Assembly: GCF_035917335.1 (NCBI RefSeq)
Contig: NZ_CP109067.1
Location: 5,455,001 to 5,519,000 of the forward strand
Direction of reading: 5' to 3'
Length of the DNA stretch: 64,000 bases
DNA from: Micromonospora sp. NBC_01813
GTDB lineage: Bacteria; Actinomycetota; Actinomycetes; Mycobacteriales; Micromonosporaceae
Below the pieces are notes generated by a model. It had not been told where the DNA came from. It did no database searches and worked only from the letters and a program-made list of their open reading frames with translations. The translations under genes were made by a program, and so were the position numbers. Shown here piece after piece: positions 1-64,000 of the stretch. The number at the start of each line of letters is the position of its first letter. Position 1 is the stretch's first letter.

Positions 1-22
1 GTCAGCCCGCCGACCCGATGGG

Positions 23-1381
23 TCATCGACCGCCGCCCGCGCTCGCGACGGCGGCGACGGTCACCGCCTGGCCGAGATTCGCGACGTACATCGTTCCGTC
101 CGGCCGGGCCTGCCAGCGCCAGTGGGCGCCGGGCACGGGCCCCGACACCACGGCGGCCCAGTCGCCACATTCGGACGAGCAGAGCTCGACGAGCTGGCCG
201 GCCTCGCTTTCGTCCAGCGGTCCGCAGAGCACCATCAGGCCGGCCAGCCGGCGGCGGCGGGCCGCGTCGCGCAACACGACGCTGCCGGCCCGGGCCGGGG
301 CTGCGGCGCGGACAACCTCCCGCAGGTCCGCGATCCGTTCGACGCGATGTGCGCCCGCGGGCACCAGCCTCGGGTCCGGGACCGGGCCGACGGACACGAC
401 CGGAAGGTGCGGACGCTGCCTGGCCACCTCGAGCAGCAGCGCGGCCACCGCGTCGGCGGCCACCGCCGGATCGCCGGCCACGCTCAACACCCCGTCGAGC
501 CAGCTCAGGTCCGCGAAGAGGGTGCCGTCGGCGGTACCGCCGACCCTGACCAGCAGCGCCCGGTCGTCAGCCGGGTAGCTGACTGCCGGGTCGGTGGTCG
601 TAACGTCCCGATGCCAGTGTCCCCGGTGTTCACTGGTCCAGCCCACCGGTGGCCGGGCCGGCGAGCTCAGCCAGGCCCGTAGTCCGTCGGTGCCGGCCAG
701 CACCGCGTACACCTCGGTATTGGCCGCCGCCGCGGACCCGGTCAGCTCGCCGACACCTCGGCCGACGACGGCCGGCAGCACGGCGTCGGCGGTGAGTTCC
801 ACTGCGAGCTCACCGCGGCGGCGCAGCAGCGCCGCACGTCGGCGGCGCAGCGCCCGAGCCTGCCTGGCCTGGCCGACGGTACGGCGCACCCAGCCGCCCA
901 CCCGTCGGCGGGCGAGAAACAGCCCGGTGCCGGTCCCGATCACCACGCAGCCGATCAGCGACAGCACCAGTTTGATGTTCCAGTACGGCCGGCCGGGTGC
1001 CGCAACGCGGCCGGTGCGCACGTCGGGCCCCGCCGCGTCTTCGGGCAGCTGCAGCACCCAACCGGGTCGGGGCAGGTCGCTCGGCTGGGTCAACCCGAAT
1101 CCGTCCGGCTGCGGGCGGCTACGGTTCAACTCGAAGATCTCACCGGCCCGGCCGGGATCGCCCAGGGTGCGTTCGGCGATCGCCGGCAACGACTCGTCCC
1201 GGCTGGCGCCGGGCGGCACCACGTACACCTTGACCTCGACGGTTTCGGCGGCGCCGGCTGGTGCCGGCACCGTGCCGACGCCGATCAGTGCCATCAGTAC
1301 GACGAGAAGTGCCCGTAGTACGACGAGGAGTGCCCGCGGCGCGACGGCGAAGTCGCCACGCCCAGGCGCGATGACTGACAC
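23..1381 (-). CDS. LysM-like, membrane-anchored type VII secretion-associated protein
   Basis: About 452 residues. I chose the GTG at 1381 because a strong GGAAAGGAG lies 9 nt upstream; the frame stays open further upstream without a good ribosome site. A hydrophobic Ala/Leu-rich segment near residues 15-45 looks like a signal or first membrane anchor. It is followed by an extracytoplasmic LysM-like stretch (a PGASRDESLPAIAERTLGD segment and a FELNRS segment) and a second membrane segment with GCVVIGTGTGLFLA before an Arg-rich stop-transfer. The C-terminal half (about 280 residues) is a cytosolic domain of unknown fold. LysM-like bitopic proteins are known neighbours of actinobacterial T7SS loci, which fits the EccC and WXG100 genes alongside. 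The function is not known. It may be a docking or accessory subunit. It diverges from the small WXG-like gene across 144 bp that must hold both promoters. Confidence 0.6.
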   Translation of the reverse strand: MSVIAPGRGDFAVAPRALLVVLRALLVVLMALIGVGTVPAPAGAAETVEVKVYVVPPGASRDESLPAIAERTLGDPGRAGEIFELNRSRPQPDGFGLTQPSDLPRPGWVLQLPEDAAGPDVRTGRVAAPGRPYWNIKLVLSLIGCVVIGTGTGLFLARRRVGGWVRRTVGQARQARALRRRRAALLRRRGELAVELTADAVLPAVVGRGVGELTGSAAAANTEVYAVLAGTDGLRAWLSSPARPPVGWTSEHRGHWHRDVTTTDPAVSYPADDRALLVRVGGTADGTLFADLSWLDGVLSVAGDPAVAADAVAALLLEVARQRPHLPVVSVGPVPDPRLVPAGAHRVERIADLREVVRAAAPARAGSVVLRDAARRRRLAGLMVLCGPLDESEAGQLVELCSSECGDWAAVVSGPVPGAHWRWQARPDGTMYVANLGQAVTVAAVASAGGGR

Positions 1382-1525
1382 GACCAAATGCTCCTTTCCT
1401 GCTTCTTGCGGTCCGGTGGCCCGCACGGATGTGTTCCGGGTCACTGTCGACGGAGAGCTGAACCAGGTCCGGCCGGTGGGCCGTGTTGCGGCCGACATCC
1501 CGCGTCGGACAGATCGAAGGAACCC

Positions 1526-1819
1526 ATGTCGCAAATCACGGTGCCCGGTGACGAACTCGAAGAGGCATCGCAGGCCCTCGCCCGGATGCTGACCTTCGTC
1601 GAATCGGGTCGCGACAGCGACCGGTTCGGCGGCGACATCACCGAGATGTTCGGACCGGGCCGGGTCGCCGACGCCGCCCGAGGCTTCGACCGACGTTGGG
1701 ACGACGGACGGTTCCAGCTCACCCGCCAGACCAAGGACATCCGGGACTCGATCGACCAGATCCTGGAGGGGTTCGCCCGGGTAGACCAGGACTCGGCCAG
1801 CGCGCTGGACGCCCAGTGA
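1526..1819 (+). CDS. Small WXG100-superfamily-like protein
   Basis: 97 residues, starting at an ATG with AAGGA 6 nt upstream. The size, helical composition and a central W-D-D-G at residues 58-61 match the ESAT-6/WXG100 helical-hairpin superfamily, whose members are secreted as dimers by T7SS. The chain has no cysteine, is acidic at the C-terminus and ends without an obvious YxxxD/E signal. Its stop overlaps the GTG start of the next gene (GTGA), so the two are co-translated. Membership of the superfamily is inferred from architecture and context. It could be the partner of the WXG100 protein at 6967-7263, or a cytosolic chaperone of the locus. Confidence 0.55.
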   Translation: MSQITVPGDELEEASQALARMLTFVESGRDSDRFGGDITEMFGPGRVADAARGFDRRWDDGRFQLTRQTKDIRDSIDQILEGFARVDQDSASALDAQ

Positions 1820-2418
1820 CCGCCCCGCCGACTGCGGCCCGGTTCGTGCTGCGTACGCCCGAATCCTGGCGCTCCTACGATCTCACCGGCGCGGCCCTCG
1901 ACGCGGCTCACCAGGCAGACCGGGCCGGTGTCACCGACCCGGTGGAGCTCGAACGGCTCGACGACGCCCACCGCCAGATCGCCGAACTGCTGAGATCGTT
2001 CGTCCGGCAGGGTGCCCTCTGCGCGGCCGGCAGCGTGGAACCCTTCGAGGACGGCCTGCTGATGACCTTCCTCGCGGTGTTCGGGCTCGCCCTTCCCGCC
2101 CGGGCCGACAACAGCGTCGGTGCGCTGGCCGCCGCCCTGGGTCCGGCCGGCAGCCCTCGACAGGTGTCCGTCGTGGAAATCCCGGACACCGGGTCCGCGG
2201 TCCGGGTGGTCGGCACCGAGCGGGTGGCGCTCGTCGACGGCGGCACCGTGGACATGCTCGCCATGAACACGGTCATCGCGGTCCCCGACACGCCTGAACA
2301 GCAGCTGCTCGTCAGCGCGATGAGCCCGAACCTGCCGCACGCCGCACAGCTCTACGAACTCTTCGACGCCATCACCGCGACGTTCCGCTTCGTACCAGCG
2401 GCTCCCGCCCGGCCCTGA
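1816..2418 (+). CDS. T7SS-linked protein of unknown function, possibly Mog1/PsbP-like
   Basis: 200 residues from a GTG overlapping the previous stop by 4 nt. It begins with an RFVLRTPESWRSYDL segment, has a helical middle and ends with alternating strands (VVEIPDTGSAVRVV, then LLVSAMSPNLP and FDAITATFRF). A strand-rich half ending in a short helix and a final aromatic strand recalls Mog1/PsbP/DUF1795-like folds found in actinobacterial T7SS neighbours; that comparison is my inference from pattern, not a database match. There is no signal peptide or membrane segment. It is co-transcribed with the WXG-like gene and converges on eccC with a strong hairpin between them. Confidence 0.5.
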   Translation: MTAPPTAARFVLRTPESWRSYDLTGAALDAAHQADRAGVTDPVELERLDDAHRQIAELLRSFVRQGALCAAGSVEPFEDGLLMTFLAVFGLALPARADNSVGALAAALGPAGSPRQVSVVEIPDTGSAVRVVGTERVALVDGGTVDMLAMNTVIAVPDTPEQQLLVSAMSPNLPHAAQLYELFDAITATFRFVPAAPARP

Positions 2419-2423
2419 CCACC

Positions 2424-2468
2424 TGGCGGTGGCCCGACGACGCGAAACCGGCCGTCGGGCCACCGCCA
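2424..2468. terminator. Bidirectional hairpin terminator between convergent genes
   Basis: A perfect 16-bp inverted repeat (arms 2424-2439 and 2453-2468) with a 13-nt loop fills the 59-bp gap between the plus-strand unit ending at 2418 and eccC ending at 2478. There is no T-tract, which is usual for actinobacterial terminators. Confidence 0.8.
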
Positions 2469-2477
2469 CGGCTACGG

Positions 2478-5400
2478 TCACACCGTCCGGGGCACCTGGA
2501 CGGCGGACAGCGAACCGTCGCCCAGATGCAGATAACCCCGACCGGGTTGCGGCGGACGCCCGACGATGCCTCGCGGCAGCCGGACCCCGATCACCTCGCC
2601 GTCGGTGACCGACTGCGGAGAGAGCAGCATCCCGGCCCGGTTGCGCTTCGCCTGGGTCAGCCAGTTCGCCAGGCTCAGCGTCAGTCCTTCCGCGTTTCCG
2701 GCGATCACCAGCCCCCACCCGTCGCCGGCCGCGCCCCGGGCCAGCATCAGCAACTCGTTGTCGATCTCCGACTGGACCATCAACTCGGCGTCGTCGATCA
2801 ACACCGCACCGGTCTTCTCGGTGATCGAACCCAGCAGGTCGGCGAAGGCCCCCCGGCGGATCGCGGCGTCGGCGACCACCCCGACCACGCCGGGACAGCC
2901 GGCCAGTTCCCGCAGCGGCGACCGGCGGGGAGCCAGCACCAGCAGACCGGTCCCCCCGTCGAGCAACGAACGGGCGACGGTCAGCAAAGCGGTACTGCGG
3001 CCGGAACGCGGCGGGCCACCGATCAGGAAGGTCGGGTTGTCACCCAGATCCGGTCCCACCCCGGCCAGGTCGTCCCCGCCGACGCCGACCAGCGCCCACA
3101 GCGCGGGCCGCCCCGGCGTCCGCAACGCCACCGCCTCCTCGAAGGTCAACTGCTCCGGCAACACCCCGAACTGCTTCGGCGACTGGCCGGGCGGCAGGTC
3201 GGCGTCGCGGGCCGCGAGGTCCGCCGCGAGCGCCCCGATCGCCCCGGCCTGCCCGGCACCGGAAAGATCCGCCGCCAGTACGGCCACCTGGGCCTCGGCC
3301 GCGTCGGCCACCCGGACCGCCCGTCCCGGCTGCTGATCCGGTGGCACGGCCTTGCGGCCCAGCCCCACCATCGAATAGTCGGCCCGGTCGTTGAGCCGCA
3401 GCACCAACTTGTCCTCGGTGGCGCTGCCGTACCGGCCGGCACCGAGGGTCTTGTCGCCCGCCAGCACCAGGTGGATCCCGGCTGCCGCGCCATCGCGGAG
3501 CACCCGGATCAGCCGGTCCAGGTAGCGCCCGTTGTCGAAGGTGGCGAACTCCCGCTCGTACACCTCGAACCGGTCCAGCAGCACCACCAGGTGCGGCGGA
3601 CGCCGGTCGGCCGGCAGCCCACCGCGCAGCTCCGCCAGGTCCGCGGCGCCGTGCTCGCCGAGCAGCCCCTGCCGCCGGGTCAGTTCGCCGCCGAGCCAGT
3701 CCAACATGCGATCCAGCCGCTCGGTCTGCAGCCGGTCGACCACCGCGCCGGTGTGCCGCAGCCCGGTGAGCGGCAACAGCGCACCGTTTCCGCAGTCGAT
3801 GCCGTACAGGTGCAGGTCGGCGGCCCGGTGGGCACCGGCCAGCGCCGCCGCCAAGGTACGCAGCGTCTGCGACCGGCCGCTGCGGCTGGACCCGATCACG
3901 TACAGGTGCCCGGCCCGGTCGACGTCGAAGACCAGCGGCTCGCGGCTCTGCGACGCCGGCAGGTCCACCACGCCGTACCCGACCGGGCCCAGGTCGCCGG
4001 GTCTGGTCGGACCCGGCAGCGCCGGCAACTCGGCCAGCCGCACCGTGTCGGCCAGCGGGGGCAGCCACGGACTGGGCTGGGCCGGGATCCCGGCGTCCCG
4101 GGCGGCCGCCGAGATCGCCCGGACCAGCACCCGCAGGTCGGTCTCCACCTCCGGCCCGCCGGCGGCCCCGACCGGTCGGGCCGGTCCGGCAGGTGGGTCA
4201 CCGAGCTCGAAGAAGGGCACCTCGACGGCGTGCACCGAGCCCCGCTGCGCGGCACCACCGGCCGCCGGCCGCTTCCCGCCGATCCGGCCGGCCTGGAACG
4301 GCAGCAGCGCGGCGAAGCCGAGCCGGGCGAAGGCCCGACCAGGCGTACGCGGAGAAAGCTCCCCGGCGTCCGGCGCGTCGATGATGTCCCGGCTCTCGGC
4401 CGGGTCGGTGGTCCGCAACGCGATCCGCAGGTTGGTGTTGGCCCGGATGTCCGGGGTCACCGCGCCGGACGGACGCTGGGTGGCCAGGACCAGGTGGATG
4501 CCGAGCGACCGCCCCCGCTGCGCGATGTTGACCAGACCCGCCACGAAATCCGGCAGCTCCCGGACCATCGACGCGAACTCGTCGATGACGAGCACCAGCC
4601 GGGGCAGCGCCGGCATCATCGGATCCCGGGCCCGCTTCTCGTGGTAGGCCACGATGTCCGCGGCACCCCGGGCGGCGAGCAGGTGTTCGCGGCGACGCAG
4701 CTCCGCGCCGAGCGAGGTGAGGGCCCGCTCCACAAGGTGGGTGTCCAGGTCGGTCACCATCCCGACGGTGTGCGGCAGCTCGGCGCATTCGGCGAACGCG
4801 CTGCCGCCCTTGTAGTCCAGCAGCACGAACGTCATCTCGTCCGGCCGGTTCGCGACCGCGAGCGTCGCGACCAGGGTCTGCAGCAGCTCGGACTTGCCGG
4901 CGCCGGTGGTCCCGGCGATCAGCGCGTGCGGCCCGTCGCGGACCAGGTCGACGGCGAACTCACCGTCCAGGCCGATCCCGAGGACGGCCGTGGTCGACCG
5001 GGGTCGCAGCAGCCACCGGGCAGCGATCTCCGGTGGCGTCGGCGGTTCCAGGGCGAGCACGTCGAGCAGGCGGGCCGATGCCGGCAGCACGGCGTCCTCG
5101 GCGTCGCCGGTGGCCCGCAGCGCGGCCGTCCCCCGCGCCACCGGCTCGTACCAGCCGGGTCGCGGCTCGTCGGCGCGGATGTCGGTGAGCTGCGGCCCGG
5201 AGCCGGATCGCACGGTCACCGCGGTTCCGGCGGTGTGCACCACCGCCTGGCACTCCTCGGGCAGCAGCCGCTCCTCCGGCTCCACGCACAGCACCCGTAC
5301 GCCGACCGCCGGTCCTTCCCGCAGCAGCTGGATCACCCCGGGCAGCGAACGCAGCCGGCGGGCGCCGTCGAGGACGACGAGAATCTCCGGCTGGTCCGGG

Positions 5401-6890
5401 TCGGCCCGTCGGGACTCGGCCGCCGCCACCCGGGCGGTGACCTCCCGGATCAGCTCCACCACCCGGACCGACACCGACTCGGCGGTGGTGCCGATGAACA
5501 GATAGCCGGTGCCGCCGTCCGGCTTGACGTGCGGCAGCCAGCGCAACCAGCCCCAGCGCTCCTCGGCGGACCGGTCGGTCAGTACGCAGATCCTCAGGTC
5601 ACGAGGGCTGTGCAGGACGGCGGCCTGGATGGTAAGCCAGCTGGCTTGGCGGGCTGCGGCCGGGCCCGCGAGCCCGACCACGCCGAAGGTACGTAGCGAC
5701 ACCGGCACCGGTACGTCGTCCAGCAGCGGCAGGGTGGTCCGCCGGTGCTCGTCCAACGCCGGGTCGAGCACCTGGACCGCCGACGGGACCGAGGCGGTGC
5801 CGACCCGCAGGTCCAGGAAGTCCGGGTCGTGGCGCCGCCGTTCCCAGAGCCGGTCGGTCGGCTGCACCGCGATCCGAGCCAACGTGGCCGGGTCGGGGTA
5901 GCCGTACCGGCGCTGCCGTTGCTCCTGCAGCACGGCGGCGTCGGCGTCGGCGCGAACCCGGGCCAGTTTCTCCTGGTATTCGCGCATCTGCTCGGCGAAC
6001 GACACCCGATTGCGCTTGCGACTGCCGAGCAGGGTGAGCAGGGCCGCCACCGGGGACAGGAAGGCCAGGAAGACGAAGCTCCACCGGCCGGTGATCAGAA
6101 TGCCGGCTAGTGCGGCACCGACCGGGGTGAGCAGCAGGGTGGCCAGCGGAATCGGGTTGCGGTCCGGCCGGCGCGGCTCGGTCGGCAGCTGGAACCGGCC
6201 GCCCTCGGCCGCTGGAACGAAGCGCGGCGGTCGGTTGAACTCCCAGGTGAGGTCCTCGGTCGACCGGCTCAACGGGGCCCGCGTCGGGATCTCGGCGACC
6301 ATTTCCAGCAGGTTGGCGCCGACCGCCAACTGTGCGCCTTCCGGCCACTCGACGTCGTTGTCGGCACCGTCGCCGTCGCCGTCGGTCGGCGTCTCGTCCG
6401 CGCCGTCCGCCGGGCGGTCCAGCAGGAACACCCGGTGGTCGGCCCGGACCAGCAGGTTCATCGCGACCGGCGGCGCCGGTGGGTCGAGCCGGACCCGCGC
6501 CGTGGGCGCGCTGCCGATCTGGTACTGGCCGGGCGTCAACTGGTAGGCGAGGCCGGCACCCGGCCCGCCGACGAGACGCAGCTCGACGGTGCCGGCCGGC
6601 GTCGCCGGCGCTGGGGTGGGCCGGCCGAGTCCCAGCTCGCCGCCGTCTTCGACGCCGGCGGCGGCGAGCGTGGCAGCGGGATCGACCGGCCGTCCCCGCA
6701 CGTACAGACTGCGGTCGGGTGCCCCGCTGCCGTACCTGGGGTCGGGTGCCCCGCTGCCGTACCCGGTTCCGTGGCCGAGCTCACCGATCCGCTCGGTGAG
6801 CTCGGCCACGGTGGCGACCGGCTCGGCCTCGACCATGAGCCGCAGCGGCGCCGGCCGTTCGGCCACCGCCACACTGACGTTGAAACGCAC
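2478..6890 (-). CDS. eccC: Type VII secretion FtsK/SpoIIIE-family ATPase (EccC/EssC type)
   Basis: About 1470 residues from a GTG with a GAGG ribosome site 8 nt upstream. The N-terminal ~90 residues look ubiquitin-like (LYVRGRPVDPAATL stretch). Next comes a degenerate FHA-like segment (residues ~110-230), two membrane helices (~247-292), and three FtsK/SpoIIIE cassettes. Cassette 1 has a canonical Walker A, GTTGAGKS, near residue 660 and a Walker B ending LVIDEFA. Cassettes 2 (GSSRSGRS, ~998) and 3 (GPPRSGRS, ~1289) have Arg in place of the Walker lysine, so they are probably binding or regulatory modules, as in known EccC proteins. It powers export of WXG100 substrates through the inner membrane. 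The N-terminal FHA-like region resembles EssC more than mycobacterial EccC. No eccB, eccD, eccE or mycosin gene lies in the window. Confidence 0.9.
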   Translation of the reverse strand: MRFNVSVAVAERPAPLRLMVEAEPVATVAELTERIGELGHGTGYGSGAPDPRYGSGAPDRSLYVRGRPVDPAATLAAAGVEDGGELGLGRPTPAPATPAGTVELRLVGGPGAGLAYQLTPGQYQIGSAPTARVRLDPPAPPVAMNLLVRADHRVFLLDRPADGADETPTDGDGDGADNDVEWPEGAQLAVGANLLEMVAEIPTRAPLSRSTEDLTWEFNRPPRFVPAAEGGRFQLPTEPRRPDRNPIPLATLLLTPVGAALAGILITGRWSFVFLAFLSPVAALLTLLGSRKRNRVSFAEQMREYQEKLARVRADADAAVLQEQRQRRYGYPDPATLARIAVQPTDRLWERRRHDPDFLDLRVGTASVPSAVQVLDPALDEHRRTTLPLLDDVPVPVSLRTFGVVGLAGPAAARQASWLTIQAAVLHSPRDLRICVLTDRSAEERWGWLRWLPHVKPDGGTGYLFIGTTAESVSVRVVELIREVTARVAAAESRRADPDQPEILVVLDGARRLRSLPGVIQLLREGPAVGVRVLCVEPEERLLPEECQAVVHTAGTAVTVRSGSGPQLTDIRADEPRPGWYEPVARGTAALRATGDAEDAVLPASARLLDVLALEPPTPPEIAARWLLRPRSTTAVLGIGLDGEFAVDLVRDGPHALIAGTTGAGKSELLQTLVATLAVANRPDEMTFVLLDYKGGSAFAECAELPHTVGMVTDLDTHLVERALTSLGAELRRREHLLAARGAADIVAYHEKRARDPMMPALPRLVLVIDEFASMVRELPDFVAGLVNIAQRGRSLGIHLVLATQRPSGAVTPDIRANTNLRIALRTTDPAESRDIIDAPDAGELSPRTPGRAFARLGFAALLPFQAGRIGGKRPAAGGAAQRGSVHAVEVPFFELGDPPAGPARPVGAAGGPEVETDLRVLVRAISAAARDAGIPAQPSPWLPPLADTVRLAELPALPGPTRPGDLGPVGYGVVDLPASQSREPLVFDVDRAGHLYVIGSSRSGRSQTLRTLAAALAGAHRAADLHLYGIDCGNGALLPLTGLRHTGAVVDRLQTERLDRMLDWLGGELTRRQGLLGEHGAADLAELRGGLPADRRPPHLVVLLDRFEVYEREFATFDNGRYLDRLIRVLRDGAAAGIHLVLAGDKTLGAGRYGSATEDKLVLRLNDRADYSMVGLGRKAVPPDQQPGRAVRVADAAEAQVAVLAADLSGAGQAGAIGALAADLAARDADLPPGQSPKQFGVLPEQLTFEEAVALRTPGRPALWALVGVGGDDLAGVGPDLGDNPTFLIGGPPRSGRSTALLTVARSLLDGGTGLLVLAPRRSPLRELAGCPGVVGVVADAAIRRGAFADLLGSITEKTGAVLIDDAELMVQSEIDNELLMLARGAAGDGWGLVIAGNAEGLTLSLANWLTQAKRNRAGMLLSPQSVTDGEVIGVRLPRGIVGRPPQPGRGYLHLGDGSLSAVQVPRTV
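6713..6763. repeat. Tandem 27-bp repeat inside eccC
   Basis: A 24-nt sequence at 6713-6736 recurs exactly at 6740-6763 (period 27 bp). It duplicates a nine-residue YGSGAPDP(R)-type unit in the N-terminal ubiquitin-like region of the ATPase without breaking frame. Confidence 0.8.
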
Positions 6891-6966
6891 GCTGCTGTCC
6901 TCTGTGCTCGATCCGGGCCGGGTGGGTGTTCGGCGACGCGGCGCAGCCCCGTCGCCTGGGCGCGGG

Positions 6967-7263
6967 TCAGCCGGGCAGCGAAGCGCCCAGCTGGTCGTCG
7001 GCCGAGGTGAACGCCTCACCGACCGCGCGCACGTACCGGCTGATCCCTTCCAGGCCCTGGTTGACCTGCTCGAAGCCGCGACCGAACTCCTCGAAGAAGG
7101 GCTGGAACCGCTGCTGGGCCGCGGGGGTGGAGTAGCCGTTGGCCAGCAGGGTCTGCACCTTGTTGCGGACGTCAGTCAGCTTGTCCTGCAGCTGGGTGAA
7201 GTCGTTGAGCAGTGCCGCCGAGGTCTGCTCGGTCTCGTCGGAGTTGACGGAGAAGGTGGGCAT
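6967..7263 (-). CDS. WXG100-family type VII secretion substrate
   Basis: 98 residues, the standard ESAT-6-like length, from an ATG preceded by AAGGAGCGACC. It is predicted as two helices joined by a turn at A-N-G-Y-S-T-P (residues 41-47), where the family normally has W-x-G. The Trp is replaced but the Gly is kept. The C-terminal helix carries FEEFGRGFEQVNQGLEGISRY, and a Y-x-x-x-V/G pattern could serve as secretion signal. It lies 76 bp upstream of eccC in the same direction, the usual arrangement for an Esx substrate encoded with its ATPase. Confidence 0.8.
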   Translation of the reverse strand: MPTFSVNSDETEQTSAALLNDFTQLQDKLTDVRNKVQTLLANGYSTPAAQQRFQPFFEEFGRGFEQVNQGLEGISRYVRAVGEAFTSADDQLGASLPG

Positions 7264-7319
7264 GGTCGCTCCTTGCGTCGTTGCTTGCCGAAGGCGCCGG
7301 TCGGCACCCCCGGTGCCGG

Positions 7320-8852
7320 TCAGGACCGGCGCTTGGTGATTCGGTCGAGGAACGCCCGACCGGTGTCGCCACGGGCCGCGCCGACCGCCGCGTCGACGAT
7401 CGCCCCGGCACCGAGACCGGCACCCAGGCCTGCGGCGGCCTCGACGTCGTCGAGGTCGACAGATCCGCGCTCGCCCAGCGACGGCACGATCTCGACGTCG
7501 CCGGCGTCGGTACGGCCGTCGCGAACGTTGCGTGCCTGTTCGGCGTCGAGCTCCGCCTGCTCCTGCGCCAGTTCCTCGGCGGTCAGCCCGTCGGGGTCGA
7601 CGGGGTCCTCGGCGACGGCATCGGTCTGTTCGTCGATGGTCAGCTGGGTGCCGTCGTTGACCCCACGGCCGATGCGTTCCCGGGCGTCCTCCCTGATGGA
7701 GTCGAGGTCACGCTCGGCATCGAACGGGACCTGTTCGCGCTCGGCCTGCGGGCGGCCGAGATTCTCCGACTCGATCCGGTCCCGGTTTCGGTCGGAGCGG
7801 AACTGGAAACCGCCGGAGACGACGCCGGTGACCAGCCCGATGCCGATGATGCTGCCCGGGTCCAGTTCGTCGCCGTTGAGTCCTTTCTCGATCACACCGA
7901 GGCCGATGCTGGCACCGGACTCCCGCAAGCCGATGAGAACGGCATGGTCACGCGGCACCGCCGCCACCGCCTCACGCATGTCGACGATCCGGTCGGTGAT
8001 GGTGCCCGGCCGCACCGAGGTGAACGGCACGTCGACGTTGCGGACCACGTTCGCCCCGCCGCGCAGCACGTTCCCGCCCGGGACCAGGGAAATCAGGTCG
8101 ACCAGAAAGGTGCCCGGTTTGAACCGGTCGGTGGCGACCGCGCCAGCGGTCTTGAGCGCCAGGGAGAGCCCGGCCAGCGCCAGGCCCAGGACCGGCATGA
8201 CGATCGTGATCACGCCGATGACGATGTCGATGATGATCGAGATGATCGGGTGGTCGGCGAAGAAGTCGCCGACCTTCTGGAAGAAGTCGCGCTCCGGGAT
8301 CGCCTGCCGGGCCGCCAGGTCGAGCCGGTCGACGGCCACCTCGATCGCCACCGTCAGCAACCGCACGATCTGCAGTGCCAGCAGTCGGCCACCGGCCAGC
8401 TGCGCCCGAGCCTGCAGGATCTCGTCTTCAGCGGTGGTCCGGGCGATCCGGTCGGCGTCGCTCGCCGCCACGTCGGACAGTTCTGGCAACGGGAGAGCTG
8501 CCATGACGGCCGCCGGGCCGATGCCGCGCATCACGTCGTCCAGCTGGCGCTGGCACTCGCGCAGCTCGGCCGCGTAGTCGCGGAACGCCTCCTCGGCCTC
8601 GGTGAACGAGTTCGCGGTCAGCTCCAGCTTGCCGGGCAGCGACCCGAGCGCCTTACGCAGTGCGTCCATCGCCTTGCCCTGGCCCTGCAACTCGACCGCG
8701 CCACCGGAGCCGAGTGCGACCAGGGCGATCCGCACGCTGTCGGCCACCTCGCCGTGCAGGTCGGCGGCGACGACGATCCGGTCCGGGTCACCGGGCGTCG
8801 GGTCGTCTTCGAACCCGAGCGCGGAGAACCCGGAGGTGAACTCCCTCACCAT
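7320..8852 (-). CDS. Large helical putative T7SS substrate or effector
   Basis: About 510 residues if started at the ATG at 8852; an in-frame TTG at 8870 is an alternative, and neither has a strong ribosome site. Residues 1-190 are helical and heptad-like (LHGEVADSVRIALVAL, then FTEAEEAFRDYAAELRECQRQLDDVM), resembling the LXG/PPE-like N-terminal domains of T7SS cargo. A hydrophobic hairpin (ADHPIISIIIDIVIGVITIV, then LGLALAGLSLALKTAGAVA) follows, then a soluble region and a very acidic, Asp/Glu-rich C-terminal third. There is no signal peptide and no toxin catalytic motif I can recognise. It ends 56 bp upstream of the WXG100 gene, same strand, so is likely co-transcribed with it and eccC. A membrane-inserting cargo is plausible but inferred. 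Confidence 0.5.
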   Translation of the reverse strand: MVREFTSGFSALGFEDDPTPGDPDRIVVAADLHGEVADSVRIALVALGSGGAVELQGQGKAMDALRKALGSLPGKLELTANSFTEAEEAFRDYAAELRECQRQLDDVMRGIGPAAVMAALPLPELSDVAASDADRIARTTAEDEILQARAQLAGGRLLALQIVRLLTVAIEVAVDRLDLAARQAIPERDFFQKVGDFFADHPIISIIIDIVIGVITIVMPVLGLALAGLSLALKTAGAVATDRFKPGTFLVDLISLVPGGNVLRGGANVVRNVDVPFTSVRPGTITDRIVDMREAVAAVPRDHAVLIGLRESGASIGLGVIEKGLNGDELDPGSIIGIGLVTGVVSGGFQFRSDRNRDRIESENLGRPQAEREQVPFDAERDLDSIREDARERIGRGVNDGTQLTIDEQTDAVAEDPVDPDGLTAEELAQEQAELDAEQARNVRDGRTDAGDVEIVPSLGERGSVDLDDVEAAAGLGAGLGAGAIVDAAVGAARGDTGRAFLDRITKRRS

Positions 8853-8998
8853 GGCGGCATCACCCGCCAAGTGAAAGCTCAGGCGATCAACGACGGCTTG
8901 ACACGACGATGACGACGCGCGACGACGTCACCGGCGCGACCCGTGTCCCGTCCGTCAGAACACATCGACGGGCCCGCGCGCACAGGGATCGAGGCGAC

Positions 8999-9865
8999 AT
9001 GATCTTCGGCAACGCTACAGATCTTGTGGAGCAGCTTGAGCGGCGTGCGGGCTATCTTGCCGGAAGCGGGCTGGCCGCGGCCGCCTTCCTCGCCCTGCAT
9101 GGGAATCGGCCGCTACTGCTTGAAGGTGCGCCGGGAGTCGGGAAGACGGCGTTCGCCGAGGCGATGTCCACCGTGCTCGATCGACCACTCGAGCGGCTTC
9201 AGTGCTATCCAGGTCTGGACGCGAGCCAGGTCCTCTACGACTGGAACTTCGCGGCGCAGATGCTGGCGCTGCGGGCAGCCGGGGCCGGTGACCACACCGA
9301 CCGGCTGCCCGAGCTGTGGGACGAGAAGTACCTCGTCGCGCGGCCACTCCTGCGGGCGCTGCGGGGTGCACCAGCGGTGCTGCTCATCGACGAGGTCGAC
9401 CGGGCCGAGGAGGACTTCGAGGCCCTGCTGCTCCAGGTACTGGACAAGTTCGAGATCACCATCCCGGAACTGGGGACCGTACGCGCGCAGGTCGCACCGT
9501 TCGTGGTCCTCACCTCCAACCGCACCCGGGAGCCGCACGACGCCATCAAACGGCGCTGCTTCTACCACTGGATCGACCATCCCGGGCCCGAGCTCGAGAT
9601 CCGCATCCTCCAACGCCACGTCGAAGGGCTCCCGCCGGACCTCGCCATCGCCATCACCGAGGCCATGGCCCAGCTCCGCCGGCTGGACCTGATCAAGCAG
9701 CCCAGCCTGGCCGAGACGATCGACTACGCGCGGGCGATTCACCGGCTCGGCGCCACCACACCGAACGACCCGGCAGCGGACGCGGCGATCTGCACCCTGG
9801 TCAAGCACCACGACGACGAAGCGCAGGTACGTCAGGTACTCGCGGGCCGACGGCACGACCGATGA
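8999..9865 (+). CDS. MoxR-type AAA+ ATPase
   Basis: 288 residues, starting at the ATG with GAGG 5 nt upstream. Walker A GAPGVGKT is at residues 43-50 and Walker B VLLIDEVDRAEEDF at about 127. Sensor-1 is LTSNRTREPHD, followed by the RRCFYHWIDHP segment typical of MoxR proteins. MoxR ATPases act with vWA proteins as chaperone-like remodellers, and the next gene is exactly that partner, starting inside this stop codon (ATGA). A perfect -35 hexamer TTGACA lies at 8898-8903, but I see no convincing -10. The gene heads a three-gene unit with vWA and CHAT genes, so its likely role is to gate or assemble the protease component. Confidence 0.88.
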   Translation: MIFGNATDLVEQLERRAGYLAGSGLAAAAFLALHGNRPLLLEGAPGVGKTAFAEAMSTVLDRPLERLQCYPGLDASQVLYDWNFAAQMLALRAAGAGDHTDRLPELWDEKYLVARPLLRALRGAPAVLLIDEVDRAEEDFEALLLQVLDKFEITIPELGTVRAQVAPFVVLTSNRTREPHDAIKRRCFYHWIDHPGPELEIRILQRHVEGLPPDLAIAITEAMAQLRRLDLIKQPSLAETIDYARAIHRLGATTPNDPAADAAICTLVKHHDDEAQVRQVLAGRRHDR

Positions 9866-11028
9866 CGGCCGACCCGCTCGCCCCGCTGGCCACCGGCTAC
9901 CCGCTCGCCCCGCTGGTCAGCTTCGCCGAGGCGCTGCGTACCGTCGGGTTGGCCGTCGACATCGACCGGGTCACCGCCGCCGCGGCGGCGCTCGGGCACT
10001 GGGGGGTCGCCGCTGGCGCCCAACCGTACTGGCCGCTGCGGGTGGCTCTGTGCCGCGACAGGACCGACGTACCCCTCTTCGACCAGGTGTACCGCGAGTG
10101 GTTCGGCGCACCGCCGGACGACGCCGGTCACACTGGACCGACGCTCGTCCCGGCCCAGTCCCGGCCCGCCGACGGCCGGCCGGGCACCGCCACACCGGTA
10201 CCCCGGGACACCGGCGCGTCGGTGCCCCGGAATGCCGGCGCGTCAGCGTCGCGGGACGCCGGCGGCGGGGCCGGCAACGCCAGCCGGCTGGCCAGCCGCG
10301 ACTTCGACGACCTGACCGAGGACGAGCTGCGGGAGGTGGCGACCTGGGTCGACCTGCTGCGACCGATGCCGACCCGGCGCACGATGCACCACCGCTCGAC
10401 CCGAACCGGCCGGATCGATCCGGCCCGGACGATGCGACTCATGCTGCGCACCGGCGGCGAGCTGGTGCGGTTGCGGCACCGCCGCCCGGCGGTACGCACC
10501 CGCCGGCTGCTCCTGCTCGTCGACGTCAGCGCGTCGATGAGCCCGTACAGCGACATGCTGCTGCGGTTCGCGGCCGCCGCGCTGGCCGCGAATCCGCGTA
10601 CCACCGAGATCTTCGCCGTCGGCACCGACCACACCCGTCTCACCCGGTCGATGCGCGGGCTCCGCCCCCGGGACGCGCTGCCCGCCGCCGGGCGGGTGCG
10701 CACCGGCTGGTCCGGCGGCACCACGCTCGGCGACGCGCTGAACGGCTTCCTACGCCGCTGGGGTGGCACCGACGTCGTCCGCTCGGCGATCGTGATCATC
10801 GGCTCGGACGGGCTCGAGCACTCAGACCCGACACCGATGGTCCGGCAGGTCCAGCGGCTCGCGGCCCTCGCCAAGGTGCTGATCTGGGCCAGTCCCGACT
10901 GCCACACCGACGGCGAGCATTCGCGCGACGCCCACATCGCCGACGCGCAGGCATCGGCCGCCCGGGTGGTGGGCTGCCACGACTACCAGGCGCTGCGCAG
11001 ACTCGCGAAGGTCGTCACCGATGCGTGA
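9862..11028 (+). CDS. von Willebrand factor A (CoxE-like) domain protein
   Basis: 388 residues, start overlapping the MoxR stop by 4 nt. The N-terminal ~150 residues are variable, with an imperfect Thr/Gly/Ala repeat (PRDTGASVPRNAGASASRDA) around 115-135. The vWA domain begins near residue 210. The MIDAS motif is intact: LLLVDVSASMS at ~218-228, the Thr in SGGTTLGDAL and the Asp in IIGSDGLEHSD. It therefore should bind Mg2+ and a protein ligand. It resembles the VWA/CoxE proteins that partner MoxR ATPases. The CHAT gene starts 8 bp before its stop codon, so the three products are probably made in fixed stoichiometry. Confidence 0.88.
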   Translation: MTADPLAPLATGYPLAPLVSFAEALRTVGLAVDIDRVTAAAAALGHWGVAAGAQPYWPLRVALCRDRTDVPLFDQVYREWFGAPPDDAGHTGPTLVPAQSRPADGRPGTATPVPRDTGASVPRNAGASASRDAGGGAGNASRLASRDFDDLTEDELREVATWVDLLRPMPTRRTMHHRSTRTGRIDPARTMRLMLRTGGELVRLRHRRPAVRTRRLLLLVDVSASMSPYSDMLLRFAAAALAANPRTTEIFAVGTDHTRLTRSMRGLRPRDALPAAGRVRTGWSGGTTLGDALNGFLRRWGGTDVVRSAIVIIGSDGLEHSDPTPMVRQVQRLAALAKVLIWASPDCHTDGEHSRDAHIADAQASAARVVGCHDYQALRRLAKVVTDA

Positions 11029-13405
11029 CCTCGAAGGACACGACGTCGCGGTGCGGCGGATCATGCGACGCGACGACCTGCTGACGCTTGCCGCCGCCGC
11101 CGACACGGCGGTGGGCATCGTTCGGATGCGCGAGGCGGAGGCCCTGACCGGGGTCGACGGCAGCACCCTGTTCGACCTCGCGCTACGCAGGCACATCAGG
11201 CTGGCGACCGGGAACGCCGGCTGGGCGGAGCAGGCACAGGCCTGGGATCACGCCGCGGTTCTCGTCCGGTACTGCGAGCTGGCCGGCACCGAACTGACCA
11301 GCCCGTACAGCGCGGTCGACATGCACGCCCGGTCGCTGCGCCTGCTCGAGGAGAACCAGACCCGGCCCGGCCTGCGCCCACTCGACCGGGACCTGACGCT
11401 GGGCGCGTTCAACCGCTACCACGCCGCCCGTGACCTGCGGTTGGCCGGCGACATCCAGGCAGCCCGCGACCTGGCCCGACGCTCACCGCAGGACTTGTAC
11501 GGCTGCGGCGCCGAGCCGCACATCGCGCACTTCCAGTACGAACTCGGCGCGACCTACATCGAGCAGGGCGATCCCCGGCCGTTCCGCCGCCAACTGCGGG
11601 AGCTGCGCGGGTACTGGGAGGGCGACCGGGCCAAGGCGTTCTCCACCCACCACCGGTTCGAGTTCATCGACGCGTTGGTCTCCTGGTACGCCGATCCCGG
11701 CAGCGACTGGGCCGGCCAGTGCTTCGCCGCCGCCATCGACCTGGTCGACACCGCCCACGACCACGCGGACGTCAGCGGCCACGACGGGGTGGACCACCAG
11801 GGCGTACGCGAACTGTCGCTGGTCCTCGCCGCCGCCGAGCACCTCGTCCTGACCGGTGGCGACCTCGACCGGGCGGTGGACCTGGCGTTGCGGGCGCTGG
11901 CCGCCGCCGAGCGGGTCCGGGCGCGCTGGCGGGTCATCGCCCGATCCCGGGCGCCACTGGCCGAGGCGTTCCACCGGGTCTACGCCGACGTCTGCCTGCT
12001 GGCCCACCGGATGGACACCGCACCGGCCGCCAGGCTCGGGCTCCGGGCAGCACTGTCCGCGAAGTCGACCGGTTTCGCCGCCCGGGTCCGCGACGGGTTG
12101 ACCTTCGACGACAACCCGTTGATCAGCAACCTGCTGACCCAGATCCTCGACGTCGAGAACCCCAGCCCCGGTGCCATGACCAGCACGGTCGCCAGCCGCC
12201 AGGCGCAGCTCGACGGGCTGCGTAAGGACCTGGAGGAGGCCGTCTCGCCGATGCTCGCCGACACCGTCCTCCCGCCGCCCACCGACCTGGACGACGTCGT
12301 ATGCGGGATCGGGCCACGGTACGCCCTCGACTACGTCGAACTGACCGACAATCTGGCGGTCCGGGCGTTCTTCCGCACGCTCATCGAGCCGGGCGGCGCG
12401 ATGACCTTCGACCGCTTCGATCCGGGCGACGATTTCCGGGTCCTGTTCGAGCAGGCCCGGGTCGGTCAGCTGACCGGCAGCCGCGACGTCGTCGACCCGC
12501 CGGTACCGGGTCTGCGCGACGACGGGCGGCTCGACTTCCGGACGCTGGCCGACCAGGTCCTGCCGCGACGGTTGACCGAGGAGATCCTGCCCGGCTGCAC
12601 CGTCGATGCGCCCGCGCAGCTGCTGATCTCGGCGCACTCGTGGCTGAGCCTCGTCCCGTGGGCCGCGCTGCGGACCGGCTCCGGCACCCGGCTGGTCGAG
12701 CAGGCCCTCATCTCGCAGAGCCCGGTGCTCACCTGCCTGTCCGGTGAGCTGCCACCGCCGGTGTCCGGTGCCGCCCTGGTCCGCCTGGTCGGCTCGGACG
12801 AGCCGGTGCAGATCGACGGACGGCCTCTTTCCGACCTCGACATCGCGCAGGAGCGGGCAGCGTGGGGTCTGCCGCCGGACACCGTCGGCGTCGCGCTCAG
12901 CAGCTGCGACCTCGACCTCGCCGCCGACCCCGACACCGGCGGCGGCGGTGTCCCGGTCCCGCACGGCGGCCGGTTCGCGGACGCGTTGCGCCAGCGCGGC
13001 CGCTGGCAGTTCCTGCACATCGCCGCACACGGCGGCGGCCAAGGCTTCGGCCAGTATCTGGCGCTGCCCGGCGAACGACTGTCGGCGGCCCGGGCGCTCG
13101 GGCTGCGCTGGCCGGAGTCGGTGCTGATGGCGTCGTGCCACGTCGGCCTGGTCCGCAACGATCACGGCGCCGAGCCGCTGAGCCTGGTGATGGCGCTGCT
13201 GACCGGGGGTGCCCGGTGCGTGGTGGCCGGGATCGACAGCGTCGACGACGCCGGCACCGGCCGGATGGCCGCCGCGATGGTGCGCGCCGCCCGAGCCCCG
13301 GACCCGGTCTCCATTGACGTCGCGCTACGCGACGCCCAGCTGGCGGAGCTCCGGGCGGGTACCCCGGAATCCGGCTGGGCGCTGCTCAGCGCGTACGTGC
13401 GATGA
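11021..13405 (+). CDS. CHAT-domain (caspase-fold) protease with long helical N-terminus
   Basis: 794 residues, ATG overlapping the vWA stop. Residues 1-~390 are almost entirely helical and could form TPR-like or VMAP-like repeats (for example FNRYHAARDLRLAGDIQAARDLA). The C-terminal ~280 residues form a CHAT domain with the catalytic His in FLHIAAHGGG (~670) and the catalytic Cys in VLMASCHVGL (~706), followed by a GARCVVAGIDSV strand typical of the fold. CHAT proteases of clan CD act as executioners in several bacterial immune systems; the co-encoded MoxR and vWA proteins are the expected regulators. It ends inside the oppositely oriented gene at 13386 (20-bp tail-to-tail overlap). The natural substrate is not evident. 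Confidence 0.85.
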   Translation: MRDLEGHDVAVRRIMRRDDLLTLAAAADTAVGIVRMREAEALTGVDGSTLFDLALRRHIRLATGNAGWAEQAQAWDHAAVLVRYCELAGTELTSPYSAVDMHARSLRLLEENQTRPGLRPLDRDLTLGAFNRYHAARDLRLAGDIQAARDLARRSPQDLYGCGAEPHIAHFQYELGATYIEQGDPRPFRRQLRELRGYWEGDRAKAFSTHHRFEFIDALVSWYADPGSDWAGQCFAAAIDLVDTAHDHADVSGHDGVDHQGVRELSLVLAAAEHLVLTGGDLDRAVDLALRALAAAERVRARWRVIARSRAPLAEAFHRVYADVCLLAHRMDTAPAARLGLRAALSAKSTGFAARVRDGLTFDDNPLISNLLTQILDVENPSPGAMTSTVASRQAQLDGLRKDLEEAVSPMLADTVLPPPTDLDDVVCGIGPRYALDYVELTDNLAVRAFFRTLIEPGGAMTFDRFDPGDDFRVLFEQARVGQLTGSRDVVDPPVPGLRDDGRLDFRTLADQVLPRRLTEEILPGCTVDAPAQLLISAHSWLSLVPWAALRTGSGTRLVEQALISQSPVLTCLSGELPPPVSGAALVRLVGSDEPVQIDGRPLSDLDIAQERAAWGLPPDTVGVALSSCDLDLAADPDTGGGGVPVPHGGRFADALRQRGRWQFLHIAAHGGGQGFGQYLALPGERLSAARALGLRWPESVLMASCHVGLVRNDHGAEPLSLVMALLTGGARCVVAGIDSVDDAGTGRMAAAMVRAARAPDPVSIDVALRDAQLAELRAGTPESGWALLSAYVR

Positions 13406-14807
13406 ACGGCTCCTCCGACGGGGGCGAGGACAGCTGTCGGGCCTGCTCCAGCGCCCAGCGCACCCGGTCGAGGCGGCCCGCCTCTTTGGAGTGCTGATCC
13501 AGCGAGAACCATCGGATCCGCCAGGTCTGATAGCCCTGGTCGGCCGGCCCCAGTCCGCGGCACCGGATCAGCGACCAGATGAACATCGGCATCGTCGCCG
13601 CGCCGAGCGCCCGCTCACGACCGGACCCGCTCGGGCCACCGAGCCAGCTGGACATGGCCTCCACGGCGGCGTCGTCGAGCGGGTTGAGCGCGAGACAGTC
13701 CGGGCCGTCGGTACGCCGTGACGGAAGGTCGAACCCGGGTTTGAGCAGCGCCAGGTTGAGCCGGACGTGCACCAACTGCCGCTGGAAGCCTTGGTCCATA
13801 CCGGATCCACCCGGCACGTCCTCCTCGATGGCCGCGTACGCCCGGGTGAACCGGTCCAGCACGTCCTTTTCCCACAACTCCCAGGATTCGAACTGCCGTG
13901 GCTGGCTCCGGCCGCAGCGCTGCATCGCCGGCCGGATCGCCAGCAGCAGCGACGCCGCCCGGGCCGTCATGATCCCCGGGTTCTGCAACGCGGTCTGCCG
14001 GGTGAGCCGGTGCTCGTCGACCTGGTCGGCGAACCCGAACTCGTCCCGGATCTGGCACGCCGTGTCGATCGCCCGTTCCCCGACCGCCACGCCGTCGGTC
14101 AGCTCACGGAACATCCGCTGAATCCACCGCCGCTCCTCTGCCGGTGACCGGTCCGGCCCCGCCGACTCCTCGGCGGACGACCGGTCCGACGGGGCCGGGT
14201 CGTCGGACGGATCCGACCAGCGGGCGATCACCCGCTCGGCGGTGCGGCAGGCCGTGCCGGTCTCGGCCAGCGCCAGTTGAAGGAACACCTCGTCCAGCTG
14301 GAGCCGTAACAGCCGGGTGCCCTCGCCGGTGCCGAGACTGTCGCCAAACTCGGCGTACTTCTTCTGCGCTTCGCGGTGCAGCGTCCAGGCCGCGTCGTAG
14401 CCCTGGTCCGTGTCCCGTTTGGACTCGGCCAGGGCGAGGGCCCGCAACGCGCCGAGAGCCCGCGGGGCGAACTCCGGCCACGGCAGCCCACGGGCACAGT
14501 CCGTGATCCGCCGGATCAGGTCGAACTCCCGCTCGCTCCGTTGGCGGACCTCCGGCGCGGTGGCGGCGCGGTCGAACGACGCCTCAATCCGCTGGACGCA
14601 GTCCCAACTCGTCTCGTAGATCAGCCAGCCCATCAGCGGGAGCCGCTCGGCCAGCTCGGCGGGCGGCAACTGGGTCGCCCGGGCGGCCAGGACGTCGCGG
14701 TACGCCTGGACGTCCGCCTCGATCCGGTCGACCAGTTCGCCGTCGGTGCGGCACTGCTTGGCGCGCAACGCGACGCACAGGTCGCGCAGCTCCTGCGGGG
14801 TCATCAT
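13386..14807 (-). CDS. Unknown helical protein, copy A (paralogue of 16735-18087)
   Basis: 473 residues. The ATG at 14807 overlaps the caspase stop (ATGA). I do not recognise the family. It is paralogous to the gene on the other side of the caspase: both share QLPPAEL, GWLIYETS, LPWPEFAPRALGA, LALAETGTACRTAE, an RMFR(E/Q)L(T/S)DG segment, NP(G/A)IMT, PAMQR and a C-terminal MP(M/H)FI(W/R)S. It looks all-helical with no membrane segment. An insert near residue 210 with two near-identical Ser/Glu/Asp/Pro-rich stretches (SSAEESAGPDRS, then SPAEERR) is absent from the paralogue. Position and co-translation suggest a partner, substrate, inhibitor or scaffold of the caspase; this is inference only. 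Confidence 0.7.
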   Translation of the reverse strand: MMTPQELRDLCVALRAKQCRTDGELVDRIEADVQAYRDVLAARATQLPPAELAERLPLMGWLIYETSWDCVQRIEASFDRAATAPEVRQRSEREFDLIRRITDCARGLPWPEFAPRALGALRALALAESKRDTDQGYDAAWTLHREAQKKYAEFGDSLGTGEGTRLLRLQLDEVFLQLALAETGTACRTAERVIARWSDPSDDPAPSDRSSAEESAGPDRSPAEERRWIQRMFRELTDGVAVGERAIDTACQIRDEFGFADQVDEHRLTRQTALQNPGIMTARAASLLLAIRPAMQRCGRSQPRQFESWELWEKDVLDRFTRAYAAIEEDVPGGSGMDQGFQRQLVHVRLNLALLKPGFDLPSRRTDGPDCLALNPLDDAAVEAMSSWLGGPSGSGRERALGAATMPMFIWSLIRCRGLGPADQGYQTWRIRWFSLDQHSKEAGRLDRVRWALEQARQLSSPPSEEPFIARTR

Positions 14808-16738
14808 CGTGGCCACTGCTCCAAACTCGGTGTCATCTCGAAGTCGATCCCGTGGATCTCGTACCGCACCCCGTCCGACCAGTCCGGATCGACCTCGCGG
14901 GAGCCGCCGGCGGCGATCTGGTCGATCATGTCCCGCAACCGGAAACCGTGGCCCGGTGAGCGGCTCCGCACGATCCCGGGCTGCTCCAGCGCGGCGAGGC
15001 TCTGTGGCGCGGAGGTGAGCACCACCAGGATCGTCTCGGTCCGGGCGTGGGCCGGGTCGAGCCGGGCCGGCCAGGACAGCTTCACCCCGGCCAACTGCTG
15101 CCGGGCGTCGTTGCGGCCGTACGTGTAGGCGCGGTGCGGTGGCAGCAGTCGGCCGCTCGGGGTGCCCCGCATCAGCAGCGAAACCCGACCGGAGAGACCG
15201 ATGTCCAGCATCGACACGTACACCGGCACATCCGCCCGGTTGTGTACCGTCACGTAGATCCGCCGGCCCGGGGTCAGCGGGGTTCCCGCGACAGGTGGCG
15301 GATGCTGCGCGCCGTCCACGACCAGTCCCCACTCCACCGCGACGTCGGCCTCCAGCGAAGCGGTCGGATCAGCGATCAGGCGGCGCAGCTGTGTCGCCTG
15401 GGCGTGAATCAGCACCGCGCGTGCGAGGTCGGCGAAGCCTTGGGCGTCGCTCGGATATGGCGGGTGAAGCGGCCCGACACGGTCGCAGAGAACGACACCG
15501 CCGGCCTCGTCGAAGCGGATCTCGGCCGTCCACTCCTCGCCGGGTTCGGCCGGCCGAGCCAGCACCGTCGTCCGGAGCACCGCCAGCACCTGTTCGTTGC
15601 GCGGGTGGTCGACCGGCACCCGCACCGCGATCTGCGGCGCGGTCACCCTGGTACGGAACGCCCGCGCGCCAGCCGGCACCGCCGACCGGCCGGTCGCGAA
15701 GGTCACCGGGCCCTCGACGGACGTCTGCGCCACCTGGTCGATCATCAGGTCGGCGACCCGGTGCGCCCGGTCCTCGGCGGCCCGACCCGGCGGCATGACC
15801 ACGAACTCGTCGCCGGCCTGGACCCGCAGCAGGACGGCGGCGTCCAGTCTGACCCGGCCGGGTTCGCCCAGCGGCGTCACCGGCAGGGAGTTCAGCAGAT
15901 CCACCTCCTCGGTGGTGAACAGCAGCCGGTCGGCCGGTCCTTCCGCCTCGGGACGCTGCTCGAACATCAGCCCGGCCACCCGGTAGCGGATCTGGTCGAG
16001 CAGCGCGGCCCAGGTCACCGGCGTCTCGCCGGCTTCGGCGAGCGCCCGGCACAGCTGGTCGGTGAGGACGCCTCGACAGGTTCCTTCTTCGGTCAGGCGC
16101 TCGAACGCGCGCTGACCGGGAGCGCAGGCCACAATGCGTACCGCGTCGGGATTGCTCTCGGTGGGAACCAAGTTCAACGGCAACGACATCCGGTCGAGGT
16201 GTTCGCGGACCCAGGCGTACGGGGCCGATCCGCGCAGCGCCCGCAGACGCAAGCCTCCGTCGCGGGACATCAGCCCGGAGTGGCAGCAGTCAAGAATCAC
16301 CGTGACGTTGCGGGTCACCGCGACCAGCCGCGACTGCAGGATGGAAAGCTCGGCGGCGGCGATCCCGCGGAAGTCGTCGGCGGTCGACTCGCCGTAGTCG
16401 ATCGGCACGATGTACTGCAGGTCGGCCGGCCGCAGCGGCCCGGTCGGCAGCGGACCGGTCGGCGGCGGCCCGGCCGGCAGCGGCCCGGCCGGCAGCGGCG
16501 GCGGCCCGGTCGAGCCGCCATGGCCGGAGTAGTAGACGACGACGGCGTCACCCGGTCCCACATCGTCGATCAACTTCTCGTACGCCGCGAGGATCGCGGA
16601 CCGCGTCGCCTCCGCCGGTGAGCACTCCCGAACGACGAACCCGCGCGCCCGCAGGGCTTCCGTCATCACCACGAGATCGGGCCGCACGCCCTGAAGTCCG
16701 TCGTAGTCGGAGCCGATGAGCAGTGCCAGCCGGTTCAC
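14804..16738 (-). CDS. Caspase-like (peptidase C14) protein with DUF4384-like C-terminus
   Basis: 644 residues from a GTG that overlaps the upstream stop (GTGA) and gives a start directly before the first strand, LALLIGSDYDG. The catalytic dyad is visible: His73 in VVVYYSGHGG and Cys152 in VTVILDCCHSG. Directly after the His strand is a low-complexity Gly-Pro-Leu-Pro insertion (residues ~79-103). Residues ~260-480 are a strand-rich region of unknown type. The C-terminal ~170 residues carry a DUF4384-like module (GRRIYVTVHNRADVPVYVSM, then LDIGLSGRVSLL and TILVVLTS), a frequent partner of prokaryotic caspases. It has no signal peptide, so acts in the cytosol. Expected activity is cleavage after a basic or acidic residue of an unknown target on activation. 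Paralogous unknown genes lie on both sides. Confidence 0.87.
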   Translation of the reverse strand: MNRLALLIGSDYDGLQGVRPDLVVMTEALRARGFVVRECSPAEATRSAILAAYEKLIDDVGPGDAVVVYYSGHGGSTGPPPLPAGPLPAGPPPTGPLPTGPLRPADLQYIVPIDYGESTADDFRGIAAAELSILQSRLVAVTRNVTVILDCCHSGLMSRDGGLRLRALRGSAPYAWVREHLDRMSLPLNLVPTESNPDAVRIVACAPGQRAFERLTEEGTCRGVLTDQLCRALAEAGETPVTWAALLDQIRYRVAGLMFEQRPEAEGPADRLLFTTEEVDLLNSLPVTPLGEPGRVRLDAAVLLRVQAGDEFVVMPPGRAAEDRAHRVADLMIDQVAQTSVEGPVTFATGRSAVPAGARAFRTRVTAPQIAVRVPVDHPRNEQVLAVLRTTVLARPAEPGEEWTAEIRFDEAGGVVLCDRVGPLHPPYPSDAQGFADLARAVLIHAQATQLRRLIADPTASLEADVAVEWGLVVDGAQHPPPVAGTPLTPGRRIYVTVHNRADVPVYVSMLDIGLSGRVSLLMRGTPSGRLLPPHRAYTYGRNDARQQLAGVKLSWPARLDPAHARTETILVVLTSAPQSLAALEQPGIVRSRSPGHGFRLRDMIDQIAAGGSREVDPDWSDGVRYEIHGIDFEMTPSLEQWPR

Positions 16739-18087
16739 CAGATCCCGCCGTCCGGGTCCCGCCCCAGCAGTCGCTCGATGTCCTGCCACCGGTCCGTCCC
16801 GTACCGATCGAGCGTGGCCCAGTCATGCCGCCACTGTTGATAGTTGGCGGTGGCTCCGGCGTCGTCGCGGCATGCCTCGACTGAGCGGATGAAGTGGGGC
16901 ATCGAGGCGCAGCCGACAATGCTCGCGTCGCCGCGTACCCCGCCGCCCGCGCCGGCTGGTGCGGCCAGCCAGCGCGACATCGCCTGGGCTGCTTCGTCAT
17001 CGAGTCGGCGCAATGTCAACGTGTCATCCACGATCAGTGGCTCTTCGAGCGTCTCCGACGCGGTCAGCAACGCCAGGTGCAGGCAGAACTGCACGATCGT
17101 GCGCGCGTGGTCATCGAGCAGCGGAATGAGGGTCGCGTCTGCCCGCTCGGCCGGGCGGACGAGGAAGGCCAAGGTCTCGTGGAACCGCTGGCGTAGCGAG
17201 GACATGAAGTCCGGCCAGGTGTCGTAGCCGCGCGGGCGCATACCGAGACGCTGCATCGCCGGGCAGAGCGAGTACATCAGCAGCAACGCCCGGCAGGTCA
17301 TGATCGCCGGGTTGCGGAACCCGGTACGCAGGATGAGCCGGTCCTCGGTGATCACATCCACGAAGCCGTGCTCCTGGTGGATCCCGTCGGCGATGTCCAA
17401 CGCCCGCCTTCCCACCTCGGCACCGTCCGAAAGCTGCCGGAACATGCGGGGAATCCAGCGGTCGGCCTCCCGCCGCTCGGTCGCCACGTCTGCGGCACCC
17501 CAGTTCTCGAGCCAGCGGCCTATCGTCTGTTCGGCGGTACGGCAGGCAGTGCCGGTCTCGGCGAGAGCCAGTTGCAGCAGGACCTCGTCGAGGTCGAGGG
17601 CCAGGCGCGCGAACGCCGGGTCGCCACCGAGACTGTCCCGGTACGACTGATGCTTGGCACGTACCTCCTCGTGCAACAACCACGCCGCGTCATAGTCGTT
17701 CCACTTCGACCTGACCAGCGCCAACGCCCGGATGGCGCCCAGGGCGCGCGGCGCGAACTCCGGCCACGGCAGCGATCTGGCGGCGGTCGCGAGGCGCATG
17801 ATCAGCGCCGCATCGGCCTCGGACGCGCGCCGCGCCTGCTCCGACAGCCCGTCGATCTCGGCCCGGACGTTCCACAGCAACATCAGGGAGGTCTCGTAGA
17901 TCAACCAGCCCGTCAGCCGCAGCCGGTTTCTCAGCTCCGCCGGTGGCAGTTGGGTGGGCTCGGCGCGCAGCCGATCGCGGTACTCCCCGGCGTGTTGCTC
18001 GATCCGGACCACCAGCGCCTCGTCGACGACGACCTTCTTCTGCCGGACGGCGATACAGAGCTGGCGGAGGGCATCACTTTCGATCAT
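16735..18087 (-). CDS. Unknown helical protein, copy B (paralogue of 13386-14807)
   Basis: 450 residues from the ATG at 18087, preceded by a GAGAGG ribosome site. It shares its full length with copy A: an N-terminal ALRQLCIAVRQKK helix, QLPPAEL, GWLIYETS, LPWPEFAPRALGA, LALAETGTACRTAE, RMFRQLSDG, NPAIMTCRA and PAMQR. Residues around 395-405 form a Gly/Ala linker (AAPAGAGGGV). No catalytic motif or membrane segment is seen. It sits between the PP2C gene (57 bp upstream) and the caspase (overlapping GTGA), so the four genes form one operon. The retention of two diverged copies on either side of one caspase gene suggests a heteromeric assembly, or a sensor and its inhibitor. Confidence 0.7.
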   Translation of the reverse strand: MIESDALRQLCIAVRQKKVVVDEALVVRIEQHAGEYRDRLRAEPTQLPPAELRNRLRLTGWLIYETSLMLLWNVRAEIDGLSEQARRASEADAALIMRLATAARSLPWPEFAPRALGAIRALALVRSKWNDYDAAWLLHEEVRAKHQSYRDSLGGDPAFARLALDLDEVLLQLALAETGTACRTAEQTIGRWLENWGAADVATERREADRWIPRMFRQLSDGAEVGRRALDIADGIHQEHGFVDVITEDRLILRTGFRNPAIMTCRALLLMYSLCPAMQRLGMRPRGYDTWPDFMSSLRQRFHETLAFLVRPAERADATLIPLLDDHARTIVQFCLHLALLTASETLEEPLIVDDTLTLRRLDDEAAQAMSRWLAAPAGAGGGVRGDASIVGCASMPHFIRSVEACRDDAGATANYQQWRHDWATLDRYGTDRWQDIERLLGRDPDGGIW

Positions 18088-18144
18088 GGTCCTCTCGACC
18101 TCCCGTGTGGTGCAGACCTTCGACACCTACTGACGGACGGCCAC

Positions 18145-18897
18145 TCAACCGGGGAAGGTGCAGAGGGCGGCAGTAGCATCGTCATGCTGCTTACGCCCTC
18201 CTGGTAGCGGCCCGGGCGACTCCGCCGCCCGTACCGCGTCGAGGACGTCGCGCACCGGGCCCCCGACGGCGAGATCGATCACCTGCCGCCAGCTGTATCC
18301 GAAGTGGTCGACCAGCCGGGAGACGCCGTCCGTGCAGGCGAACACCGACGTGGTCGTTGCCTTCGGCCACGCCCCGGTGAGCGCTTCCCCGGCAGCATCC
18401 GGGACGGTCGAGGCGACCCAGAAGCCGCCCGGGCTGTTGCGCCGCTCGGCGACCTCCGCGCGGGTCAGCCCCCGCATCGCGGCCGTCCGGTCATCGGTCA
18501 CCACCTGACTGATCTCGCCGCCAGGGCCGGTCAAGATCAACGCCGAGTCACACAGCACCAGGTAGTCGACGATGTCGGGGCGTTCGCGCAGCAGCACAAC
18601 GGTAGAGGATGGACTTTCCGGATGGGACAGATCACAGCTGCCCCCGTGCGCGGTGCGCACCGCAGTGATGGCATCGGCGAGCACCTCCGTCAGCCCCGGG
18701 GTACCCGGGGCGTTCAGCCGCTGCGCCAGCGCCGCGCCCAGGGTCCGGACCAGCCACACCGGGTCGTGTACGCATCCGGTACGCACCTGCGGTGGGGAGG
18801 TGACTCCATCCAGAACGATCAGGAAGTCATTGCCCGCGAACACGAGATCTTCATTCCGGCGACCCGGTGCCGGCGAGGTCGCAAACCTGACATCCAT
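18145..18897 (-). CDS. PP2C-family Ser/Thr protein phosphatase
   Basis: 250 residues; the ATG at 18897 has a near-perfect GGAAGGAG ribosome site. All PP2C metal-site motifs are present: RNEDLVF near the start, FLIVLDGVTS, SSTVVLL, a VLCDSALIL strand, ACTDGVSRL and a final DDATAAL. It should therefore be an active Mn2+/Mg2+-dependent phosphatase. It leads the minus-strand unit of caspase and paralogue genes. No Ser/Thr kinase is encoded in the island, so it must oppose a kinase elsewhere or act on a phosphorylated partner inside the system. PP2C enzymes occur as regulators in several NTPase-protease conflict systems. Confidence 0.85.
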   Translation of the reverse strand: MDVRFATSPAPGRRNEDLVFAGNDFLIVLDGVTSPPQVRTGCVHDPVWLVRTLGAALAQRLNAPGTPGLTEVLADAITAVRTAHGGSCDLSHPESPSSTVVLLRERPDIVDYLVLCDSALILTGPGGEISQVVTDDRTAAMRGLTRAEVAERRNSPGGFWVASTVPDAAGEALTGAWPKATTTSVFACTDGVSRLVDHFGYSWRQVIDLAVGGPVRDVLDAVRAAESPGPLPGGRKQHDDATAALCTFPG

Positions 18898-19002
18898 CTG
18901 ATCTCCTTCCGGGCGCGGCAATTCGCCTGCGTCCGGGCGCCGCTCAGGGCCTCTATTATCGGTGGCGACCGAGCGCCTCACACGATGCCGAGTGGAGGAT
19001 TC
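18898..19002. promoter_or_regulatory. Divergent promoter region between PP2C and YdcF-like units
   Basis: This 105-bp gap separates two oppositely directed starts, each with a strong ribosome site (18901-18908 for the minus gene, GGAGG at 18994-18998 for the plus gene). A plus-strand TATTAT at 18954-18959 is a plausible -10 box; I see no good -35. A shared promoter region implies linked expression of the two units. Confidence 0.4.
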
Positions 19003-19992
19003 ATGTCCGGCTTCGCACCTGTGCCACTTCCCGCTTGCGAGCCGAATTTCCAGCCGGACCTGGTAGCCACCGAGATCGAGGCGTGGATCTCCGCGGAGCC
19101 GGTACGAGCCCTCGTCGGCAGGTTCGGCGGCACCCTGCCGACCACCGATCTCGGCGGGCTGCTGACCTGGTTGGACGACTTCTCCGGCGAGCACTGGGAT
19201 TTTCGGAAGAAGACCGCTGGGGTCGAGCGTGACCAGGTCCGGGCACCCGAGTTCGACGCGCCGACAGCCCGTCTGGTGACGGACGCGGCGACCGCCCTGC
19301 AACTGGTCGAGCCGCGGATGCCGCCGCACCGGAACTACGACCACCTGCTCGTCCTCGGCGGCCTGGGCCGGGCCTGCCTGCAGCGCACCGAGTACGCCGC
19401 GCACCTGATCAGCCAGGGTGTGGTCGCCGTCCCTGAGGTGGCCGCGCTGGGCAGTTTCCGGCCGCTGACCGCAGCGGAAAGGGAGCTGCCCGGCCTCCCC
19501 GACAGCGGATACGAGGTGGACGCGATGGACGTCGGCCTACGCGGCGCGTTCCACCTCGCCGAGCCCGGGCTGCTCGAGTCGTCGGACGACCCGGTCGACC
19601 ACAGTTCCTGGTCGGTGCGCACCTACCAGTCCCCAACGGGCGTACGGGCGCACGTGCTCGCCGCACCGTCGAGCGACCCGGCGAACCGCCGGGCCAACAC
19701 CCCCGACACCTACGAATTCTGGGCGCAGCGGGTCAAGCTCCGCGCAGTCGACCGGATCTTGGTGGTCACCTCCCCGATCTATGTGCCGTTCCAACACGCC
19801 GATGCCCTACGAATGCTCGCCCTGCGGTACGGCTGCGGCATCGACACGGTCGGCTTCGACCCGGGCCGGGTGAGCGTGCCACTCGCACCCGGTGCCACCA
19901 ACCCGGACCGCTACCTGCAAGAGATTCGATCCGGGATTCTGTCCATGATGAGGCTGTACCGGGCGATCGCCGATCCCGTGGCCGTACGATGA
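19003..19992 (+). CDS. YdcF/DUF218-like protein 1 (unknown activity)
   Basis: 329 residues from the ATG with GGAGG 5 nt upstream. The pattern resembles the YdcF/SanA/ElyC (DUF218) fold: a first strand YDHLLVLGG, then an R-x-x-Y-A-x-x-L-I helix, an LGSFRPL-x-x-x-E segment, an RRANTPDTYEFWAQ segment in place of the family T-x-x-N-A, and an ILVVTSPIYVPFQHADALRML strand-helix. DUF218 proteins bind small molecules, some with S-adenosylmethionine-like ligands, but their reactions are mostly unknown. The assignment is from motif order only. It is paralogous along its whole length with the next gene, whose ATG overlaps its stop. Confidence 0.55.
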   Translation: MSGFAPVPLPACEPNFQPDLVATEIEAWISAEPVRALVGRFGGTLPTTDLGGLLTWLDDFSGEHWDFRKKTAGVERDQVRAPEFDAPTARLVTDAATALQLVEPRMPPHRNYDHLLVLGGLGRACLQRTEYAAHLISQGVVAVPEVAALGSFRPLTAAERELPGLPDSGYEVDAMDVGLRGAFHLAEPGLLESSDDPVDHSSWSVRTYQSPTGVRAHVLAAPSSDPANRRANTPDTYEFWAQRVKLRAVDRILVVTSPIYVPFQHADALRMLALRYGCGIDTVGFDPGRVSVPLAPGATNPDRYLQEIRSGILSMMRLYRAIADPVAVR

Positions 19993-20927
19993 CCGACGCC
20001 TATACCGTCGCGCCGCTACCGTCGTGCCCCCCGGGCGGTGACCGGGCCGGCGTGGCCGAGGGAATCGCCGCGTGGCTGGGATCGGCCGCCATGACCGCCC
20101 TGCTGGACGCGTTCGGGTTTCGGCTGCCGACTGCCGGCCCGCTCGCCGACCGGCTCACCGACGCCGCGCGCTTCTCCGCCCGGTGGGACTACCGCAAGGG
20201 AATGGAACGGCATCAGGCGGTCGGCGAGACGTTCGAGCCGGAACTCGACGCGCTGATCCGGCAGGCCACGGCCGCCCTCGGCCTGGCTGACTGCTCGACG
20301 CCCGCCGCGCAGCGGTACGACCATGTCCTCGTCCTCGGTGCTGGGGTCCGCACGATGCTGGCCCGGGCCGACCTCGCCGCGACGGTGCTCCGGGCCGGCA
20401 TCGGAGTGTCTACCGTCGTCGGGCTGGGCAGCACCCGGCCGCTCGTGGGTCACGCGGAGACGACCCGCGAGCTGGGGCTGCGGCCATGTCCCACCGAGGG
20501 CGACGCCGTGGAGGCGTCGCTACGCCGCGAGTTCGGCCTCGGCGAACCGACCAGTCGCCGAGACGGCGACGGCTGGTGGGTGCGGGAGCATGCCTATGCT
20601 CGGCCGCCGGTGTCCGTGCTGGCCGCACCGTCGACCCGGCCTGGAATGCGCGCCAACACGGCCGACACTCTCGTCGGCTGGGCCGATCTGCTGCCCGGCG
20701 CCGTCCGCGGCGCTCGGCTGCTGCTGGTCACGACCGACATGTTCGTGCCGTTCCAGCACTGTGACGCGGTACGGGTGCTCGGCCTCGGCTACGGCGCCAT
20801 GATCGAGACGATCGGGTTCGCGACCGCGACCAGCCGCTGGGTGCCGCCCGCCGACACGTTCGAAGTCCTGCAGGAGGTCCGCTCGGCGATCCACTCCATG
20901 CAGCTGCTCTACGCCGCGGTGGACTGA
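19989..20927 (+). CDS. YdcF/DUF218-like protein 2 (unknown activity)
   Basis: 312 residues; start overlaps the previous stop (ATGA). It shares YDHVLVLG, the LGSTRPL-x-x-x-x-E turn, MRANTADTLVGWADL and LLLVTTDMFVPFQHCDAVRVL with its neighbour, so the pair arose by tandem duplication. It differs in a shorter middle and a Thr-rich C-terminus (FATATSRWVPPADTFEV). A fixed pair suggests a heterodimer. Its end overlaps the end of the murD-like gene by 19 bp. If the two units are part of the same system, these proteins could make or degrade a nucleotide-like signal; this is speculation. Confidence 0.55.
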   Translation: MTDAYTVAPLPSCPPGGDRAGVAEGIAAWLGSAAMTALLDAFGFRLPTAGPLADRLTDAARFSARWDYRKGMERHQAVGETFEPELDALIRQATAALGLADCSTPAAQRYDHVLVLGAGVRTMLARADLAATVLRAGIGVSTVVGLGSTRPLVGHAETTRELGLRPCPTEGDAVEASLRREFGLGEPTSRRDGDGWWVREHAYARPPVSVLAAPSTRPGMRANTADTLVGWADLLPGAVRGARLLLVTTDMFVPFQHCDAVRVLGLGYGAMIETIGFATATSRWVPPADTFEVLQEVRSAIHSMQLLYAAVD

Positions 20928-22282
20928 ATCGCCTCCCGGAACACCCGTGACTTGTGTTCCCAGTTGTCGTACCGTCCGTAGCTCGGCGCTGCGGGGGACA
21001 GCAGCACCACGCCGTCGGTCGGGGTGACCTCGCGGCTCAGCCGCACGGCGTCCACCAGGTCGCCGGTGGACATCGTCGTGATGCCGGGCAGGTCGCGCAG
21101 CAGATCGAGAATGACGTCGCCGTTGTCCGGGACACCGATCAGCGTCGCGGTGATCTTGCGCTGCTCCAGATAGTCGCGCAGCGGGGTGTAGTCCACGGCA
21201 CGGTCCAGACTTCCGCCAAGGATCACGGTCAACGGGCGGTCCGCGTACGCCTCGATCGCGTACATCGCCGACTGCGGGATGGTGGAGAGTGAGTCATCCA
21301 CGAAAGTCAACCCGGACGGGTCGGGCAGCTCGGTCATCCGGTACTTCAGCGGCGCGTACTCCTCGACGGCGCGGGCCAGGTCGTCACGGTGGGCCAGGCA
21401 GTCGACGCCTTCTCCCTGCACCGCGGCCAGCGCTACGCAGAGGTTGCCCTCGTTGTGCCGCCCGACCGGCTCGAACAGGTCGCGCGGGAACAGCGGCTCG
21501 CCAGCCAGAAACACCCAGCGGCGGCCGTCGGGGTGCTCGGCCACGTGGAACGAGTCCGGCCGGTTCGTGCCGACCAGCGGCAGGTCCAGGTCGCTACCCT
21601 GCTCGCGCAGCTCGGCGGCGAGCCGCTCGTCCTGACTGTTGTAGACGATTACCTCGGCGCCGTGCATCGCGACGTTGAGCTTGTCGCGGTAGTAGCCGCT
21701 CTCGCTGCCCGACCAGTCGAGGTGCTCCTGGAACAGGGAGGTCAGCGCCACCACCCGGGGCGAGTCCTCGAGGTCGGCACACTGGTAGACGCTCAACTCC
21801 AGCACGTACCGCTCGGACTCGGGCAGCGCGAGCACCGCCACGCCGATGTTGCCCCCGAGGGTTGCCGGCCGGCCTACTGCCTCCAGCATCTGGTGGATCA
21901 GCGTCGTCGTGGTGCTCTTGCCCTTGCTGCCAGTGACGCCGACCGTACGTGCCGCGTGGTCGGCCATCCACAGCGCGGTGCCGCCGGTGACGACCCTGCC
22001 TCTGGCACGGTGTTCCATGATCCAGGGGTGTCCCTGGCCGATGATCGGCGACCGGACGATCACGTCGATCGAATCGAGCTGATCGTGGGCCGCTTCGCCC
22101 TCGAAGAGAGGCGCGATCTCGGCCAGGTGGCCGTCCCAGCCGGTGGCCAGAAAGGTCGTTTTGTCCTGTACCGCGATCAGATGCGCGGGCCGGTACGGGG
22201 CGATCGCCTCGGCTGCGGCAATCGCCTCCCGGCCGGTGCCCCAGACGGCGACCCGCCGACCTCTCAAGTCCTCCAGATGCAC
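20909..22282 (-). CDS. murD: MurD-family Mur ligase (UDP-MurNAc-L-Ala:glutamate ligase)
   Basis: 457 residues from a GTG with a GAGGAG ribosome site 7 nt upstream; the longer upstream frame lacks such support. The order is an N-terminal Rossmann-like domain (LRGRRVAVWGTGREA), an ATP-binding P-loop VGVTGSKGKSTTT, the Mur ligase NIGVAVL and HLDWSGS segments, and a C-terminal domain (KYRMTELPDPSGLTFVDDS and LLSPAAPSYGRYDNWEHK), which is the MurD-specific ending. It adds glutamate to UDP-MurNAc-L-Ala in the cytosol. The gene stands alone, away from any dcw cluster, so it may be a second or specialised MurD, for example of the MurD2 type that adds L-Glu before MurL epimerisation (inference). Confidence 0.85.
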   Translation of the reverse strand: MHLEDLRGRRVAVWGTGREAIAAAEAIAPYRPAHLIAVQDKTTFLATGWDGHLAEIAPLFEGEAAHDQLDSIDVIVRSPIIGQGHPWIMEHRARGRVVTGGTALWMADHAARTVGVTGSKGKSTTTTLIHQMLEAVGRPATLGGNIGVAVLALPESERYVLELSVYQCADLEDSPRVVALTSLFQEHLDWSGSESGYYRDKLNVAMHGAEVIVYNSQDERLAAELREQGSDLDLPLVGTNRPDSFHVAEHPDGRRWVFLAGEPLFPRDLFEPVGRHNEGNLCVALAAVQGEGVDCLAHRDDLARAVEEYAPLKYRMTELPDPSGLTFVDDSLSTIPQSAMYAIEAYADRPLTVILGGSLDRAVDYTPLRDYLEQRKITATLIGVPDNGDVILDLLRDLPGITTMSTGDLVDAVRLSREVTPTDGVVLLSPAAPSYGRYDNWEHKSRVFREAIQSTAA

Positions 22283-22540
22283 GAGCGCTCCTCGGGTGCC
22301 ACCAGAGCCGTCGGTTACGGCTGTCACAGTACCGAGGGCCCAGCTGTCACGGGCCAGGTGCCCCGTTTTGACTAGCATGGCACCGTGACGTCCCTTCCGG
22401 AGCGAGTTGCCGGGCTGGCGCAGGCGGCACCTGACGAATGTCGGGACCGGACCGGCGGCCACCCGTCGCCATGGCCTGAACTTCGTTGACCCCGCTGTGG
22501 TCGGCGAACAGGCAGTCCAGATGACGCCAGGAGCTAGAAT

Positions 22541-22561
22541 TGTAGAACATCTAGTTCTACA
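22541..22561. promoter_or_regulatory. Palindromic operator of the toxin-antitoxin pair
   Basis: A perfect 8-bp inverted repeat (22541-22548 TGTAGAAC, 22554-22561 GTTCTACA) with a 5-nt spacer lies 9 nt before the antitoxin ATG. A -10-like TAGAAT precedes it at 22535-22540. Phd/YefM antitoxins bind such palindromes to repress their own operon. Confidence 0.7.
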
Positions 22562-22570
22562 CTTGTGCCC

Positions 22571-22849
22571 ATGGAACACATCGGTGTCCGGGAGCTGAAC
22601 CAGAACACGAGCCAGGTGTTGGCTCGGGTGGCTGGCGGTGAGACCGTCGAGATCACCGATCGCGGACGCCCGATCGCCCGACTTGTTCCGGTAGGCGGCG
22701 ACAGGTCGGTGTTGGCCAAGTTGGTAGCGGCAGGGCGAGCCGTCGCCCCCACCGGCGGCGGCTCTGTGCCACTTCCACCGAAGCTCGGTGACGAAAATGT
22801 CGACGTGGCCGCCTCGCTCGCTGAGATGCGTGACGAGGAACGCTGGTGA
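22571..22849 (+). CDS. Phd/YefM-type antitoxin
   Basis: 92 residues from the ATG at 22571 (a GTG six nt earlier is possible). The N-terminal half, MEHIGVRELNQNTSQVLARV then GGETVEITDRGRPIARLVP, is the Phd/YefM DNA-binding fold typical of PIN-toxin antitoxins (type II prevent-host-death family). The C-terminal part is the flexible toxin-binding tail ending in an acidic helix. It should neutralise the PIN RNase by direct binding and repress the operon through the adjacent palindrome. The stop overlaps the toxin start (GTGA). Confidence 0.88.
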   Translation: MEHIGVRELNQNTSQVLARVAGGETVEITDRGRPIARLVPVGGDRSVLAKLVAAGRAVAPTGGGSVPLPPKLGDENVDVAASLAEMRDEERW

Positions 22850-23256
22850 TCTATCTCGATTCGGCTGCCGTCGTCAAGCTGGTTCGGCAGGAGCCGTGCA
22901 GCGCCGACCTTGTCTCCTGGCTCAACCAGCACGACGACGTGCCGCTGGTCTCTTCCGCTCTCGTCGAGGTGGAAGTGCCCAGAGCGCTGCGCCGATCAGC
23001 TCCGCAAGCGTTGATCGGAGTGCCGGTTGCCGTTGGACGGCTGTTCCGACTGGAAATCGACAGCACGATCCGTGCGACCGCAGCCGCGTTCGCCGAGCCG
23101 ACGCTCCGCAGCCTCGACGCCATCCACCTAGCCACCGCCCAAGTGCTCACCAACGAGTCCGGCACGGCACTCACTGCCTTCGTCACCTACGACCGTCGAC
23201 TGCTCGATCGCGCCAAGGAAGCAGGACTACCGGTAGCAAGCCCCGGCCAGAACTGA
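22846..23256 (+). CDS. PIN-domain ribonuclease toxin (VapC-like)
   Basis: 136 residues from a GTG overlapping the antitoxin stop. PIN-domain acidic residues are visible: Asp5 in MIYLDSAAVVKL, Glu in SSALVEVEVPRAL, Asp in LRSLDAIHLATA, and Asp in FVTYDRRLLDRA. VapC toxins are Mg2+-dependent RNases that cut tRNA or rRNA. The pair lies 118 bp from tRNA-Ala and may stabilise the neighbouring accessory DNA. Confidence 0.88.
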   Translation: MIYLDSAAVVKLVRQEPCSADLVSWLNQHDDVPLVSSALVEVEVPRALRRSAPQALIGVPVAVGRLFRLEIDSTIRATAAAFAEPTLRSLDAIHLATAQVLTNESGTALTAFVTYDRRLLDRAKEAGLPVASPGQN

Positions 23257-23374
23257 CCCACGAGTCCACCACCCAGACGCGAAGCCCGGTCGCCGTACAG
23301 CAGCCAGGCCACGACATCGGCCGTGGCCTGCGTTTCGGCGGACTTGTGCCCTCCGGTTGGGCATCCGTTTCGAG

Positions 23375-23447
23375 TGGAGCCAAGGGGACTCGAACCCCTA
23401 ACCCCTGCCTTGCAAAGGCAGTGCTCTGCCAGTTGAGCTATGGCCCC
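23375..23447 (-). tRNA. tRNA-Ala (anticodon TGC)
   Basis: The minus strand folds into a 73-nt cloverleaf: acceptor GGGGCCA pairing with TGGCTCC, D-arm GCTC/GAGC, anticodon loop TTTGCAA with TGC, and T-arm GGGG-TTCGAGT-CCCC. The CCA end is not encoded. Its 3' end faces the accessory region to the left. Confidence 0.97.
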
Positions 23448-23498
23448 GAGTGGTCCCCGCTGAAACGGTGACGACCACCGGCCGGGGACAAGAGAAGA

Positions 23499-23627
23499 TC
23501 AGCGAAGATCAGGAGCGGTGGTCGCCTCGTGCCACAGGGCACGCTCGTCGCTGGTCTCCTTGACCTTCTTCGCGATCAAGGCGGCCACACCGATGACCGC
23601 AGCGATGATCAGGAGCTTTTTGACCAT
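23499..23627 (-). CDS. DLW-39 family small membrane protein
   Basis: 42 residues, too short for ordinary gene finders. It begins MVKKLLIIAAVIGVAALIAK, a single hydrophobic helix after a basic start, and ends with KETSDERALWHEATTAPDLR-type charge and an LW pair. This matches the actinobacterial DLW-39 family, known to be encoded beside gyrA and these tRNAs. A GGGG-containing ribosome site precedes the ATG. The function is unknown. Confidence 0.8.
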   Translation of the reverse strand: MVKKLLIIAAVIGVAALIAKKVKETSDERALWHEATTAPDLR

Positions 23628-23661
23628 GGGGTGTATCCCCTTACGCTCGACTGTCGTGGAG

Positions 23662-23735
23662 TGGGGCTAGCTGGAATCGAACCAGCGACCTCAGAGTTAT
23701 CAGCTCTGCGCTCTAACCGACTGAGCTATAGCCCC
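23662..23735 (-). tRNA. tRNA-Ile (anticodon GAT)
   Basis: The minus strand forms a 74-nt cloverleaf with acceptor GGGGCTA/TAGCCCC, a D-loop GTCGGTT, anticodon loop CTGATAA (GAT) and T-arm GCTGG-TTCGATT-CCAGC. The gyrA - tRNA-Ile - tRNA-Ala order is typical of Actinobacteria. Confidence 0.97.
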
Positions 23736-23906
23736 GTACGCGACGAGCTAGGTTACCGTACCGACGACTCGGACCCCAACTCGGGCCGGTGGCCACCGGC
23801 GCCCGTCAGGTGGCCTGCCGGACATCGGGAGACTACCGGACCGCAGGCGGCCGAGGCCATCGGGTATCGACGTGCCCGGCCGCCCGCGTCGTGCGGTCGT
23901 CGTCGG

Positions 23907-24902
23907 TCAGTCCCGCTCCGCCAGGGTCAACTCGAGCCCACCGACGAGGTCGGCGCAGACGTTGTAGATGAACGCGCTGAGCGTCGCGAGCGCCGTGTAG
24001 AGCACCACGTTCACCAGGCCGAACAGCGCCGCCGTACCGATCACGCCCTGCGCGGTGATCCGGAACGACGGGCCCTCGCCGGTGCCGGTGCCGATCAGGT
24101 CACCGAGGCTGGCGTTCACGCTCTGGAACACACCCATCGCGTCCAGGGCCAGGTAGAGCACCGATGTCGCGACGATCACCACGATGAACAGCACGAGAGA
24201 GACCGCGAACGAGAACTTCATCACCGACCACGGGTCGACCCGCTTCAGGTTGAGGCGGGCTCGGCGCGGGCCGCGCGAGGCCGCGGAGCTGACCCCAGGT
24301 CGGGTGGTACGGGCACCATCGCTGCCTACCCGAGCAGCGCCTACCGCCGCGGCTCCGGCTCCGGTGGCGCCGATCGTGCGCACGCTCGGCGAGCCGAGCC
24401 CGCTACGGGTGCCGGGTGCCGGCGCACCCGCCTTGGTGGCACCGCCGATGGTGCCGATCTGCTGGGTCGTCGCGGCACCGGGGCGGACGCCGGCGCCACT
24501 GGCCGCAGTAGCGCCGAGTGCGCCACCGGTGAACCCGCTGCCAGCGCTGGCTGGCGGTGCGGACGAGACAGGAGGTGCCGACGTCACAGGCGTGGCCGAC
24601 CTTCCGGACGAGGCGGCGCCGCCGCCGAGCTGAGTAGCGCCACCGGTGGCGCGGTCGCCGGTACCGCCGGCTCGGCCCGAACCGGCGGCGGCACCGCCGT
24701 CTGCGTCGTCAGTAGGTCGATCGGGCGGTGGCGGCATCCCCGGTGCTCGGGTGAATTTCGGCGACGGCGAGTCGGCCGGGACGGTCGCCCGGCCGACAGC
24801 TGCCCGGCCGGTGGCCGTTGCGGGGCCTCCGGTAGCGGACTCTTCGTCGACCGGCCCCGCCGCGGCCCCCGTGGCCCCCGACTTCGCCTGGGTCTCCGTC
24901 AT
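23907..24902 (-). CDS. DUF3566-family membrane protein
   Basis: 331 residues; the ATG at 24902 is 3 bp past the gyrA stop. Residues 1-~215 are a low-complexity Ala/Gly/Thr/Pro-rich cytosolic tail. The last ~115 residues form the conserved DUF3566 part: RLNLKRVDPWSVMKFSFAVS, a first membrane helix, a loop with SLGDLIG, a second helix (GLVNVVLYTALATLSAFIYN) and an acidic end. DUF3566 proteins follow gyrA in most Actinobacteria (for example Rv0007). The function is unknown; a role in envelope or division is only suggested by membrane position. Confidence 0.88.
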   Translation of the reverse strand: MTETQAKSGATGAAAGPVDEESATGGPATATGRAAVGRATVPADSPSPKFTRAPGMPPPPDRPTDDADGGAAAGSGRAGGTGDRATGGATQLGGGAASSGRSATPVTSAPPVSSAPPASAGSGFTGGALGATAASGAGVRPGAATTQQIGTIGGATKAGAPAPGTRSGLGSPSVRTIGATGAGAAAVGAARVGSDGARTTRPGVSSAASRGPRRARLNLKRVDPWSVMKFSFAVSLVLFIVVIVATSVLYLALDAMGVFQSVNASLGDLIGTGTGEGPSFRITAQGVIGTAALFGLVNVVLYTALATLSAFIYNVCADLVGGLELTLAERD

Positions 24903-24905
24903 CAA

Positions 24906-27900
24906 CTAGTCCTGTTCGTCAGGCTCGTCGGCATTGCGAGCAATGGCCACGATGGTTACGCCGTCTGGGAGGTCCATGAGCTTGACCCCCATTGTGTTCC
25001 GATCCCGGGTACGTCGTACAGGCTTCACCGGAGTCCGGATCACGCCACCGTTGCTGGTGATCGCGAAGAGTTCGTCGTCCGGGCTGATCACGGCAGCACC
25101 GACCAGACCACCGCGACGTTCGGTGATCTTGGCAGTCAGCACGCCTTTACCTCCCCGGCCCTGCACCGGGTACTCCTCGATAGGAGTCCGCTTCGCGTAC
25201 CCCCCGTTGGTGGCCACCAAAACATCGACGTCCATACCTTCGCGGACGACCTCCATGGCCAGCAACTCGTCGTCGTCGGTGAACCGCATGCCGATCACGC
25301 CGGAGGTGGCCCGACCCATCGGCCGCAACGCGTCGTCAGTGGCGTTGAACCGGATCGCCTGGGCGTTCTTCGAGACCAGCAGCAGGTCGTCAGTGGCCGA
25401 AGCGAGCGCGGCACCGACCAGTTCATCGGTGTCGCGCAGGTTGATGCCGATGATCCCCCCGGACCGGTTGGAGTCGAACTCCTCCAGCTTGGTCTTCTTG
25501 ACCAGCCCGTTGCGGGTGGCGAGCACCAGGTAGGGAGCCACCTGGTAGTTCGGGATCCGGATGACCTGAGCGATGTGCTCGTCCGGCTGGAAGGCCAGCA
25601 GGTTGGCGACGTGCTGGCCGCGAGCGGTGCGCGACGCCTCCGGCAACTCGTACGCCTTCGCCCGGTAGACCCGACCCTTGTTGGTGAAGAACAGCATCCA
25701 GTCATGGGTGGATGCGATGAAGAAGTGGCTGACGATGTCGTCCTGGCGCAGCGTGGCGCCGCTGACGCCCTTGCCACCCCGCCGCTGGGAGCGGTAGAGG
25801 TCGACCTTGGTCCGCTTGGCGTAACCCGTGCGGGTGATGGTGACCACCACGTCCTCGCGGGCGATCAGGTCCTCCATCGAGACCTCGCCGTCGAACGGCA
25901 CGATCTTCGTCCGCCGCTCGTCGCCCCACTTGGCGACGATCTCCCCGAGCTCCTCGGAGACGATCTTCCGCTGCCGCTCCGGCTTGGCCAGGATGTCCTT
26001 GAAGTCGGTGATCTCGATCTCGATCTTGACGAGCTCGTCGACGATCTTCTGCCGCTCCAGTGCGGCGAGCCGCCGCAGCTGCATGTCCAGGATCGCGGTG
26101 GCCTGGATCTCGTCGACGTCCAGCAGCTGCATCAGGCCCTGACGGGAATCCTCGACCGTCGGCGAACGCCGGATCAGGGCGATCACCTCGTCGAGCATGT
26201 CGAGCGCCTTGGCCAGACCGCGCAGGATGTGCGCCCGCTCCTCGGCCTTGCGCAACCGGTACGCCGTACGCCGCCGGATGACGTCGATCTGGTGCTCGAC
26301 GTAGTAGCGGATGAACTGCGCCAGGTTGAGCGTGCGCGGCACCCCGTCGACCAGCGCCAGCATGTTGGCGCCGAACGTCTCCTGCAGCTGGGTGTGCTTG
26401 TAGAGGTTGTTGAGCACCACCTTGGCGACCGCGTCACGCTTGAGCACCAGGACCAGCCGCAGGCCGGTACGCCCGGAGGACTCGTCCCGGATGTCGGCGA
26501 TCCCGCCGATCTTGCCTTCCTTGATCAGCTCGGCGACCCGCTCGGCGAGGTTGTCCGGGTTGACCTGGTACGGCAGCTCGGTGACGACCAGCGCGGTCCG
26601 GTTCTTCTTGTCTTCCTCGACCTCGACCACTGCCCTCATCCGGATGGACCCGCGGCCGGTGCGGTACGCGTCCTGGATCGGGGTGGTGCCGACGATCAGG
26701 CCGGCGGTGGGGAAGTCCGGGCCCTTGACGATCTCGAGCAGCGCTTCGAGCGTGGTGGGCTCGTCGATCTCCGGGTTCTCCAGGCACCACTGCACCGCGG
26801 CGGCGATCTCCCGCAGGTTGTGCGGCGGGATCTTGGTCGCCATGCCGACCGCGATGCCCTCGGAGCCGTTGATCAGCAGGTTGGGGACCCGGGCCGGCAG
26901 GATCACCGGCTCCTTCGCCCGCCCGTCGTAGTTGTCCTGGAAGTCGACGGTGTCCTCGTCGATGTCCCGCAGCATCTCCATCGCCAGCGGGTCGAGCTTG
27001 CATTCTGTGTTGTGGCTGACGAATCCGTCGGTGACGAAGGAATGGTCGTCGGTGTCCACCCGAAGGCTGTAGACCGGCTGCACGCCCGCGTCGGCGATCT
27101 CGGCGACCTCGGCGTAGTAGAAACGGCCGTCGACCAGCGGCTCGACGACGTCGCGCACCTCGCGTTCGGTGATCCGGGCGAGAATCTCGGACCGGTCACG
27201 CTCCCACCGTTCGATCCGGTCGACGTTGTGCCGGCGCAGCCAGTCACGCTCCGTCCAGCGGGTCGCGCCATGCACCCGGATGAAGTCCCCGACGAACGGC
27301 ACGAAGTCGCCGGCGAGGGCCCTGCTGGTCGCCGGCACCTGGGCCAGCTCGGACTCCAGTTTGGCCTGCTTGCGCCCGAGGAAACCGACGTGGGCAGCGA
27401 AGATCCGGGCGTCGCGGCGGTTGGTCACGACCACCTTGATCTCGCCGTCGTCGTACCGGCACTGTTTGCTGATCACGCCGAACTCCAGCAGGAGCTGCTG
27501 CACCTCACGGGCCAGCCGGTCACTGCGGGTGGAGTACGAGATTTGGATGGTGTTGCGGGGCAGCAGCGAGGAGGAGCCATCGCCCTCGAAGAGCGCTTGG
27601 AGGAAGGCACGCTTGACCGCCGCCGGCCCCTGCCAGACGAACTCGGGTACGAACTTGGCGGCGCTTCGCGCACCGACCAGCTCGCCCAGAGCGGTGCTAG
27701 CCAACTGCTTGATGCTGGCCCGAACTCGGTACAGCGTTCTACCAGAGGGCATCGACTCCTCGTTGAACCAGCGCTTACCCCCGACTGCGACATCGAACGC
27801 CGCGATCACCCGATTGAAGAAGCTGCGATCGACGTTGGCGAACTCAACCAACTTGTCGGAAATCCAGCCCTCACTCACCAGCGCACCCGCAAGGACGGCT

Positions 27901-28712
27901 GCCTCGACGTGCTCCAGCATCGGGTAGCCGATCTCGTCCGGCACCGAGCGCTGGATGACCACCCGGTCGGCGGGGGAGATCTCGGCGAGTAGCTTCCAGA
28001 GCAGGGTCGGCACGCCGGCCATGTTCACCAGGCAGAGCACCGGGTGGTTGTGGGTGCCGGTCAGCTCGTACCCCTCGCGGGTGCGCAGCCGCAGGGTCGG
28101 GTGCTCGCCGGAGTGGAAGAACTTGGAGGCGCGAACCAGATCGCCGTTGCGGTCGCGGACCTTGAGGTCGACATCGGTCTCGCTGCTCGACGCGGCGTCC
28201 GGCACGACCTGCTCGATCCGGACCGAGCCATCAGAGGTGCGGATTCGGACATTACCGGACAGACAATAGCGCATGGCGGCTGCTGGATCGTTGCCCGGTG
28301 AGCCGAAGTTGCCGTTGCCGTCGACCAGCGGGTAGCGCAGCGACCAGGGCTGCGCCATCCGGACCAGGGCGTCGTAGATCGCCGAGTCGCCGTGCGGGTG
28401 GAACTGGCCCATCACGTCGCCGACGACCCGGGAACACTTCACGTAGCCCCGGTCCGGCCGGTAGCCGGAGTCGAACATCGCGTAGAGGATCTTGCGGTGT
28501 ACGGGCTTGAGTCCGTCCCGTACGTCTGGCAGCGCCCGGCCGACGATCACGCTCATCGCGTAGTCGAGGTAGGAGCGCTGCATCTCGACTTCCAGCCCGA
28601 CCGGCTCGATGCGGTCGTGGCCGGCGACTACCGCCGCTGCGGCCGAGGTGGCCGCTGCGGCGGCGGCCGCGCTGTCCGACTCGCTGTCGAAGGACTCGGG
28701 AGTATCCGTCAC
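24906..28712 (-). CDS. gyrA: DNA gyrase subunit A with in-frame intein
   Basis: 1268 codons from a GTG start; about 849 residues after intein removal, the normal GyrA size. The N-terminal breakage-reunion domain has [14 protein letters not shown] and [20 protein letters not shown]. Catalytic Tyr149 in AAAMRY is the residue right before the intein (residues 150-568). The C-terminal half carries the six-blade DNA-wrapping domain with the GyrA-box-type segment RRGGKG and ends acidic. GyrA with GyrB introduces negative supercoils. It is separated from gyrB by 124 bp that holds two DnaA boxes. The quinolone-resistance region ([12 protein letters not shown]) reads as a normal one. Confidence 0.97.
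27009..28265 (-). other. GyrA intein with LAGLIDADG homing endonuclease
   Basis: 419 residues beginning with Cys ([20 protein letters not shown]) and ending VSHN, with Thr as the +1 extein residue. Block A (Cys1), block B (GTHNHPV), block F ([16 protein letters not shown]) and block G (HN) are all present, so splicing should work. Two LAGLIDADG-type motifs, [11 protein letters not shown] and [11 protein letters not shown], mark a DOD homing endonuclease; both acidic residues are kept. The site, after the catalytic Tyr, is the one used by the known mycobacterial GyrA inteins (Mxe GyrA type), but those are mostly mini-inteins whereas this one retains the endonuclease. Confidence 0.95.
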
Positions 28713-28748
28713 TGTTTACCCTTATCAGACTTATTACCGCCATACCGC

Positions 28749-28788
28749 TGTGGATAACGGCGGTGGAATCTCGCGAAGCTGTGGACAA
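28749..28788. promoter_or_regulatory. Two DnaA boxes between gyrB and gyrA
   Basis: TGTGGATAA at 28749-28757 and TGTGGACAA at 28780-28788 are exact reverse-orientation DnaA boxes in the 124-bp gap upstream of the gyrA GTG. They could couple gyrA expression to DnaA. Confidence 0.65.
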
Positions 28789-28836
28789 CTCGACCGAGCC
28801 GCTCCCAGTCACGGGGTGCGACCCGGTCCGGAATCG

Positions 28837-30780
28837 CTAGATGTCCAGGAACCGGACGTCCTTGGCGTTGCGTTGGATGAACGACCGCCGTGCCTCGACG
28901 TTCTCCCCCATCAAGACGCTGAACAACTCGTCGGCGGTTGCGGCATCGTCCAGGGTCACCTGACGCAGCGTACGCGTTGCCGGATCCATCGTGGTGTCCC
29001 ACAGCTCGGGGTAGTTCATCTCACCGAGGCCCTTGAACCGCTGGATGTCGTCCGGCTTGGCGTTCGGCTTCTTCTGCTGGCGCAGCACGATCAGCCCGTC
29101 GCGCTCCCGGTCGGAGTACGCGTACTGCGCGTCGTCGCCCTTCCTGTTCCACTTGATCTTGTACAACGGCGGAGCGGCCAGGTAGACGTGACCGAGCTCG
29201 ACCAGCGGACGCATGAACCGGAACAGCAGGGTGAGCAGCAGCGTCTGGATGTGCTGGCCGTCGACGTCGGCATCGGCCATCAACACGATCTTGTGGTACC
29301 GCAGCTTCTCGATGTCGAAGTCGTCGTGGATGCCGGTGCCGAGCGCCGTGATCAGCGCCTGGACCTCGTTGTTCTTCAGCACCCGGTCGATGCGGGCCTT
29401 CTCGACGTTGAGGATCTTGCCACGGATCGGCAGGATCGCCTGGGTACGCGGATCCCGTCCCTGCTTGGCGGAGCCGCCCGCCGAGTCACCCTCGACGATG
29501 AAGACCTCCGACTCGCGCGGGTCGGTCGACTGGCAGTCGGCCAGCTTGCCCGGCATCGACCCGGACTCCAGCAGCGACTTGCGGCGGGCCAGCTTGCGGG
29601 CCTGCTGGGCGGCGATCCGGGCCCGGGCCGCCTGGGTGGCCTTCGTGATGATCATCTTGCCTTCGGCCGGGTTGCGGTCCAGCCAGTCGACCAGCCACTC
29701 GTTGCACACCCGCTGCACGAAGCTCTTCACCGGCGTGTTGCCCAGCTTGGTCTTGGTCTGCCCCTCGAACTGCGGGTTGGCCAGCTTCACCGAGATGATC
29801 GCCGCCAGCCCTTCCCGGATGTCCTCGCCGGAGAGCTTCTCGTCCCCCTTGAGCAGCTTCTTGTCGAAGGCGTACTTGTTGACCACACCGGTGAGGGCGG
29901 ACCGGAAGCCCTCCTCGTGGGTGCCACCCTCGTGGGTGTTGATCGTGTTCGCGAAGGTGTAGACCGACTCGCCGTACGACTCGTTCCACTGCATGGCGAT
30001 CTCGACCGACATGCCTTCCTCCTCCGCGCCGAACTCGACCACGCTCTTGTGGATCGGGTTCTTGGAGTTGTTCAGGTGCCGGACGAAGTCCGCGATGCCG
30101 CCTTTGTAGCAGAAAGTAACCTCGCGGTGCTTTCCGTCATCCTCGGTGACCCGCTCGTCGCGCAGCTGGATCGTCAACCCACGGTTGAGGAACGCCATCT
30201 CCTGCAGCCGGCGGTAGATCGTCTCGAACGCCCACTCGAGAGTCTCGAAGATCGTCGGATCCGGCCAGAAGGAGACCGCGGAGCCGGTCAGGTTGGTCGG
30301 CTCGCCCTTGTCCAGCGGGCCCGGCTTGGAGTTCGTATACCGCTGGCGCCAGAAGTAGCCATCCTTCTGGATCTCCACCTCCATCTTCACGGAGAGGGCG
30401 TTCACCACGGAGACGCCGACACCGTGCAGACCGCCGGAGACCGCGTACGCCTTGCCGTCGAACTTGCCGCCGGCGTGCAGCACGGTCAGCGCGATCTCGA
30501 CACCCGGCTTCTTCAACTTCGGGTGCAGGTCCACCGGGAACCCACGGCCGTTGTCGGTGACCCGCACACCGCCGTCGTGCAGCAGCACCACCTCGATGGT
30601 GTCGCAGTGGCCGGCCAGCGCCTCGTCGACCGCGTTGTCCACGACCTCCCAGACCAGGTGGTGCAGGCCACGCTCACCAGTCGAACCGATGTACATGCCC
30701 GGCCGCTTGCGGACCGCTTCCAGGCCCTCAAGCACGGTGATCGACTCGGAGCCGTACTCCTGCTTGTTCTGCGCTGACAC
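28837..30780 (-). CDS. gyrB: DNA gyrase subunit B
   Basis: 647 residues from the GTG giving [20 protein letters not shown]. The GHKL ATPase domain shows [15 protein letters not shown], the DEALAGH and [11 protein letters not shown] motifs and the [22 protein letters not shown]-lid. The transducer and TOPRIM ([14 protein letters not shown], and DADVDGQHI) domains follow, ending with the conserved [10 protein letters not shown]. It supplies ATP-driven DNA capture to GyrA. The upstream ATG-like frame extension is rejected because the family begins near this point. Confidence 0.97.
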
Positions 30781-31352
30781 GCTCAGCCACTTTCTCGCGC
30801 GCCTGGCCACGACGGGCGCAGGGCGCGGGGTTCGGCGGGGATGTCCGACAGCGCGCGGGCGCGGATCGCACACCACGGCCGACGACCCGACCTTCACGGG
30901 GTGGATCGCCTACGGGTGGCGAAACGCACCGAACGCCGCAGGGGCACCCGCGGGTCACGAACGGCTGGGCCCCGCCCGATCCGACGGTCTCGGCCGCCGG
31001 GGAATCACCGTGCCGGTGATCTTGCCCAGTGGTCCGGATCGTCGCTCCGCGCGGGTCTCCCTCGTCTCTGTCTACGATCCTACTGTGCCGAGCCGAGATA
31101 ACAGGGACGCGGCACCCCCGTAAAGCGGCTGAGAGGTTCGTAGCCGGCCGTACCCCACCCACCGCGACCACCCCCACACGCCCACGGTCCGCCTCCCACG
31201 GCGATGTGGCACCAAGGCGAACCCCGCACCTTGAGATCAGGTACCGGACCGGGTGCCGCTACAGTGCCGCTACCGCTCAGGCGCGCCCGGGTGGCTGCAC
31301 CGCCGTGCAGTCGCGGCGGAGCGCCATCAGCTGGAGAAGGGTGACGCTTGCG
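30781..31352. promoter_or_regulatory. Intergenic region upstream of gyrB
   Basis: 572 bp without a convincing gene, between gyrB (minus) and the hypothetical gene at 31353 (plus). It must hold both promoters. A minus-strand TAGGAT lies at 31077-31082 and could be a gyrB -10, but without a good -35. I see no DnaA box, riboswitch or long inverted repeat here. Confidence 0.35.
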
Positions 31353-31913
31353 ATGGGCCTGGACAACGTCGCGGTGCAGTGGCCACGGGTCGGCGAATTC
31401 TACGAACCGGTGGCACCGGCCGAGTTCGTCGACTTCGGTGACCTGGCGGAGCAGGCCGACGTCGCTGCCCCCACCGCCGCGCTCGCCGGCTACGTCGCCA
31501 AGACCGGCAGCGTACGGGCGACCGCGTACACCGAACTCGTCGATCTGCTGCTGGGTCTGACCGGGGTGCTGTACGCGACCGAGGCGGCGGCCGAGGACGA
31601 GGATCCGGTCATCGACCCGGACGGCTGCGCGTGGATCGCCGGCGGTCTGGAACGCTTCGTCGAAGGCCACGAGCGCTACGGCGACGCGGTCACCTTCGAC
31701 ACGGTCGGTGCCGTGCTGCGCGACACCCTCGCCGACGCCCGGTTGGCTGAGCAGCAGCTGCGCTGGCTGGAGACCCGGCTCGACGCGCTGCGCGACGACG
31801 CCGGCGACGCGCCGCAGTGGAGCTTTCCGAAGTCGGAGCTCGCCGTACTGTCGCACTTCTACCGCCGCTGCGCCGACCGGGGGTTCGCCGTCTACGCCGA
31901 CGCCGAGACCTGA
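31353..31913 (+). CDS. Conserved hypothetical protein near gyrB
   Basis: 186 residues from the ATG with GGAGAAGG 12 nt upstream; a GTG 12 nt earlier is possible but too close to that site. It is acidic and soluble, with no membrane segment. Its helical segments include TAALAGYVAKTGSVRATAYTEL and LETRLDALRDDAGD. A short C-terminal segment LAVLSHFYRRCADRGFAVYAD is the most distinctive part. I do not recognise a family. It converges on the DUF721 gene. Confidence 0.6.
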   Translation: MGLDNVAVQWPRVGEFYEPVAPAEFVDFGDLAEQADVAAPTAALAGYVAKTGSVRATAYTELVDLLLGLTGVLYATEAAAEDEDPVIDPDGCAWIAGGLERFVEGHERYGDAVTFDTVGAVLRDTLADARLAEQQLRWLETRLDALRDDAGDAPQWSFPKSELAVLSHFYRRCADRGFAVYADAET

Positions 31914-31937
31914 TCGCCGGCCCAGGTCCGCGACCGG

Positions 31938-31981
31938 CGTCAGCCGTACGTGGTCCCGCTCACCGACGTCAGCCGTACGTG
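31938..31981. repeat. 15-bp direct repeat at the end of the DUF721 gene
   Basis: CGTCAGCCGTACGTG at 31938-31952 recurs at 31967-31981 (29 bp apart). The second copy contains the stop codon of the DUF721 gene, suggesting a small local duplication. Confidence 0.7.
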
Positions 31982-32532
31982 TCCCGTGGTCCCCGGCCGC
32001 GGACCCGCCGGGGGCCCTTCGACCACGACGGGGCCGCCGGACCGTGGATGTGCAGCTTGCGCACCACGTTGTGGCCGACCTCCTTCGCGATCCGATGCAG
32101 CAACGATCGGGCGAGCATGCGCAGTTGGGTCGCCCACGCGGTCGACTCCGCCTCCACCGTCAGCTCGCCGTCCTCCAACTTGATCGGCCGGCTGTGTTTG
32201 GCGATCTCCGGGCCGACCACCTTCTCCCAGGCGCCGAAGACCGTGGCCTCGGCCGCCGGCTGCTGCCAGCCGCGCGACTTCACCAGCCGGGCCAGCACGT
32301 CGCCGAACAACTGCGGATCGCGGGGATCCGGCCCAGGTCCGGAATAGCCGCGCAGCCGTCGCCCGCCGCCGTCGCCACCGTCACGACCGCCGCCGGTACG
32401 CCGGGACCGGTTCGCCTCCCGACGGGCCCGGGCCGCGTCGAGTACCGCCCGGGCCAGCTGCGGACCGGTCGACGGCGGCGGCAGGATCGGCGGCTCGGAA
32501 CTCGGCGGTCCCGGTTGCGGCTCAGCCGGCAT
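31969..32532 (-). CDS. DUF721/DciA-family protein
   Basis: 187 residues; the ATG overlaps the end of recF by 11 bp. After a Pro/Gly/Arg-rich N-terminus (~70 residues), the conserved domain runs from [20 protein letters not shown] through [20 protein letters not shown] and [17 protein letters not shown] to [25 protein letters not shown]721 is DciA, a KH-like protein that loads the replicative helicase DnaB in bacteria lacking DnaC/DnaI; Rv0004 holds the same position in Mycobacterium. It fits the origin context. Confidence 0.9.
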
Positions 32533-33664
32533 GGCGTACCTCCCCTGGAGTCACCTCGAAGCGTGCCCCGCGCAACGCTACCGGTACGTCGTCGGCGACC
32601 GCACAGGTCACCAGCAGTTGGCTGGCTCCCGCCACCAGTTCGGCCAGCCGTTGCCGGCGGCCGCTGTCGAGCTCGGCGAAGACGTCGTCGAGCACCAGGA
32701 CCGGCTCGATCCCCTCGGCGCGCAACAGGTCGTACGCGGCCAGCCGCAGCGCCAGCGCGCAGGACCAGGACTCACCGTGGCTGGCGTACCCCTTGACCGG
32801 GAGGCTGCCGATGCTCAGGTGCAGGTCGTCGCGGTGCGGACCGACCAGCGTCACCCCCCGGTCGACCTCGCTGCGTCGTGCCTCGCGCAGCGCCGCCAGC
32901 AGCGCCGACTCCAGCGCCGCCCGGTCGGTGGCCGCCGACGCCGGCTCGGGCAGCTCGATGGCGCAGCGGTAGCCGATCGCGGCCGAGGCCGCCCCGGCGG
33001 CCACCGCGCCGTACGCCTTGGCCACATGCGGCGCGAGCGCGTCGACGAGCTCCAGTCGGCCGGCGAGCAGCTCGGCCCCGTGCCTGGCCAGGTGGGTGTC
33101 CCACACGTCCAGGGTGCTCAGGTCGCCGCCGCGGGTACCGCCGGTCTTGCGGGCCAGGTACGCGCTGCGCAGCAGGGCGTTGCGTTGCTTGACCACCCGG
33201 TCGTAGTCGGCCCGCACCCCGGCGAACCGGGGCAGCCGGGTGACCAGCAGTTCGTCGAGGTAGCGGCGGCGCTCGGCCGGATCCCCACGGACGATCTCCA
33301 GGTCCTCGGGGGCGAAGAGCACCAGTCGCAGCGCACCGAGCACGTCACGGGCCCGGCGGGCTGGTGACCGGCCCAGCCGGGCGCGGTTGGCCCGCCCCGG
33401 CACGATCTCCAGCTCGACCAGCAGCTCCCGCTCGTCGTGCATGATCAGGCACCGGATGATCGCCGAGTCGGCGCCGACCCGGACCAGCGGCGCATCGGTG
33501 GCGACCCGGTGGCTGCCCAGGGTCGACAGGTAGCCGAGCGCCTCGACGAGGTTGGTCTTGCCGACCCCGTTGGATCCCACCAGGACGCTGCCGCCGGGGT
33601 CGAACGTGAGGTCGACCCGCTCGTACGAGCGGAAGTTGATCAGTTCGAGCTGGCGAACGTACAC
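32522..33664 (-). CDS. recF: DNA replication and repair protein RecF
   Basis: 380 residues from a GTG ([20 protein letters not shown]). Walker [16 protein letters not shown] is near residue 30-44, the SMC-like signature is in [19 protein letters not shown], and Walker B is [11 protein letters not shown]. RecF loads RecA at single-strand gaps with RecO and RecR. The 5-bp gap to gnd is so short that the dnaN-gnd-recF-DUF721 genes are probably one transcript. Confidence 0.96.
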
Positions 33665-33669
33665 GGACG

Positions 33670-34545
33670 TCAGGGACTGGACTGCACGGCGTGCCCGCCG
33701 AACTGGTTACGCAACGCGGCTACCGCCTTCATCGCCGGCGAGTCGTCCTGCCGGGAGCTGAACCGGGCGAACAGCGAGGCCGCGATCACGTTCATCGGCA
33801 CCCCGAGCTTGATCGCCTCCTCGACCGTCCAGCGGCCTTCACCGGTGTCGTCGGCGTAGCCGCGCAGCGCGGCCAGCTGCGGATCCTCGTCGAGCGCGGC
33901 GTCCAGCAGGTCGAGTAGCCAGGAGCGCACCACGGTGCCCTCCCGCCAGGACTTGATCACGCCGGGAACGTCGGTGATCAGGTCGGTGGCCGCCATCAGC
34001 TCGTAGCCCTCGGCGTAGGCGTGCATCATGGCGTACTCCACGCCGTTGTGCACCATCTTGGCGTAGTGCCCGGCACCGACCGGGCCGGCGTGCACGAAGC
34101 CGTACTCGCCCGGCGGCTTGAGCGCCTCGAAGATCGGCATCATCCGGGCCACGTGGTCGGCGTCCCCGCCGACCATCAGTCCGTAGCCGGCCTGCCGGCC
34201 CCACACGCCGCCGGACACCCCGACGTCGAGGTAGCCGATCCCGTGCTCGGCCAGCTGCGCCGCGCGGGGTGCGTCGTCGTTGAACCGCGAGTTGCCACCG
34301 TCGATCACCAGGTCGCCCGGGTCGAGCAGACCGGACAGCTCGTCGACCACCGACGAGGTGACCGACAGCGGCACCATCGTCCAGAGCGCGCGGGGGGCGG
34401 CGAGCCGGTCGACCAGTTCGGCGAGGCTCGCGACGTCACTCACCGCCGGGTCACGGTCGTAGCCGTACGCCTCGTGACCGGCGTCGCGTAGCCGGTCGCG
34501 CATGTTGCCGCCCATCCGGCCCAAACCGATGATGCCGAGCTGCAC
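33670..34545 (-). CDS. gnd: 6-phosphogluconate dehydrogenase, short NAD-type form
   Basis: 291 residues, the short (YqeC/GndA-like) type. The Rossmann start [15 protein letters not shown] is followed by DGGNSRFND and [19 protein letters not shown]. The catalytic [15 protein letters not shown] has the Lys and Asn, and [18 protein letters not shown] closes the active site. It oxidises 6-phosphogluconate to ribulose 5-phosphate with CO2 release. Position between dnaN and recF is a known actinobacterial feature. Confidence 0.94.
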
Positions 34546-34596
34546 CGTCTGTCCCCTTTCGTTACCGCGGATCGTCGCCGGTCGGACGACCAGGTG

Positions 34597-35730
34597 TCAC
34601 CGGGTTACCCGGATCGGCATGATCAGATAGCGGTATCCGGGGATGATCTCGCCGTCCTCGCCGGCGGGTGAGATCACCGCTGGCTTGAACGCGTCGACGA
34701 AGGTGAACACGGCGGTTGCCGCACCGAGGTTCTGCAGTCCGTCGATGAGGTACTGCGGGTTGAACCCGATGGTCAGCGGCTCTCCGGTGAAGGTCGCTTC
34801 CATGGCCTCGCTGGCCCGGGCCTCCTCGGTGTTGCCGGCCTCCACCACCAGACCGTCCGGGCCGAAGCTGAGCAGTACCGGGGTGGTGCGTTCGGCGACC
34901 AGCGCGACTCGGCGTACCACCTCGACCAGGCCGGAGACGCTGACCCGTGCGTCGGCGTTGTGGCTGCTGGGAAAGAGCGAACGCACTGGCGGGTAGTTCG
35001 CGCCGTCGAGCAGTCGGCTCGTCGTCCGGCGGGTGCCGCCAGCAAAGCCGATCATGCCCTCACCGGCACTGCCCTGGGCCAGCGCGATGACGACCTCGCC
35101 GCCGGTCGGGCCGAGCGTCTTGGCGGTGTCGGCGAGGGTACGGGCCGGGACCAGCGCGTTCAGGCTGATCTCGGCGTCGTCGGGCTGCCACTCGATTTCG
35201 CGGATGGCCAGCCGGTAGCGGTCGGTGGCGAGCATCGCCAGGGTGGAGCCGTTGAGCTCGAGCCGGACGCCGGTCATCATCGGCAGGGTCTCGTCGCGGC
35301 CGGCCGCGATCGCCACCTGGGCGACGGCGGCGGCGAACGTGGGTGCGTCCACCGTCCCGGCGCTCGCCGGCATCTCCGGCAACGTGGGGTAGTCCTCGAC
35401 GGGCATCGTCGGCAACGTGAAGCGGGCACTACCGCAGACGAGCTCCAGGTGTGCGCCGACGGCGGCGATGTCGACCGGCTTCGCCGGCAGCGACTTGGTG
35501 ATCTCCGCCAGCAGTCGGCCGGAGACCAGGGCCGCACCGTCCGCGTCGCCCTGCACGTCGACGGTCACCTGGCTGGAGACCTCGTAGTCGAACCCGGATA
35601 CCTGCAGGGAGCCGTCGGTGACCCGGAGCATCGCGCCGGCCAGTACCGGCACCGACGGCCGGTTGGGCAGGCTCTTGGCGGTCCAGGCGACCGCGTCGGC
35701 GAGCGCGTCGCGCTCCACCCGGAACTTCAT
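34597..35730 (-). CDS. dnaN: DNA polymerase III beta subunit (sliding clamp)
   Basis: 377 residues from the ATG with GGAGGCAAGGG upstream; the longer upstream frame is origin DNA. Three clamp domains are evident: MKFRVERDALADAVAWTAKSL..., then a domain with ATDRYRLAIREIEW, and a C-terminal one ending YRYLIMPIRVTR, which is the conserved family end. It tethers polymerase III and other partners to DNA. It is the first gene left of oriC. Confidence 0.97.
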   Translation of the reverse strand: MKFRVERDALADAVAWTAKSLPNRPSVPVLAGAMLRVTDGSLQVSGFDYEVSSQVTVDVQGDADGAALVSGRLLAEITKSLPAKPVDIAAVGAHLELVCGSARFTLPTMPVEDYPTLPEMPASAGTVDAPTFAAAVAQVAIAAGRDETLPMMTGVRLELNGSTLAMLATDRYRLAIREIEWQPDDAEISLNALVPARTLADTAKTLGPTGGEVVIALAQGSAGEGMIGFAGGTRRTTSRLLDGANYPPVRSLFPSSHNADARVSVSGLVEVVRRVALVAERTTPVLLSFGPDGLVVEAGNTEEARASEAMEATFTGEPLTIGFNPQYLIDGLQNLGAATAVFTFVDAFKPAVISPAGEDGEIIPGYRYLIMPIRVTR

Positions 35731-36404
35731 CCCTTGCCTCCGCACTTCATGGGCGTGCCTCCGCGTCGACTCGAACGATCTTCTGTGCTGCCGGACCCGA
35801 GGTCGCCCTCGGCGGCTCGACTGCTGTCGGTCAACGGACCTCTCCGAACGATAGGCCAGAGCGTGACGCCCGTGCGTCCGCCCCCAGGCTTGCGACGCGT
35901 CCTCCGGTGCGTCAGGTCTGTCGACTGCTTCATCCACACCCATCCACAACGCCGATGATTGGTTTTTGTTGTCTAGAAGATAAAACTCATCGTCTTCATC
36001 GGTCCTGTGCACTCTGTGGACATCTCACGTTTACGCAGCTCAGGTGGGTTGGGTGCCGGTGGATTACCTGTGGAGAGAGCTGGGTACAACCTGCCTGTTC
36101 GTCCACAGGCGGTTTCGTTGCACACAGGCGGACCGAGTTATCCACCGGTTATCCACTGGTTATCCACCGGGTTCGTCCCCACCTGTGGGTAAACCGGGGC
36201 GGGTGTGGGCCACCGTTGTCCCCAGAACCTTCAACAGGCAGTCCACAGGCAGCCGCCTTCCTGTGGACAAGTCGTCACGGAGCGTGATTGTCCACAGCGG
36301 TTTCCACAGGCCGTTGTCCACAGCCTGTGGACAACGGGACAGCCGAAACAGGGGGTTGTCCACGGTTGTGGACAACCCCCTGTGGAAAAGCTGTGGGAAA
36401 CCGA
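35731..36404. other. oriC: Chromosomal replication origin (oriC)
   Basis: 674 bp between dnaN and dnaA, both on the minus strand. An AT-rich stretch at about 35957-35995, GC-poor against a very GC-rich background, is a candidate unwinding element. At least ten DnaA boxes lie mostly at 36138-36390. Exact or one-mismatch ones are 36138-36146, 36149-36157, 36160-36168, 36184-36192 (reverse), 36262-36270 (reverse), 36288-36296, 36314-36322, 36326-36334 (reverse), 36356-36364 and 36367-36375 (reverse). Two forms occur, TTATCCAC(A/C/T) and TTGTCCACA, the second being the Streptomyces-type box. The three forward boxes from 36138 are spaced exactly 11 bp, about one helical turn, as needed for DnaA filament nucleation. 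Confidence 0.93.
36351..36380. terminator. Hairpin in oriC just after dnaA, built from two DnaA boxes
   Basis: A perfect 13-bp inverted repeat (36351-36363 and 36368-36380) with a 4-nt loop lies 24 bp past the dnaA stop. Its arms contain opposed DnaA boxes, so it may serve both as a transcript end for dnaA and as a DnaA site. There is no U-tract. Confidence 0.5.
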
Positions 36405-38243
36405 TCAGGCGATTTGCTTGATCCGGTTGGTCAGTTCGGCGATCTGGTTGTACAGCGACCGCCGTTCGGCCATCTGCTGACGGATCTTGCGGTCGGCGTG
36501 CATCACCGTGGTGTGGTCGCGGCCGCCGAACGCCTGCCCGATCCTGGGCAGTGACAGGTCGGTCAGCTCCCGGCACAGGTACATGGCCACCTGGCGGGCG
36601 TTGACCAGCACCCGGGACCGGGAGTGGCCGCGCAGGTCCTCGAGACTGACCCCGAAGTAATCGGCGGTGGAGACCATGATCTGGTCGGCGGTGATCTCCG
36701 GGCCGGATCCGTCCGGGATGAAGTCGCGGAGCACCTCCTCGGCGAGCGCCAACTCCACCGGTGACCGGGTGAGGCTGGCGAACGCGGTGACCCGGATCAG
36801 CGCGCCCTCGAGTTCCCGGATCGAGCTGGAGATCCGGGAGGCGATGAACTCCAGCACGTCGGGCGGCGCGTACAGCCGCTCCTGCGCCGCCTTCTTCTGC
36901 AGGATGGCGATCCGGGTCTCCAGGTCGGGGGGCTGGATGTCCGCCAGCAGTCCCCACTCGAAGCGGGTCCGCAGCCGGTCCTCCAGCGTCGCGAGCTGTT
37001 TGGGTGACCGGTCGGAGGTGATCACGATCTGCTTGTTGGCGTTGTGCAACGTGTTGAAGGTGTGGAAGAACTCCTCCTGCGTCCGCTCCCGGTTCTCCAG
37101 GAACTGGATGTCGTCGATCAGGAGGATGTCCACGTCCCGGTAGCGCCGCTGGAAGGCGCTGGTCTTGTCGTCGCGCAGCGAGTTGATGAAGTCGTTGGTG
37201 AACTCTTCGGTGGAGACGTAGCGCACCGACCGGGCGTTTCCGAGGGTCGTGGCGTAGTGGCCGATCGCATGCAGCAGGTGCGTCTTGCCGAGCCCCGAGC
37301 TGCCGTAGATGAACAGCGGGTTGTAGGCCTTGGCCGGGGACTCGGCCACCGCGACCGAGGCGGCGTGCGCGAAGCGGTTGGACGAGCCGATGACGAAGGT
37401 CTCGAACATGTACTTCGGGTTGAGCCGGTTGCCGCCGGTGTCGACCCCCGGGCCGCTGAGCCGGCGGTCGTCCCGCCCGGTGCCACGGTGCTCCAGCCCG
37501 CCACGACCGGGACCGCTGTCCGGCGGACCCGCCCGCAGATGATCGGGCGGTCCACCGTACCGCTGGTCCGGTAGGCGGTAGTCCGGTGTCGGACGGGCGG
37601 CGGCCGGCGGCGGTTGCCGCGCCGGGCCAGGGTCACCGCCGGTGGTGAACAGGTCGGCGGGTGCGGCGTACTCGGCACCGAACAATGCGCCCTGATCGCC
37701 GGCGCGGGCACCCGGTACCACCGGCGGCTGACCCGGATGACTGCTTTGCTGATCTTCGCCGCCAGGAATGGTGATGGTATCTTGCGATCCGATATCACCA
37801 CTTTGGTACGTAACGTCGGGATTCGCGGGCCGGGTGTCGGAAAACTGCTGATCGGTCGGTACGGCGGGTGGCTGATGGCCGGGCGGGGGCGTAGCCCGGA
37901 TATCGGCGGTCTCCTGCTGACCGCCCCGTACGTCGACGGTCGCCGTGCCGTACACCGTGCCGATCGCCCGGCCCTGCCCGTCGTCGGGCGGCCGTACGGT
38001 GACCGCGACCTGGATCTCGCGGCCGAGCCGGCGGGACAGCGCTTCGGTGATCGCCGGCCGCAGCCGGGACTCGATGACGTCGCGGGTGAACGCGTCGGGC
38101 ACGGAAAGCAGCGCGGTCTCCTCGACGATGGCCCGCAACCGGGTCAGCCGAAGATAGGCCCGTTGCTGCGCCGAGACGATCTCGTCCGCCAGCTCCTCCG
38201 TGGTCGCCAACCAGACCGCGCCGAGGTCAATCGTGTCGGCCAC
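36405..38243 (-). CDS. dnaA: Chromosomal replication initiator DnaA
   Basis: 612 residues from a GTG. Domain I is residues 1-~85 ([20 protein letters not shown]; helicase-interaction). Domain II is an unusually long Pro/Gly/Asp-rich linker (~85-272), as in Streptomyces. AAA+ domain III begins [20 protein letters not shown], with Walker A GSSGLGKT (~314-321), Walker [15 protein letters not shown] and sensor regions. Domain IV has the HTH signature [14 protein letters not shown] at ~587-600 that reads DnaA boxes. It opens oriC and loads the helicase. Two DnaA boxes in its promoter region predict autoregulation. Confidence 0.97.
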
Positions 38244-38850
38244 CGTAGCGCCACCCCCATCGCATCCGGGTCCCCGGCGCCGCCAACTGTCGGTGTCGGC
38301 CGCCGGTCTGGACCGGTCCCGCTCTCGAACAGGTACGACGAGCCGTGCCGCGGGCCGCTGAACTGACCGTCATCCACAAGTTATCCACAACCTGTGCGTA
38401 CTGCTGACCGCGGATCCCCGTGGTCCGCCTGAGCTTGCCCCCTGCCGGTCTGGCGCCCTGTGATCACCGCTGCGGGCGGCCGAGCTGGCCGCCTGATCCG
38501 TACCGATGGAGCGGTACCAGGTGCGGCCGGATGCGTGACCGGCAATCGCGCACGCTAACAGCGTCATCCACGACCGTTCAACCGGCGGTGCCGGCTCACC
38601 GTTGTCGGTGTCGGTGAAAACGGTGGTGAGGCCGCTGCCGGACCGGCTGCGACGCGCCGGCCGCCGGCCGGTCGGTCAGCGGCCGGCGCGGCAGGTCCGG
38701 AGCCCTCTGATAAGCTCTTTCGGTGTGCTGTGCCTGCACAGCTCCCGGACCAACCCGCATGCCACAGACCAACCCGCATCCACCCCGCAGGCCGGTCTGA
38801 TCACCTGACTCCGGTCGTTGCCGGGGCCACACCTTGACGGAGAGATCGAC
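38244..38850. promoter_or_regulatory. dnaA-rpmH divergent region with DnaA boxes
   Basis: 607 bp between the dnaA GTG (minus) and the rpmH GTG (plus). TCATCCACA at 38370-38378 and TTATCCACA at 38381-38389 are two forward DnaA boxes with 11-bp spacing, about 130 bp upstream of dnaA; the second is the exact E. coli consensus. This is the usual autoregulatory dnaA promoter site. A GATAAG-type element at about 38709 could belong to the rpmH promoter. No other gene is visible. Confidence 0.6.
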
Positions 38851-38988
38851 GTGAGCAAGCGCACCTACCAGCCGAACAACCGCCGCCGCGCGAAGACCCA
38901 CGGCTTCCGGCTGCGTATGCGCACCCGGGCCGGCCGGTCCATCCTCTCCACCCGTCGTGCCAAGGGCCGCACCCGCCTGTCGGCCTGA
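38851..38988 (+). CDS. rpmH: 50S ribosomal protein L34
   Basis: 45 residues starting with GTG after GGAGAG ([18 protein letters not shown]), then [20 protein letters not shown] and a short end. It is highly basic and matches L34 in full. L34 is a late-assembly protein of the large subunit. It heads the classic rpmH-rnpA-yidD-yidC operon. Confidence 0.97.
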
Positions 38989-39023
38989 CGGCCTTCGCCG
39001 GCCTCGCGGAGATGTAAACAGCC

Positions 39024-39488
39024 ATGCTGGCCGCCGCACAGCGGGTACGCGACCGTGCCGACTTCACCGAGGTCGTACGCGTTGGTCGGCGCGCCGGCCG
39101 TGGCTGTCTCGTCGTTCACCTGCTACTTCCGGCCATGAAGCACACCGATGAACCCGGCGTGGACGTGCCTGTATCCGGCTCCCGCGCCGGGTTCATCGTC
39201 TCCAAGGCTGTCGGTGACGCGGTGGTCCGCAACAAGGTCCGCCGCCGCCTCCGACACCTGGTCCGGCCGAGGCTGGCATCGTTGCCGGCTGGCGCCACCT
39301 TGGTGGTACGGGCGCTACCCGCGGCGGCCGGCAACTCCTCGGCGGGTCTCGGATCCGATCTTGACGCAGCCATTTCCGCCGTGAGCCGTACCACCTCGCG
39401 TCGGCCCCGCGACAGCTCGGTCGAAGGGCAGGTCGCTGGGCGCGGCCGGGAGCGCCGACGGCACCGGGGAGCCGGGGAGCCACGATGA
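39024..39488 (+). CDS. rnpA: Ribonuclease P protein component
   Basis: 154 residues. The family motif is in place: [20 protein letters not shown] at the start and the RNA-binding [17 protein letters not shown] signature in the middle. The Arg-rich C-terminus is longer than usual. It assists the RNase P RNA in tRNA 5'-end maturation. The stop overlaps the yidD ATG (ATGA). Confidence 0.95.
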
Positions 39489-39775
39489 ACACCCCGGACG
39501 ATCTTCCTCGACCCACGACACCGGGTGGCCGCCTGCTGACTGCGGCGATCGTCGCGTACCGTCGTTGGATAAGCCCGGCTCTGCCGGCTCGCTGTCGGTT
39601 CTACCCGTCGTGCAGCGCGTACGCCCAGGAGGCGATCGCCCGGCGCGGTGCACTACGGGGTGTGCTGTTGGCAAGCTGGCGGCTGCTGCGTTGCCACCCC
39701 TTCCACCCCGGTGGATATGACCCGGTACCGATGCCGGGCGGCCGCCGTGCCGATGCGACTGGAGCCCCGAATTGA
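39485..39775 (+). CDS. yidD: Membrane protein insertion efficiency factor YidD
   Basis: 96 residues with the family signature [20 protein letters not shown] and [10 protein letters not shown], then [18 protein letters not shown]. The conserved cysteines are Cys37, Cys43 and Cys69 in approximate terms. It is a small amphipathic inner-membrane factor that assists YidC. Its TGA overlaps the TTG start of yidC. Confidence 0.95.
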
Positions 39776-40818
39776 GTCTCGACTGGATCTACTGGGCGAT
39801 CTCGTGGATCCTCCTGTTCTGGCACTCGGCCTGGGACCGGATCGGCGTGCCGTCGGGCGAGGTCCTCGGCACCAACTGGTCGTGGATCCTGGCCATCGTG
39901 TTCCTGGTGGTCACCGTGCGGGTGATCCTGTTCCCGGTCTTCGTCAAGCAGATCAAGTCGCAGCGCGCCATGCAGGCCGTGCAGCCGAAGGTCAAGGAGC
40001 TACAGGAGAAGCACAAGGGTGACCGGGAGACGCTCCAGAAGGAAATGATGGAGCTGTACCGGGTGGAGAAGGCGAACCCGTTGATGGGCTGCCTTCCGAT
40101 GTTCCTGCAGATCCCGGTCTTCCTCGGTCTGTTCCACATCCTGCGTCGGCTCAACCCGGAGCAGACCCTCAACGTCGACCTCTACGGCTGGTCCGCGGAC
40201 CAGTTCTACGACGCGTCCGCCGCCAGTCTGTTCACCGCCCCACTCGCTGGCCGGTTCGGCTCCACCGCCGAGGAACTGGCCGCGATGGGTGCCAACGGCA
40301 CGACGGTCAAGGTGATCACCGGGATTCTGGTCATCATCATGATCGTCACCACCTACCTGACCAGCCGGCAGATGATCCTCAAGACCGGTTGGGCCGAGGA
40401 CCCGCAGCAGAAGATGATCCAGCGCCTGATGCTGTACGGCATCCCGGCCTCGCTGCTCATCTCCGGCGCGATCTTCCCGGTCGGCGTGATCATCTACTGG
40501 GTCGTCAACAACCTGGTGACGCTTGCCCAGCAGCAGTGGGTTCTCCGGAAGTTCCCGCCACCGCCGATGCCGGCCGGTAAGGGCAAGCCCACGACGACCT
40601 CGACCGGCCGTCCGACCAGCAAGGGCGGCGCGACCTCGGCCCGTAACGGTGCTGCTGCCGACGCCAAGCCCAAGTCCGGTGGCATCTTCGCCCGCAAGGC
40701 GAACGGTGCCGCGCCGACCGAGCCCGAGCCGGCGCCAGCCCGTGAGGCACTCAAGCCCAAACCTGGTGCGAAGCCGGTCAACACGAAGAAGCGGCGACCA
40801 GCCAAGCGTCCCGGCTGA
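39772..40818 (+). CDS. yidC: Membrane protein insertase YidC
   Basis: 348 residues from a TTG overlapping the yidD stop. The start is [20 protein letters not shown] (first membrane helix). The conserved core has [40 protein letters not shown], then further helices with [10 protein letters not shown] and [20 protein letters not shown]. The C-terminal ~90 residues are a basic Lys/Pro/Ala-rich tail as in ribosome-interacting Oxa1 types. It inserts proteins into the cytoplasmic membrane with or without SecYEG. Confidence 0.96.
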
Positions 40819-41036
40819 CCGGGTGTGCGCACCGAGGTCGCAGTCAGTGGCTTCGGACGACGCGCCCCGCCGGCCCGGGCCGCGGGCTCGCCGCCTGGGC
40901 CGGCAGCCAGCGTTTGAGCCGACCCCGCCGCGGTAGCGGCGGCACGTAGACGTCCCCGAGGACGAGGCGCCCGTCCGCCCGCCTCGGGAAACCAGCGGAC
41001 CGACCGGTTCCGCCGAGCGAGTACGGAGATGACACC

Positions 41037-41645
41037 GTGACCGATACCAGCCTGCCCAGTACCGACTCGTCCACCGACGAGGAGGTCGCCCCGACCGGGG
41101 CCGTGGTGGACACGGACGACGACACCGATGACACCGACGGTGACGCGGCTGACGAGGACACGCCGACGCCCGCCGTAGCCAGTGACAGCGACCTGTTCCA
41201 ACAGAGCGAGATCGCGGCGGACTACGTCGAGGGTCTGCTCGACATCCTCGACTACGACGGGGACATCGACGAACTGGTCACCGCGGGACGTCCGATGGTC
41301 GAGGTGGTCGGCGGCCAGCTCGGCGCCCTGGTCGGCCAGCGCGGCGCGACACTGGAAGCCCTCCAGGAGCTGACGAGGCTTGCCATCTTCCGACAGACCG
41401 GTACGCCGAGCCGGCTGCTGCTGGACGTCGGCGGCTACCGGGCGAACCGCCGCAAGGAACTCGTCGCGGTGGCCAAGAACGCGGTGGAGAAGGTCAAGGA
41501 GTACGGCGAGCCGGTGCGGCTCGAGCCGATGTCGGCGTTCGAGCGCAAGTGCGTACATGACGTGGTCAATGCCCTCGACGGCGTGCTGAGCGAATCCGAG
41601 GGCGTGGAACCCACCCGCCGGATCGTCGTCCGTCCGGCCGACTGA
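41037..41645 (+). CDS. jag: KH-R3H RNA-binding protein Jag (KhpB)
   Basis: 202 residues from a GTG preceded by GGAG. An acidic Asp/Thr N-terminus (~65 residues) precedes the KH domain (residues ~90-130, GQLGALVGQRGATLEALQEL) and an R3H domain (RKELVAVAKNAVEKVKEYGE ... SAFERKCVHDVVNALDGV). The typical YidC-adjacent position supports a role in RNA regulation of envelope proteins. Spaced 4 bp from rsmG. Confidence 0.94.
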   Translation: MTDTSLPSTDSSTDEEVAPTGAVVDTDDDTDDTDGDAADEDTPTPAVASDSDLFQQSEIAADYVEGLLDILDYDGDIDELVTAGRPMVEVVGGQLGALVGQRGATLEALQELTRLAIFRQTGTPSRLLLDVGGYRANRRKELVAVAKNAVEKVKEYGEPVRLEPMSAFERKCVHDVVNALDGVLSESEGVEPTRRIVVRPAD

Positions 41646-41649
41646 GCCG

Positions 41650-42501
41650 ATGACCCAACTGCCCGTACCAGATGATCGGGTGGCCGCCGGCCCGGACGGG
41701 AACGAACCGTCCGGGCCGGCGGCGTCTGATGCCGATCGGCACTCCCTGCCGCCCGCCGGCACCGCCGTTGCCGACAGCGGCCCGGTGCCGCCGGCCGCCG
41801 GCGTGATCTTCGGCGCCCAGCGGTTGCCACTCGCCGTCCGCTACGCCGAACTGTTGGCCACCGAGGGCGTGCTCCGTGGACTCATCGGACCGCGTGAGGT
41901 GCCGAGGATCTGGGACCGTCATCTCCTCAACTGCGCGGTACTCGGCGAACTGATTCCTGCCGACTCCGCCGTGCTGGATGTCGGCTCTGGTGCTGGACTG
42001 CCGGGGCTCGCGTTGGCACTCGCCCGCCCCGACCTGCGGATCGTGTTGGTGGAGCCGCTGGCTCGGCGAGTCGCGTTTCTCGTCGAGGCGGTGGAGGCCC
42101 TCGGGCTGGCCGATTCGGTGGAGGTGGTCCGCGGCCGAGCCGAGGAGCTCCACCGAGACCATCCCGGCGGTGCGGCTCCGGTCGTCACCGCGCGCGCGGT
42201 GGCACCGCTCGACCGTTTGGTGGGGTGGTGCCTGCCGCTGACGGTGCCGGGCGGCCGGCTGCTGGCCATGAAGGGGAGCTCCGCCGCCGCCGAGATCGAC
42301 GAGCACCGGGCTGCGGTAACTCGTCTCGGTGGCTCCGAGCCGGTGCTCCGGCAGTGCGGTGGGCGGTGGGTCGATCCACCGACGACCGTGGTGGAGATCA
42401 GCCGACTCGGCTCGGCTTCCGGCGGGTCGCGTACCAAGGCCGGTCCGGGCCGGTCTCGGCGTGCGGCTGCCCCGCGTGGCCAGCGGCGCGGCCGTTCGTG
42501 A
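41650..42501 (+). CDS. rsmG: 16S rRNA (guanine527-N7)-methyltransferase
   Basis: 283 residues. A Pro/Ala-rich N-terminal extension (~45 residues) precedes the core: YAELLATEGVLRGLIGPREV, PRIWDRHLLNCAVL, the SAM-binding SAVLDVGSGAGLPGLALALA and RIVLVEPLARRVAFL. The segment TARAVAPLDRLVGWCLPL follows. It methylates G527 of 16S rRNA; loss confers low-level streptomycin resistance in other bacteria. The C-terminus is an Arg-rich tail. Confidence 0.95.
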   Translation: MTQLPVPDDRVAAGPDGNEPSGPAASDADRHSLPPAGTAVADSGPVPPAAGVIFGAQRLPLAVRYAELLATEGVLRGLIGPREVPRIWDRHLLNCAVLGELIPADSAVLDVGSGAGLPGLALALARPDLRIVLVEPLARRVAFLVEAVEALGLADSVEVVRGRAEELHRDHPGGAAPVVTARAVAPLDRLVGWCLPLTVPGGRLLAMKGSSAAAEIDEHRAAVTRLGGSEPVLRQCGGRWVDPPTTVVEISRLGSASGGSRTKAGPGRSRRAAAPRGQRRGRS

Positions 42502-42729
42502 ACCCGTCACCGAGTCGGTAGACGTCAAGGTTGCGACACGTCGGGCGGTCGGCCGTGGCCACGCTGCCCCGGATCCCCGTAGGCTGACCGCGCGTCGATA
42601 GTGTGGGCCGGGCGGCAACGCGCAGTGGTTAGAGTCCTGCCGCCTCATGCTGGTCCGCACGCCACGCCCGAAAGCGCGGACGTGAGCGCTGGCGGTGCCG
42701 ATCCAGCCAAGGCAGGCAGGGATGACACG

Positions 42730-43977
42730 GTGCATGACAACGGTAGTTACGAGGATTCTCCGGTGACAGGTGACCGCCAGCGGGTCAGTGACTCCGCGAT
42801 GGTTTCACGTGAAACGACCTACCGCCCCGGTGCCGTCGGCGGGGTCCCGCCAGCGGGCAGTCGCGTTACGCAGGAAGGCGGGGCCGGACTCGGCGCAGCG
42901 GCACCACCAACCGCGCGGTCACCACTCGATGTCGCGACACCGCCCGGTCCGGTGAACCGGCCGGGTCCGGCGGTGCCTTCGGCGAGGGACGGCGTGGCGG
43001 TGGGCCAGCCGACGTCCCCCGACTCACCCGGTCGCCCGGTGCGCGCTTCCGCGCCGGTGGCCGACGTCCCGTACGTTTCACGTGAAACACCGAACCGGGA
43101 AGAGGATGATCCCCCCTTGGCAATGGAGGCTTTGCGCGCCGTGCAGATCTTGAACCCCAGCGGCGAGGTGACCATGCCCCGTCCGGACCGGACGCGCATC
43201 ATGGGTGTCGCGAATCAGAAGGGGGGCGTCGGTAAGACGACCACGACGGTCAACCTTGCGGTGGCGCTGGCCCTGCACGGCAACCGCGTGATGGTCGTCG
43301 ACCTCGATCCCCAGGGCAACGCCTCGACCGGTCTCAACGTCCCACACCACGCTGGCGTGCCGGACGTCTATGACTGCCTGATCGACAACGTGCCGCTCAC
43401 CGAAGTGGCTCAGTCCGTCGAAGGCATCCCCAACCTGTGGTGCGTGCCCGCCACGATCGACCTGGCCGGTGCCGAGATCGAGCTGGTCTCGGTGGTAGCC
43501 CGGGAGTCCCGGCTGTCCCGAGCCGTCGCCGCGTACCCGGCAGAGCTGGACTACGTCTTCATCGACTGCCCTCCGTCGTTGGGCCTGTTGACGGTCAACG
43601 CGTTGGTCGCAGCCCAGGAGGTGCTGATTCCGATTCAGTGCGAGTACTACGCGCTGGAAGGGCTCAACCAGTTGATCAACAACATCAACCTGGTCCGCCA
43701 GCACCTCAACCCGACGTTGGATGTCTCCACGATTCTGCTGACGATGTACGACCGGCGGACCCGCCTGGCCGACGCGGTGGAGCAGGACGTCCGCAACCAC
43801 TTCGGGGACAAGGTCCTGCAGTCGGTCATTCCGCGCAACGTCCGGGTGTCGGAGGCTCCGAGCTACGGCCAGTCGGTGATGACCTACGATCCCGGATCGC
43901 GGGGCGCGACGAGCTACTTCGAGGCGGCCCAGGAGATCGCCGAGCGCGGAGTGGCGCGACTTGGCCCCAATGTCTGA
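42730..43977 (+). CDS. parA: Chromosome partition ATPase ParA (Soj)
   Basis: 415 residues from the GTG at 42730 (GGG 8 nt before it), or about 284 if an ATG at 43123 is used. The ATPase starts with the deviant Walker A NQKGGVGKTTTTVN and has DLDPQGNAST and DCPPSLGLLTVN for Walker A' and B. The N-terminal ~130 residues are low-complexity Pro/Gly/Arg-rich. Two parS sites lie inside this extension and both read as Val-Ser-Arg-Glu-Thr. It drives origin segregation with ParB. ParB follows 27 bp downstream. Confidence 0.94.
   Translation: MHDNGSYEDSPVTGDRQRVSDSAMVSRETTYRPGAVGGVPPAGSRVTQEGGAGLGAAAPPTARSPLDVATPPGPVNRPGPAVPSARDGVAVGQPTSPDSPGRPVRASAPVADVPYVSRETPNREEDDPPLAMEALRAVQILNPSGEVTMPRPDRTRIMGVANQKGGVGKTTTTVNLAVALALHGNRVMVVDLDPQGNASTGLNVPHHAGVPDVYDCLIDNVPLTEVAQSVEGIPNLWCVPATIDLAGAEIELVSVVARESRLSRAVAAYPAELDYVFIDCPPSLGLLTVNALVAAQEVLIPIQCEYYALEGLNQLINNINLVRQHLNPTLDVSTILLTMYDRRTRLADAVEQDVRNHFGDKVLQSVIPRNVRVSEAPSYGQSVMTYDPGSRGATSYFEAAQEIAERGVARLGPNV
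42802..42815. promoter_or_regulatory. parS site 1
   Basis: Perfect 14-bp palindrome GTTTCACGTGAAAC, the conserved parS core bound by ParB. It lies inside the 5' part of the parA frame and encodes V-S-R-E-T. Confidence 0.92.
43075..43088. promoter_or_regulatory. parS site 2
   Basis: Same perfect 14-bp palindrome, also inside the parA frame and in the same reading phase as site 1 (V-S-R-E-T), 273 bp further on. Confidence 0.92.
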
Positions 43978-44004
43978 CAGTGTGGGTAGAGCGGGAGGCA
44001 GGGC

Positions 44005-45057
44005 ATGAAGAACCGTCCGAAGGGCGGGCTCGGTCGTGGGCTCGGCGCGCTGATCCCCACTGCCGCGCCGGCACCCGCGCAGCCCAGCGCTCAGCCCGAT
44101 CCTGGGCCGATCGCGCCCTTGCTGGCGGCACCGGCAGCGGCACCCGTGGTCGAGTCCTATCAGCCATCGGCTGGTCTGCCGGCCGATCTGCTGGCCCCGT
44201 CGTCCGATGACCTGTCGCCGGTTCCCGGGGCCCGGTTCGCCGAGCTACCGGTCAGCGCGATCGTGCCGAACCCGAAGCAGCCCCGGCAGGTGTTCGACGA
44301 CGAGGCGCTCGAAGAGCTCAAGATCTCCATCGAGCAGGTCGGCTTCCTCCAGCCGATCGTGGTCCGCCAGCTTGATGACGGCGAGCAGTACGAGCTGGTG
44401 ATGGGAGAGCGCCGGTGGCGGGCGGCCCAGGCGATCGGCCGAGAGGTCATCCCGGCGATCATCCGGGAAACCAAGGACGACGCGATGCTCCGGGACGCGC
44501 TCCTGGAGAACATCCACCGCGCCAACCTGAACCCCCTCGAGGAAGCAGCGGCGTACCAGCAACTACTCGATGAGTTCGGTGCCACCCACGAGGAGCTGGC
44601 CCGGCGGATCGGCCGCAGCCGGCCGCAGATCTCGAACACGATCAGGCTGCTGAACCTGCCGGCGCAGGTGCAGCGCCGGGTCGCCGTGGGGGTGCTCTCA
44701 GCCGGGCACGCCCGGGCGCTGCTCGGCCTGGACGACTCCGCGGCCCAGGACGCGCTGGCACTGCGTATCGTCGCTGAGGGTCTGTCGGTACGGGCAACCG
44801 AGGAACTGGTGGCACTTGCCGCGACCGAGGACCAGGCCAAGCGGCCGGGCACCGCGCAGCGGCGAGCCAAGCCGCATGCGCCGGCCCTCACCGATCTCGC
44901 CGACCGCCTCTCGGACCGGTTCGACACCCGGGTGAAGGTGGACATCGGGCGGAGCAAGGGGAAGATCACCATCGAGTTCGCCACGGTCGACGACCTCGAG
45001 CGGATCGTCGGCATCATCGGGATGAACGGCGAGCAGAGCCCGGACGAGGCGCCCTGA
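44005..45057 (+). CDS. parB: Chromosome partitioning protein ParB (Spo0J)
   Basis: 350 residues. It starts [16 protein letters not shown], the typical ParB opening. A Pro/Ala linker follows, then the CTPase/ParB domain with the NPKQPRQVF box, [13 protein letters not shown] and [20 protein letters not shown]. The HTH that contacts parS includes [20 protein letters not shown]. The C-terminal segment is a dimerisation helix domain. It loads on parS as a CTP-dependent clamp and spreads. Confidence 0.96.
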
Positions 45058-45063
45058 CCGGCC

Positions 45064-45077
45064 GTTTCACGTGAAAC
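45064..45077. promoter_or_regulatory. parS site 3
   Basis: Perfect GTTTCACGTGAAAC, 6 bp after the parB stop codon. Confidence 0.92.
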
Positions 45078-45134
45078 AACCCCGGTCTTGCCCCGCTTGG
45101 AGCGGACCGGCTCGGCCAGGAACCCCGCCCTACC

Positions 45135-45172
45135 CGTACGGCCACGCCGCTGTTTCGCGGCGTGGCCGTACG
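45135..45172. terminator. Hairpin terminator after parB
   Basis: Perfect 16-bp inverted repeat (45135-45150 and 45157-45172) with loop TGTTTC, flanked by parS sites 3 and 4. No U-tract follows on the plus strand apart from the parS Ts. Confidence 0.8.
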
Positions 45173-45174
45173 TC

Positions 45175-45188
45175 GTTTCACGTGAAAC
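45175..45188. promoter_or_regulatory. parS site 4
   Basis: Perfect GTTTCACGTGAAAC, two bases past the arm of the hairpin. Confidence 0.92.
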
Positions 45189-45332
45189 GGTGCCCTGGGC
45201 CGGCTTCTCCAGATCTACGGCGGCTCACCGGTGACCGCTGGTGGTGGTGGATCGTTGAGGAATCCGGGTGCCTCCGCGCGACCCAGGGCCGACGGTTGCA
45301 CCGGCGCAGCGTCGGTGCGCATCGATCCGACG

Positions 45333-45423
45333 TTTTCCACAGGTGTTTTCCACAGGGCGCCTCGTTTCACGTGAAACAGCGGGTGGGCGGGGTTGTCTGC
45401 CTGTGGATAACTTCTGTGGACAA
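45333..45423. promoter_or_regulatory. DnaA-box cluster downstream of parB
   Basis: Four boxes: TTTTCCACA at 45333-45341 and 45346-45354 (one mismatch each), then exact TGTGGATAA at 45402-45410 and TGTGGACAA at 45415-45423. parS site 5 sits between the pairs. The 477-bp gap 45058-45534 contains no gene. Confidence 0.7.
45364..45377. promoter_or_regulatory. parS site 5
   Basis: Perfect GTTTCACGTGAAAC inside the DnaA-box cluster. Confidence 0.92.
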
Positions 45424-45534
45424 CGCTCTGGATGACCGCTGGCGTGCCGTGCGGCCGGGTCGACACCGGGAGGGACCCCTGGCCGGCCGAAACGGGGAAC
45501 GACAGGGTGAGCAGACTCGGTTAGGGTCAGCCTC

Positions 45535-46641
45535 GTGCCACACACCCCTGACGCAGTTCCCGATTTTGCGAGATGGCCCTCCTTCCCCTTCGACGGTGAC
45601 CTACGGGTCAAGCAGCTCGATGATCCGGTGGACGTCGAGCCACCACGCAAGGGGGAGGGGACGGCGGAGTGCTCGTCCTGCAGTGCGCCGGACGACGCGT
45701 ACATCTGGGTCAGCGAACGCTGGCGTGTCCGGGCGATGGACCGACCAACCGGGCTGCCGATGGTGCTGATCCTGGAATCCCGGTCGCACTTCGATCTCGG
45801 GGACCTGCCGAACCTGCTCGCTGCGGAGCTGGGCGTGATGACCGTACGGCTGGAGCGCGCCGTCCGCTCGCTCGACGGCGTGGCCCGGGTGCACGTGAAC
45901 CGATGGGGGGACGGATCCGCACACCTGCACCTGTGGTTCCTGGCCAGGCCGTACGGGCAGCTGCAACTCCGGGGGACCTTCCTGTCGCTGTGGGACAGCA
46001 TTCTGCCGCCGATCACGGAGTCGCGATGGCGGGAGAATCTGGCACTGGTGGCAGCCTGGCTCGCGGAGTTCGGTGGGCGGCAGTTGGCCGAGCCACCGCG
46101 GATCGAGTGGCGGACGCCGTCGAACCTTCTCGAGCAGGCCAGCCACCCGTTCGACGCGGACCGGGAGTTCGGTGTCGAGCTGGACGCCGATGGGCGAGCA
46201 GCGGGCGACGGGCCAGCCGTCGTACTGCCGATAGAGAGCATCGAGCCAGCCGCTGACCTCGACGACCTCGTCGCGTCTCCCGAGTCGGCCGTCGCGGAAG
46301 ACGCGGTACCCGGCAGCTCGGAGGCCGACGTGGCAGCGGCCGGCGACGCATCCGCTTCCGCGCCGGAGCACACCGGGGCCGCTGCCACCGGCAGCCAGGG
46401 TGACCAGGCAGCCGGGGAGCCCGGCGATGAGGCGAGCGACAGCACCGAGGAGCCAGCCAGCGCCGAGGCCGCCGGGACTGGGATGTCCCGGCGAAGCGAT
46501 CAGCCCGAGACGGTCGCCGCAGCCTCGGGCCCGGCAAGAGGCGGGCCGACCGGGAGCGCGGCGAACGGAAGCGCTGAGAACGGGAGCGCGGCGAACGGCT
46601 CAGCCGCGAGCCGCGGCCCGAGCGACCAAGGTCGCAAGTAG
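45535..46641 (+). CDS. HIT-like protein with Ala/Ser/Gly-rich tail
   Basis: 368 residues from a GTG. The N-terminal domain (~1-220) has a C-x-x-C pair at 46-49 (AECSSCSAP) and a histidine-triad-like segment HVNRWGDGSAHLHLWFLARP. Its order (Cys pair, then the LILESRSHFDLGDLPN strand, then H-x-H-x) is HIT-like, but the terminal H-x-H-x-H is not fully standard. The C-terminal ~140 residues are low-complexity, acidic then Gly/Ser/Ala-rich with an NGSA-type tetra-repeat. The last 42 bp overlap the ddl gene on the other strand. HIT-like proteins bind nucleotides; the substrate is unknown. Confidence 0.65.
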   Translation: MPHTPDAVPDFARWPSFPFDGDLRVKQLDDPVDVEPPRKGEGTAECSSCSAPDDAYIWVSERWRVRAMDRPTGLPMVLILESRSHFDLGDLPNLLAAELGVMTVRLERAVRSLDGVARVHVNRWGDGSAHLHLWFLARPYGQLQLRGTFLSLWDSILPPITESRWRENLALVAAWLAEFGGRQLAEPPRIEWRTPSNLLEQASHPFDADREFGVELDADGRAAGDGPAVVLPIESIEPAADLDDLVASPESAVAEDAVPGSSEADVAAAGDASASAPEHTGAAATGSQGDQAAGEPGDEASDSTEEPASAEAAGTGMSRRSDQPETVAAASGPARGGPTGSAANGSAENGSAANGSAASRGPSDQGRK

Positions 46642-47583
46642 GTTGCCGAGATCCAGCCCGGCGGCCTGGACCGCGAGCGGGAGCAACGAGGTCTCGGTCA
46701 TGCCTGGAGACACGTTGACCTCCAGCACGTGCGGACGACCGTCGGCGTCGACGATCAGGTCGACCCGGGAGAGATCACGCAGGCCGAGTGCCCGGTGGGC
46801 GGCGACCGCGGTCGCCGCGATCTCGCTGGCCGTCTGCGGATCCAGCCGGGCCGGAGCATGCCAGGTCGTCAACCCGGCGGTGTAACGGGCTGCGTAGTCG
46901 TAGACCCCGTTACGGGCCACGATCTCGACGGCTGGCAGGCTCTCCGGACCCGACCCCTGGTCGATGACGGAGACCGCCACGTCCATGCCGGGGACGTACC
47001 GCTCCACCAACGCCGTCGAGTCGTACGCGAAGCAGCCGACCATCGCGGCGGAAAGCTCTCCTGCCGCCCGTACGACGGCCGCTCCGAGCCCGGAGCCGCC
47101 CTGTGCCGGCTTGACCATCAGCGGCAATCCGAGGCGCTCGACGATCCGGTCCAGCACCGCCACCGCTCCGAGCTCGGAGAACCGGTCGTGCGGCAGCGCC
47201 ACCCAGTCCGGGGTGGGGATACCGGCCTCCCGCAGCACGGTCTTGGCTGACGGCTTGTCCCAGGCCAGGCGGGCGGCGCGTGCGTCACAGCCGACGTACG
47301 GCACGCCACACAGGTCGAGAACACCGCGCAGCGATCCGTCCTCACCGGTCGCCCCGTGCAGCGCGATGACCACCGCGTCCGGGGCGTCGGCACTCAGCGC
47401 GGGCAGCAGCGCGATGTCGGCGTCGCGCTGCTCCGCCTCGACCCCGGCCGACCGCAACGCGTCCAGCACCCGGCGGCCGGATTTCAGCGACACGTCCCGC
47501 TCATAGGAGAGACCTCCGGCGAGAACCAGGACACGCAGCTCGGCCGGCATGGTGGCAGCGGAGTGATCCGGCAGTGGGCTCAT
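46600..47583 (-). CDS. ddl: D-alanine--D-alanine ligase family protein
   Basis: 327 residues (start 47583; an ATG at 47550 is possible). ATP-grasp signatures: LRVLVLAGGLSYERDVSLKS at the N-terminus, VVIALHGATGEDGSLRGVLD, VKPAQGGSGLGAAVV and VLEVNVSPGMTETSLLPLAV. These match the Ddl order. The enzyme makes D-Ala-D-Ala for peptidoglycan. The gene is outside any dcw cluster, so it may be the main Ddl or a second copy. Confidence 0.9.
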   Translation of the reverse strand: MSPLPDHSAATMPAELRVLVLAGGLSYERDVSLKSGRRVLDALRSAGVEAEQRDADIALLPALSADAPDAVVIALHGATGEDGSLRGVLDLCGVPYVGCDARAARLAWDKPSAKTVLREAGIPTPDWVALPHDRFSELGAVAVLDRIVERLGLPLMVKPAQGGSGLGAAVVRAAGELSAAMVGCFAYDSTALVERYVPGMDVAVSVIDQGSGPESLPAVEIVARNGVYDYAARYTAGLTTWHAPARLDPQTASEIAATAVAAHRALGLRDLSRVDLIVDADGRPHVLEVNVSPGMTETSLLPLAVQAAGLDLGNLLATLVARAAARG

Positions 47584-47590
47584 GCCCGAA

Positions 47591-48904
47591 TCATGCCAAG
47601 TCAGGGCCGGGGGTGTCCGCCCCGGGGCGGCGGCGTCGGTTTCCGCCACCGGTCACCGGACCGAACACCTCGCGCATCGCGGCTTCCCGCTCCATCACCC
47701 CGGCGAGCCGGCGGACGCCCTCGCGGATTCGCTCCGGTGGCGGGTAGGAGAAGTTGAGCCGCATGTTGCCGGCTCCCGAGCCGTCGGCGTAGAAGCCGGT
47801 GCCGGGGACGTACGCGACCCGGGCCGCGATCGCCCGGGGCACCATCGCCTTGGCGTCCAGGCCCTCCGGCAGCGAGGCCCAGACGAACAGGCCACCGCTG
47901 GGCCGGGTCCAGCTGGTGCCGGCTGGCATCAGATCGGCCAGCGACTCCAACAGCGCGTCCCGGCGCTCCCGGTACACCTCGCGGTAGATCTTGAGCTGCT
48001 CCTGCCACGGCATCGTGGCGAGGTAGGTGGCGACCGCGGCCTGCGCGTACGCGCTCGGGCAGAGGATCTGCGCCTCGCTGGCGATGACCAGCTTCTCGCG
48101 TACCGCGTGCGGGGCGAGGATCCAACCCACCCGCAGGCCGGGCGCGAAGGTCTTGGAGAACGTGCTCAGGTAGAAGACCCCGGCCCGTCGGCGGGCCCGC
48201 AGCGGTGCCGGCGCCGGGCCGTCGAAGCTGAGCTGACCGTACGGGTCGTCCTCGACGACCAGCAGCCCGGCCCGCTCGCAGATGTCGAGTACGCGCTCCC
48301 GCCGCTCGTCGGTGAGGGTGACGCCGGCCGGGTTCTGGAAGTTCGGAATGGTGTACAGGAACTTCACCCGGCGCCCGGAGCGGGCCGCCTCGGTGATCGC
48401 CTGCTCGAGTGCCTCCGGGATCAGCCCGTCGTCGTCCATCGGGACGTGTACCACCTGCGCCTGGGCGGCCTGGAAGACGCCGAGGGCACCGACGTAGGTT
48501 GGCCCTTCGGCGAGGACGACATCACCCGGATCGAGGAAGATGCGGGCGATCAGGTCCAGCGCCTGCTGGCCGCCGACGGTGACCACGACATCCTCCGGGG
48601 AGGCACCGGAGGAGGCGTCGATGCCGGAGAGCGACATCACCTCGCAGATGCGTTCCCGCAGGTCGAGGGTGCCCTGGCCGATGCCGTACTGCAGGGTCGA
48701 ACTGCCGGTCTCGGCCGCGAGTCGACCGAGCATCTCGCCGACCGCGTCCAGCGGCAGGGCCGCGATGTACGGTGCGCCACCGGCGAGTGAGACGACTTCG
48801 GGACGGCTGGCGACCGCGAACAGTGCCCGGATCTCCGAGGCTGTCATCCCTCGGACCCGGCGGGCATAGCGGTCGGTGTAGTCGTCGAGTGTCGTGCCGG
48901 TCAT
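47591..48904 (-). CDS. PLP-dependent aminotransferase (class I/II, LysN-like)
   Basis: 437 residues from the ATG at 48904 with a GAGGTGAGGG ribosome site. Fold-type I pattern: an N-terminal arm (VVSLAGGAPYIAALP), QYGIGQGTLDLRERI, VTVGGQQALDLIARIFLDPGD, TIPNFQNPAG, the PLP Lys in STFSKTFAPGLRVGW, and a C-terminal RLNFSYPPPERIREGVRRL. It resembles 2-aminoadipate aminotransferases and the catalytic part of MocR proteins but lacks the GntR-type HTH. The substrate is not certain. Confidence 0.9.
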   Translation of the reverse strand: MTGTTLDDYTDRYARRVRGMTASEIRALFAVASRPEVVSLAGGAPYIAALPLDAVGEMLGRLAAETGSSTLQYGIGQGTLDLRERICEVMSLSGIDASSGASPEDVVVTVGGQQALDLIARIFLDPGDVVLAEGPTYVGALGVFQAAQAQVVHVPMDDDGLIPEALEQAITEAARSGRRVKFLYTIPNFQNPAGVTLTDERRERVLDICERAGLLVVEDDPYGQLSFDGPAPAPLRARRRAGVFYLSTFSKTFAPGLRVGWILAPHAVREKLVIASEAQILCPSAYAQAAVATYLATMPWQEQLKIYREVYRERRDALLESLADLMPAGTSWTRPSGGLFVWASLPEGLDAKAMVPRAIAARVAYVPGTGFYADGSGAGNMRLNFSYPPPERIREGVRRLAGVMEREAAMREVFGPVTGGGNRRRRPGADTPGPDLA

Positions 48905-49190
48905 GACCCTCACCTCGATACGCGTCTCCCCGGTGGTGCCGTGGCGGGCCGCGACACGCACTGATCGTCTGATGGTAGTCCGGGGTGTCGTCGTCTGGCC
49001 CTCGCATTACCACGCCGACCACATGTCGGACCAGTGAACCGGAATTGGCGACGGTGGTGGCCCGGATGTCGGTCCGACCCCTCCCCTGGCGCGGCGTTGC
49101 GGCGTACGATCGCTGGTTGGGGCTGGGAGACGGTGGGTGGGGGAACTCGGCAGGTTTCGACACTTGACCCGTTTGGTGGGAGATACGCCG

Positions 49191-49844
49191 ATGTCGCGAC
49201 GTCTGGTCAGCTTGACGCTGGACACCTTGGAAGAACTACCAAGGTCCTGCCGGCGTTGCGTGTTCTGGGAGCTCGACCCGGTCGCCGCCGACCGGGCCAG
49301 AGCCAGCGGGGATCCGGAGTTGGACAAGGAAGCCTGGGTGTCGCAGACCCTGCTCGAGTGGGGCTCCTGCGGCAAACTCGCCTACGTCGACGGGATGCCC
49401 GCTGGGTTCGTCATGTACGCGCCGCCGGCCTACCTGCCACGCTCGATGGCCTTCCCGACCTCGCCGGTCTCCGCCGACGCCGTACTGCTGACCACCGCGC
49501 ACGTGGTGTCCCCGTTCGCCGGCGGCGGGCTCGGCCGGATGCTGGTGCAGGGGGTCGCCCGGGATCTGACCAAGCGCGGGATCAAGGCGATCGAGGCGTT
49601 CGGCGATGCCGCCGCCGATCCGGACGGCCCGCCGGAGCGGCGTAGCTGTCTCGCGCCGGCCGACTTCTTCCTGTCGGTGGGCTTCAAAACGGTCCGGCAG
49701 CACCCGAGGTTTCCCCGGCTGCGGCTGGAGTTGCGGACCGCGCTGTCGTGGAAGTCGGACGTGGAGTACGCGTTGGAGAAGCTGCTCGGCTCGATGAGCC
49801 CGGAGAGTCTGCTGCGTCCCGCCACCCGGGCGATGACGAACTGA
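49191..49844 (+). CDS. GNAT-family N-acetyltransferase
   Basis: 217 residues from the ATG with GGGAGA upstream. The acetyl-CoA site is in HVVSPFAGGGLGRMLVQGVARDL, with a beta-bulge SPVSADAVLLTTAHV before it. An N-terminal CRRCVFWE pair of cysteines may bind metal. The substrate is unknown. It diverges from the aminotransferase and converges on cwlM. Confidence 0.85.
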   Translation: MSRRLVSLTLDTLEELPRSCRRCVFWELDPVAADRARASGDPELDKEAWVSQTLLEWGSCGKLAYVDGMPAGFVMYAPPAYLPRSMAFPTSPVSADAVLLTTAHVVSPFAGGGLGRMLVQGVARDLTKRGIKAIEAFGDAAADPDGPPERRSCLAPADFFLSVGFKTVRQHPRFPRLRLELRTALSWKSDVEYALEKLLGSMSPESLLRPATRAMTN

Positions 49845-49847
49845 CGG

Positions 49848-51005
49848 TCAGGTCGTCGCGGTGGCATCCACGACGGCCCGCAATGTGCGGACGTCGATCG
49901 AGCCGGTCGGGACGTCCAACTCGACGGGGTAGTACATCCGCTGGACGGCGGCGACGAGCGCCTCGGCGACCTGGTCGCGGAATCCCGGCTGGACCAGTCG
50001 TCGTCGGTCCCCGGCGGAGGTCAGATAGCCCACGTCGACCCGCACCGCCGGCATCCGGGTCAGTCGCAGCAGTTCCCAGCTCTTGGCGTGCACCCGGCAG
50101 TCGTGCAGGCCGGTGCGGACCACGATCTCCCGTTGCACCAATCCGGCGAGGCGTTCGCCGACGGTCGACGTGACCCCGTTGCCGGTCCCGTAGTGGTAGG
50201 TCGCCACCCCCTCGGCCGCCGGGTTGGCGTGCCCGTCGACATGGATCGAGATGAGCAGGTCTGCGCCGATGTCGTTGGCGATCCGGGTTCGCTCCGGGTC
50301 GCTGACCGCCTGGTCGGTGATCGGCCCGCGGGTCAGGTGCACCCGCATCCCGGCGGCGGCCAGCCGACCTTCCAACCGGGCCGCCAGGTCGTACGCGAGA
50401 TCCGCCTCCGACCAGCGCAGCTCCCCCTCGGTGACGACGACGCCCCGGTCCGGGCCGCCGTGACCGGGGTCGACGACGATCGTCTTACCCACCAGGTTGG
50501 GACCGGACTGGCGGAAGGCGTCGACCTCGCGGAGCCACTGGGGCCGGCCGCCGACGACCTTGCGGCCCAGTCGGCGCATCCCATGCATGGTGTACGGGCC
50601 ACAACTGCCGTCAGCGGTCAGGCCCACCTCCCGCTGGAACTGGGTGACGGCGTGAGCTGTACGGCTGCCGTAGATCCCGTCGGCCCGGCCCACGTCGTAT
50701 CCCATCTCCAGCAGCCGCTCCTGCAGGGCCCGGACGTCCTCGCCGACCAGCGGATCTGGGATGGAGTGGTAGAGCGCACGGTCACCGAGTCGCCACCGGG
50801 CGGCGTCCAGCGCCCGCCAGGTCTCGGCGCCAACCCGACCGTCGATGCTCAGTCCGCGACACTGTTGAAACGCGCGTACGGCATGTTCGGTCGTGGCGTC
50901 GAAGAAGTCCGCGCCCGGGGTTGGTTCCAGGAGATCCAGGCTGACCAGGATCGAGCGGATCTCGGCCACGGCGGGACCCTGATCGTCACGGCGGATAGGG
51001 CGCAC
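49848..51005 (-). CDS. cwlM: CwlM-like N-acetylmuramoyl-L-alanine amidase homologue
   Basis: 385 residues from the GTG at 51005, which has a GGGGGGAGG ribosome site. Two peptidoglycan-binding domains (~30-160, with ATTEHAVRAFQQCRGLSIDG and SRTAHAVTQFQREVGLTADG) precede an Amidase_3 domain. Zn ligands are visible in VVDPGHGGPDRG, SEADLAYDLAARLEG and SIHVDGHANP. The catalytic Glu position reads VRVDVGYLTS, so Asp stands in for Glu. No signal peptide is present. Order next to trxA and parB equals Mycobacterium Rv3915 (CwlM), a cytosolic, PknB-phosphorylated regulator of MurA, which I take as the likely role. Confidence 0.88.
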   Translation of the reverse strand: MRPIRRDDQGPAVAEIRSILVSLDLLEPTPGADFFDATTEHAVRAFQQCRGLSIDGRVGAETWRALDAARWRLGDRALYHSIPDPLVGEDVRALQERLLEMGYDVGRADGIYGSRTAHAVTQFQREVGLTADGSCGPYTMHGMRRLGRKVVGGRPQWLREVDAFRQSGPNLVGKTIVVDPGHGGPDRGVVVTEGELRWSEADLAYDLAARLEGRLAAAGMRVHLTRGPITDQAVSDPERTRIANDIGADLLISIHVDGHANPAAEGVATYHYGTGNGVTSTVGERLAGLVQREIVVRTGLHDCRVHAKSWELLRLTRMPAVRVDVGYLTSAGDRRRLVQPGFRDQVAEALVAAVQRMYYPVELDVPTGSIDVRTLRAVVDATATT

Positions 51006-51159
51006 GAGACGCCGACCTCCCCCCTGCTTCGAGCGGGACGTCCGGAGCCTAACCCGCCTGCGGAGTGCCCGTATCAGGGTTGACGTGATGCGGACCGTAC
51101 GAGGGGAGTACCCGGCTGGCCGGCCGATCAACCTCGGGGAGCCGTCCGTGCGAGCGAGC

Positions 51160-51215
51160 AGACATGGGACGAGGCCGGGCCCCGGTCAACCGGGGCCCGG
51201 CCTCGTCCCATGTCT
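51160..51215. terminator. Long perfect inverted repeat downstream of trxA
   Basis: Arms of 27 bp (51160-51186 and 51189-51215) match perfectly with a 2-nt loop, making a near-complete 56-bp palindrome 13 bp after the trxA stop. A strong terminator for the trxB-trxA unit; no T-tract. Confidence 0.85.
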
Positions 51216-51228
51216 TGGTGAGCTGGGT

Positions 51229-51552
51229 TCAGAAGGCCGACTCGATGAGCTTCACCAGGTCGCCCTTTGGCCGGGCGCCAGCGACGGACTGCACCGGCTC
51301 GCCACCCTTGAACACCGTCAGGGTGGGAACCGACATCACCCGGTACTTGCGGGCGATCTCCGGGTTCTCGTCGATGTTCAGCTTGACGATCGACACCTTG
51401 TCGCCCATCTCGGCGGCGATCTCCTCGAGCAGCGGCGCGACCTTGCGGCACGGCTGGCACCATTCAGCCCAGAAGTCGACCAGTACCGGCTTGTCGGAAT
51501 TGAGTACGTCGCTGGCAAAGCTGGCCTCGGTGACCGCTCGGGTAGCTCCCAC
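51229..51552 (-). CDS. trxA: Thioredoxin
   Basis: 107 residues from a GTG with GAGGAGG 6 nt upstream. The thioredoxin fold is clear: VLVDFWAEWCQPCRKVAPLL (active site Cys32 and Cys35), KVSIVKLNIDENPEIARKY and VMSVPTLTVFKGGEPV. The usual C-G-P-C is C-Q-P-C here. It reduces disulfides with electrons from TrxB, encoded 38 bp upstream. Confidence 0.95.
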   Translation of the reverse strand: MGATRAVTEASFASDVLNSDKPVLVDFWAEWCQPCRKVAPLLEEIAAEMGDKVSIVKLNIDENPEIARKYRVMSVPTLTVFKGGEPVQSVAGARPKGDLVKLIESAF

Positions 51553-51590
51553 GGGAATCCTCCTCCTCGACCGCCCGGCTGCGCCGGCGG

Positions 51591-52547
51591 TCAGACCTCT
51601 TCGAGTGTGGCGAGGTAACGCTCGGCGTCGAGCGCCGCCGCGCAACCGCTGCCGGCGGCGGTGATCGCCTGCTGGTAGGTGTGGTCGACCAGGTCACCGG
51701 CGGCGAACACGCCCGGCACGCTGGTGCGGGTGCTCGGCGAGTCGACCGTGACGAAGCCGTTCTCGTCGAGCTCGACCTGGCCGCGGAACATCTCGCTGCG
51801 CGGGTCGTGGCCGATCGCGACGAAGACGCCGGTGACGTCGAGCGTCTTGGCCTCGCCGGTGTGTGCGTTACGGATCCGGACCCCGGAGACCTTACCGTCG
51901 GAGCCGAGAATCTCCTCGACGACGCTGTTCCACTCGACCCGGATCTTCTCGTTGCCGAGGGCGCGGGCAGCCATGATCTGGCTGGCCCGGAACTCGTCGC
52001 GGCGGTGCACGATCGTCACGGACTCGGCGAACCGGGTGAGGAAGGTCGCCTCCTCCATCGCCGAGTCGCCACCGCCGACCACGACGATGTGCTGGCCACG
52101 GAAGAAGAACCCGTCACAGGTGGCGCAGGACGAGACCCCGTGACCCAGGAACTCCTGCTCGCCGGGTACGCCGAGCGGCCGCCACGCCGAGCCGGTGGCG
52201 AGGATCACCGACTTCGCCCGGTAGGCGGTCTCGCCGACGTACACGGTGCTGGTCTCGGCCCCGCCCGGGGTGCCGGTGTCGGCCAGGTCGACCCGGGTCA
52301 CGTCGTCGGTGACGAATTCGGCGCCGAAGCGCTCGGCCTGCTTGCGGATCGAGTCCATCAGCTCCGGACCCATGATCCCGTCGGGGAAGCCCGGGAAGTT
52401 CTCCACCTCGGTCGTGGTCATCAGGGCGCCGCCGGACTGAACCCCCTCGATGACGAGCGGGTTCAGGTTGGCACGTGCGGCGTACACCGCGGCGGTGTAG
52501 CCGGCCGGACCCGAGCCGATGATGATCAGGTTACGGACCTCGTCCAC
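51591..52547 (-). CDS. trxB: Thioredoxin reductase
   Basis: 318 residues. FAD-binding [20 protein letters not shown] is at the start, the redox-active C-A-T-C in [13 protein letters not shown] near residue 137, and NADPH-binding [16 protein letters not shown]. The C-terminal FAD segment is [19 protein letters not shown]. It reduces thioredoxin with NADPH. It is encoded with TrxA under a sigma factor/anti-sigma pair, as in mycobacteria. Confidence 0.97.
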
Positions 52548-52661
52548 TGCCGACTCCCAAGGTGTGATTCTGCCAATCGGCGACCGTTGATAGGAACGTC
52601 ACGGCGCCGGGGCGTCATTCCCGTTCCGGTGCCGCGTGGTCCAGGTCACGCGGCGGTACGG

Positions 52662-53642
52662 TCACCCTACCTGTGTCGAGTAACGGGTGTCCGCACCGGC
52701 TGAAGGCGTACCACAGTCCGGTCCGCTGACCCAGACCCACGACGCGCCGCTGCTGTCGGTGAAGGTCATGATGACGGCGGCGGCACCCTCGAAAGCCGCG
52801 AAATCGACCAGACCGACACCGAGTACGCCGTTGCCGTGCGCGCTGGTCACCGCCGCGAGGCAGTCCGCGAGCGCCGCCGGCTCGGCGAGCCGGCGCAGTG
52901 GCTCGGCGACCGAGCTGGGTGGTTCCTGCAGCACGGTGTCGTCGCCTGGGGCGGGTTGCCCGAAGTCCGTGCCGGTCCGGTCGGCCGCCGCCGCCGCGAT
53001 CGTCGCGCGCCGGTAGTCGGTGCCGCTGAACGTCACCCGTGGCGGGGACGGCTCCATCATCGTGTTGGCCGGGCCGTCGCCCTCGGCCGTCTGCGGCCCG
53101 GTGTCGCTCTCCGGGGCACCACCGGCGGTGGTGCTGGAGTCGGTGGCGACCTCGCCACCGAGCAGGTGGCTCAGACCGAAGCCGGCGAAGGCGGCGGCCG
53201 CTGCGGCGACCGCGATGGGTGCGGCGAACCGCTGCCAGCGGCGTCCGGCCCGCCGCGCCCGTGCCGCCGCCAACGGCGTCGGCGTCGGCGTCGGCGTCGG
53301 CGAGGCGTTCGGCACGGACGAAGGCGACGACTTGCCCGCTGACGTTCGCAACGGCGATGTGTCGGCGCCGGTGAGTACGCCGGCGGGTGGTTCGGCGGCC
53401 AGCGCGGCGTTGATCCGGTCGGCGACTCCCTGCGGGATGGGTTCGACGCCGCTGCCCCACTCCGCCAGCATTCCCCGGACCAGTTGGGACGCGTCGACCA
53501 ACTCGTCGTGGGCCGCCCGCCAGGTGGGTCGCTCGGCGATCAGCCGGCGCACCATGACCTGTTCCAGGGTGCCGTCGAGCGCCCCACCGACATAGTCGGC
53601 GAGCAGATCCCGATCGACCTCCTCGAACTGGTCGGCGGTCAC
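52662..53642 (-). CDS. Membrane-bound anti-sigma factor for SigM
   Basis: 326 residues from a GTG with GGAGGAA, overlapping the sigM stop (GTGA). The cytosolic N-terminal ~100 residues (DQFEEVDRDLLADYVGGALD ...) are the anti-sigma part. A microsatellite-like Pro-Thr repeat (PTPTPTPTP) precedes a single membrane helix (FAAPIAVAAAAAAFAGFGL). The extracytoplasmic domain ends with a single Cys-containing segment (GPDCGTPSAGAD). It sequesters the sigma factor and releases it on an envelope signal. Rv3912 has the same place in Mycobacterium. Confidence 0.85.
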   Translation of the reverse strand: MTADQFEEVDRDLLADYVGGALDGTLEQVMVRRLIAERPTWRAAHDELVDASQLVRGMLAEWGSGVEPIPQGVADRINAALAAEPPAGVLTGADTSPLRTSAGKSSPSSVPNASPTPTPTPTPLAAARARRAGRRWQRFAAPIAVAAAAAAFAGFGLSHLLGGEVATDSSTTAGGAPESDTGPQTAEGDGPANTMMEPSPPRVTFSGTDYRRATIAAAAADRTGTDFGQPAPGDDTVLQEPPSSVAEPLRRLAEPAALADCLAAVTSAHGNGVLGVGLVDFAAFEGAAAVIMTFTDSSGASWVWVSGPDCGTPSAGADTRYSTQVG

Positions 53643-54379
53643 CGTTCCTCCTTGCCACTGTCGCCGTGTGCGGACCCGGATGGGCGTGCGGACCCAGATG
53701 GGACGTCGTCGAGCCGGCGAGGGTTCCGTGGCGTGAGCGACTGCATCGACGCCGCCGGCAGCGACCCGGACGAGGCCGACCCGGACCCGGGTGCGGTCGT
53801 GACATCCGTGCGTTGCGGGCGTAGATGGCCCAGCAGGCCGGCGAGCCGGCTGCGACCCCGCGCACACCGGCTCTTCACCGTGCCCTCGGCGACTCCGAGT
53901 ATCACCGCGACCTCGGCGACCGGGTAGCCCTGCACGTCGACCAGGATCAGCGCGGCACGCTGCTCCGGTGGCAGCTCGGTGAGCGCCTGCCGGACCACCA
54001 GCGCGGTGTCATGGTCGACGGCGGGTGCCGCCGGCTCGACGCCGCGTACTCTCTCGTCGTCGTGGTTGCCGTCCGGCAACGGCACGGTGGGGTGCGCCTT
54101 ACGGCGGCGGAGCCGATCCAGACAGGCGTTGACCACGATGCGGTGCAGCCAGGTGGTGACCGCTGAGTCCCCACGGAACCGGGCAGCACCGCGATGCGCG
54201 GACAGCAGCGCGTCCTGCAGGGCGTCGGCGGCCTCCTCCCGGTCGCCCAACGTACGCAGGGCGACGGCCCAGAGCCGGTCGCGGTGCCGGTGGAACAGCT
54301 CGGCGAAGGCCTCCGGATCGCCCTCGACGTGGGCCCGGAGCAGGTCGTCGTCGCCGAGGTCAGCCCGGCGTACGGTCAT
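53639..54379 (-). CDS. sigM: ECF sigma factor, SigM type
   Basis: 246 residues, starting from the ATG that overlaps the pseudokinase gene stop (ATGA) after GAGGGG. Region 2 is DPEAFAELFHRHRDRLWAVA ... EEAADALQDALLSAHRGA; region 4 HTH is LPPEQRAALILVDVQGYPVAEVA and GVAEGTVKSRCARGRSRLA. The C-terminal ~60 residues are a Ser/Gly/Pro-rich tail not needed for sigma function. It transcribes stress and envelope genes. Confidence 0.93.
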   Translation of the reverse strand: MTVRRADLGDDDLLRAHVEGDPEAFAELFHRHRDRLWAVALRTLGDREEAADALQDALLSAHRGAARFRGDSAVTTWLHRIVVNACLDRLRRRKAHPTVPLPDGNHDDERVRGVEPAAPAVDHDTALVVRQALTELPPEQRAALILVDVQGYPVAEVAVILGVAEGTVKSRCARGRSRLAGLLGHLRPQRTDVTTAPGSGSASSGSLPAASMQSLTPRNPRRLDDVPSGSARPSGSAHGDSGKEER

Positions 54380-55914
54380 GGCCCCTCTACCGTTATCTCC
54401 TGCACACCGATCTGGTACTTCTCGCCGCCGATCGGAGGCAACTTGGTGATCCACACCAGCAGGTACTGGTAGGTCTCGTCGGCGGAGAACCCGCTGAACG
54501 TGAGGGTCGCGCCGTCGGCGTTCTCGAACGGCTCGCCGATCCGGTTCGTGAAGGTCTCCACGACCTGGGTGTCGCCGTCGCGGCTCGACCCCGGGTCGGC
54601 CGGCCCGGCCAGCAACTCGGCGGACGCGCCAGCGGCCGAGAGCTCCACCCGGACGCTGGTCACCGACCGAGGTTCCTGCAGGTCGATGAGTACGCCCATG
54701 CCGCGCTTGAGGTTGCCGAAGTTGGGATTGCGCTCGTAGGCGTCGGTCTCCCAACCGGTGTTGGTGTCGCCGTCGACGGTGGCCTCGACACCGTCGAGTT
54801 CGTCGCGGGCACCGTCGGCGTCGACGATGCGCACCTGGTCGGCGGTGAGGACGATCGGTCGCGGCTGGGCCGCGGCGCTGGTCTCGGTCGGGCCCGGTGT
54901 GGCGGTTACCTGGGCGTCCGGTGGGGCCGGCAGACCAGTGTCGCCGTCGTCGCTGTTGTTGGCGAGCGCGTTGATGCCGAAGAAGAGCCCGGTGACGGCG
55001 ATGACGAGGAGTCCGGCCACCCCTGCGGCGATCTTGCGGCGGGACGCCGGGGGAGTCTCGACCGGATCGTCCGAGGCGGAGAACCGCAGCGGGCCGACGC
55101 TGTCGAGATAGTGCTCCTCGGTCGCGGCGTCCAGCCGGCTCAGCTCCGCGGCCAGCACCTCCGAGGAAGGCAGCGCGAGGCGTGGGTCGAGCAGGTCCAT
55201 GGTCAGATCGTCGAGGTACGCGGGCACGCCGGCGCGCAGCTGACGCGGGGCGGCGACCGCCCCGGTGGCGTCGCGCAGGGCGTCCGGCAGTGCGCTGCGG
55301 CCAGCCTCGTGGTGTGGCCAGTGCCCGGTCATCGCGAAGTAGAGGACACCGCCGATAGCCCGGATGTCGGTCTCGTAGGTGTCCGAGCCGTCGGACCGGG
55401 CGTCGGCGAGGACCACTCGGCCGTCGTGGCCGATCATCACCGTGCCGGGGTGAATGTTTCCGTGCACCATGCCGGTCGCGTGGACGGCGGCGATGGCGGA
55501 GGCCACCGAGTGGGCGATCATCGTGGCCCGGGCGGCGTCGAGCGGGCCGCTGCCGGAGATGACTTCGCGTAACGAGTCGCCGTCGACCCACTCGCGTACG
55601 ACGTAGGCGCGTTGCCCCTCGTCGATCGCGTCGTAGACCCCGACGAGGTTGGAGTGGATGACCCGACTTGCCCGTACGGCTGCCTGGAGCATCTCCATCG
55701 CGGAGTCGCCGCCGGGATAGCGCAGCACCACCGCGACCGGGCGGCGCAGCACCACGTCGACGCCGCGCCAGACCTGCCGGCCCGCACTGTCGTTGTTGAC
55801 GTGCTCAGCCAGCTGGTAGCGGTCGGCGAGGATCTCGCCGACCGTGGGCGCATCGAGGGCCATTACCGGCGGATTGGCTGCATCCGCCCCCCGGCCCTCG
55901 CCGACCTGGGTCAC
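54376..55914 (-). CDS. MurJ-associated pseudokinase with extracellular domain
   Basis: 512 residues from the GTG with GGAGG 4-8 nt upstream. Residues 20-~290 form a Ser/Thr kinase-like domain, but key residues are lost: the VAIK position reads AVVLRY, the HRD loop is HGNIHPGTV and the DFG is ADARSD. A Pro-rich hinge precedes a membrane helix (KIAAGVAGLLVIAVTGLFFG), then an extracellular Thr-rich linker and a discoidin-like domain (NTGWETDAYERNPNFGNLKR). In Mycobacterium this module is fused to MurJ (Rv3910) and, when phosphorylated, recruits FhaA to stop MurJ. Here it is a separate gene following murJ. Confidence 0.87.
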   Translation of the reverse strand: MTQVGEGRGADAANPPVMALDAPTVGEILADRYQLAEHVNNDSAGRQVWRGVDVVLRRPVAVVLRYPGGDSAMEMLQAAVRASRVIHSNLVGVYDAIDEGQRAYVVREWVDGDSLREVISGSGPLDAARATMIAHSVASAIAAVHATGMVHGNIHPGTVMIGHDGRVVLADARSDGSDTYETDIRAIGGVLYFAMTGHWPHHEAGRSALPDALRDATGAVAAPRQLRAGVPAYLDDLTMDLLDPRLALPSSEVLAAELSRLDAATEEHYLDSVGPLRFSASDDPVETPPASRRKIAAGVAGLLVIAVTGLFFGINALANNSDDGDTGLPAPPDAQVTATPGPTETSAAAQPRPIVLTADQVRIVDADGARDELDGVEATVDGDTNTGWETDAYERNPNFGNLKRGMGVLIDLQEPRSVTSVRVELSAAGASAELLAGPADPGSSRDGDTQVVETFTNRIGEPFENADGATLTFSGFSADETYQYLLVWITKLPPIGGEKYQIGVQEITVEGP

Positions 55915-56373
55915 CCGACCTCCTTTGTTGGTCGCTTCGATCGAACGGCCGGTCCTGGTTGTCGCGGGTGTCGTGCTTGTTCTCACGGTAGGTGCTTGTT
56001 CCCACGGTATCGGAATGCTCGCTGACCGGCTCACGTCGGTGGGACGTCGCTTCCCACGATAGATGTCGTACGCACCCGTCCAAAGCGACCTTACCTGGGT
56101 TCCGCAGCGACCGACATGTCAGCTTCGCGCGGCCCGCGCCAGGCGACCACACCGCTCCTGCCCGAACGCATAACCTCCGGCGCGAATATACGTTGTACCG
56201 CCCGGGTGCCATTGCCCACCCGATCGGGACCTCCCGGCCGACGTTCGGCCACGGCCCGTAACGGCGATCTTGGTCCTCGGTTATCCACAGGGTCTGACCT
56301 GCTGTTGAGCGCGGTAGACGAAGTTATCCACAGGGCAATCCACAGGGCGTGGGCAAGTCGCTCCCGACCGAGG
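55915..56373. promoter_or_regulatory. Intergenic region with two DnaA boxes
   Basis: 459 bp between murJ and the pseudokinase gene (both minus) without a gene. Exact TTATCCACA boxes lie at 56281-56289 and 56324-56332, and a partial AATCCACA is near 56337. This gap separates two genes that are usually fused, and could carry a promoter for the pseudokinase-sigM unit. Confidence 0.6.
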
Positions 56374-58179
56374 TCAGCGCCCGAGCCGCCGCCGGACCAT
56401 CATCAGCAGGTCGTTGACCTCCCGGATGCGTAGCGCCACCGACAGGCCGAGATAGGCCGCCGCGATCGCCGCCCCGCCGACCAGCAGTTGGACGAACGCC
56501 GTCACCTGGCCAGGCGAGTCGCCGCCCGGCAGCACCGAGACCACCAGCCAACCCACCAGGGCGGCACCGGCCGCCGCCAGCGCGACCTTGCCGAAGGTGA
56601 CCATGATCGCGCCGAACCCGATCCGGCCCACCCGCCGGCGGAGCAGCCAGGCCGACAGCACCGCCGCCGCCAGGTACGACACCGCGTTGCCGACCATCAG
56701 GCCGGCGGCAGCGAACTGCACGGACAGCATGACGAACAACCCCACCTGCACCAGCACCCGCAGCAGCACCACCGGGATGTTGATCAGAGCAGGGGTCCGG
56801 GTGTCCGGCAGTGCGTAGAACGCGAAGGTGAACAGCTGGCTGACCGCGAAAGGCACCAGTGCGACCGCCGCGGCCACCAGCACGACCGAGGTGGCCTCGG
56901 CGGCTTCGGTGCTGAACGCGCCGTACCGGAACAGGGCGGTCGACAACGGCGTGGCCAGCACCGCGTAACAGACCGCGATCGGCGCGAGCACCGCGGTGAC
57001 CGTCCGGGTGCCCCGGGACAGGTCGGCGGCCACGTCCGCGAACCGCCCGTCGGCGGCGGCGCTGCTCATCCGGGGCATCAACGCGGTGATCACCGAGACC
57101 GCGATGATGCCGTGCGCCATCATCAGCAGCAGGAACACGTTGTTGTAGATCAACGGGCCGGCTTCGTCGTCGTCGCCGGCGCGGTTCAGCAGGTTGATGA
57201 CCACCACCAGGCCGAGCTGGCTGACCGCGACGTAACAGAACATCCAGGCGCCGAGCCGACCCAGCTCGGCGAGGCCGAGCGCCCGGAAGTCGAACCGCCA
57301 GCGCCACCGGAAGCCCACCTTGCGCAGGGCCGGGAGCAGACCGGCGGCCTGCACCATCACGCCGAGCAGGGTGCCTCCGCCGAGCAGCACGATCCGGCCG
57401 GCGGTCATCTCGTCCGGGCCGACGATCCGGGCACCGAAGATCGCGATGTAGGTGCCGAGGGTGGCGATCACGACCAGGTTGTTCAGGATCGGTGCCCACA
57501 TCGGCGCGGCGAAGTGGCCGCGCGTGTTCAAAATCGCGCTGACCAGCGCCGACAAACCGGTGAAGAAGATCATCGGCAGCATCAGGTAGGACAGCAGGGT
57601 GACCAGATTCCGGAACTCTGCACTGGTCTCGTCGCTGGAGTAGAGGATCGTCAGCAGCGGCGCCGCGGCCATCGCGACGAGCGTCGCCACCCCGAGCGCG
57701 AGCACCGCCAGCGTCAGCAACCGCTGCGCGTACGCCTGGCCCCGGTCCGGGTCCGACTTGCGCCGGCGCACCAGCACCGGCACCAGCACGCTGGTCAGGA
57801 TCCCGCCGAGCAGGAACTCGTAGACCATGCCGGGGAAGATCTGCGCGGTGGTGTACGCGTTGCCGACCAGCGCCCCGCCGAGCGCGGCGGCCAGCACGAG
57901 CGTGCGCAGGAAACCGGTGCCCCGGCTGACCAGGCTGCCCAGTGCCATGACCGCGCTGTTGGTTGCGGCGCTGCTGCCCTCGGGCTGATCCGCGTCGTCC
58001 GGTAGGCCGGGCGTCGCCGCCGGTGGCTCGACCGGCGGCGCGGTCGCCTCCACCAGCGGTTGCCCGCCGGGGCTGACCGAGATCTGGGTGGCACCGTCCG
58101 GATCCGGACCGTGCCCGGCAGAAACCGGGCCGCGCCCGTCCGGGTCGGCGTTCGTGCTCCGGTACAACCCGCTGCTCAT
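56374..58179 (-). CDS. murJ: Lipid II flippase MurJ (MviN)
   Basis: 601 residues from the ATG with GGAGG. A Pro/Gly-rich cytosolic N-terminus (~75 residues) is followed by about 14 membrane helices: SAVMALGSLVSRGTGFLRTL, PGMVYEFLLGGILTSVLVPV, FGARIVGPDEMTAGR between helices, and ALPDTRTPALINIPVV later. This is the MOP-superfamily order of MurJ. It flips lipid II outward. The pseudokinase gene downstream provides its regulatory module. Confidence 0.95.
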   Translation of the reverse strand: MSSGLYRSTNADPDGRGPVSAGHGPDPDGATQISVSPGGQPLVEATAPPVEPPAATPGLPDDADQPEGSSAATNSAVMALGSLVSRGTGFLRTLVLAAALGGALVGNAYTTAQIFPGMVYEFLLGGILTSVLVPVLVRRRKSDPDRGQAYAQRLLTLAVLALGVATLVAMAAAPLLTILYSSDETSAEFRNLVTLLSYLMLPMIFFTGLSALVSAILNTRGHFAAPMWAPILNNLVVIATLGTYIAIFGARIVGPDEMTAGRIVLLGGGTLLGVMVQAAGLLPALRKVGFRWRWRFDFRALGLAELGRLGAWMFCYVAVSQLGLVVVINLLNRAGDDDEAGPLIYNNVFLLLMMAHGIIAVSVITALMPRMSSAAADGRFADVAADLSRGTRTVTAVLAPIAVCYAVLATPLSTALFRYGAFSTEAAEATSVVLVAAAVALVPFAVSQLFTFAFYALPDTRTPALINIPVVLLRVLVQVGLFVMLSVQFAAAGLMVGNAVSYLAAAVLSAWLLRRRVGRIGFGAIMVTFGKVALAAAGAALVGWLVVSVLPGGDSPGQVTAFVQLLVGGAAIAAAYLGLSVALRIREVNDLLMMVRRRLGR

Positions 58180-58234
58180 CGATCCTCCACCCGACGGTAC
58201 GCCGGGACCGTGCACTCCGGGCGCAGGCTCGACC

Positions 58235-59233
58235 CTATCGGCCGCCGTCGTCGGCCGGGACGATGCCCGACAGTGCGTCGACCACCCAGGCGGCCTCCGC
58301 CGGCACCACCGGCTCGGTCAGCGCGTCGAGCACCGTCGGATGATCGCAACCGGCCGCCTGCAACGCGTCCGCGAGCGACGGCACCGCCGCCAGGTCGCCC
58401 CGGTCGCGGATCCGTCGGGCCAGCGGCGCGACGCCCGGCGCCCGCCGCCACGGGGTGTCCAACAATCGGCGGTGCCGGTCGGCCGCTCGGCGTACCAACT
58501 CGGTGACGCCGTCGAACGGGAACGACTCGGCACCGGGGGCGCGGGCCGGCGTACCGCCGTCGGGGGTGTTCCCGGCGGTCACCCACCCCCAGCCGGCCGC
58601 GTACCGCCAGCGCACCTGCTCGCCGTGGTCGAGGTGATCGCGGACCCGTTGGGCCACCGCGTCGTCGTCGAAGATCTGCGGATCCGCGGTGACCGGCGCG
58701 GGCCACCACGACGGGTCGGTGAACAACGCCAGCGGTGGTTGCTGCGGACCGGCGGGCTCGCTCGCGGTGCCGCCGTGGCCGTCGCTGTCGCCGCCGTCCG
58801 CACGGCGCAGCGCGCGCAGCGCCGTGGCCAGCATGGTGGCCGCCCGATCCGTCTCGCCAGCCTCATCCGCCGGCGGGGCGTAGCGGTGCAGCAGCGCCAC
58901 CAGCAGACCTGGGTGTGGCCACGCCGGGTCGTCGAGGGCGACCACCCGGCCGATCAGGTCCAGCTCCGCCCAGCGCAGCACCGCCGCGAACGGCCGGCCC
59001 GCGTCGAGACGCGACAGCGGCACCGGTTCGGTGGCACCGGGCTGGCGCAGCCCGAGCTGACACTCGCCGTACGCGAGGTCGACGTCGAGGACCAGTCCGT
59101 ACCCGCCGGCGACCGGCAGCGGCAGTCGTAGTTCAGCGTGGTGACCCGGGGGTGGCTCGCCGGCCGGCGGCAGGTACGCCGCCCAGAACGCCGGATCAGC
59201 GGTCAGGCTGCTCAGATGCTCGGGAACAGGCAC
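58235..59233 (-). CDS. Conserved hypothetical protein
   Basis: 332 residues from a GTG. It starts VPVPEHLSSLTADPAFWAAY LPPAG-type, then a strand-rich segment GGYGLVLDVDLAYGECQLGL and a helical C-terminal half with ALADALQ-like repeats. It has no signal peptide or membrane helix, and several Trp/Asp-rich motifs (FTDPSWWPAP). I do not recognise the family. Position between CCA-transferase and murJ suggests vertical inheritance rather than transfer. Confidence 0.6.
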   Translation of the reverse strand: MPVPEHLSSLTADPAFWAAYLPPAGEPPPGHHAELRLPLPVAGGYGLVLDVDLAYGECQLGLRQPGATEPVPLSRLDAGRPFAAVLRWAELDLIGRVVALDDPAWPHPGLLVALLHRYAPPADEAGETDRAATMLATALRALRRADGGDSDGHGGTASEPAGPQQPPLALFTDPSWWPAPVTADPQIFDDDAVAQRVRDHLDHGEQVRWRYAAGWGWVTAGNTPDGGTPARAPGAESFPFDGVTELVRRAADRHRRLLDTPWRRAPGVAPLARRIRDRGDLAAVPSLADALQAAGCDHPTVLDALTEPVVPAEAAWVVDALSGIVPADDGGR

Positions 59234-59292
59234 GGTGACTCATCCTGCCCGGCGGCTGCGACGAGGGCCACAGCGGATAGTCTGGCGATCCC

Positions 59293-60843
59293 ATGTCCGA
59301 TACCTCCGCGCCCCGCGCCACCGACACCCGAACCGGCCCCGGCTCACCGGTCAGCGACGCCCCTGCCGCCGACTTGTCCGCCGCCGGCGAGCCTCCCGCC
59401 GCACAGCCCCGGGACCTGACCGCCGTGCAACGCAACGCCGTCGCCGAACTGCTCCGGGTCTCCCCCGTCGCCGACGAGCTGGGCCGCCGGTTCGTCGCCG
59501 CCGGGCACGAGCTGCACCTGGTCGGCGGCTCGGTACGCGACGCGCTGCTCGGCCGGCTCGGCAACGATCTCGACTTCTGCACCGACGCGCACCCCGATCA
59601 GACCCTGGGGGTGCTGGCCGGCTGGGCGGAGGCCACCTGGGAGACCGGCCGGGAGTTCGGCACCATCGGTGCCCGGCGTGGTGGGCTGACGCTGGAGATC
59701 ACCACGTTCCGCGCGGAGGCGTACGACGGGGTGACCCGCAACCCGGTCGTGGCGTACGGCACCAGCCTCGACGACGACCTGCGGCGGCGGGACTTCACCA
59801 TCAACGCGATGGCGGTCAGCCTGCCCGAGCACCGGTTCACCGACCCGTACGGCGGCGTCGCCGACCTGGCCGCCAAGGTCATCCGTACGCCGGGCACGCC
59901 GCAGGAGTCGTTCGGTGACGATCCGCTGCGGATGCTGCGCGCGGCCCGGTTCGCCGCGCAGCTGCGCTTCGCCGTGCACCCCGACGTCCGCACGGCGATG
60001 GCCACCATGGCCGCGGACCTGGACCGGATCACCGCCGAGCGTGTACGGGACGAGTTCACCAAGCTGCTCTGCGGCGCCGACCCGGTCACCGGGCTGCGGC
60101 TGCTGGTCGATTCCGGGCTGGCCGACCGCTTCCTGCCGGAGCTGTCCGGGCTGCGGCTGGAGATCGACGAGCACGCGCAGCACAAGGACGTGTACGAGCA
60201 CACCCTGACCGTGGTGAGCAACGCCGTACGGCTGGAGGACGACGGCTGCGACTTCGCCCTGCGGATGGCGGCGCTCATGCACGACGTGGGTAAGCCGGCG
60301 ACCAAGGCGGTCGGGTCGGACGGCCGGGTCAGTTTCCACCACCACGAGGTGGTCGGCGCCCGGCTGACCCGGCAGCGGATGAAGGCGATGCGCTACCCGA
60401 AGGACATGATCGCGCAGGTGGCCACGTTGGTCGGGCTGCACCTGCGGTTCTACGGGTACGGCCGGGGCGAGTGGACCGACTCGGCGGTCCGCCGCTACGT
60501 CACCGACGCCGGTGACCTGCTGGGCCGGCTACACAAGCTGACCCGGTCCGACTGCACCACCCGTAACCGGCGTAAGGCGGCCGCGCTGGCTGCCGACTAC
60601 GACGCGCTGGAGGAGCGGATCGCCCGGATCGCGGCCGAGGAGGACCTCGCCCGGGTCCGTCCCGACCTGGACGGTAACGCGATCATGGAGTTGCTCGGCG
60701 TACCGCCGGGGCCGATCATCGGGCGTGCCTGGCGGCATCTGAAGGAGATGCGGCTGGAACGCGGGCCGCTGGACCGCGACGAGGCCGAGGCGGAGCTGGT
60801 GCGTTGGGCCCGGTCCGAAGGGATCCTGCCGGACGCCGGTTGA
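59293..60843 (+). CDS. CCA tRNA nucleotidyltransferase / poly(A) polymerase family
   Basis: 516 residues from the ATG at 59293. The head domain shows LVGGSVRDALLG at about residue 77 and DLDFCTDA with the catalytic aspartates, then DFTINAMAVSLPEH and FGDDPLRMLRAARFAAQLRF. An HD domain follows (ALMHDVGKPATK near residue 330, HHHEVVGARLTRQRM). It either adds CCA to tRNA 3' ends or polyadenylates RNA; the HD domain favours the class II CCA type with phosphohydrolase activity. The N-terminal ~45 residues are disordered. Rv3907c (pcnA) occupies the same position. Confidence 0.93.
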   Translation: MSDTSAPRATDTRTGPGSPVSDAPAADLSAAGEPPAAQPRDLTAVQRNAVAELLRVSPVADELGRRFVAAGHELHLVGGSVRDALLGRLGNDLDFCTDAHPDQTLGVLAGWAEATWETGREFGTIGARRGGLTLEITTFRAEAYDGVTRNPVVAYGTSLDDDLRRRDFTINAMAVSLPEHRFTDPYGGVADLAAKVIRTPGTPQESFGDDPLRMLRAARFAAQLRFAVHPDVRTAMATMAADLDRITAERVRDEFTKLLCGADPVTGLRLLVDSGLADRFLPELSGLRLEIDEHAQHKDVYEHTLTVVSNAVRLEDDGCDFALRMAALMHDVGKPATKAVGSDGRVSFHHHEVVGARLTRQRMKAMRYPKDMIAQVATLVGLHLRFYGYGRGEWTDSAVRRYVTDAGDLLGRLHKLTRSDCTTRNRRKAAALAADYDALEERIARIAAEEDLARVRPDLDGNAIMELLGVPPGPIIGRAWRHLKEMRLERGPLDRDEAEAELVRWARSEGILPDAG

Positions 60844-60969
60844 CGGTACGCACGGCCCGATCCGCCAGCTACCGGCCGTCGTGCCGCTCGACTACCGTCG
60901 CAGGGCGGACAGGGTGGCGATCGCCGGGCGGTCGGCGCCGGCCGGCGATCGACCAACCGGGAGGGTCAG

Positions 60970-61734
60970 ATGCAGCCGTGCGCGGTCTGCGGCGGCGGGT
61001 CCGTCGACCAGGTCGGGTACTGCCTGCGCTGTCGCACGTTCCGTGGCGTTCCGGGGGTCCGTCCGGGTCAGCTGGGGCAACCGGTCGCGCCGCCGGGGGC
61101 GAACCAGGGCCGGTCCTACCTCGTGCCGCTGGCGGCGCTCGGCACCACGCTTGTGGTGCTGGTCGCGGCGATCGGCGTGGCGCTGGTGGTCCGCCTCGCC
61201 GACGGTGACGCCAACCGGCTGGTCCTCGATCCGAGCAGCTCCCCCACGGCCGGCAGATCAGTTGCGCCGAGTCAGGCCGCCCCGGTGTCGATCGACCCGT
61301 GTGTCATCGGCTCCTGGCAGGTGGAGTCGCACGAGGAGGACATCGCGCTGGACGAGCCCTTCGGCAAGACCCGGTTCAGCGGCGTCGGACCGGGTGCCCG
61401 GATCGAGCTGCGCAAGGACGGGCTGGGCGTCACCGACTACGCGGCCGGAGGCGCACCCGGCGACGGAGGCGGCACCGTCTACCAGGGGAACGTCTCCGGG
61501 GTCACCGTCACCCTCACCCTCGCCGGCCAGGTCACCTACCGCTACCGCGCCGTCGACGGCACCGTGTCCTTCACCGACGTGAACGCCCTGGGCACGGCGA
61601 CGTTGAGCGCACCGGGCATCACCCCGGCGGAACAGCCGCTGACCGCCGATTTCGACCCGGCCAACTACGAGTGCACCGGCGACACTCTGACGCAGAGCAC
61701 GAGCTCCTACACGGTACGGATGTTCCGCCGCTGA
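60970..61734 (+). CDS. Zinc-ribbon membrane protein of unknown function
   Basis: 254 residues from the ATG with GGAGGG 6 nt before it. A CAVCGG ... CLRCR zinc ribbon lies at residues 4-20. A single membrane helix (PLAALGTTLVVLVAAIGVAL) is at ~55-75. The extracytoplasmic domain has two Cys (ASIDPC and YEC), probably one disulfide, and beta-rich sequence like a lipocalin or cystatin fold (GVTVTLTLAGQVTYRYRAVD). The function is unknown. It converges on the flotillin gene across a hairpin. Confidence 0.65.
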   Translation: MQPCAVCGGGSVDQVGYCLRCRTFRGVPGVRPGQLGQPVAPPGANQGRSYLVPLAALGTTLVVLVAAIGVALVVRLADGDANRLVLDPSSSPTAGRSVAPSQAAPVSIDPCVIGSWQVESHEEDIALDEPFGKTRFSGVGPGARIELRKDGLGVTDYAAGGAPGDGGGTVYQGNVSGVTVTLTLAGQVTYRYRAVDGTVSFTDVNALGTATLSAPGITPAEQPLTADFDPANYECTGDTLTQSTSSYTVRMFRR

Positions 61735-61752
61735 CAGCCGGGACGCGCAACG

Positions 61753-61796
61753 GATGCGGCGGGCCCGGGGAGTCAACCCCGGGCCCGCCACGCATC
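61753..61796. terminator. Bidirectional hairpin terminator
   Basis: A 12-bp GC-only inverted repeat (61759-61770 and 61777-61788) with a 6-nt loop, extended by a further 6 pairs after a 2-nt bulge, fills the gap between the convergent genes ending at 61734 and 61811. Confidence 0.8.
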
Positions 61797-61810
61797 AGGT
61801 GGATCGCTGG

Positions 61811-63358
61811 TCAGCTGTTGCCGGCAGGGCCGGTCTCGGTCGCGGATCCGGTCAGCGGCTTGCGGTCGGCGCGTCCACCGTTGGTCGCCTCCGCGCTGGC
61901 GCCACCGAGCTTGGCGAGCATCCCGGCCAGGTCGATCCCGGTCAGGTCGTTGCCGAGCTGCAGACCCTGCGCCACGTTGTTGGCCACCGACTTCGTCAGC
62001 GCCGACGCCCCGTCGGTGGAGATGACGGTCATCTTGTCGATCGAACCCATCGGCGCGCTGGCCGCCTCGACCACCTGCGGCAGCACCTTGACCAGCAGGT
62101 CGAGCACGGCGGCCTCGCCGTACGCGGCGAACGCCTCGGCCTTGCGGGCCATCGCCTCCGCCTCGGCCTCACCACGGGCCCGGATCGCCGCCGCCTCGGC
62201 GTGGCCTTCCCGCTCGATCGCGTCGGCGATCGCGGTACGCCGCCGCTGCTCGGCCTCACCCTCCTTGGCACCTTCGATGGCGTTCGCCTCGGCCAGCGCG
62301 GCCCGCCGGGAGCGCTCACCTTCACCGGTGAGCCGGGCCTGCTCGGCGGAGGCCTGGGCGGCGGCGATGGTCGCCTGCCGCTCGGCGTCGGCCCCCAGCA
62401 CTGCGGCGCTACGAGCCGCCTCCGCCTCCTGCTCGACCCGGTAGCGTGCCGCGTCTGCCGGCTTGCGTACCTCGGTGTCGAGCTGGCGTTCCTTCAGCTC
62501 GGCGTTGCGCTCGGCGACCTTCTGCTGCTCGGAGAGGATGGCCTGGTCGCGTTCAGCCTGGGCCAGTGGGCCGGCCGCCGCGGACCTGGCCTTGGCGGCG
62601 TCGATCTCGGCCGCGATGGACGCCTGCTTGAGCGACAGGTTCCGGTTGGCTTCGGCGATCGCCTCTTCGGCGAGCAGCCGTTCCTGCTCGGCGGCCTGGC
62701 GGGCCCGTGCCTCGGCGATCGCCGCGTCCTTGAGCACCCGGGCCGCCTCCGGCCGGCCGAGGTCCTGCAGGTAGGTGCCCTCGGCGATGATGTCCTGCAG
62801 CTGGAAGGTGTCGAGCACCAGACCCTGGTTGGTCATCGAGTGTTCGGCTTCCTCGGCGACCGCGCTGGCGAAGGCGGCCCGGTCCCGGATGATCTCCTCG
62901 ATGGTGAGCCGGCCGACGATCGACCGCAGCGCACCGGCGAGGACCTCCCGGGTGAAGTCCTCGATCTCGTCCTGCTGGTGCAGGAAGCGTTGGGCGGAGG
63001 CGCGGATCGCGTCCTCCGTACCGCCGATCTTGACGATCGCGACGCCCTGCAGGTTGGCGCGGATGCCCTGCTTGCTGACCGCGCCGGTGATCTCCACGTG
63101 GATGCGGCGGCTGGACAGGTCGAGCACCTGGAGCTTCTGCACCACCGGCAGGACGAACACCGAGGCGCCCATCACGACCTTCTGCCCGGACATGTCGGTG
63201 GAGCGGGAACCGTCGAGCGCCTGGGTGGTGCGACCCTTACGGCCGGTGACGATGAACGCCTCGTTGGAGCCGGCGACCTTGATCCTGGAGAGCACGAAGA
63301 GGATGAGGATGAGCACCAACGCCGCGGCGCCGACGATCGCGATGAGCAGTGGGGTCAT
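61811..63358 (-). CDS. Flotillin (SPFH/band 7 family)
   Basis: 515 residues from the ATG after CCTTAAGAGG-type leader with AAGGAACC. An N-terminal membrane helix (LLIAIVGAAALVLILILFVL) precedes the SPFH domain (SNEAFIVTGRKGRTTQALDG ... VMGASVFVLPVVQKLQVLDL). A long Ala/Glu/Arg-rich coiled coil (~200-400) follows, with repeated EA motifs, and a hydrophobic end. Flotillins scaffold membrane microdomains. The NfeD-like gene upstream is its common partner. Confidence 0.93.
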   Translation of the reverse strand: MTPLLIAIVGAAALVLILILFVLSRIKVAGSNEAFIVTGRKGRTTQALDGSRSTDMSGQKVVMGASVFVLPVVQKLQVLDLSSRRIHVEITGAVSKQGIRANLQGVAIVKIGGTEDAIRASAQRFLHQQDEIEDFTREVLAGALRSIVGRLTIEEIIRDRAAFASAVAEEAEHSMTNQGLVLDTFQLQDIIAEGTYLQDLGRPEAARVLKDAAIAEARARQAAEQERLLAEEAIAEANRNLSLKQASIAAEIDAAKARSAAAGPLAQAERDQAILSEQQKVAERNAELKERQLDTEVRKPADAARYRVEQEAEAARSAAVLGADAERQATIAAAQASAEQARLTGEGERSRRAALAEANAIEGAKEGEAEQRRRTAIADAIEREGHAEAAAIRARGEAEAEAMARKAEAFAAYGEAAVLDLLVKVLPQVVEAASAPMGSIDKMTVISTDGASALTKSVANNVAQGLQLGNDLTGIDLAGMLAKLGGASAEATNGGRADRKPLTGSATETGPAGNS

Positions 63359-63392
63359 GCGGGTTCCTTAAGAGGTGAGGTGGGTCTCGATG

Positions 63393-63917
63393 TCACTGGA
63401 TCGTGGCGGTCTGCTCGACGACGACACTGGTGTCGCTGACCGCCTCCACCACGAAGACCTGGGCACCCAGCGGGATGGTCCGGTCGGCGCGAGCGCTCAG
63501 CTTCACCGGCTGCCCGCCGAGACGGACCCGGATCTCGCCGTACCCGCCGGGGTGGATCGGGGTGATCACGACGCCGAGGGTGCCGACCAGGTCGTTGCGG
63601 GTGGGGGTCGCGTCGGTGGGCATGTCACGGGCGGCGCGGGACAGCCGCGCGGTCAGCCAGCCGGTGGGCACCGCGGCGGCGACGCCGATCGCGGCGGCCG
63701 CGACGGTCAGGCCGGTGCTGCCGGCACCGAGCAATTCGTTCGCGATGGCGCCAGCGAAGCCGAACGCCCCGGCGAAGCCGGCGACCACCTCCACCGACAC
63801 CGGGCCGTCGGCACCGACGTTGCCCAGGTGCAGCAACTCGCCGCCGAGCAGCCCGATGGCGAGGACCGCCACCCCCAGGCCGCCGATGACGAGAAATACT
63901 AGTGTTCCGGTGTCCAC
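63393..63917 (-). CDS. NfeD-like membrane protein
   Basis: 174 residues from a GTG (VDTGTLVFLVIGGLGVAVLA). Three to four membrane helices fill residues 5-~95. The C-terminal ~70 residues form the OB-fold domain of NfeD (LVGTLGVVITPIHPGGYGEI ... LGAQVFVVEAVSDTSVVVE). Short NfeD proteins are encoded next to flotillins and support microdomain formation. The stop is 34 bp upstream of the flotillin start, so the two form one transcript. The window ends 83 bp upstream with no further gene visible. Confidence 0.9.
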   Translation of the reverse strand: MDTGTLVFLVIGGLGVAVLAIGLLGGELLHLGNVGADGPVSVEVVAGFAGAFGFAGAIANELLGAGSTGLTVAAAAIGVAAAVPTGWLTARLSRAARDMPTDATPTRNDLVGTLGVVITPIHPGGYGEIRVRLGGQPVKLSARADRTIPLGAQVFVVEAVSDTSVVVEQTATIQ

Positions 63918-64000
63918 ATCCAGTGACGATAGCCCTGGATGGCAACCATCCTGGTCGGCGCGGTGCTGCTCAACCAGGGTCGATGCACGCTTGTCGATCG

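What the first reader, a model, noticed from the sequence alone, without database searches (positions are those of the whole stretch)
8999..20927. Two caspase-fold proteases, MoxR/vWA, PP2C and two unknown paralogue pairs in one island
Nine tightly packed genes in three units include a CHAT protease and a separate C14 caspase, with intact catalytic dyads in both (His/Cys near residues 670/706 and 73/152). Every pair of same-unit genes overlaps or is within 60 bp, and the two protease units end inside each other (13386-13405). MoxR-vWA plus protease triads are a known class of ternary conflict systems, but a combined CHAT triad, caspase unit with a phosphatase and duplicated helical partners, and a divergent YdcF-like pair is not an arrangement I recognise. 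A two-step protease cascade with phosphorylation control is a plausible new immune or programmed-death system.
Basis: partly seen in the sequence, partly recalled or inferred. Interest (0 to 1): 0.9.

Follow-up and report, generated by a model that had tools for sequence, protein, structure and literature searches.

The report
Modular bacterial caspase and CHAT-protease gene island
An actinobacterium carries one compact set of genes that couples two caspase-like proteases to an ATPase switch through an unclassified helical protein; relatives swap the second protease for other modules, so it looks like a rare, modular, predicted immune or self-killing system rather than a fixed nine-gene machine.

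Summary
In detail: nine tightly packed genes (8999-20927) encode MoxR, vWA, CHAT, a C14 caspase between two helical paralogues, PP2C and two Rossmann-like paralogues, with intact dyads H670/C706 (CHAT) and H73/C152 (C14). But the nine are not one conserved set. I compared 20 loci found through the helical protein, which I call TCAP and which no Pfam model describes. A CHAT gene lies next to TCAP in 19 of 20; MoxR-vWA occur in 12, the Rossmann-like gene in 13, PP2C in 7, a C14 or C14-like domain in 6; all nine occur in the window alone. The congener L045 lacks just PP2C. Beside or fused to TCAP the partner varies: caspase, alpha/beta hydrolase, or the CATRA protein of published CATRA systems. 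C14 and CATRA share no locus, and C14 is confined to one CHAT clade, in which two TCAP groups occur. Best reading: a variant related to CATRA systems, in which a MoxR-vWA-gated CHAT protease controls an exchangeable effector held by TCAP, here a caspase. The cascade, cell death and any antiphage role are inferred.

The parts
8999..9865 (+). MoxR-type AAA+ ATPase; Walker A GAPGVGKT, Walker B LLIDE
   Evidence: Pfam AAA_5 2.6e-14; best NCBIfam match MadB, 229 bits against a 475 cut-off; motifs; DNA homology to the congener L045 starts exactly at 8999
9862..11028 (+). vWA (CoxE-like) co-chaperone, MIDAS-type motif DVSAS present
   Evidence: Pfam VWA_CoxE 3.3e-37; motif
11021..13405 (+). CHAT protease with a long N-terminal half (TPR-like by analogy only; no TPR model matched); dyad H670/C706
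   Evidence: Pfam CHAT 1e-18, residues 507-779; dyad invariant in 19 of 19
13386..14807 (-). TCAP-B: copy of the unclassified helical family, directly 3' of the caspase gene (4-base overlap)
   Evidence: no meaningful Pfam match; group B support 95/91
14804..16738 (-). C14 caspase (644 aa, dyad H73/C152) with a C-terminal region of about 370 aa without a Pfam match
   Evidence: Pfam Peptidase_C14 2.1e-17, residues 3-265; alignment A4
16735..18087 (-). TCAP-A: second copy, directly 5' of the caspase gene (4-base overlap)
   Evidence: AlphaFold2 pLDDT 91.7, mostly helical with a small beta hairpin; group A support 100/99
18145..18897 (-). PP2C phosphatase, accessory; missing from the same place in the congener L045
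   Evidence: Pfam PP2C_2 4.1e-10; break in DNA homology between 18151 and 18905
19003..19992 (+). Rossmann-like (read from the strand-helix order of its paralogue) alpha/beta protein 1
   Evidence: alignments A3 and A6; no Pfam match at its cut-off
19989..20927 (+). Rossmann-like alpha/beta protein 2
   Evidence: AlphaFold2 pLDDT 93.6, alternating strands and helices; no PDB match with E under 0.001

Best explanation
The island is one modular, protease-controlled conflict (predicted immune or programmed-death) system related to CATRA systems. Its core is the CHAT protease plus TCAP, an unclassified helical scaffold family. MoxR and vWA act as an ATP-driven switch that holds or remodels the CHAT complex; on a trigger the CHAT protease is released. 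TCAP carries an exchangeable effector. Here two TCAP paralogues flank a C14 caspase and keep it inactive until CHAT acts on TCAP or on the caspase, after which the caspase degrades cell proteins. In relatives an alpha/beta hydrolase, or the CATRA protein with CATASP, takes that role. The Rossmann-like pair is a likely ligand sensor and PP2C an optional regulator. Shown: gene content, dyad conservation, the CHAT-TCAP association, swapping of modules, and fusions of TCAP to a caspase-like domain and to a hydrolase. Inferred: switch, cleavage order, inhibition by TCAP, death, target.
For: CHAT-TCAP link: 19 of 20 loci and the same 8 of 150 family genomes. TCAP next to a co-directional abutting partner or in one chain with it: C14 in window, L045 and L061; [quoted passage not shown] alpha/beta hydrolase abutting in L065 and L073 and fused in L076; CATRA 40 bases 5' of TCAP in L074 and L075. 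C14 and CATRA never together: 6, 6 and 0 of 20 (Fisher p 0.11, so not significant by itself). C14 in 5 of 7 loci of one supported CHAT clade (99/100) and 0 of 12 outside (Fisher p 0.002, not corrected for kinship); the two supported TCAP groups A and B consist of loci of that clade and L064. Dyads kept. At least 5 of 10 fetched CATRA loci without TCAP have a CHAT neighbour.
Against: No phage or defence test exists; the better PADLOC matches are generic 'caspase' (4e-13) and 'chat' (2.7e-5), with weak ones to IetA, DrmD and TRIP13. MoxR-vWA were not found in 8 of 20 loci, so the switch is not essential to the core (L076 is a contig of only 9298 bases, so its absences may be cut-offs). L046 and L072 have two TCAPs and no C14 beside them; L046's genome has a C14 far away. 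In L062 and L047 the C14 gene is not next to TCAP. The caspase-like domain of L064 is not recognised by Pfam and lacks both catalytic residues. How common kin of MoxR-vWA are outside such loci is unknown, as that search failed. No substrate or cleavage site is known.
Confidence: 0.5

Rival explanations
1. Two or three independent gene sets merely lie side by side (MoxR-vWA-CHAT; TCAP-C14-TCAP with PP2C; Rossmann-like pair) and do not work together.
For: C14, PP2C and the Rossmann-like family occur in many genomes without TCAP; there is no C14 in 14 of 20 TCAP loci; the units are on opposite strands.
Against: TCAP, which abuts the caspase gene on both sides, is the near-constant partner of CHAT (19 of 20); C14 presence follows the CHAT tree; the congener keeps the same order over the whole stretch except PP2C at about 87% DNA identity.
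Confidence: 0.2
2. A developmental or stress-proteolysis module: MoxR-vWA and CHAT mature or turn over a host protein complex and C14 does controlled cleavage during differentiation; not immunity.
For: MoxR-vWA pairs are tied to assembly of complexes and to the CoxD-CoxE pair (PMC7159879, passages seen); most carriers seen by name are Actinoplanes, Micromonospora, Plantactinospora and Dactylosporangium, genera known to me as mycelial.
Against: Patchy presence with module swapping: strong matches in 8 of 150 family genomes, none in 5 of 7 genomes of its own genus, 5 of 396 other genomes of the order sample, 0 of 393 others of the class sample (partly the same genomes).
Confidence: 0.2
3. A toxin-antitoxin-like unit in which TCAP is an inhibitor of whatever effector lies next to it, and CHAT only degrades TCAP.
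For: TCAP abuts or is fused to caspase-like, hydrolase and CATRA partners; in the window the gene pairs overlap by 4 bases.
Against: Fusion into one chain is more usual for scaffolds than for inhibitors (general knowledge); two TCAP copies flank one caspase; some loci have TCAP with no evident effector beside it (L046, L071, L072).
Confidence: 0.1

Closest known systems
[quoted passage not shown] seen as cited in a passage of PMC8195603, in a legend of PMC12657218, and in the Pfam names PF20269, PF20270, PF20271)
   Same: CHAT protease beside CATRA/CATASP: 6 of 20 homologous loci carry both next to an orthologous CHAT (Pfam; L051 CATASP and L075 CATRA by my own profiles only)
   Different: The window has no CATRA or CATASP; it has C14 plus a second TCAP, and a MoxR-vWA pair. 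CATRA is mostly found without TCAP: 3 of the 25 CATRA-bearing family genomes have the two side by side
MoxR-vWA ternary systems (VMAP, iSTAND, iSTAND2, TERNS3; PMC7159879 and PMC8195603, passages seen)
   Same: MoxR and vWA pair with a third component; peptidases in the systems; one TCAP homologue (L064) is fused to a caspase-like domain two genes from a trypsin-VMAP gene
   Different: No VMAP match in the window; the third gene is a CHAT protease
MADS MadB/MadC (NCBIfam)
   Same: Best-named kin of the ATPase and vWA proteins
   Different: Scores far below the curated cut-offs (229 of 475 and 41 of 600 bits)
EACC1-caspase two-gene systems (PMC7159879, passages seen)
   Same: C14 resembles the EACC1-associated caspase model (35.8 bits)
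   Different: Under the 140-bit cut-off; none of the nine proteins was named EACC1
TPR-CHAT Csx29 of type III-E CRISPR (Craspase, PMC9729208; start of abstract seen in a search listing)
   Same: CHAT protease with a long N-terminal half, controlled by a partner
   Different: No match of the window CHAT to NCBIfam models, Csx29 among them, and no PDB sequence match of the family profile up to E 0.01

Membership tests
CATRA conflict system | CHAT/caspase-fold peptidase joined to TPR repeats | tested here: inconclusive
   CHAT met; no TPR model matched the N-terminal half
CATRA conflict system | CATRA-N/CATRA-C protein | tested here: not met
   None among the nine proteins and no CATRA-N match in the window's genome; present in 6 of 20 homologous loci
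CATRA conflict system | CATASP small protein | tested here: not met
   None among the nine proteins
MoxR-vWA ternary system | Adjacent MoxR ATPase and vWA protein | tested here: met
MoxR-vWA ternary system | Published third component VMAP | tested here: not met
   No VMAP match in the nine proteins; the model is in this Pfam
MoxR-vWA ternary system | Published third component iSTAND, iSTAND2 or TERNS3 | not tested
   Not checked that the libraries hold models for these; none was named
MADS | MadB and MadC above the curated cut-off | tested here: not met
   229 of 475 and 41 of 600 bits
EACC1-caspase system | EACC1-associated caspase above the cut-off | tested here: not met
   35.8 of 140 bits
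EACC1-caspase system | Adjacent EACC1 gene | tested here: inconclusive
   No protein was named EACC1; not checked that the libraries hold such a model
CHAT peptidase | His-Cys dyad | tested here: met
   H670 and C706 invariant in 19 of 19
C14 caspase | His-Cys dyad | tested here: met
   H73/C152; kept in 9 of 10 compared
DUF218/YdcF | Pfam DUF218 above the cut-off | tested here: not met
   13.2 of 27.6 bits; 2 of 21 members at E about 0.09
Antiphage defence system | Protects against phage | not testable with these tools
   needs an experiment

The most novel reading that the evidence does not exclude
TCAP is a new effector-docking scaffold family of actinobacterial conflict systems, and in this clade it builds a true two-tier protease cascade: a MoxR-vWA-gated CHAT initiator that activates a dedicated executioner C14 caspase held between two TCAP paralogues, a bacterial counterpart of initiator and executioner caspases.
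Probability: 0.25. Interest if true: 0.85.

Novelty: new variant of a known kind. Interest (0 to 1): 0.55.

Why it matters
Few bacterial caspase-fold proteases have known activators and targets (general knowledge). This locus gives a defined pair of CHAT and C14 with a near-constant unclassified partner that, in relatives, is attached to a caspase-like domain, a hydrolase or a CATRA module. That turns a general 'peptidase cascade' prediction into a testable one, and links CATRA systems, VMAP ternary systems and caspases through one protein family.

Tried and rejected
A fixed nine-gene system was rejected: all nine occur in 1 of 20 loci. The YdcF-like naming was rejected. TCAP as a hidden kin of CATRA or of the CHAT protein found no support (hhalign probability 0.2 and 1.6 per cent). 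TCAP as kin of a solved structure: no PDB sequence match up to E 1; Foldseek best E 0.004, the 50 listed matches being mainly designed helical repeats, TPR and other helical chains with query TM-scores of 0.10-0.27, so only 'helical repeat' can be said. TCAP copy A on plasmids or phages: no match at E 1e-5. Left out of the co-occurrence count: the two marginal TCAP matches (G051, G071; E 6.5e-4 and 2.1e-4, about 113 aa; both genomes have a near full-length C14; not followed up) and the 21 genomes with only short CHAT matches. The hypergeometric figure printed ignores kinship and is not used. In the first look only 4 candidates per genome were scored, so some distant copies may be missed.
Full report
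What is there. The window lies at 5,455,001-5,519,000 of a one-contig 7.63 Mb genome. The nine genes are real and in the stated order. Pfam names MoxR (AAA_5), vWA (VWA_CoxE), CHAT, Peptidase_C14 and PP2C_2; the two helical proteins have no meaningful match and the last two proteins reach no cut-off. The family is probably Micromonosporaceae: three contigs of its family sample have the lengths of named contigs of Plantactinospora alkalitolerans, Micromonospora sp. HM5-17 and Dactylosporangium siamense (L048, L049, L047), and Plantactinospora belongs there.

A near-constant core. In 150 genomes of the family, the helical protein has strong matches (E at or below 5e-81) in 8 and marginal ones in 2; the CHAT protein has near full-length matches in the same 8 and only short matches in 21 more. 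I call the helical family TCAP (TPR-CHAT-associated protein; my name). Adding the order sample (own genome and 5 of 396 others), seven regions, five and 7 of the 11 loci (the other four are repeats) gives 20 loci with the window. The class sample added none (0 of 393 others). The loci were compared with home-made profiles, whose seeds came from the window and L045-L051, so for those eight the assignment rests on BLAST and Pfam. All 20 were found by TCAP, so TCAP in 20 of 20 is by construction. A CHAT gene is next to it in 19 of 20; L064 is the exception.

Variable modules. Among the 20 loci: MoxR plus vWA in 12; the Rossmann-like family in 13; PP2C in 7; C14 in 6 (window, L045, L047, L061, L062 and, as a degenerate domain, L064); CATRA in 6 (L048, L049, L051, L067, L074, L075), each with a CATASP gene (Pfam; L051 CATASP and L075 CATRA by my profiles). 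L050 has a CATASP-bearing protein of another make and a ThiF gene. Alpha/beta hydrolases lie directly 5' of TCAP in L065 and L073 and are fused to it in L076; in L070 a DUF900 hydrolase lies on the other side of CHAT. L064 is a 1593-residue frame: an N-terminal part without a Pfam match, a caspase-like domain seen by my profile (345 bits) but not by Pfam, with both catalytic residues lost, then TCAP; before it lie an AAA/MoxR-like gene (70 bits) and a trypsin-VMAP gene. C14 and CATRA share no locus (0 of 20; Fisher p 0.11). Absences mean 'not in the stretch fetched'; L076 is a contig of 9298 bases. All nine proteins together occur in the window alone; L045, from the congener G093, has all but PP2C.

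Island history. DNA homology between window and L045 starts at exactly 8999, breaks between 18151 and 18905 (the PP2C gene), and runs on to 22431. Of 7 genus genomes, 2 have TCAP. All 7 have the Mur-ligase-like right neighbour; three of the five without TCAP were fetched, and there only this neighbour matches the window. So the left edge is sharp, PP2C is an accessory, and the island is patchy.

Trees. In the CHAT tree (19 rows) a clade with support 99/100 joins the window, L045, L046, L047, L061, L062 and L072. C14 is present in 5 of these 7 and in 0 of the other 12; CATRA in 0 of 7 and 6 of 12 (Fisher p 0.002 and 0.04, not corrected for kinship; at least three changes each on the tree). In the TCAP tree (24 rows) copy A groups with rows of L045, L061, L046, L072, L062 and L064 (100/99), copy B with rows of L045, L046, L047 and L062 (95/91). 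How the two groups join the rest is not resolved, so they reflect an old duplication or a second acquisition, not a recent copy. L071 is a long branch in both trees and L076 in the CHAT tree.

Structures. TCAP copy A (24 sequences): pLDDT 91.7, long helices with a small beta hairpin; no PDB chain with E under 0.001. The Rossmann-like protein 2 (21 sequences): pLDDT 93.6, alternating strands and helices, no PDB chain with E under 0.001; 'Rossmann-like' is my reading of that order. No Pfam family is matched by more than 1 of 24 TCAP members at E 0.1. C14 has metacaspases and an uncharacterised bacterial protein (GSU0716) as solved kin; the CHAT profile has none up to E 0.01.

Relation to what is known. 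[quoted passage not shown] CATRA-N occurs in 25 of 150 family genomes and lies next to TCAP in 3 of them (G036, G092, G113). Ten CATRA loci without TCAP were fetched. My CHAT profiles rang in 3 of 10; Pfam, on large neighbours of 9 of the 10 (none taken from L120), found CHAT in 5 (L119, L122, L123, L125, L128). So CHAT plus CATRA is a recurring theme and our loci are a TCAP-bearing branch. The window fails the CATRA membership test, having neither CATRA nor CATASP. I therefore file it as a related variant, not as a CATRA system. In PMC7159879 (passages seen) the MoxR-vWA pair is proposed as a threshold-setting switch, and alpha/beta hydrolase-caspase pairings are mentioned for VMAP systems; the word CHAT does not occur in its main text. 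PMC10907252 (passages seen) proposes instead that a vWA sensor signals through MoxR to the peptidase, and describes a CHAT-TIR protein beside ternary-system parts; PMC10910872 (passages seen) speaks of vWA-MoxR-VMAP near CRISPR loci. Searches of the held library (and 91, which listed 20 of 331) showed no paper whose title or abstract start describes this arrangement, and CATASP gave only unrelated titles. The 2020 paper could describe it; I could not read it.

How it most likely works. Shown: gene order, dyads, CHAT-TCAP association, exchangeable partners, fusions. Inferred: MoxR-vWA gates CHAT; CHAT cleavage frees an effector docked on TCAP; in this clade the effector is C14. Immunity is inferred from kinship and patchy distribution only.

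Against. MoxR-vWA were not found in 8 of 20 loci; some TCAP loci show no effector; C14 is not always next to TCAP; the Rossmann-like family (74 of 150 genomes), PP2C kin (120 of 150) and C14 kin (27 of 150 at E 0.001, 17 with matches of over 530 of 644 residues) are found outside such loci. Of those 17 genomes, 13 have no strong TCAP match (two of the 13 have the marginal one).

Noticed in passing
L077 3816-9304 (own genome, about 5.287 Mb); L079 1520-7159; also L080, L081, L083, L084: A C14 caspase with the same body of about 640 residues plus about 200 more follows a co-directional gene of about 1000 residues in 6 of 8 further C14 loci fetched; in the two that were scanned (L077, L079) that gene is AAA_16-TPR-LuxR type. 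Looks like a separate regulator-caspase unit.
   Followed up: partly
L078 5577-8289 (own genome, about 6.747 Mb): A shorter C14 protein lies beside a YcaO gene.
   Followed up: no
L047 1003-3740: A second CHAT gene and an unknown 240-residue gene follow the C14 gene; this CHAT weakly matches the Csx29 model (23.8 of 300 bits).
   Followed up: no
L061, L062, L064, L070: Actinoplanes italicus DSM 43146 carries four TCAP loci of different make-up.
   Followed up: partly
L050 14832-16880: A ThiF/E1-like gene is divergent from MoxR in a TCAP locus.
   Followed up: no
L070 13762-15581: A DUF900 hydrolase gene and a 2H phosphoesterase gene lie next to CHAT.
   Followed up: no
G051:C23:4153-4485 and G071:C1:5047121-5047456 (L011, L010): Two marginal TCAP matches of about 113 aa inside frames of about 799 codons, in two genomes of one genus; could be distant kin.
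   Followed up: no
window 2478-7019: A large protein on the minus strand looks like a type VII secretion ATPase, by reading and recall only; not scanned.
   Followed up: no
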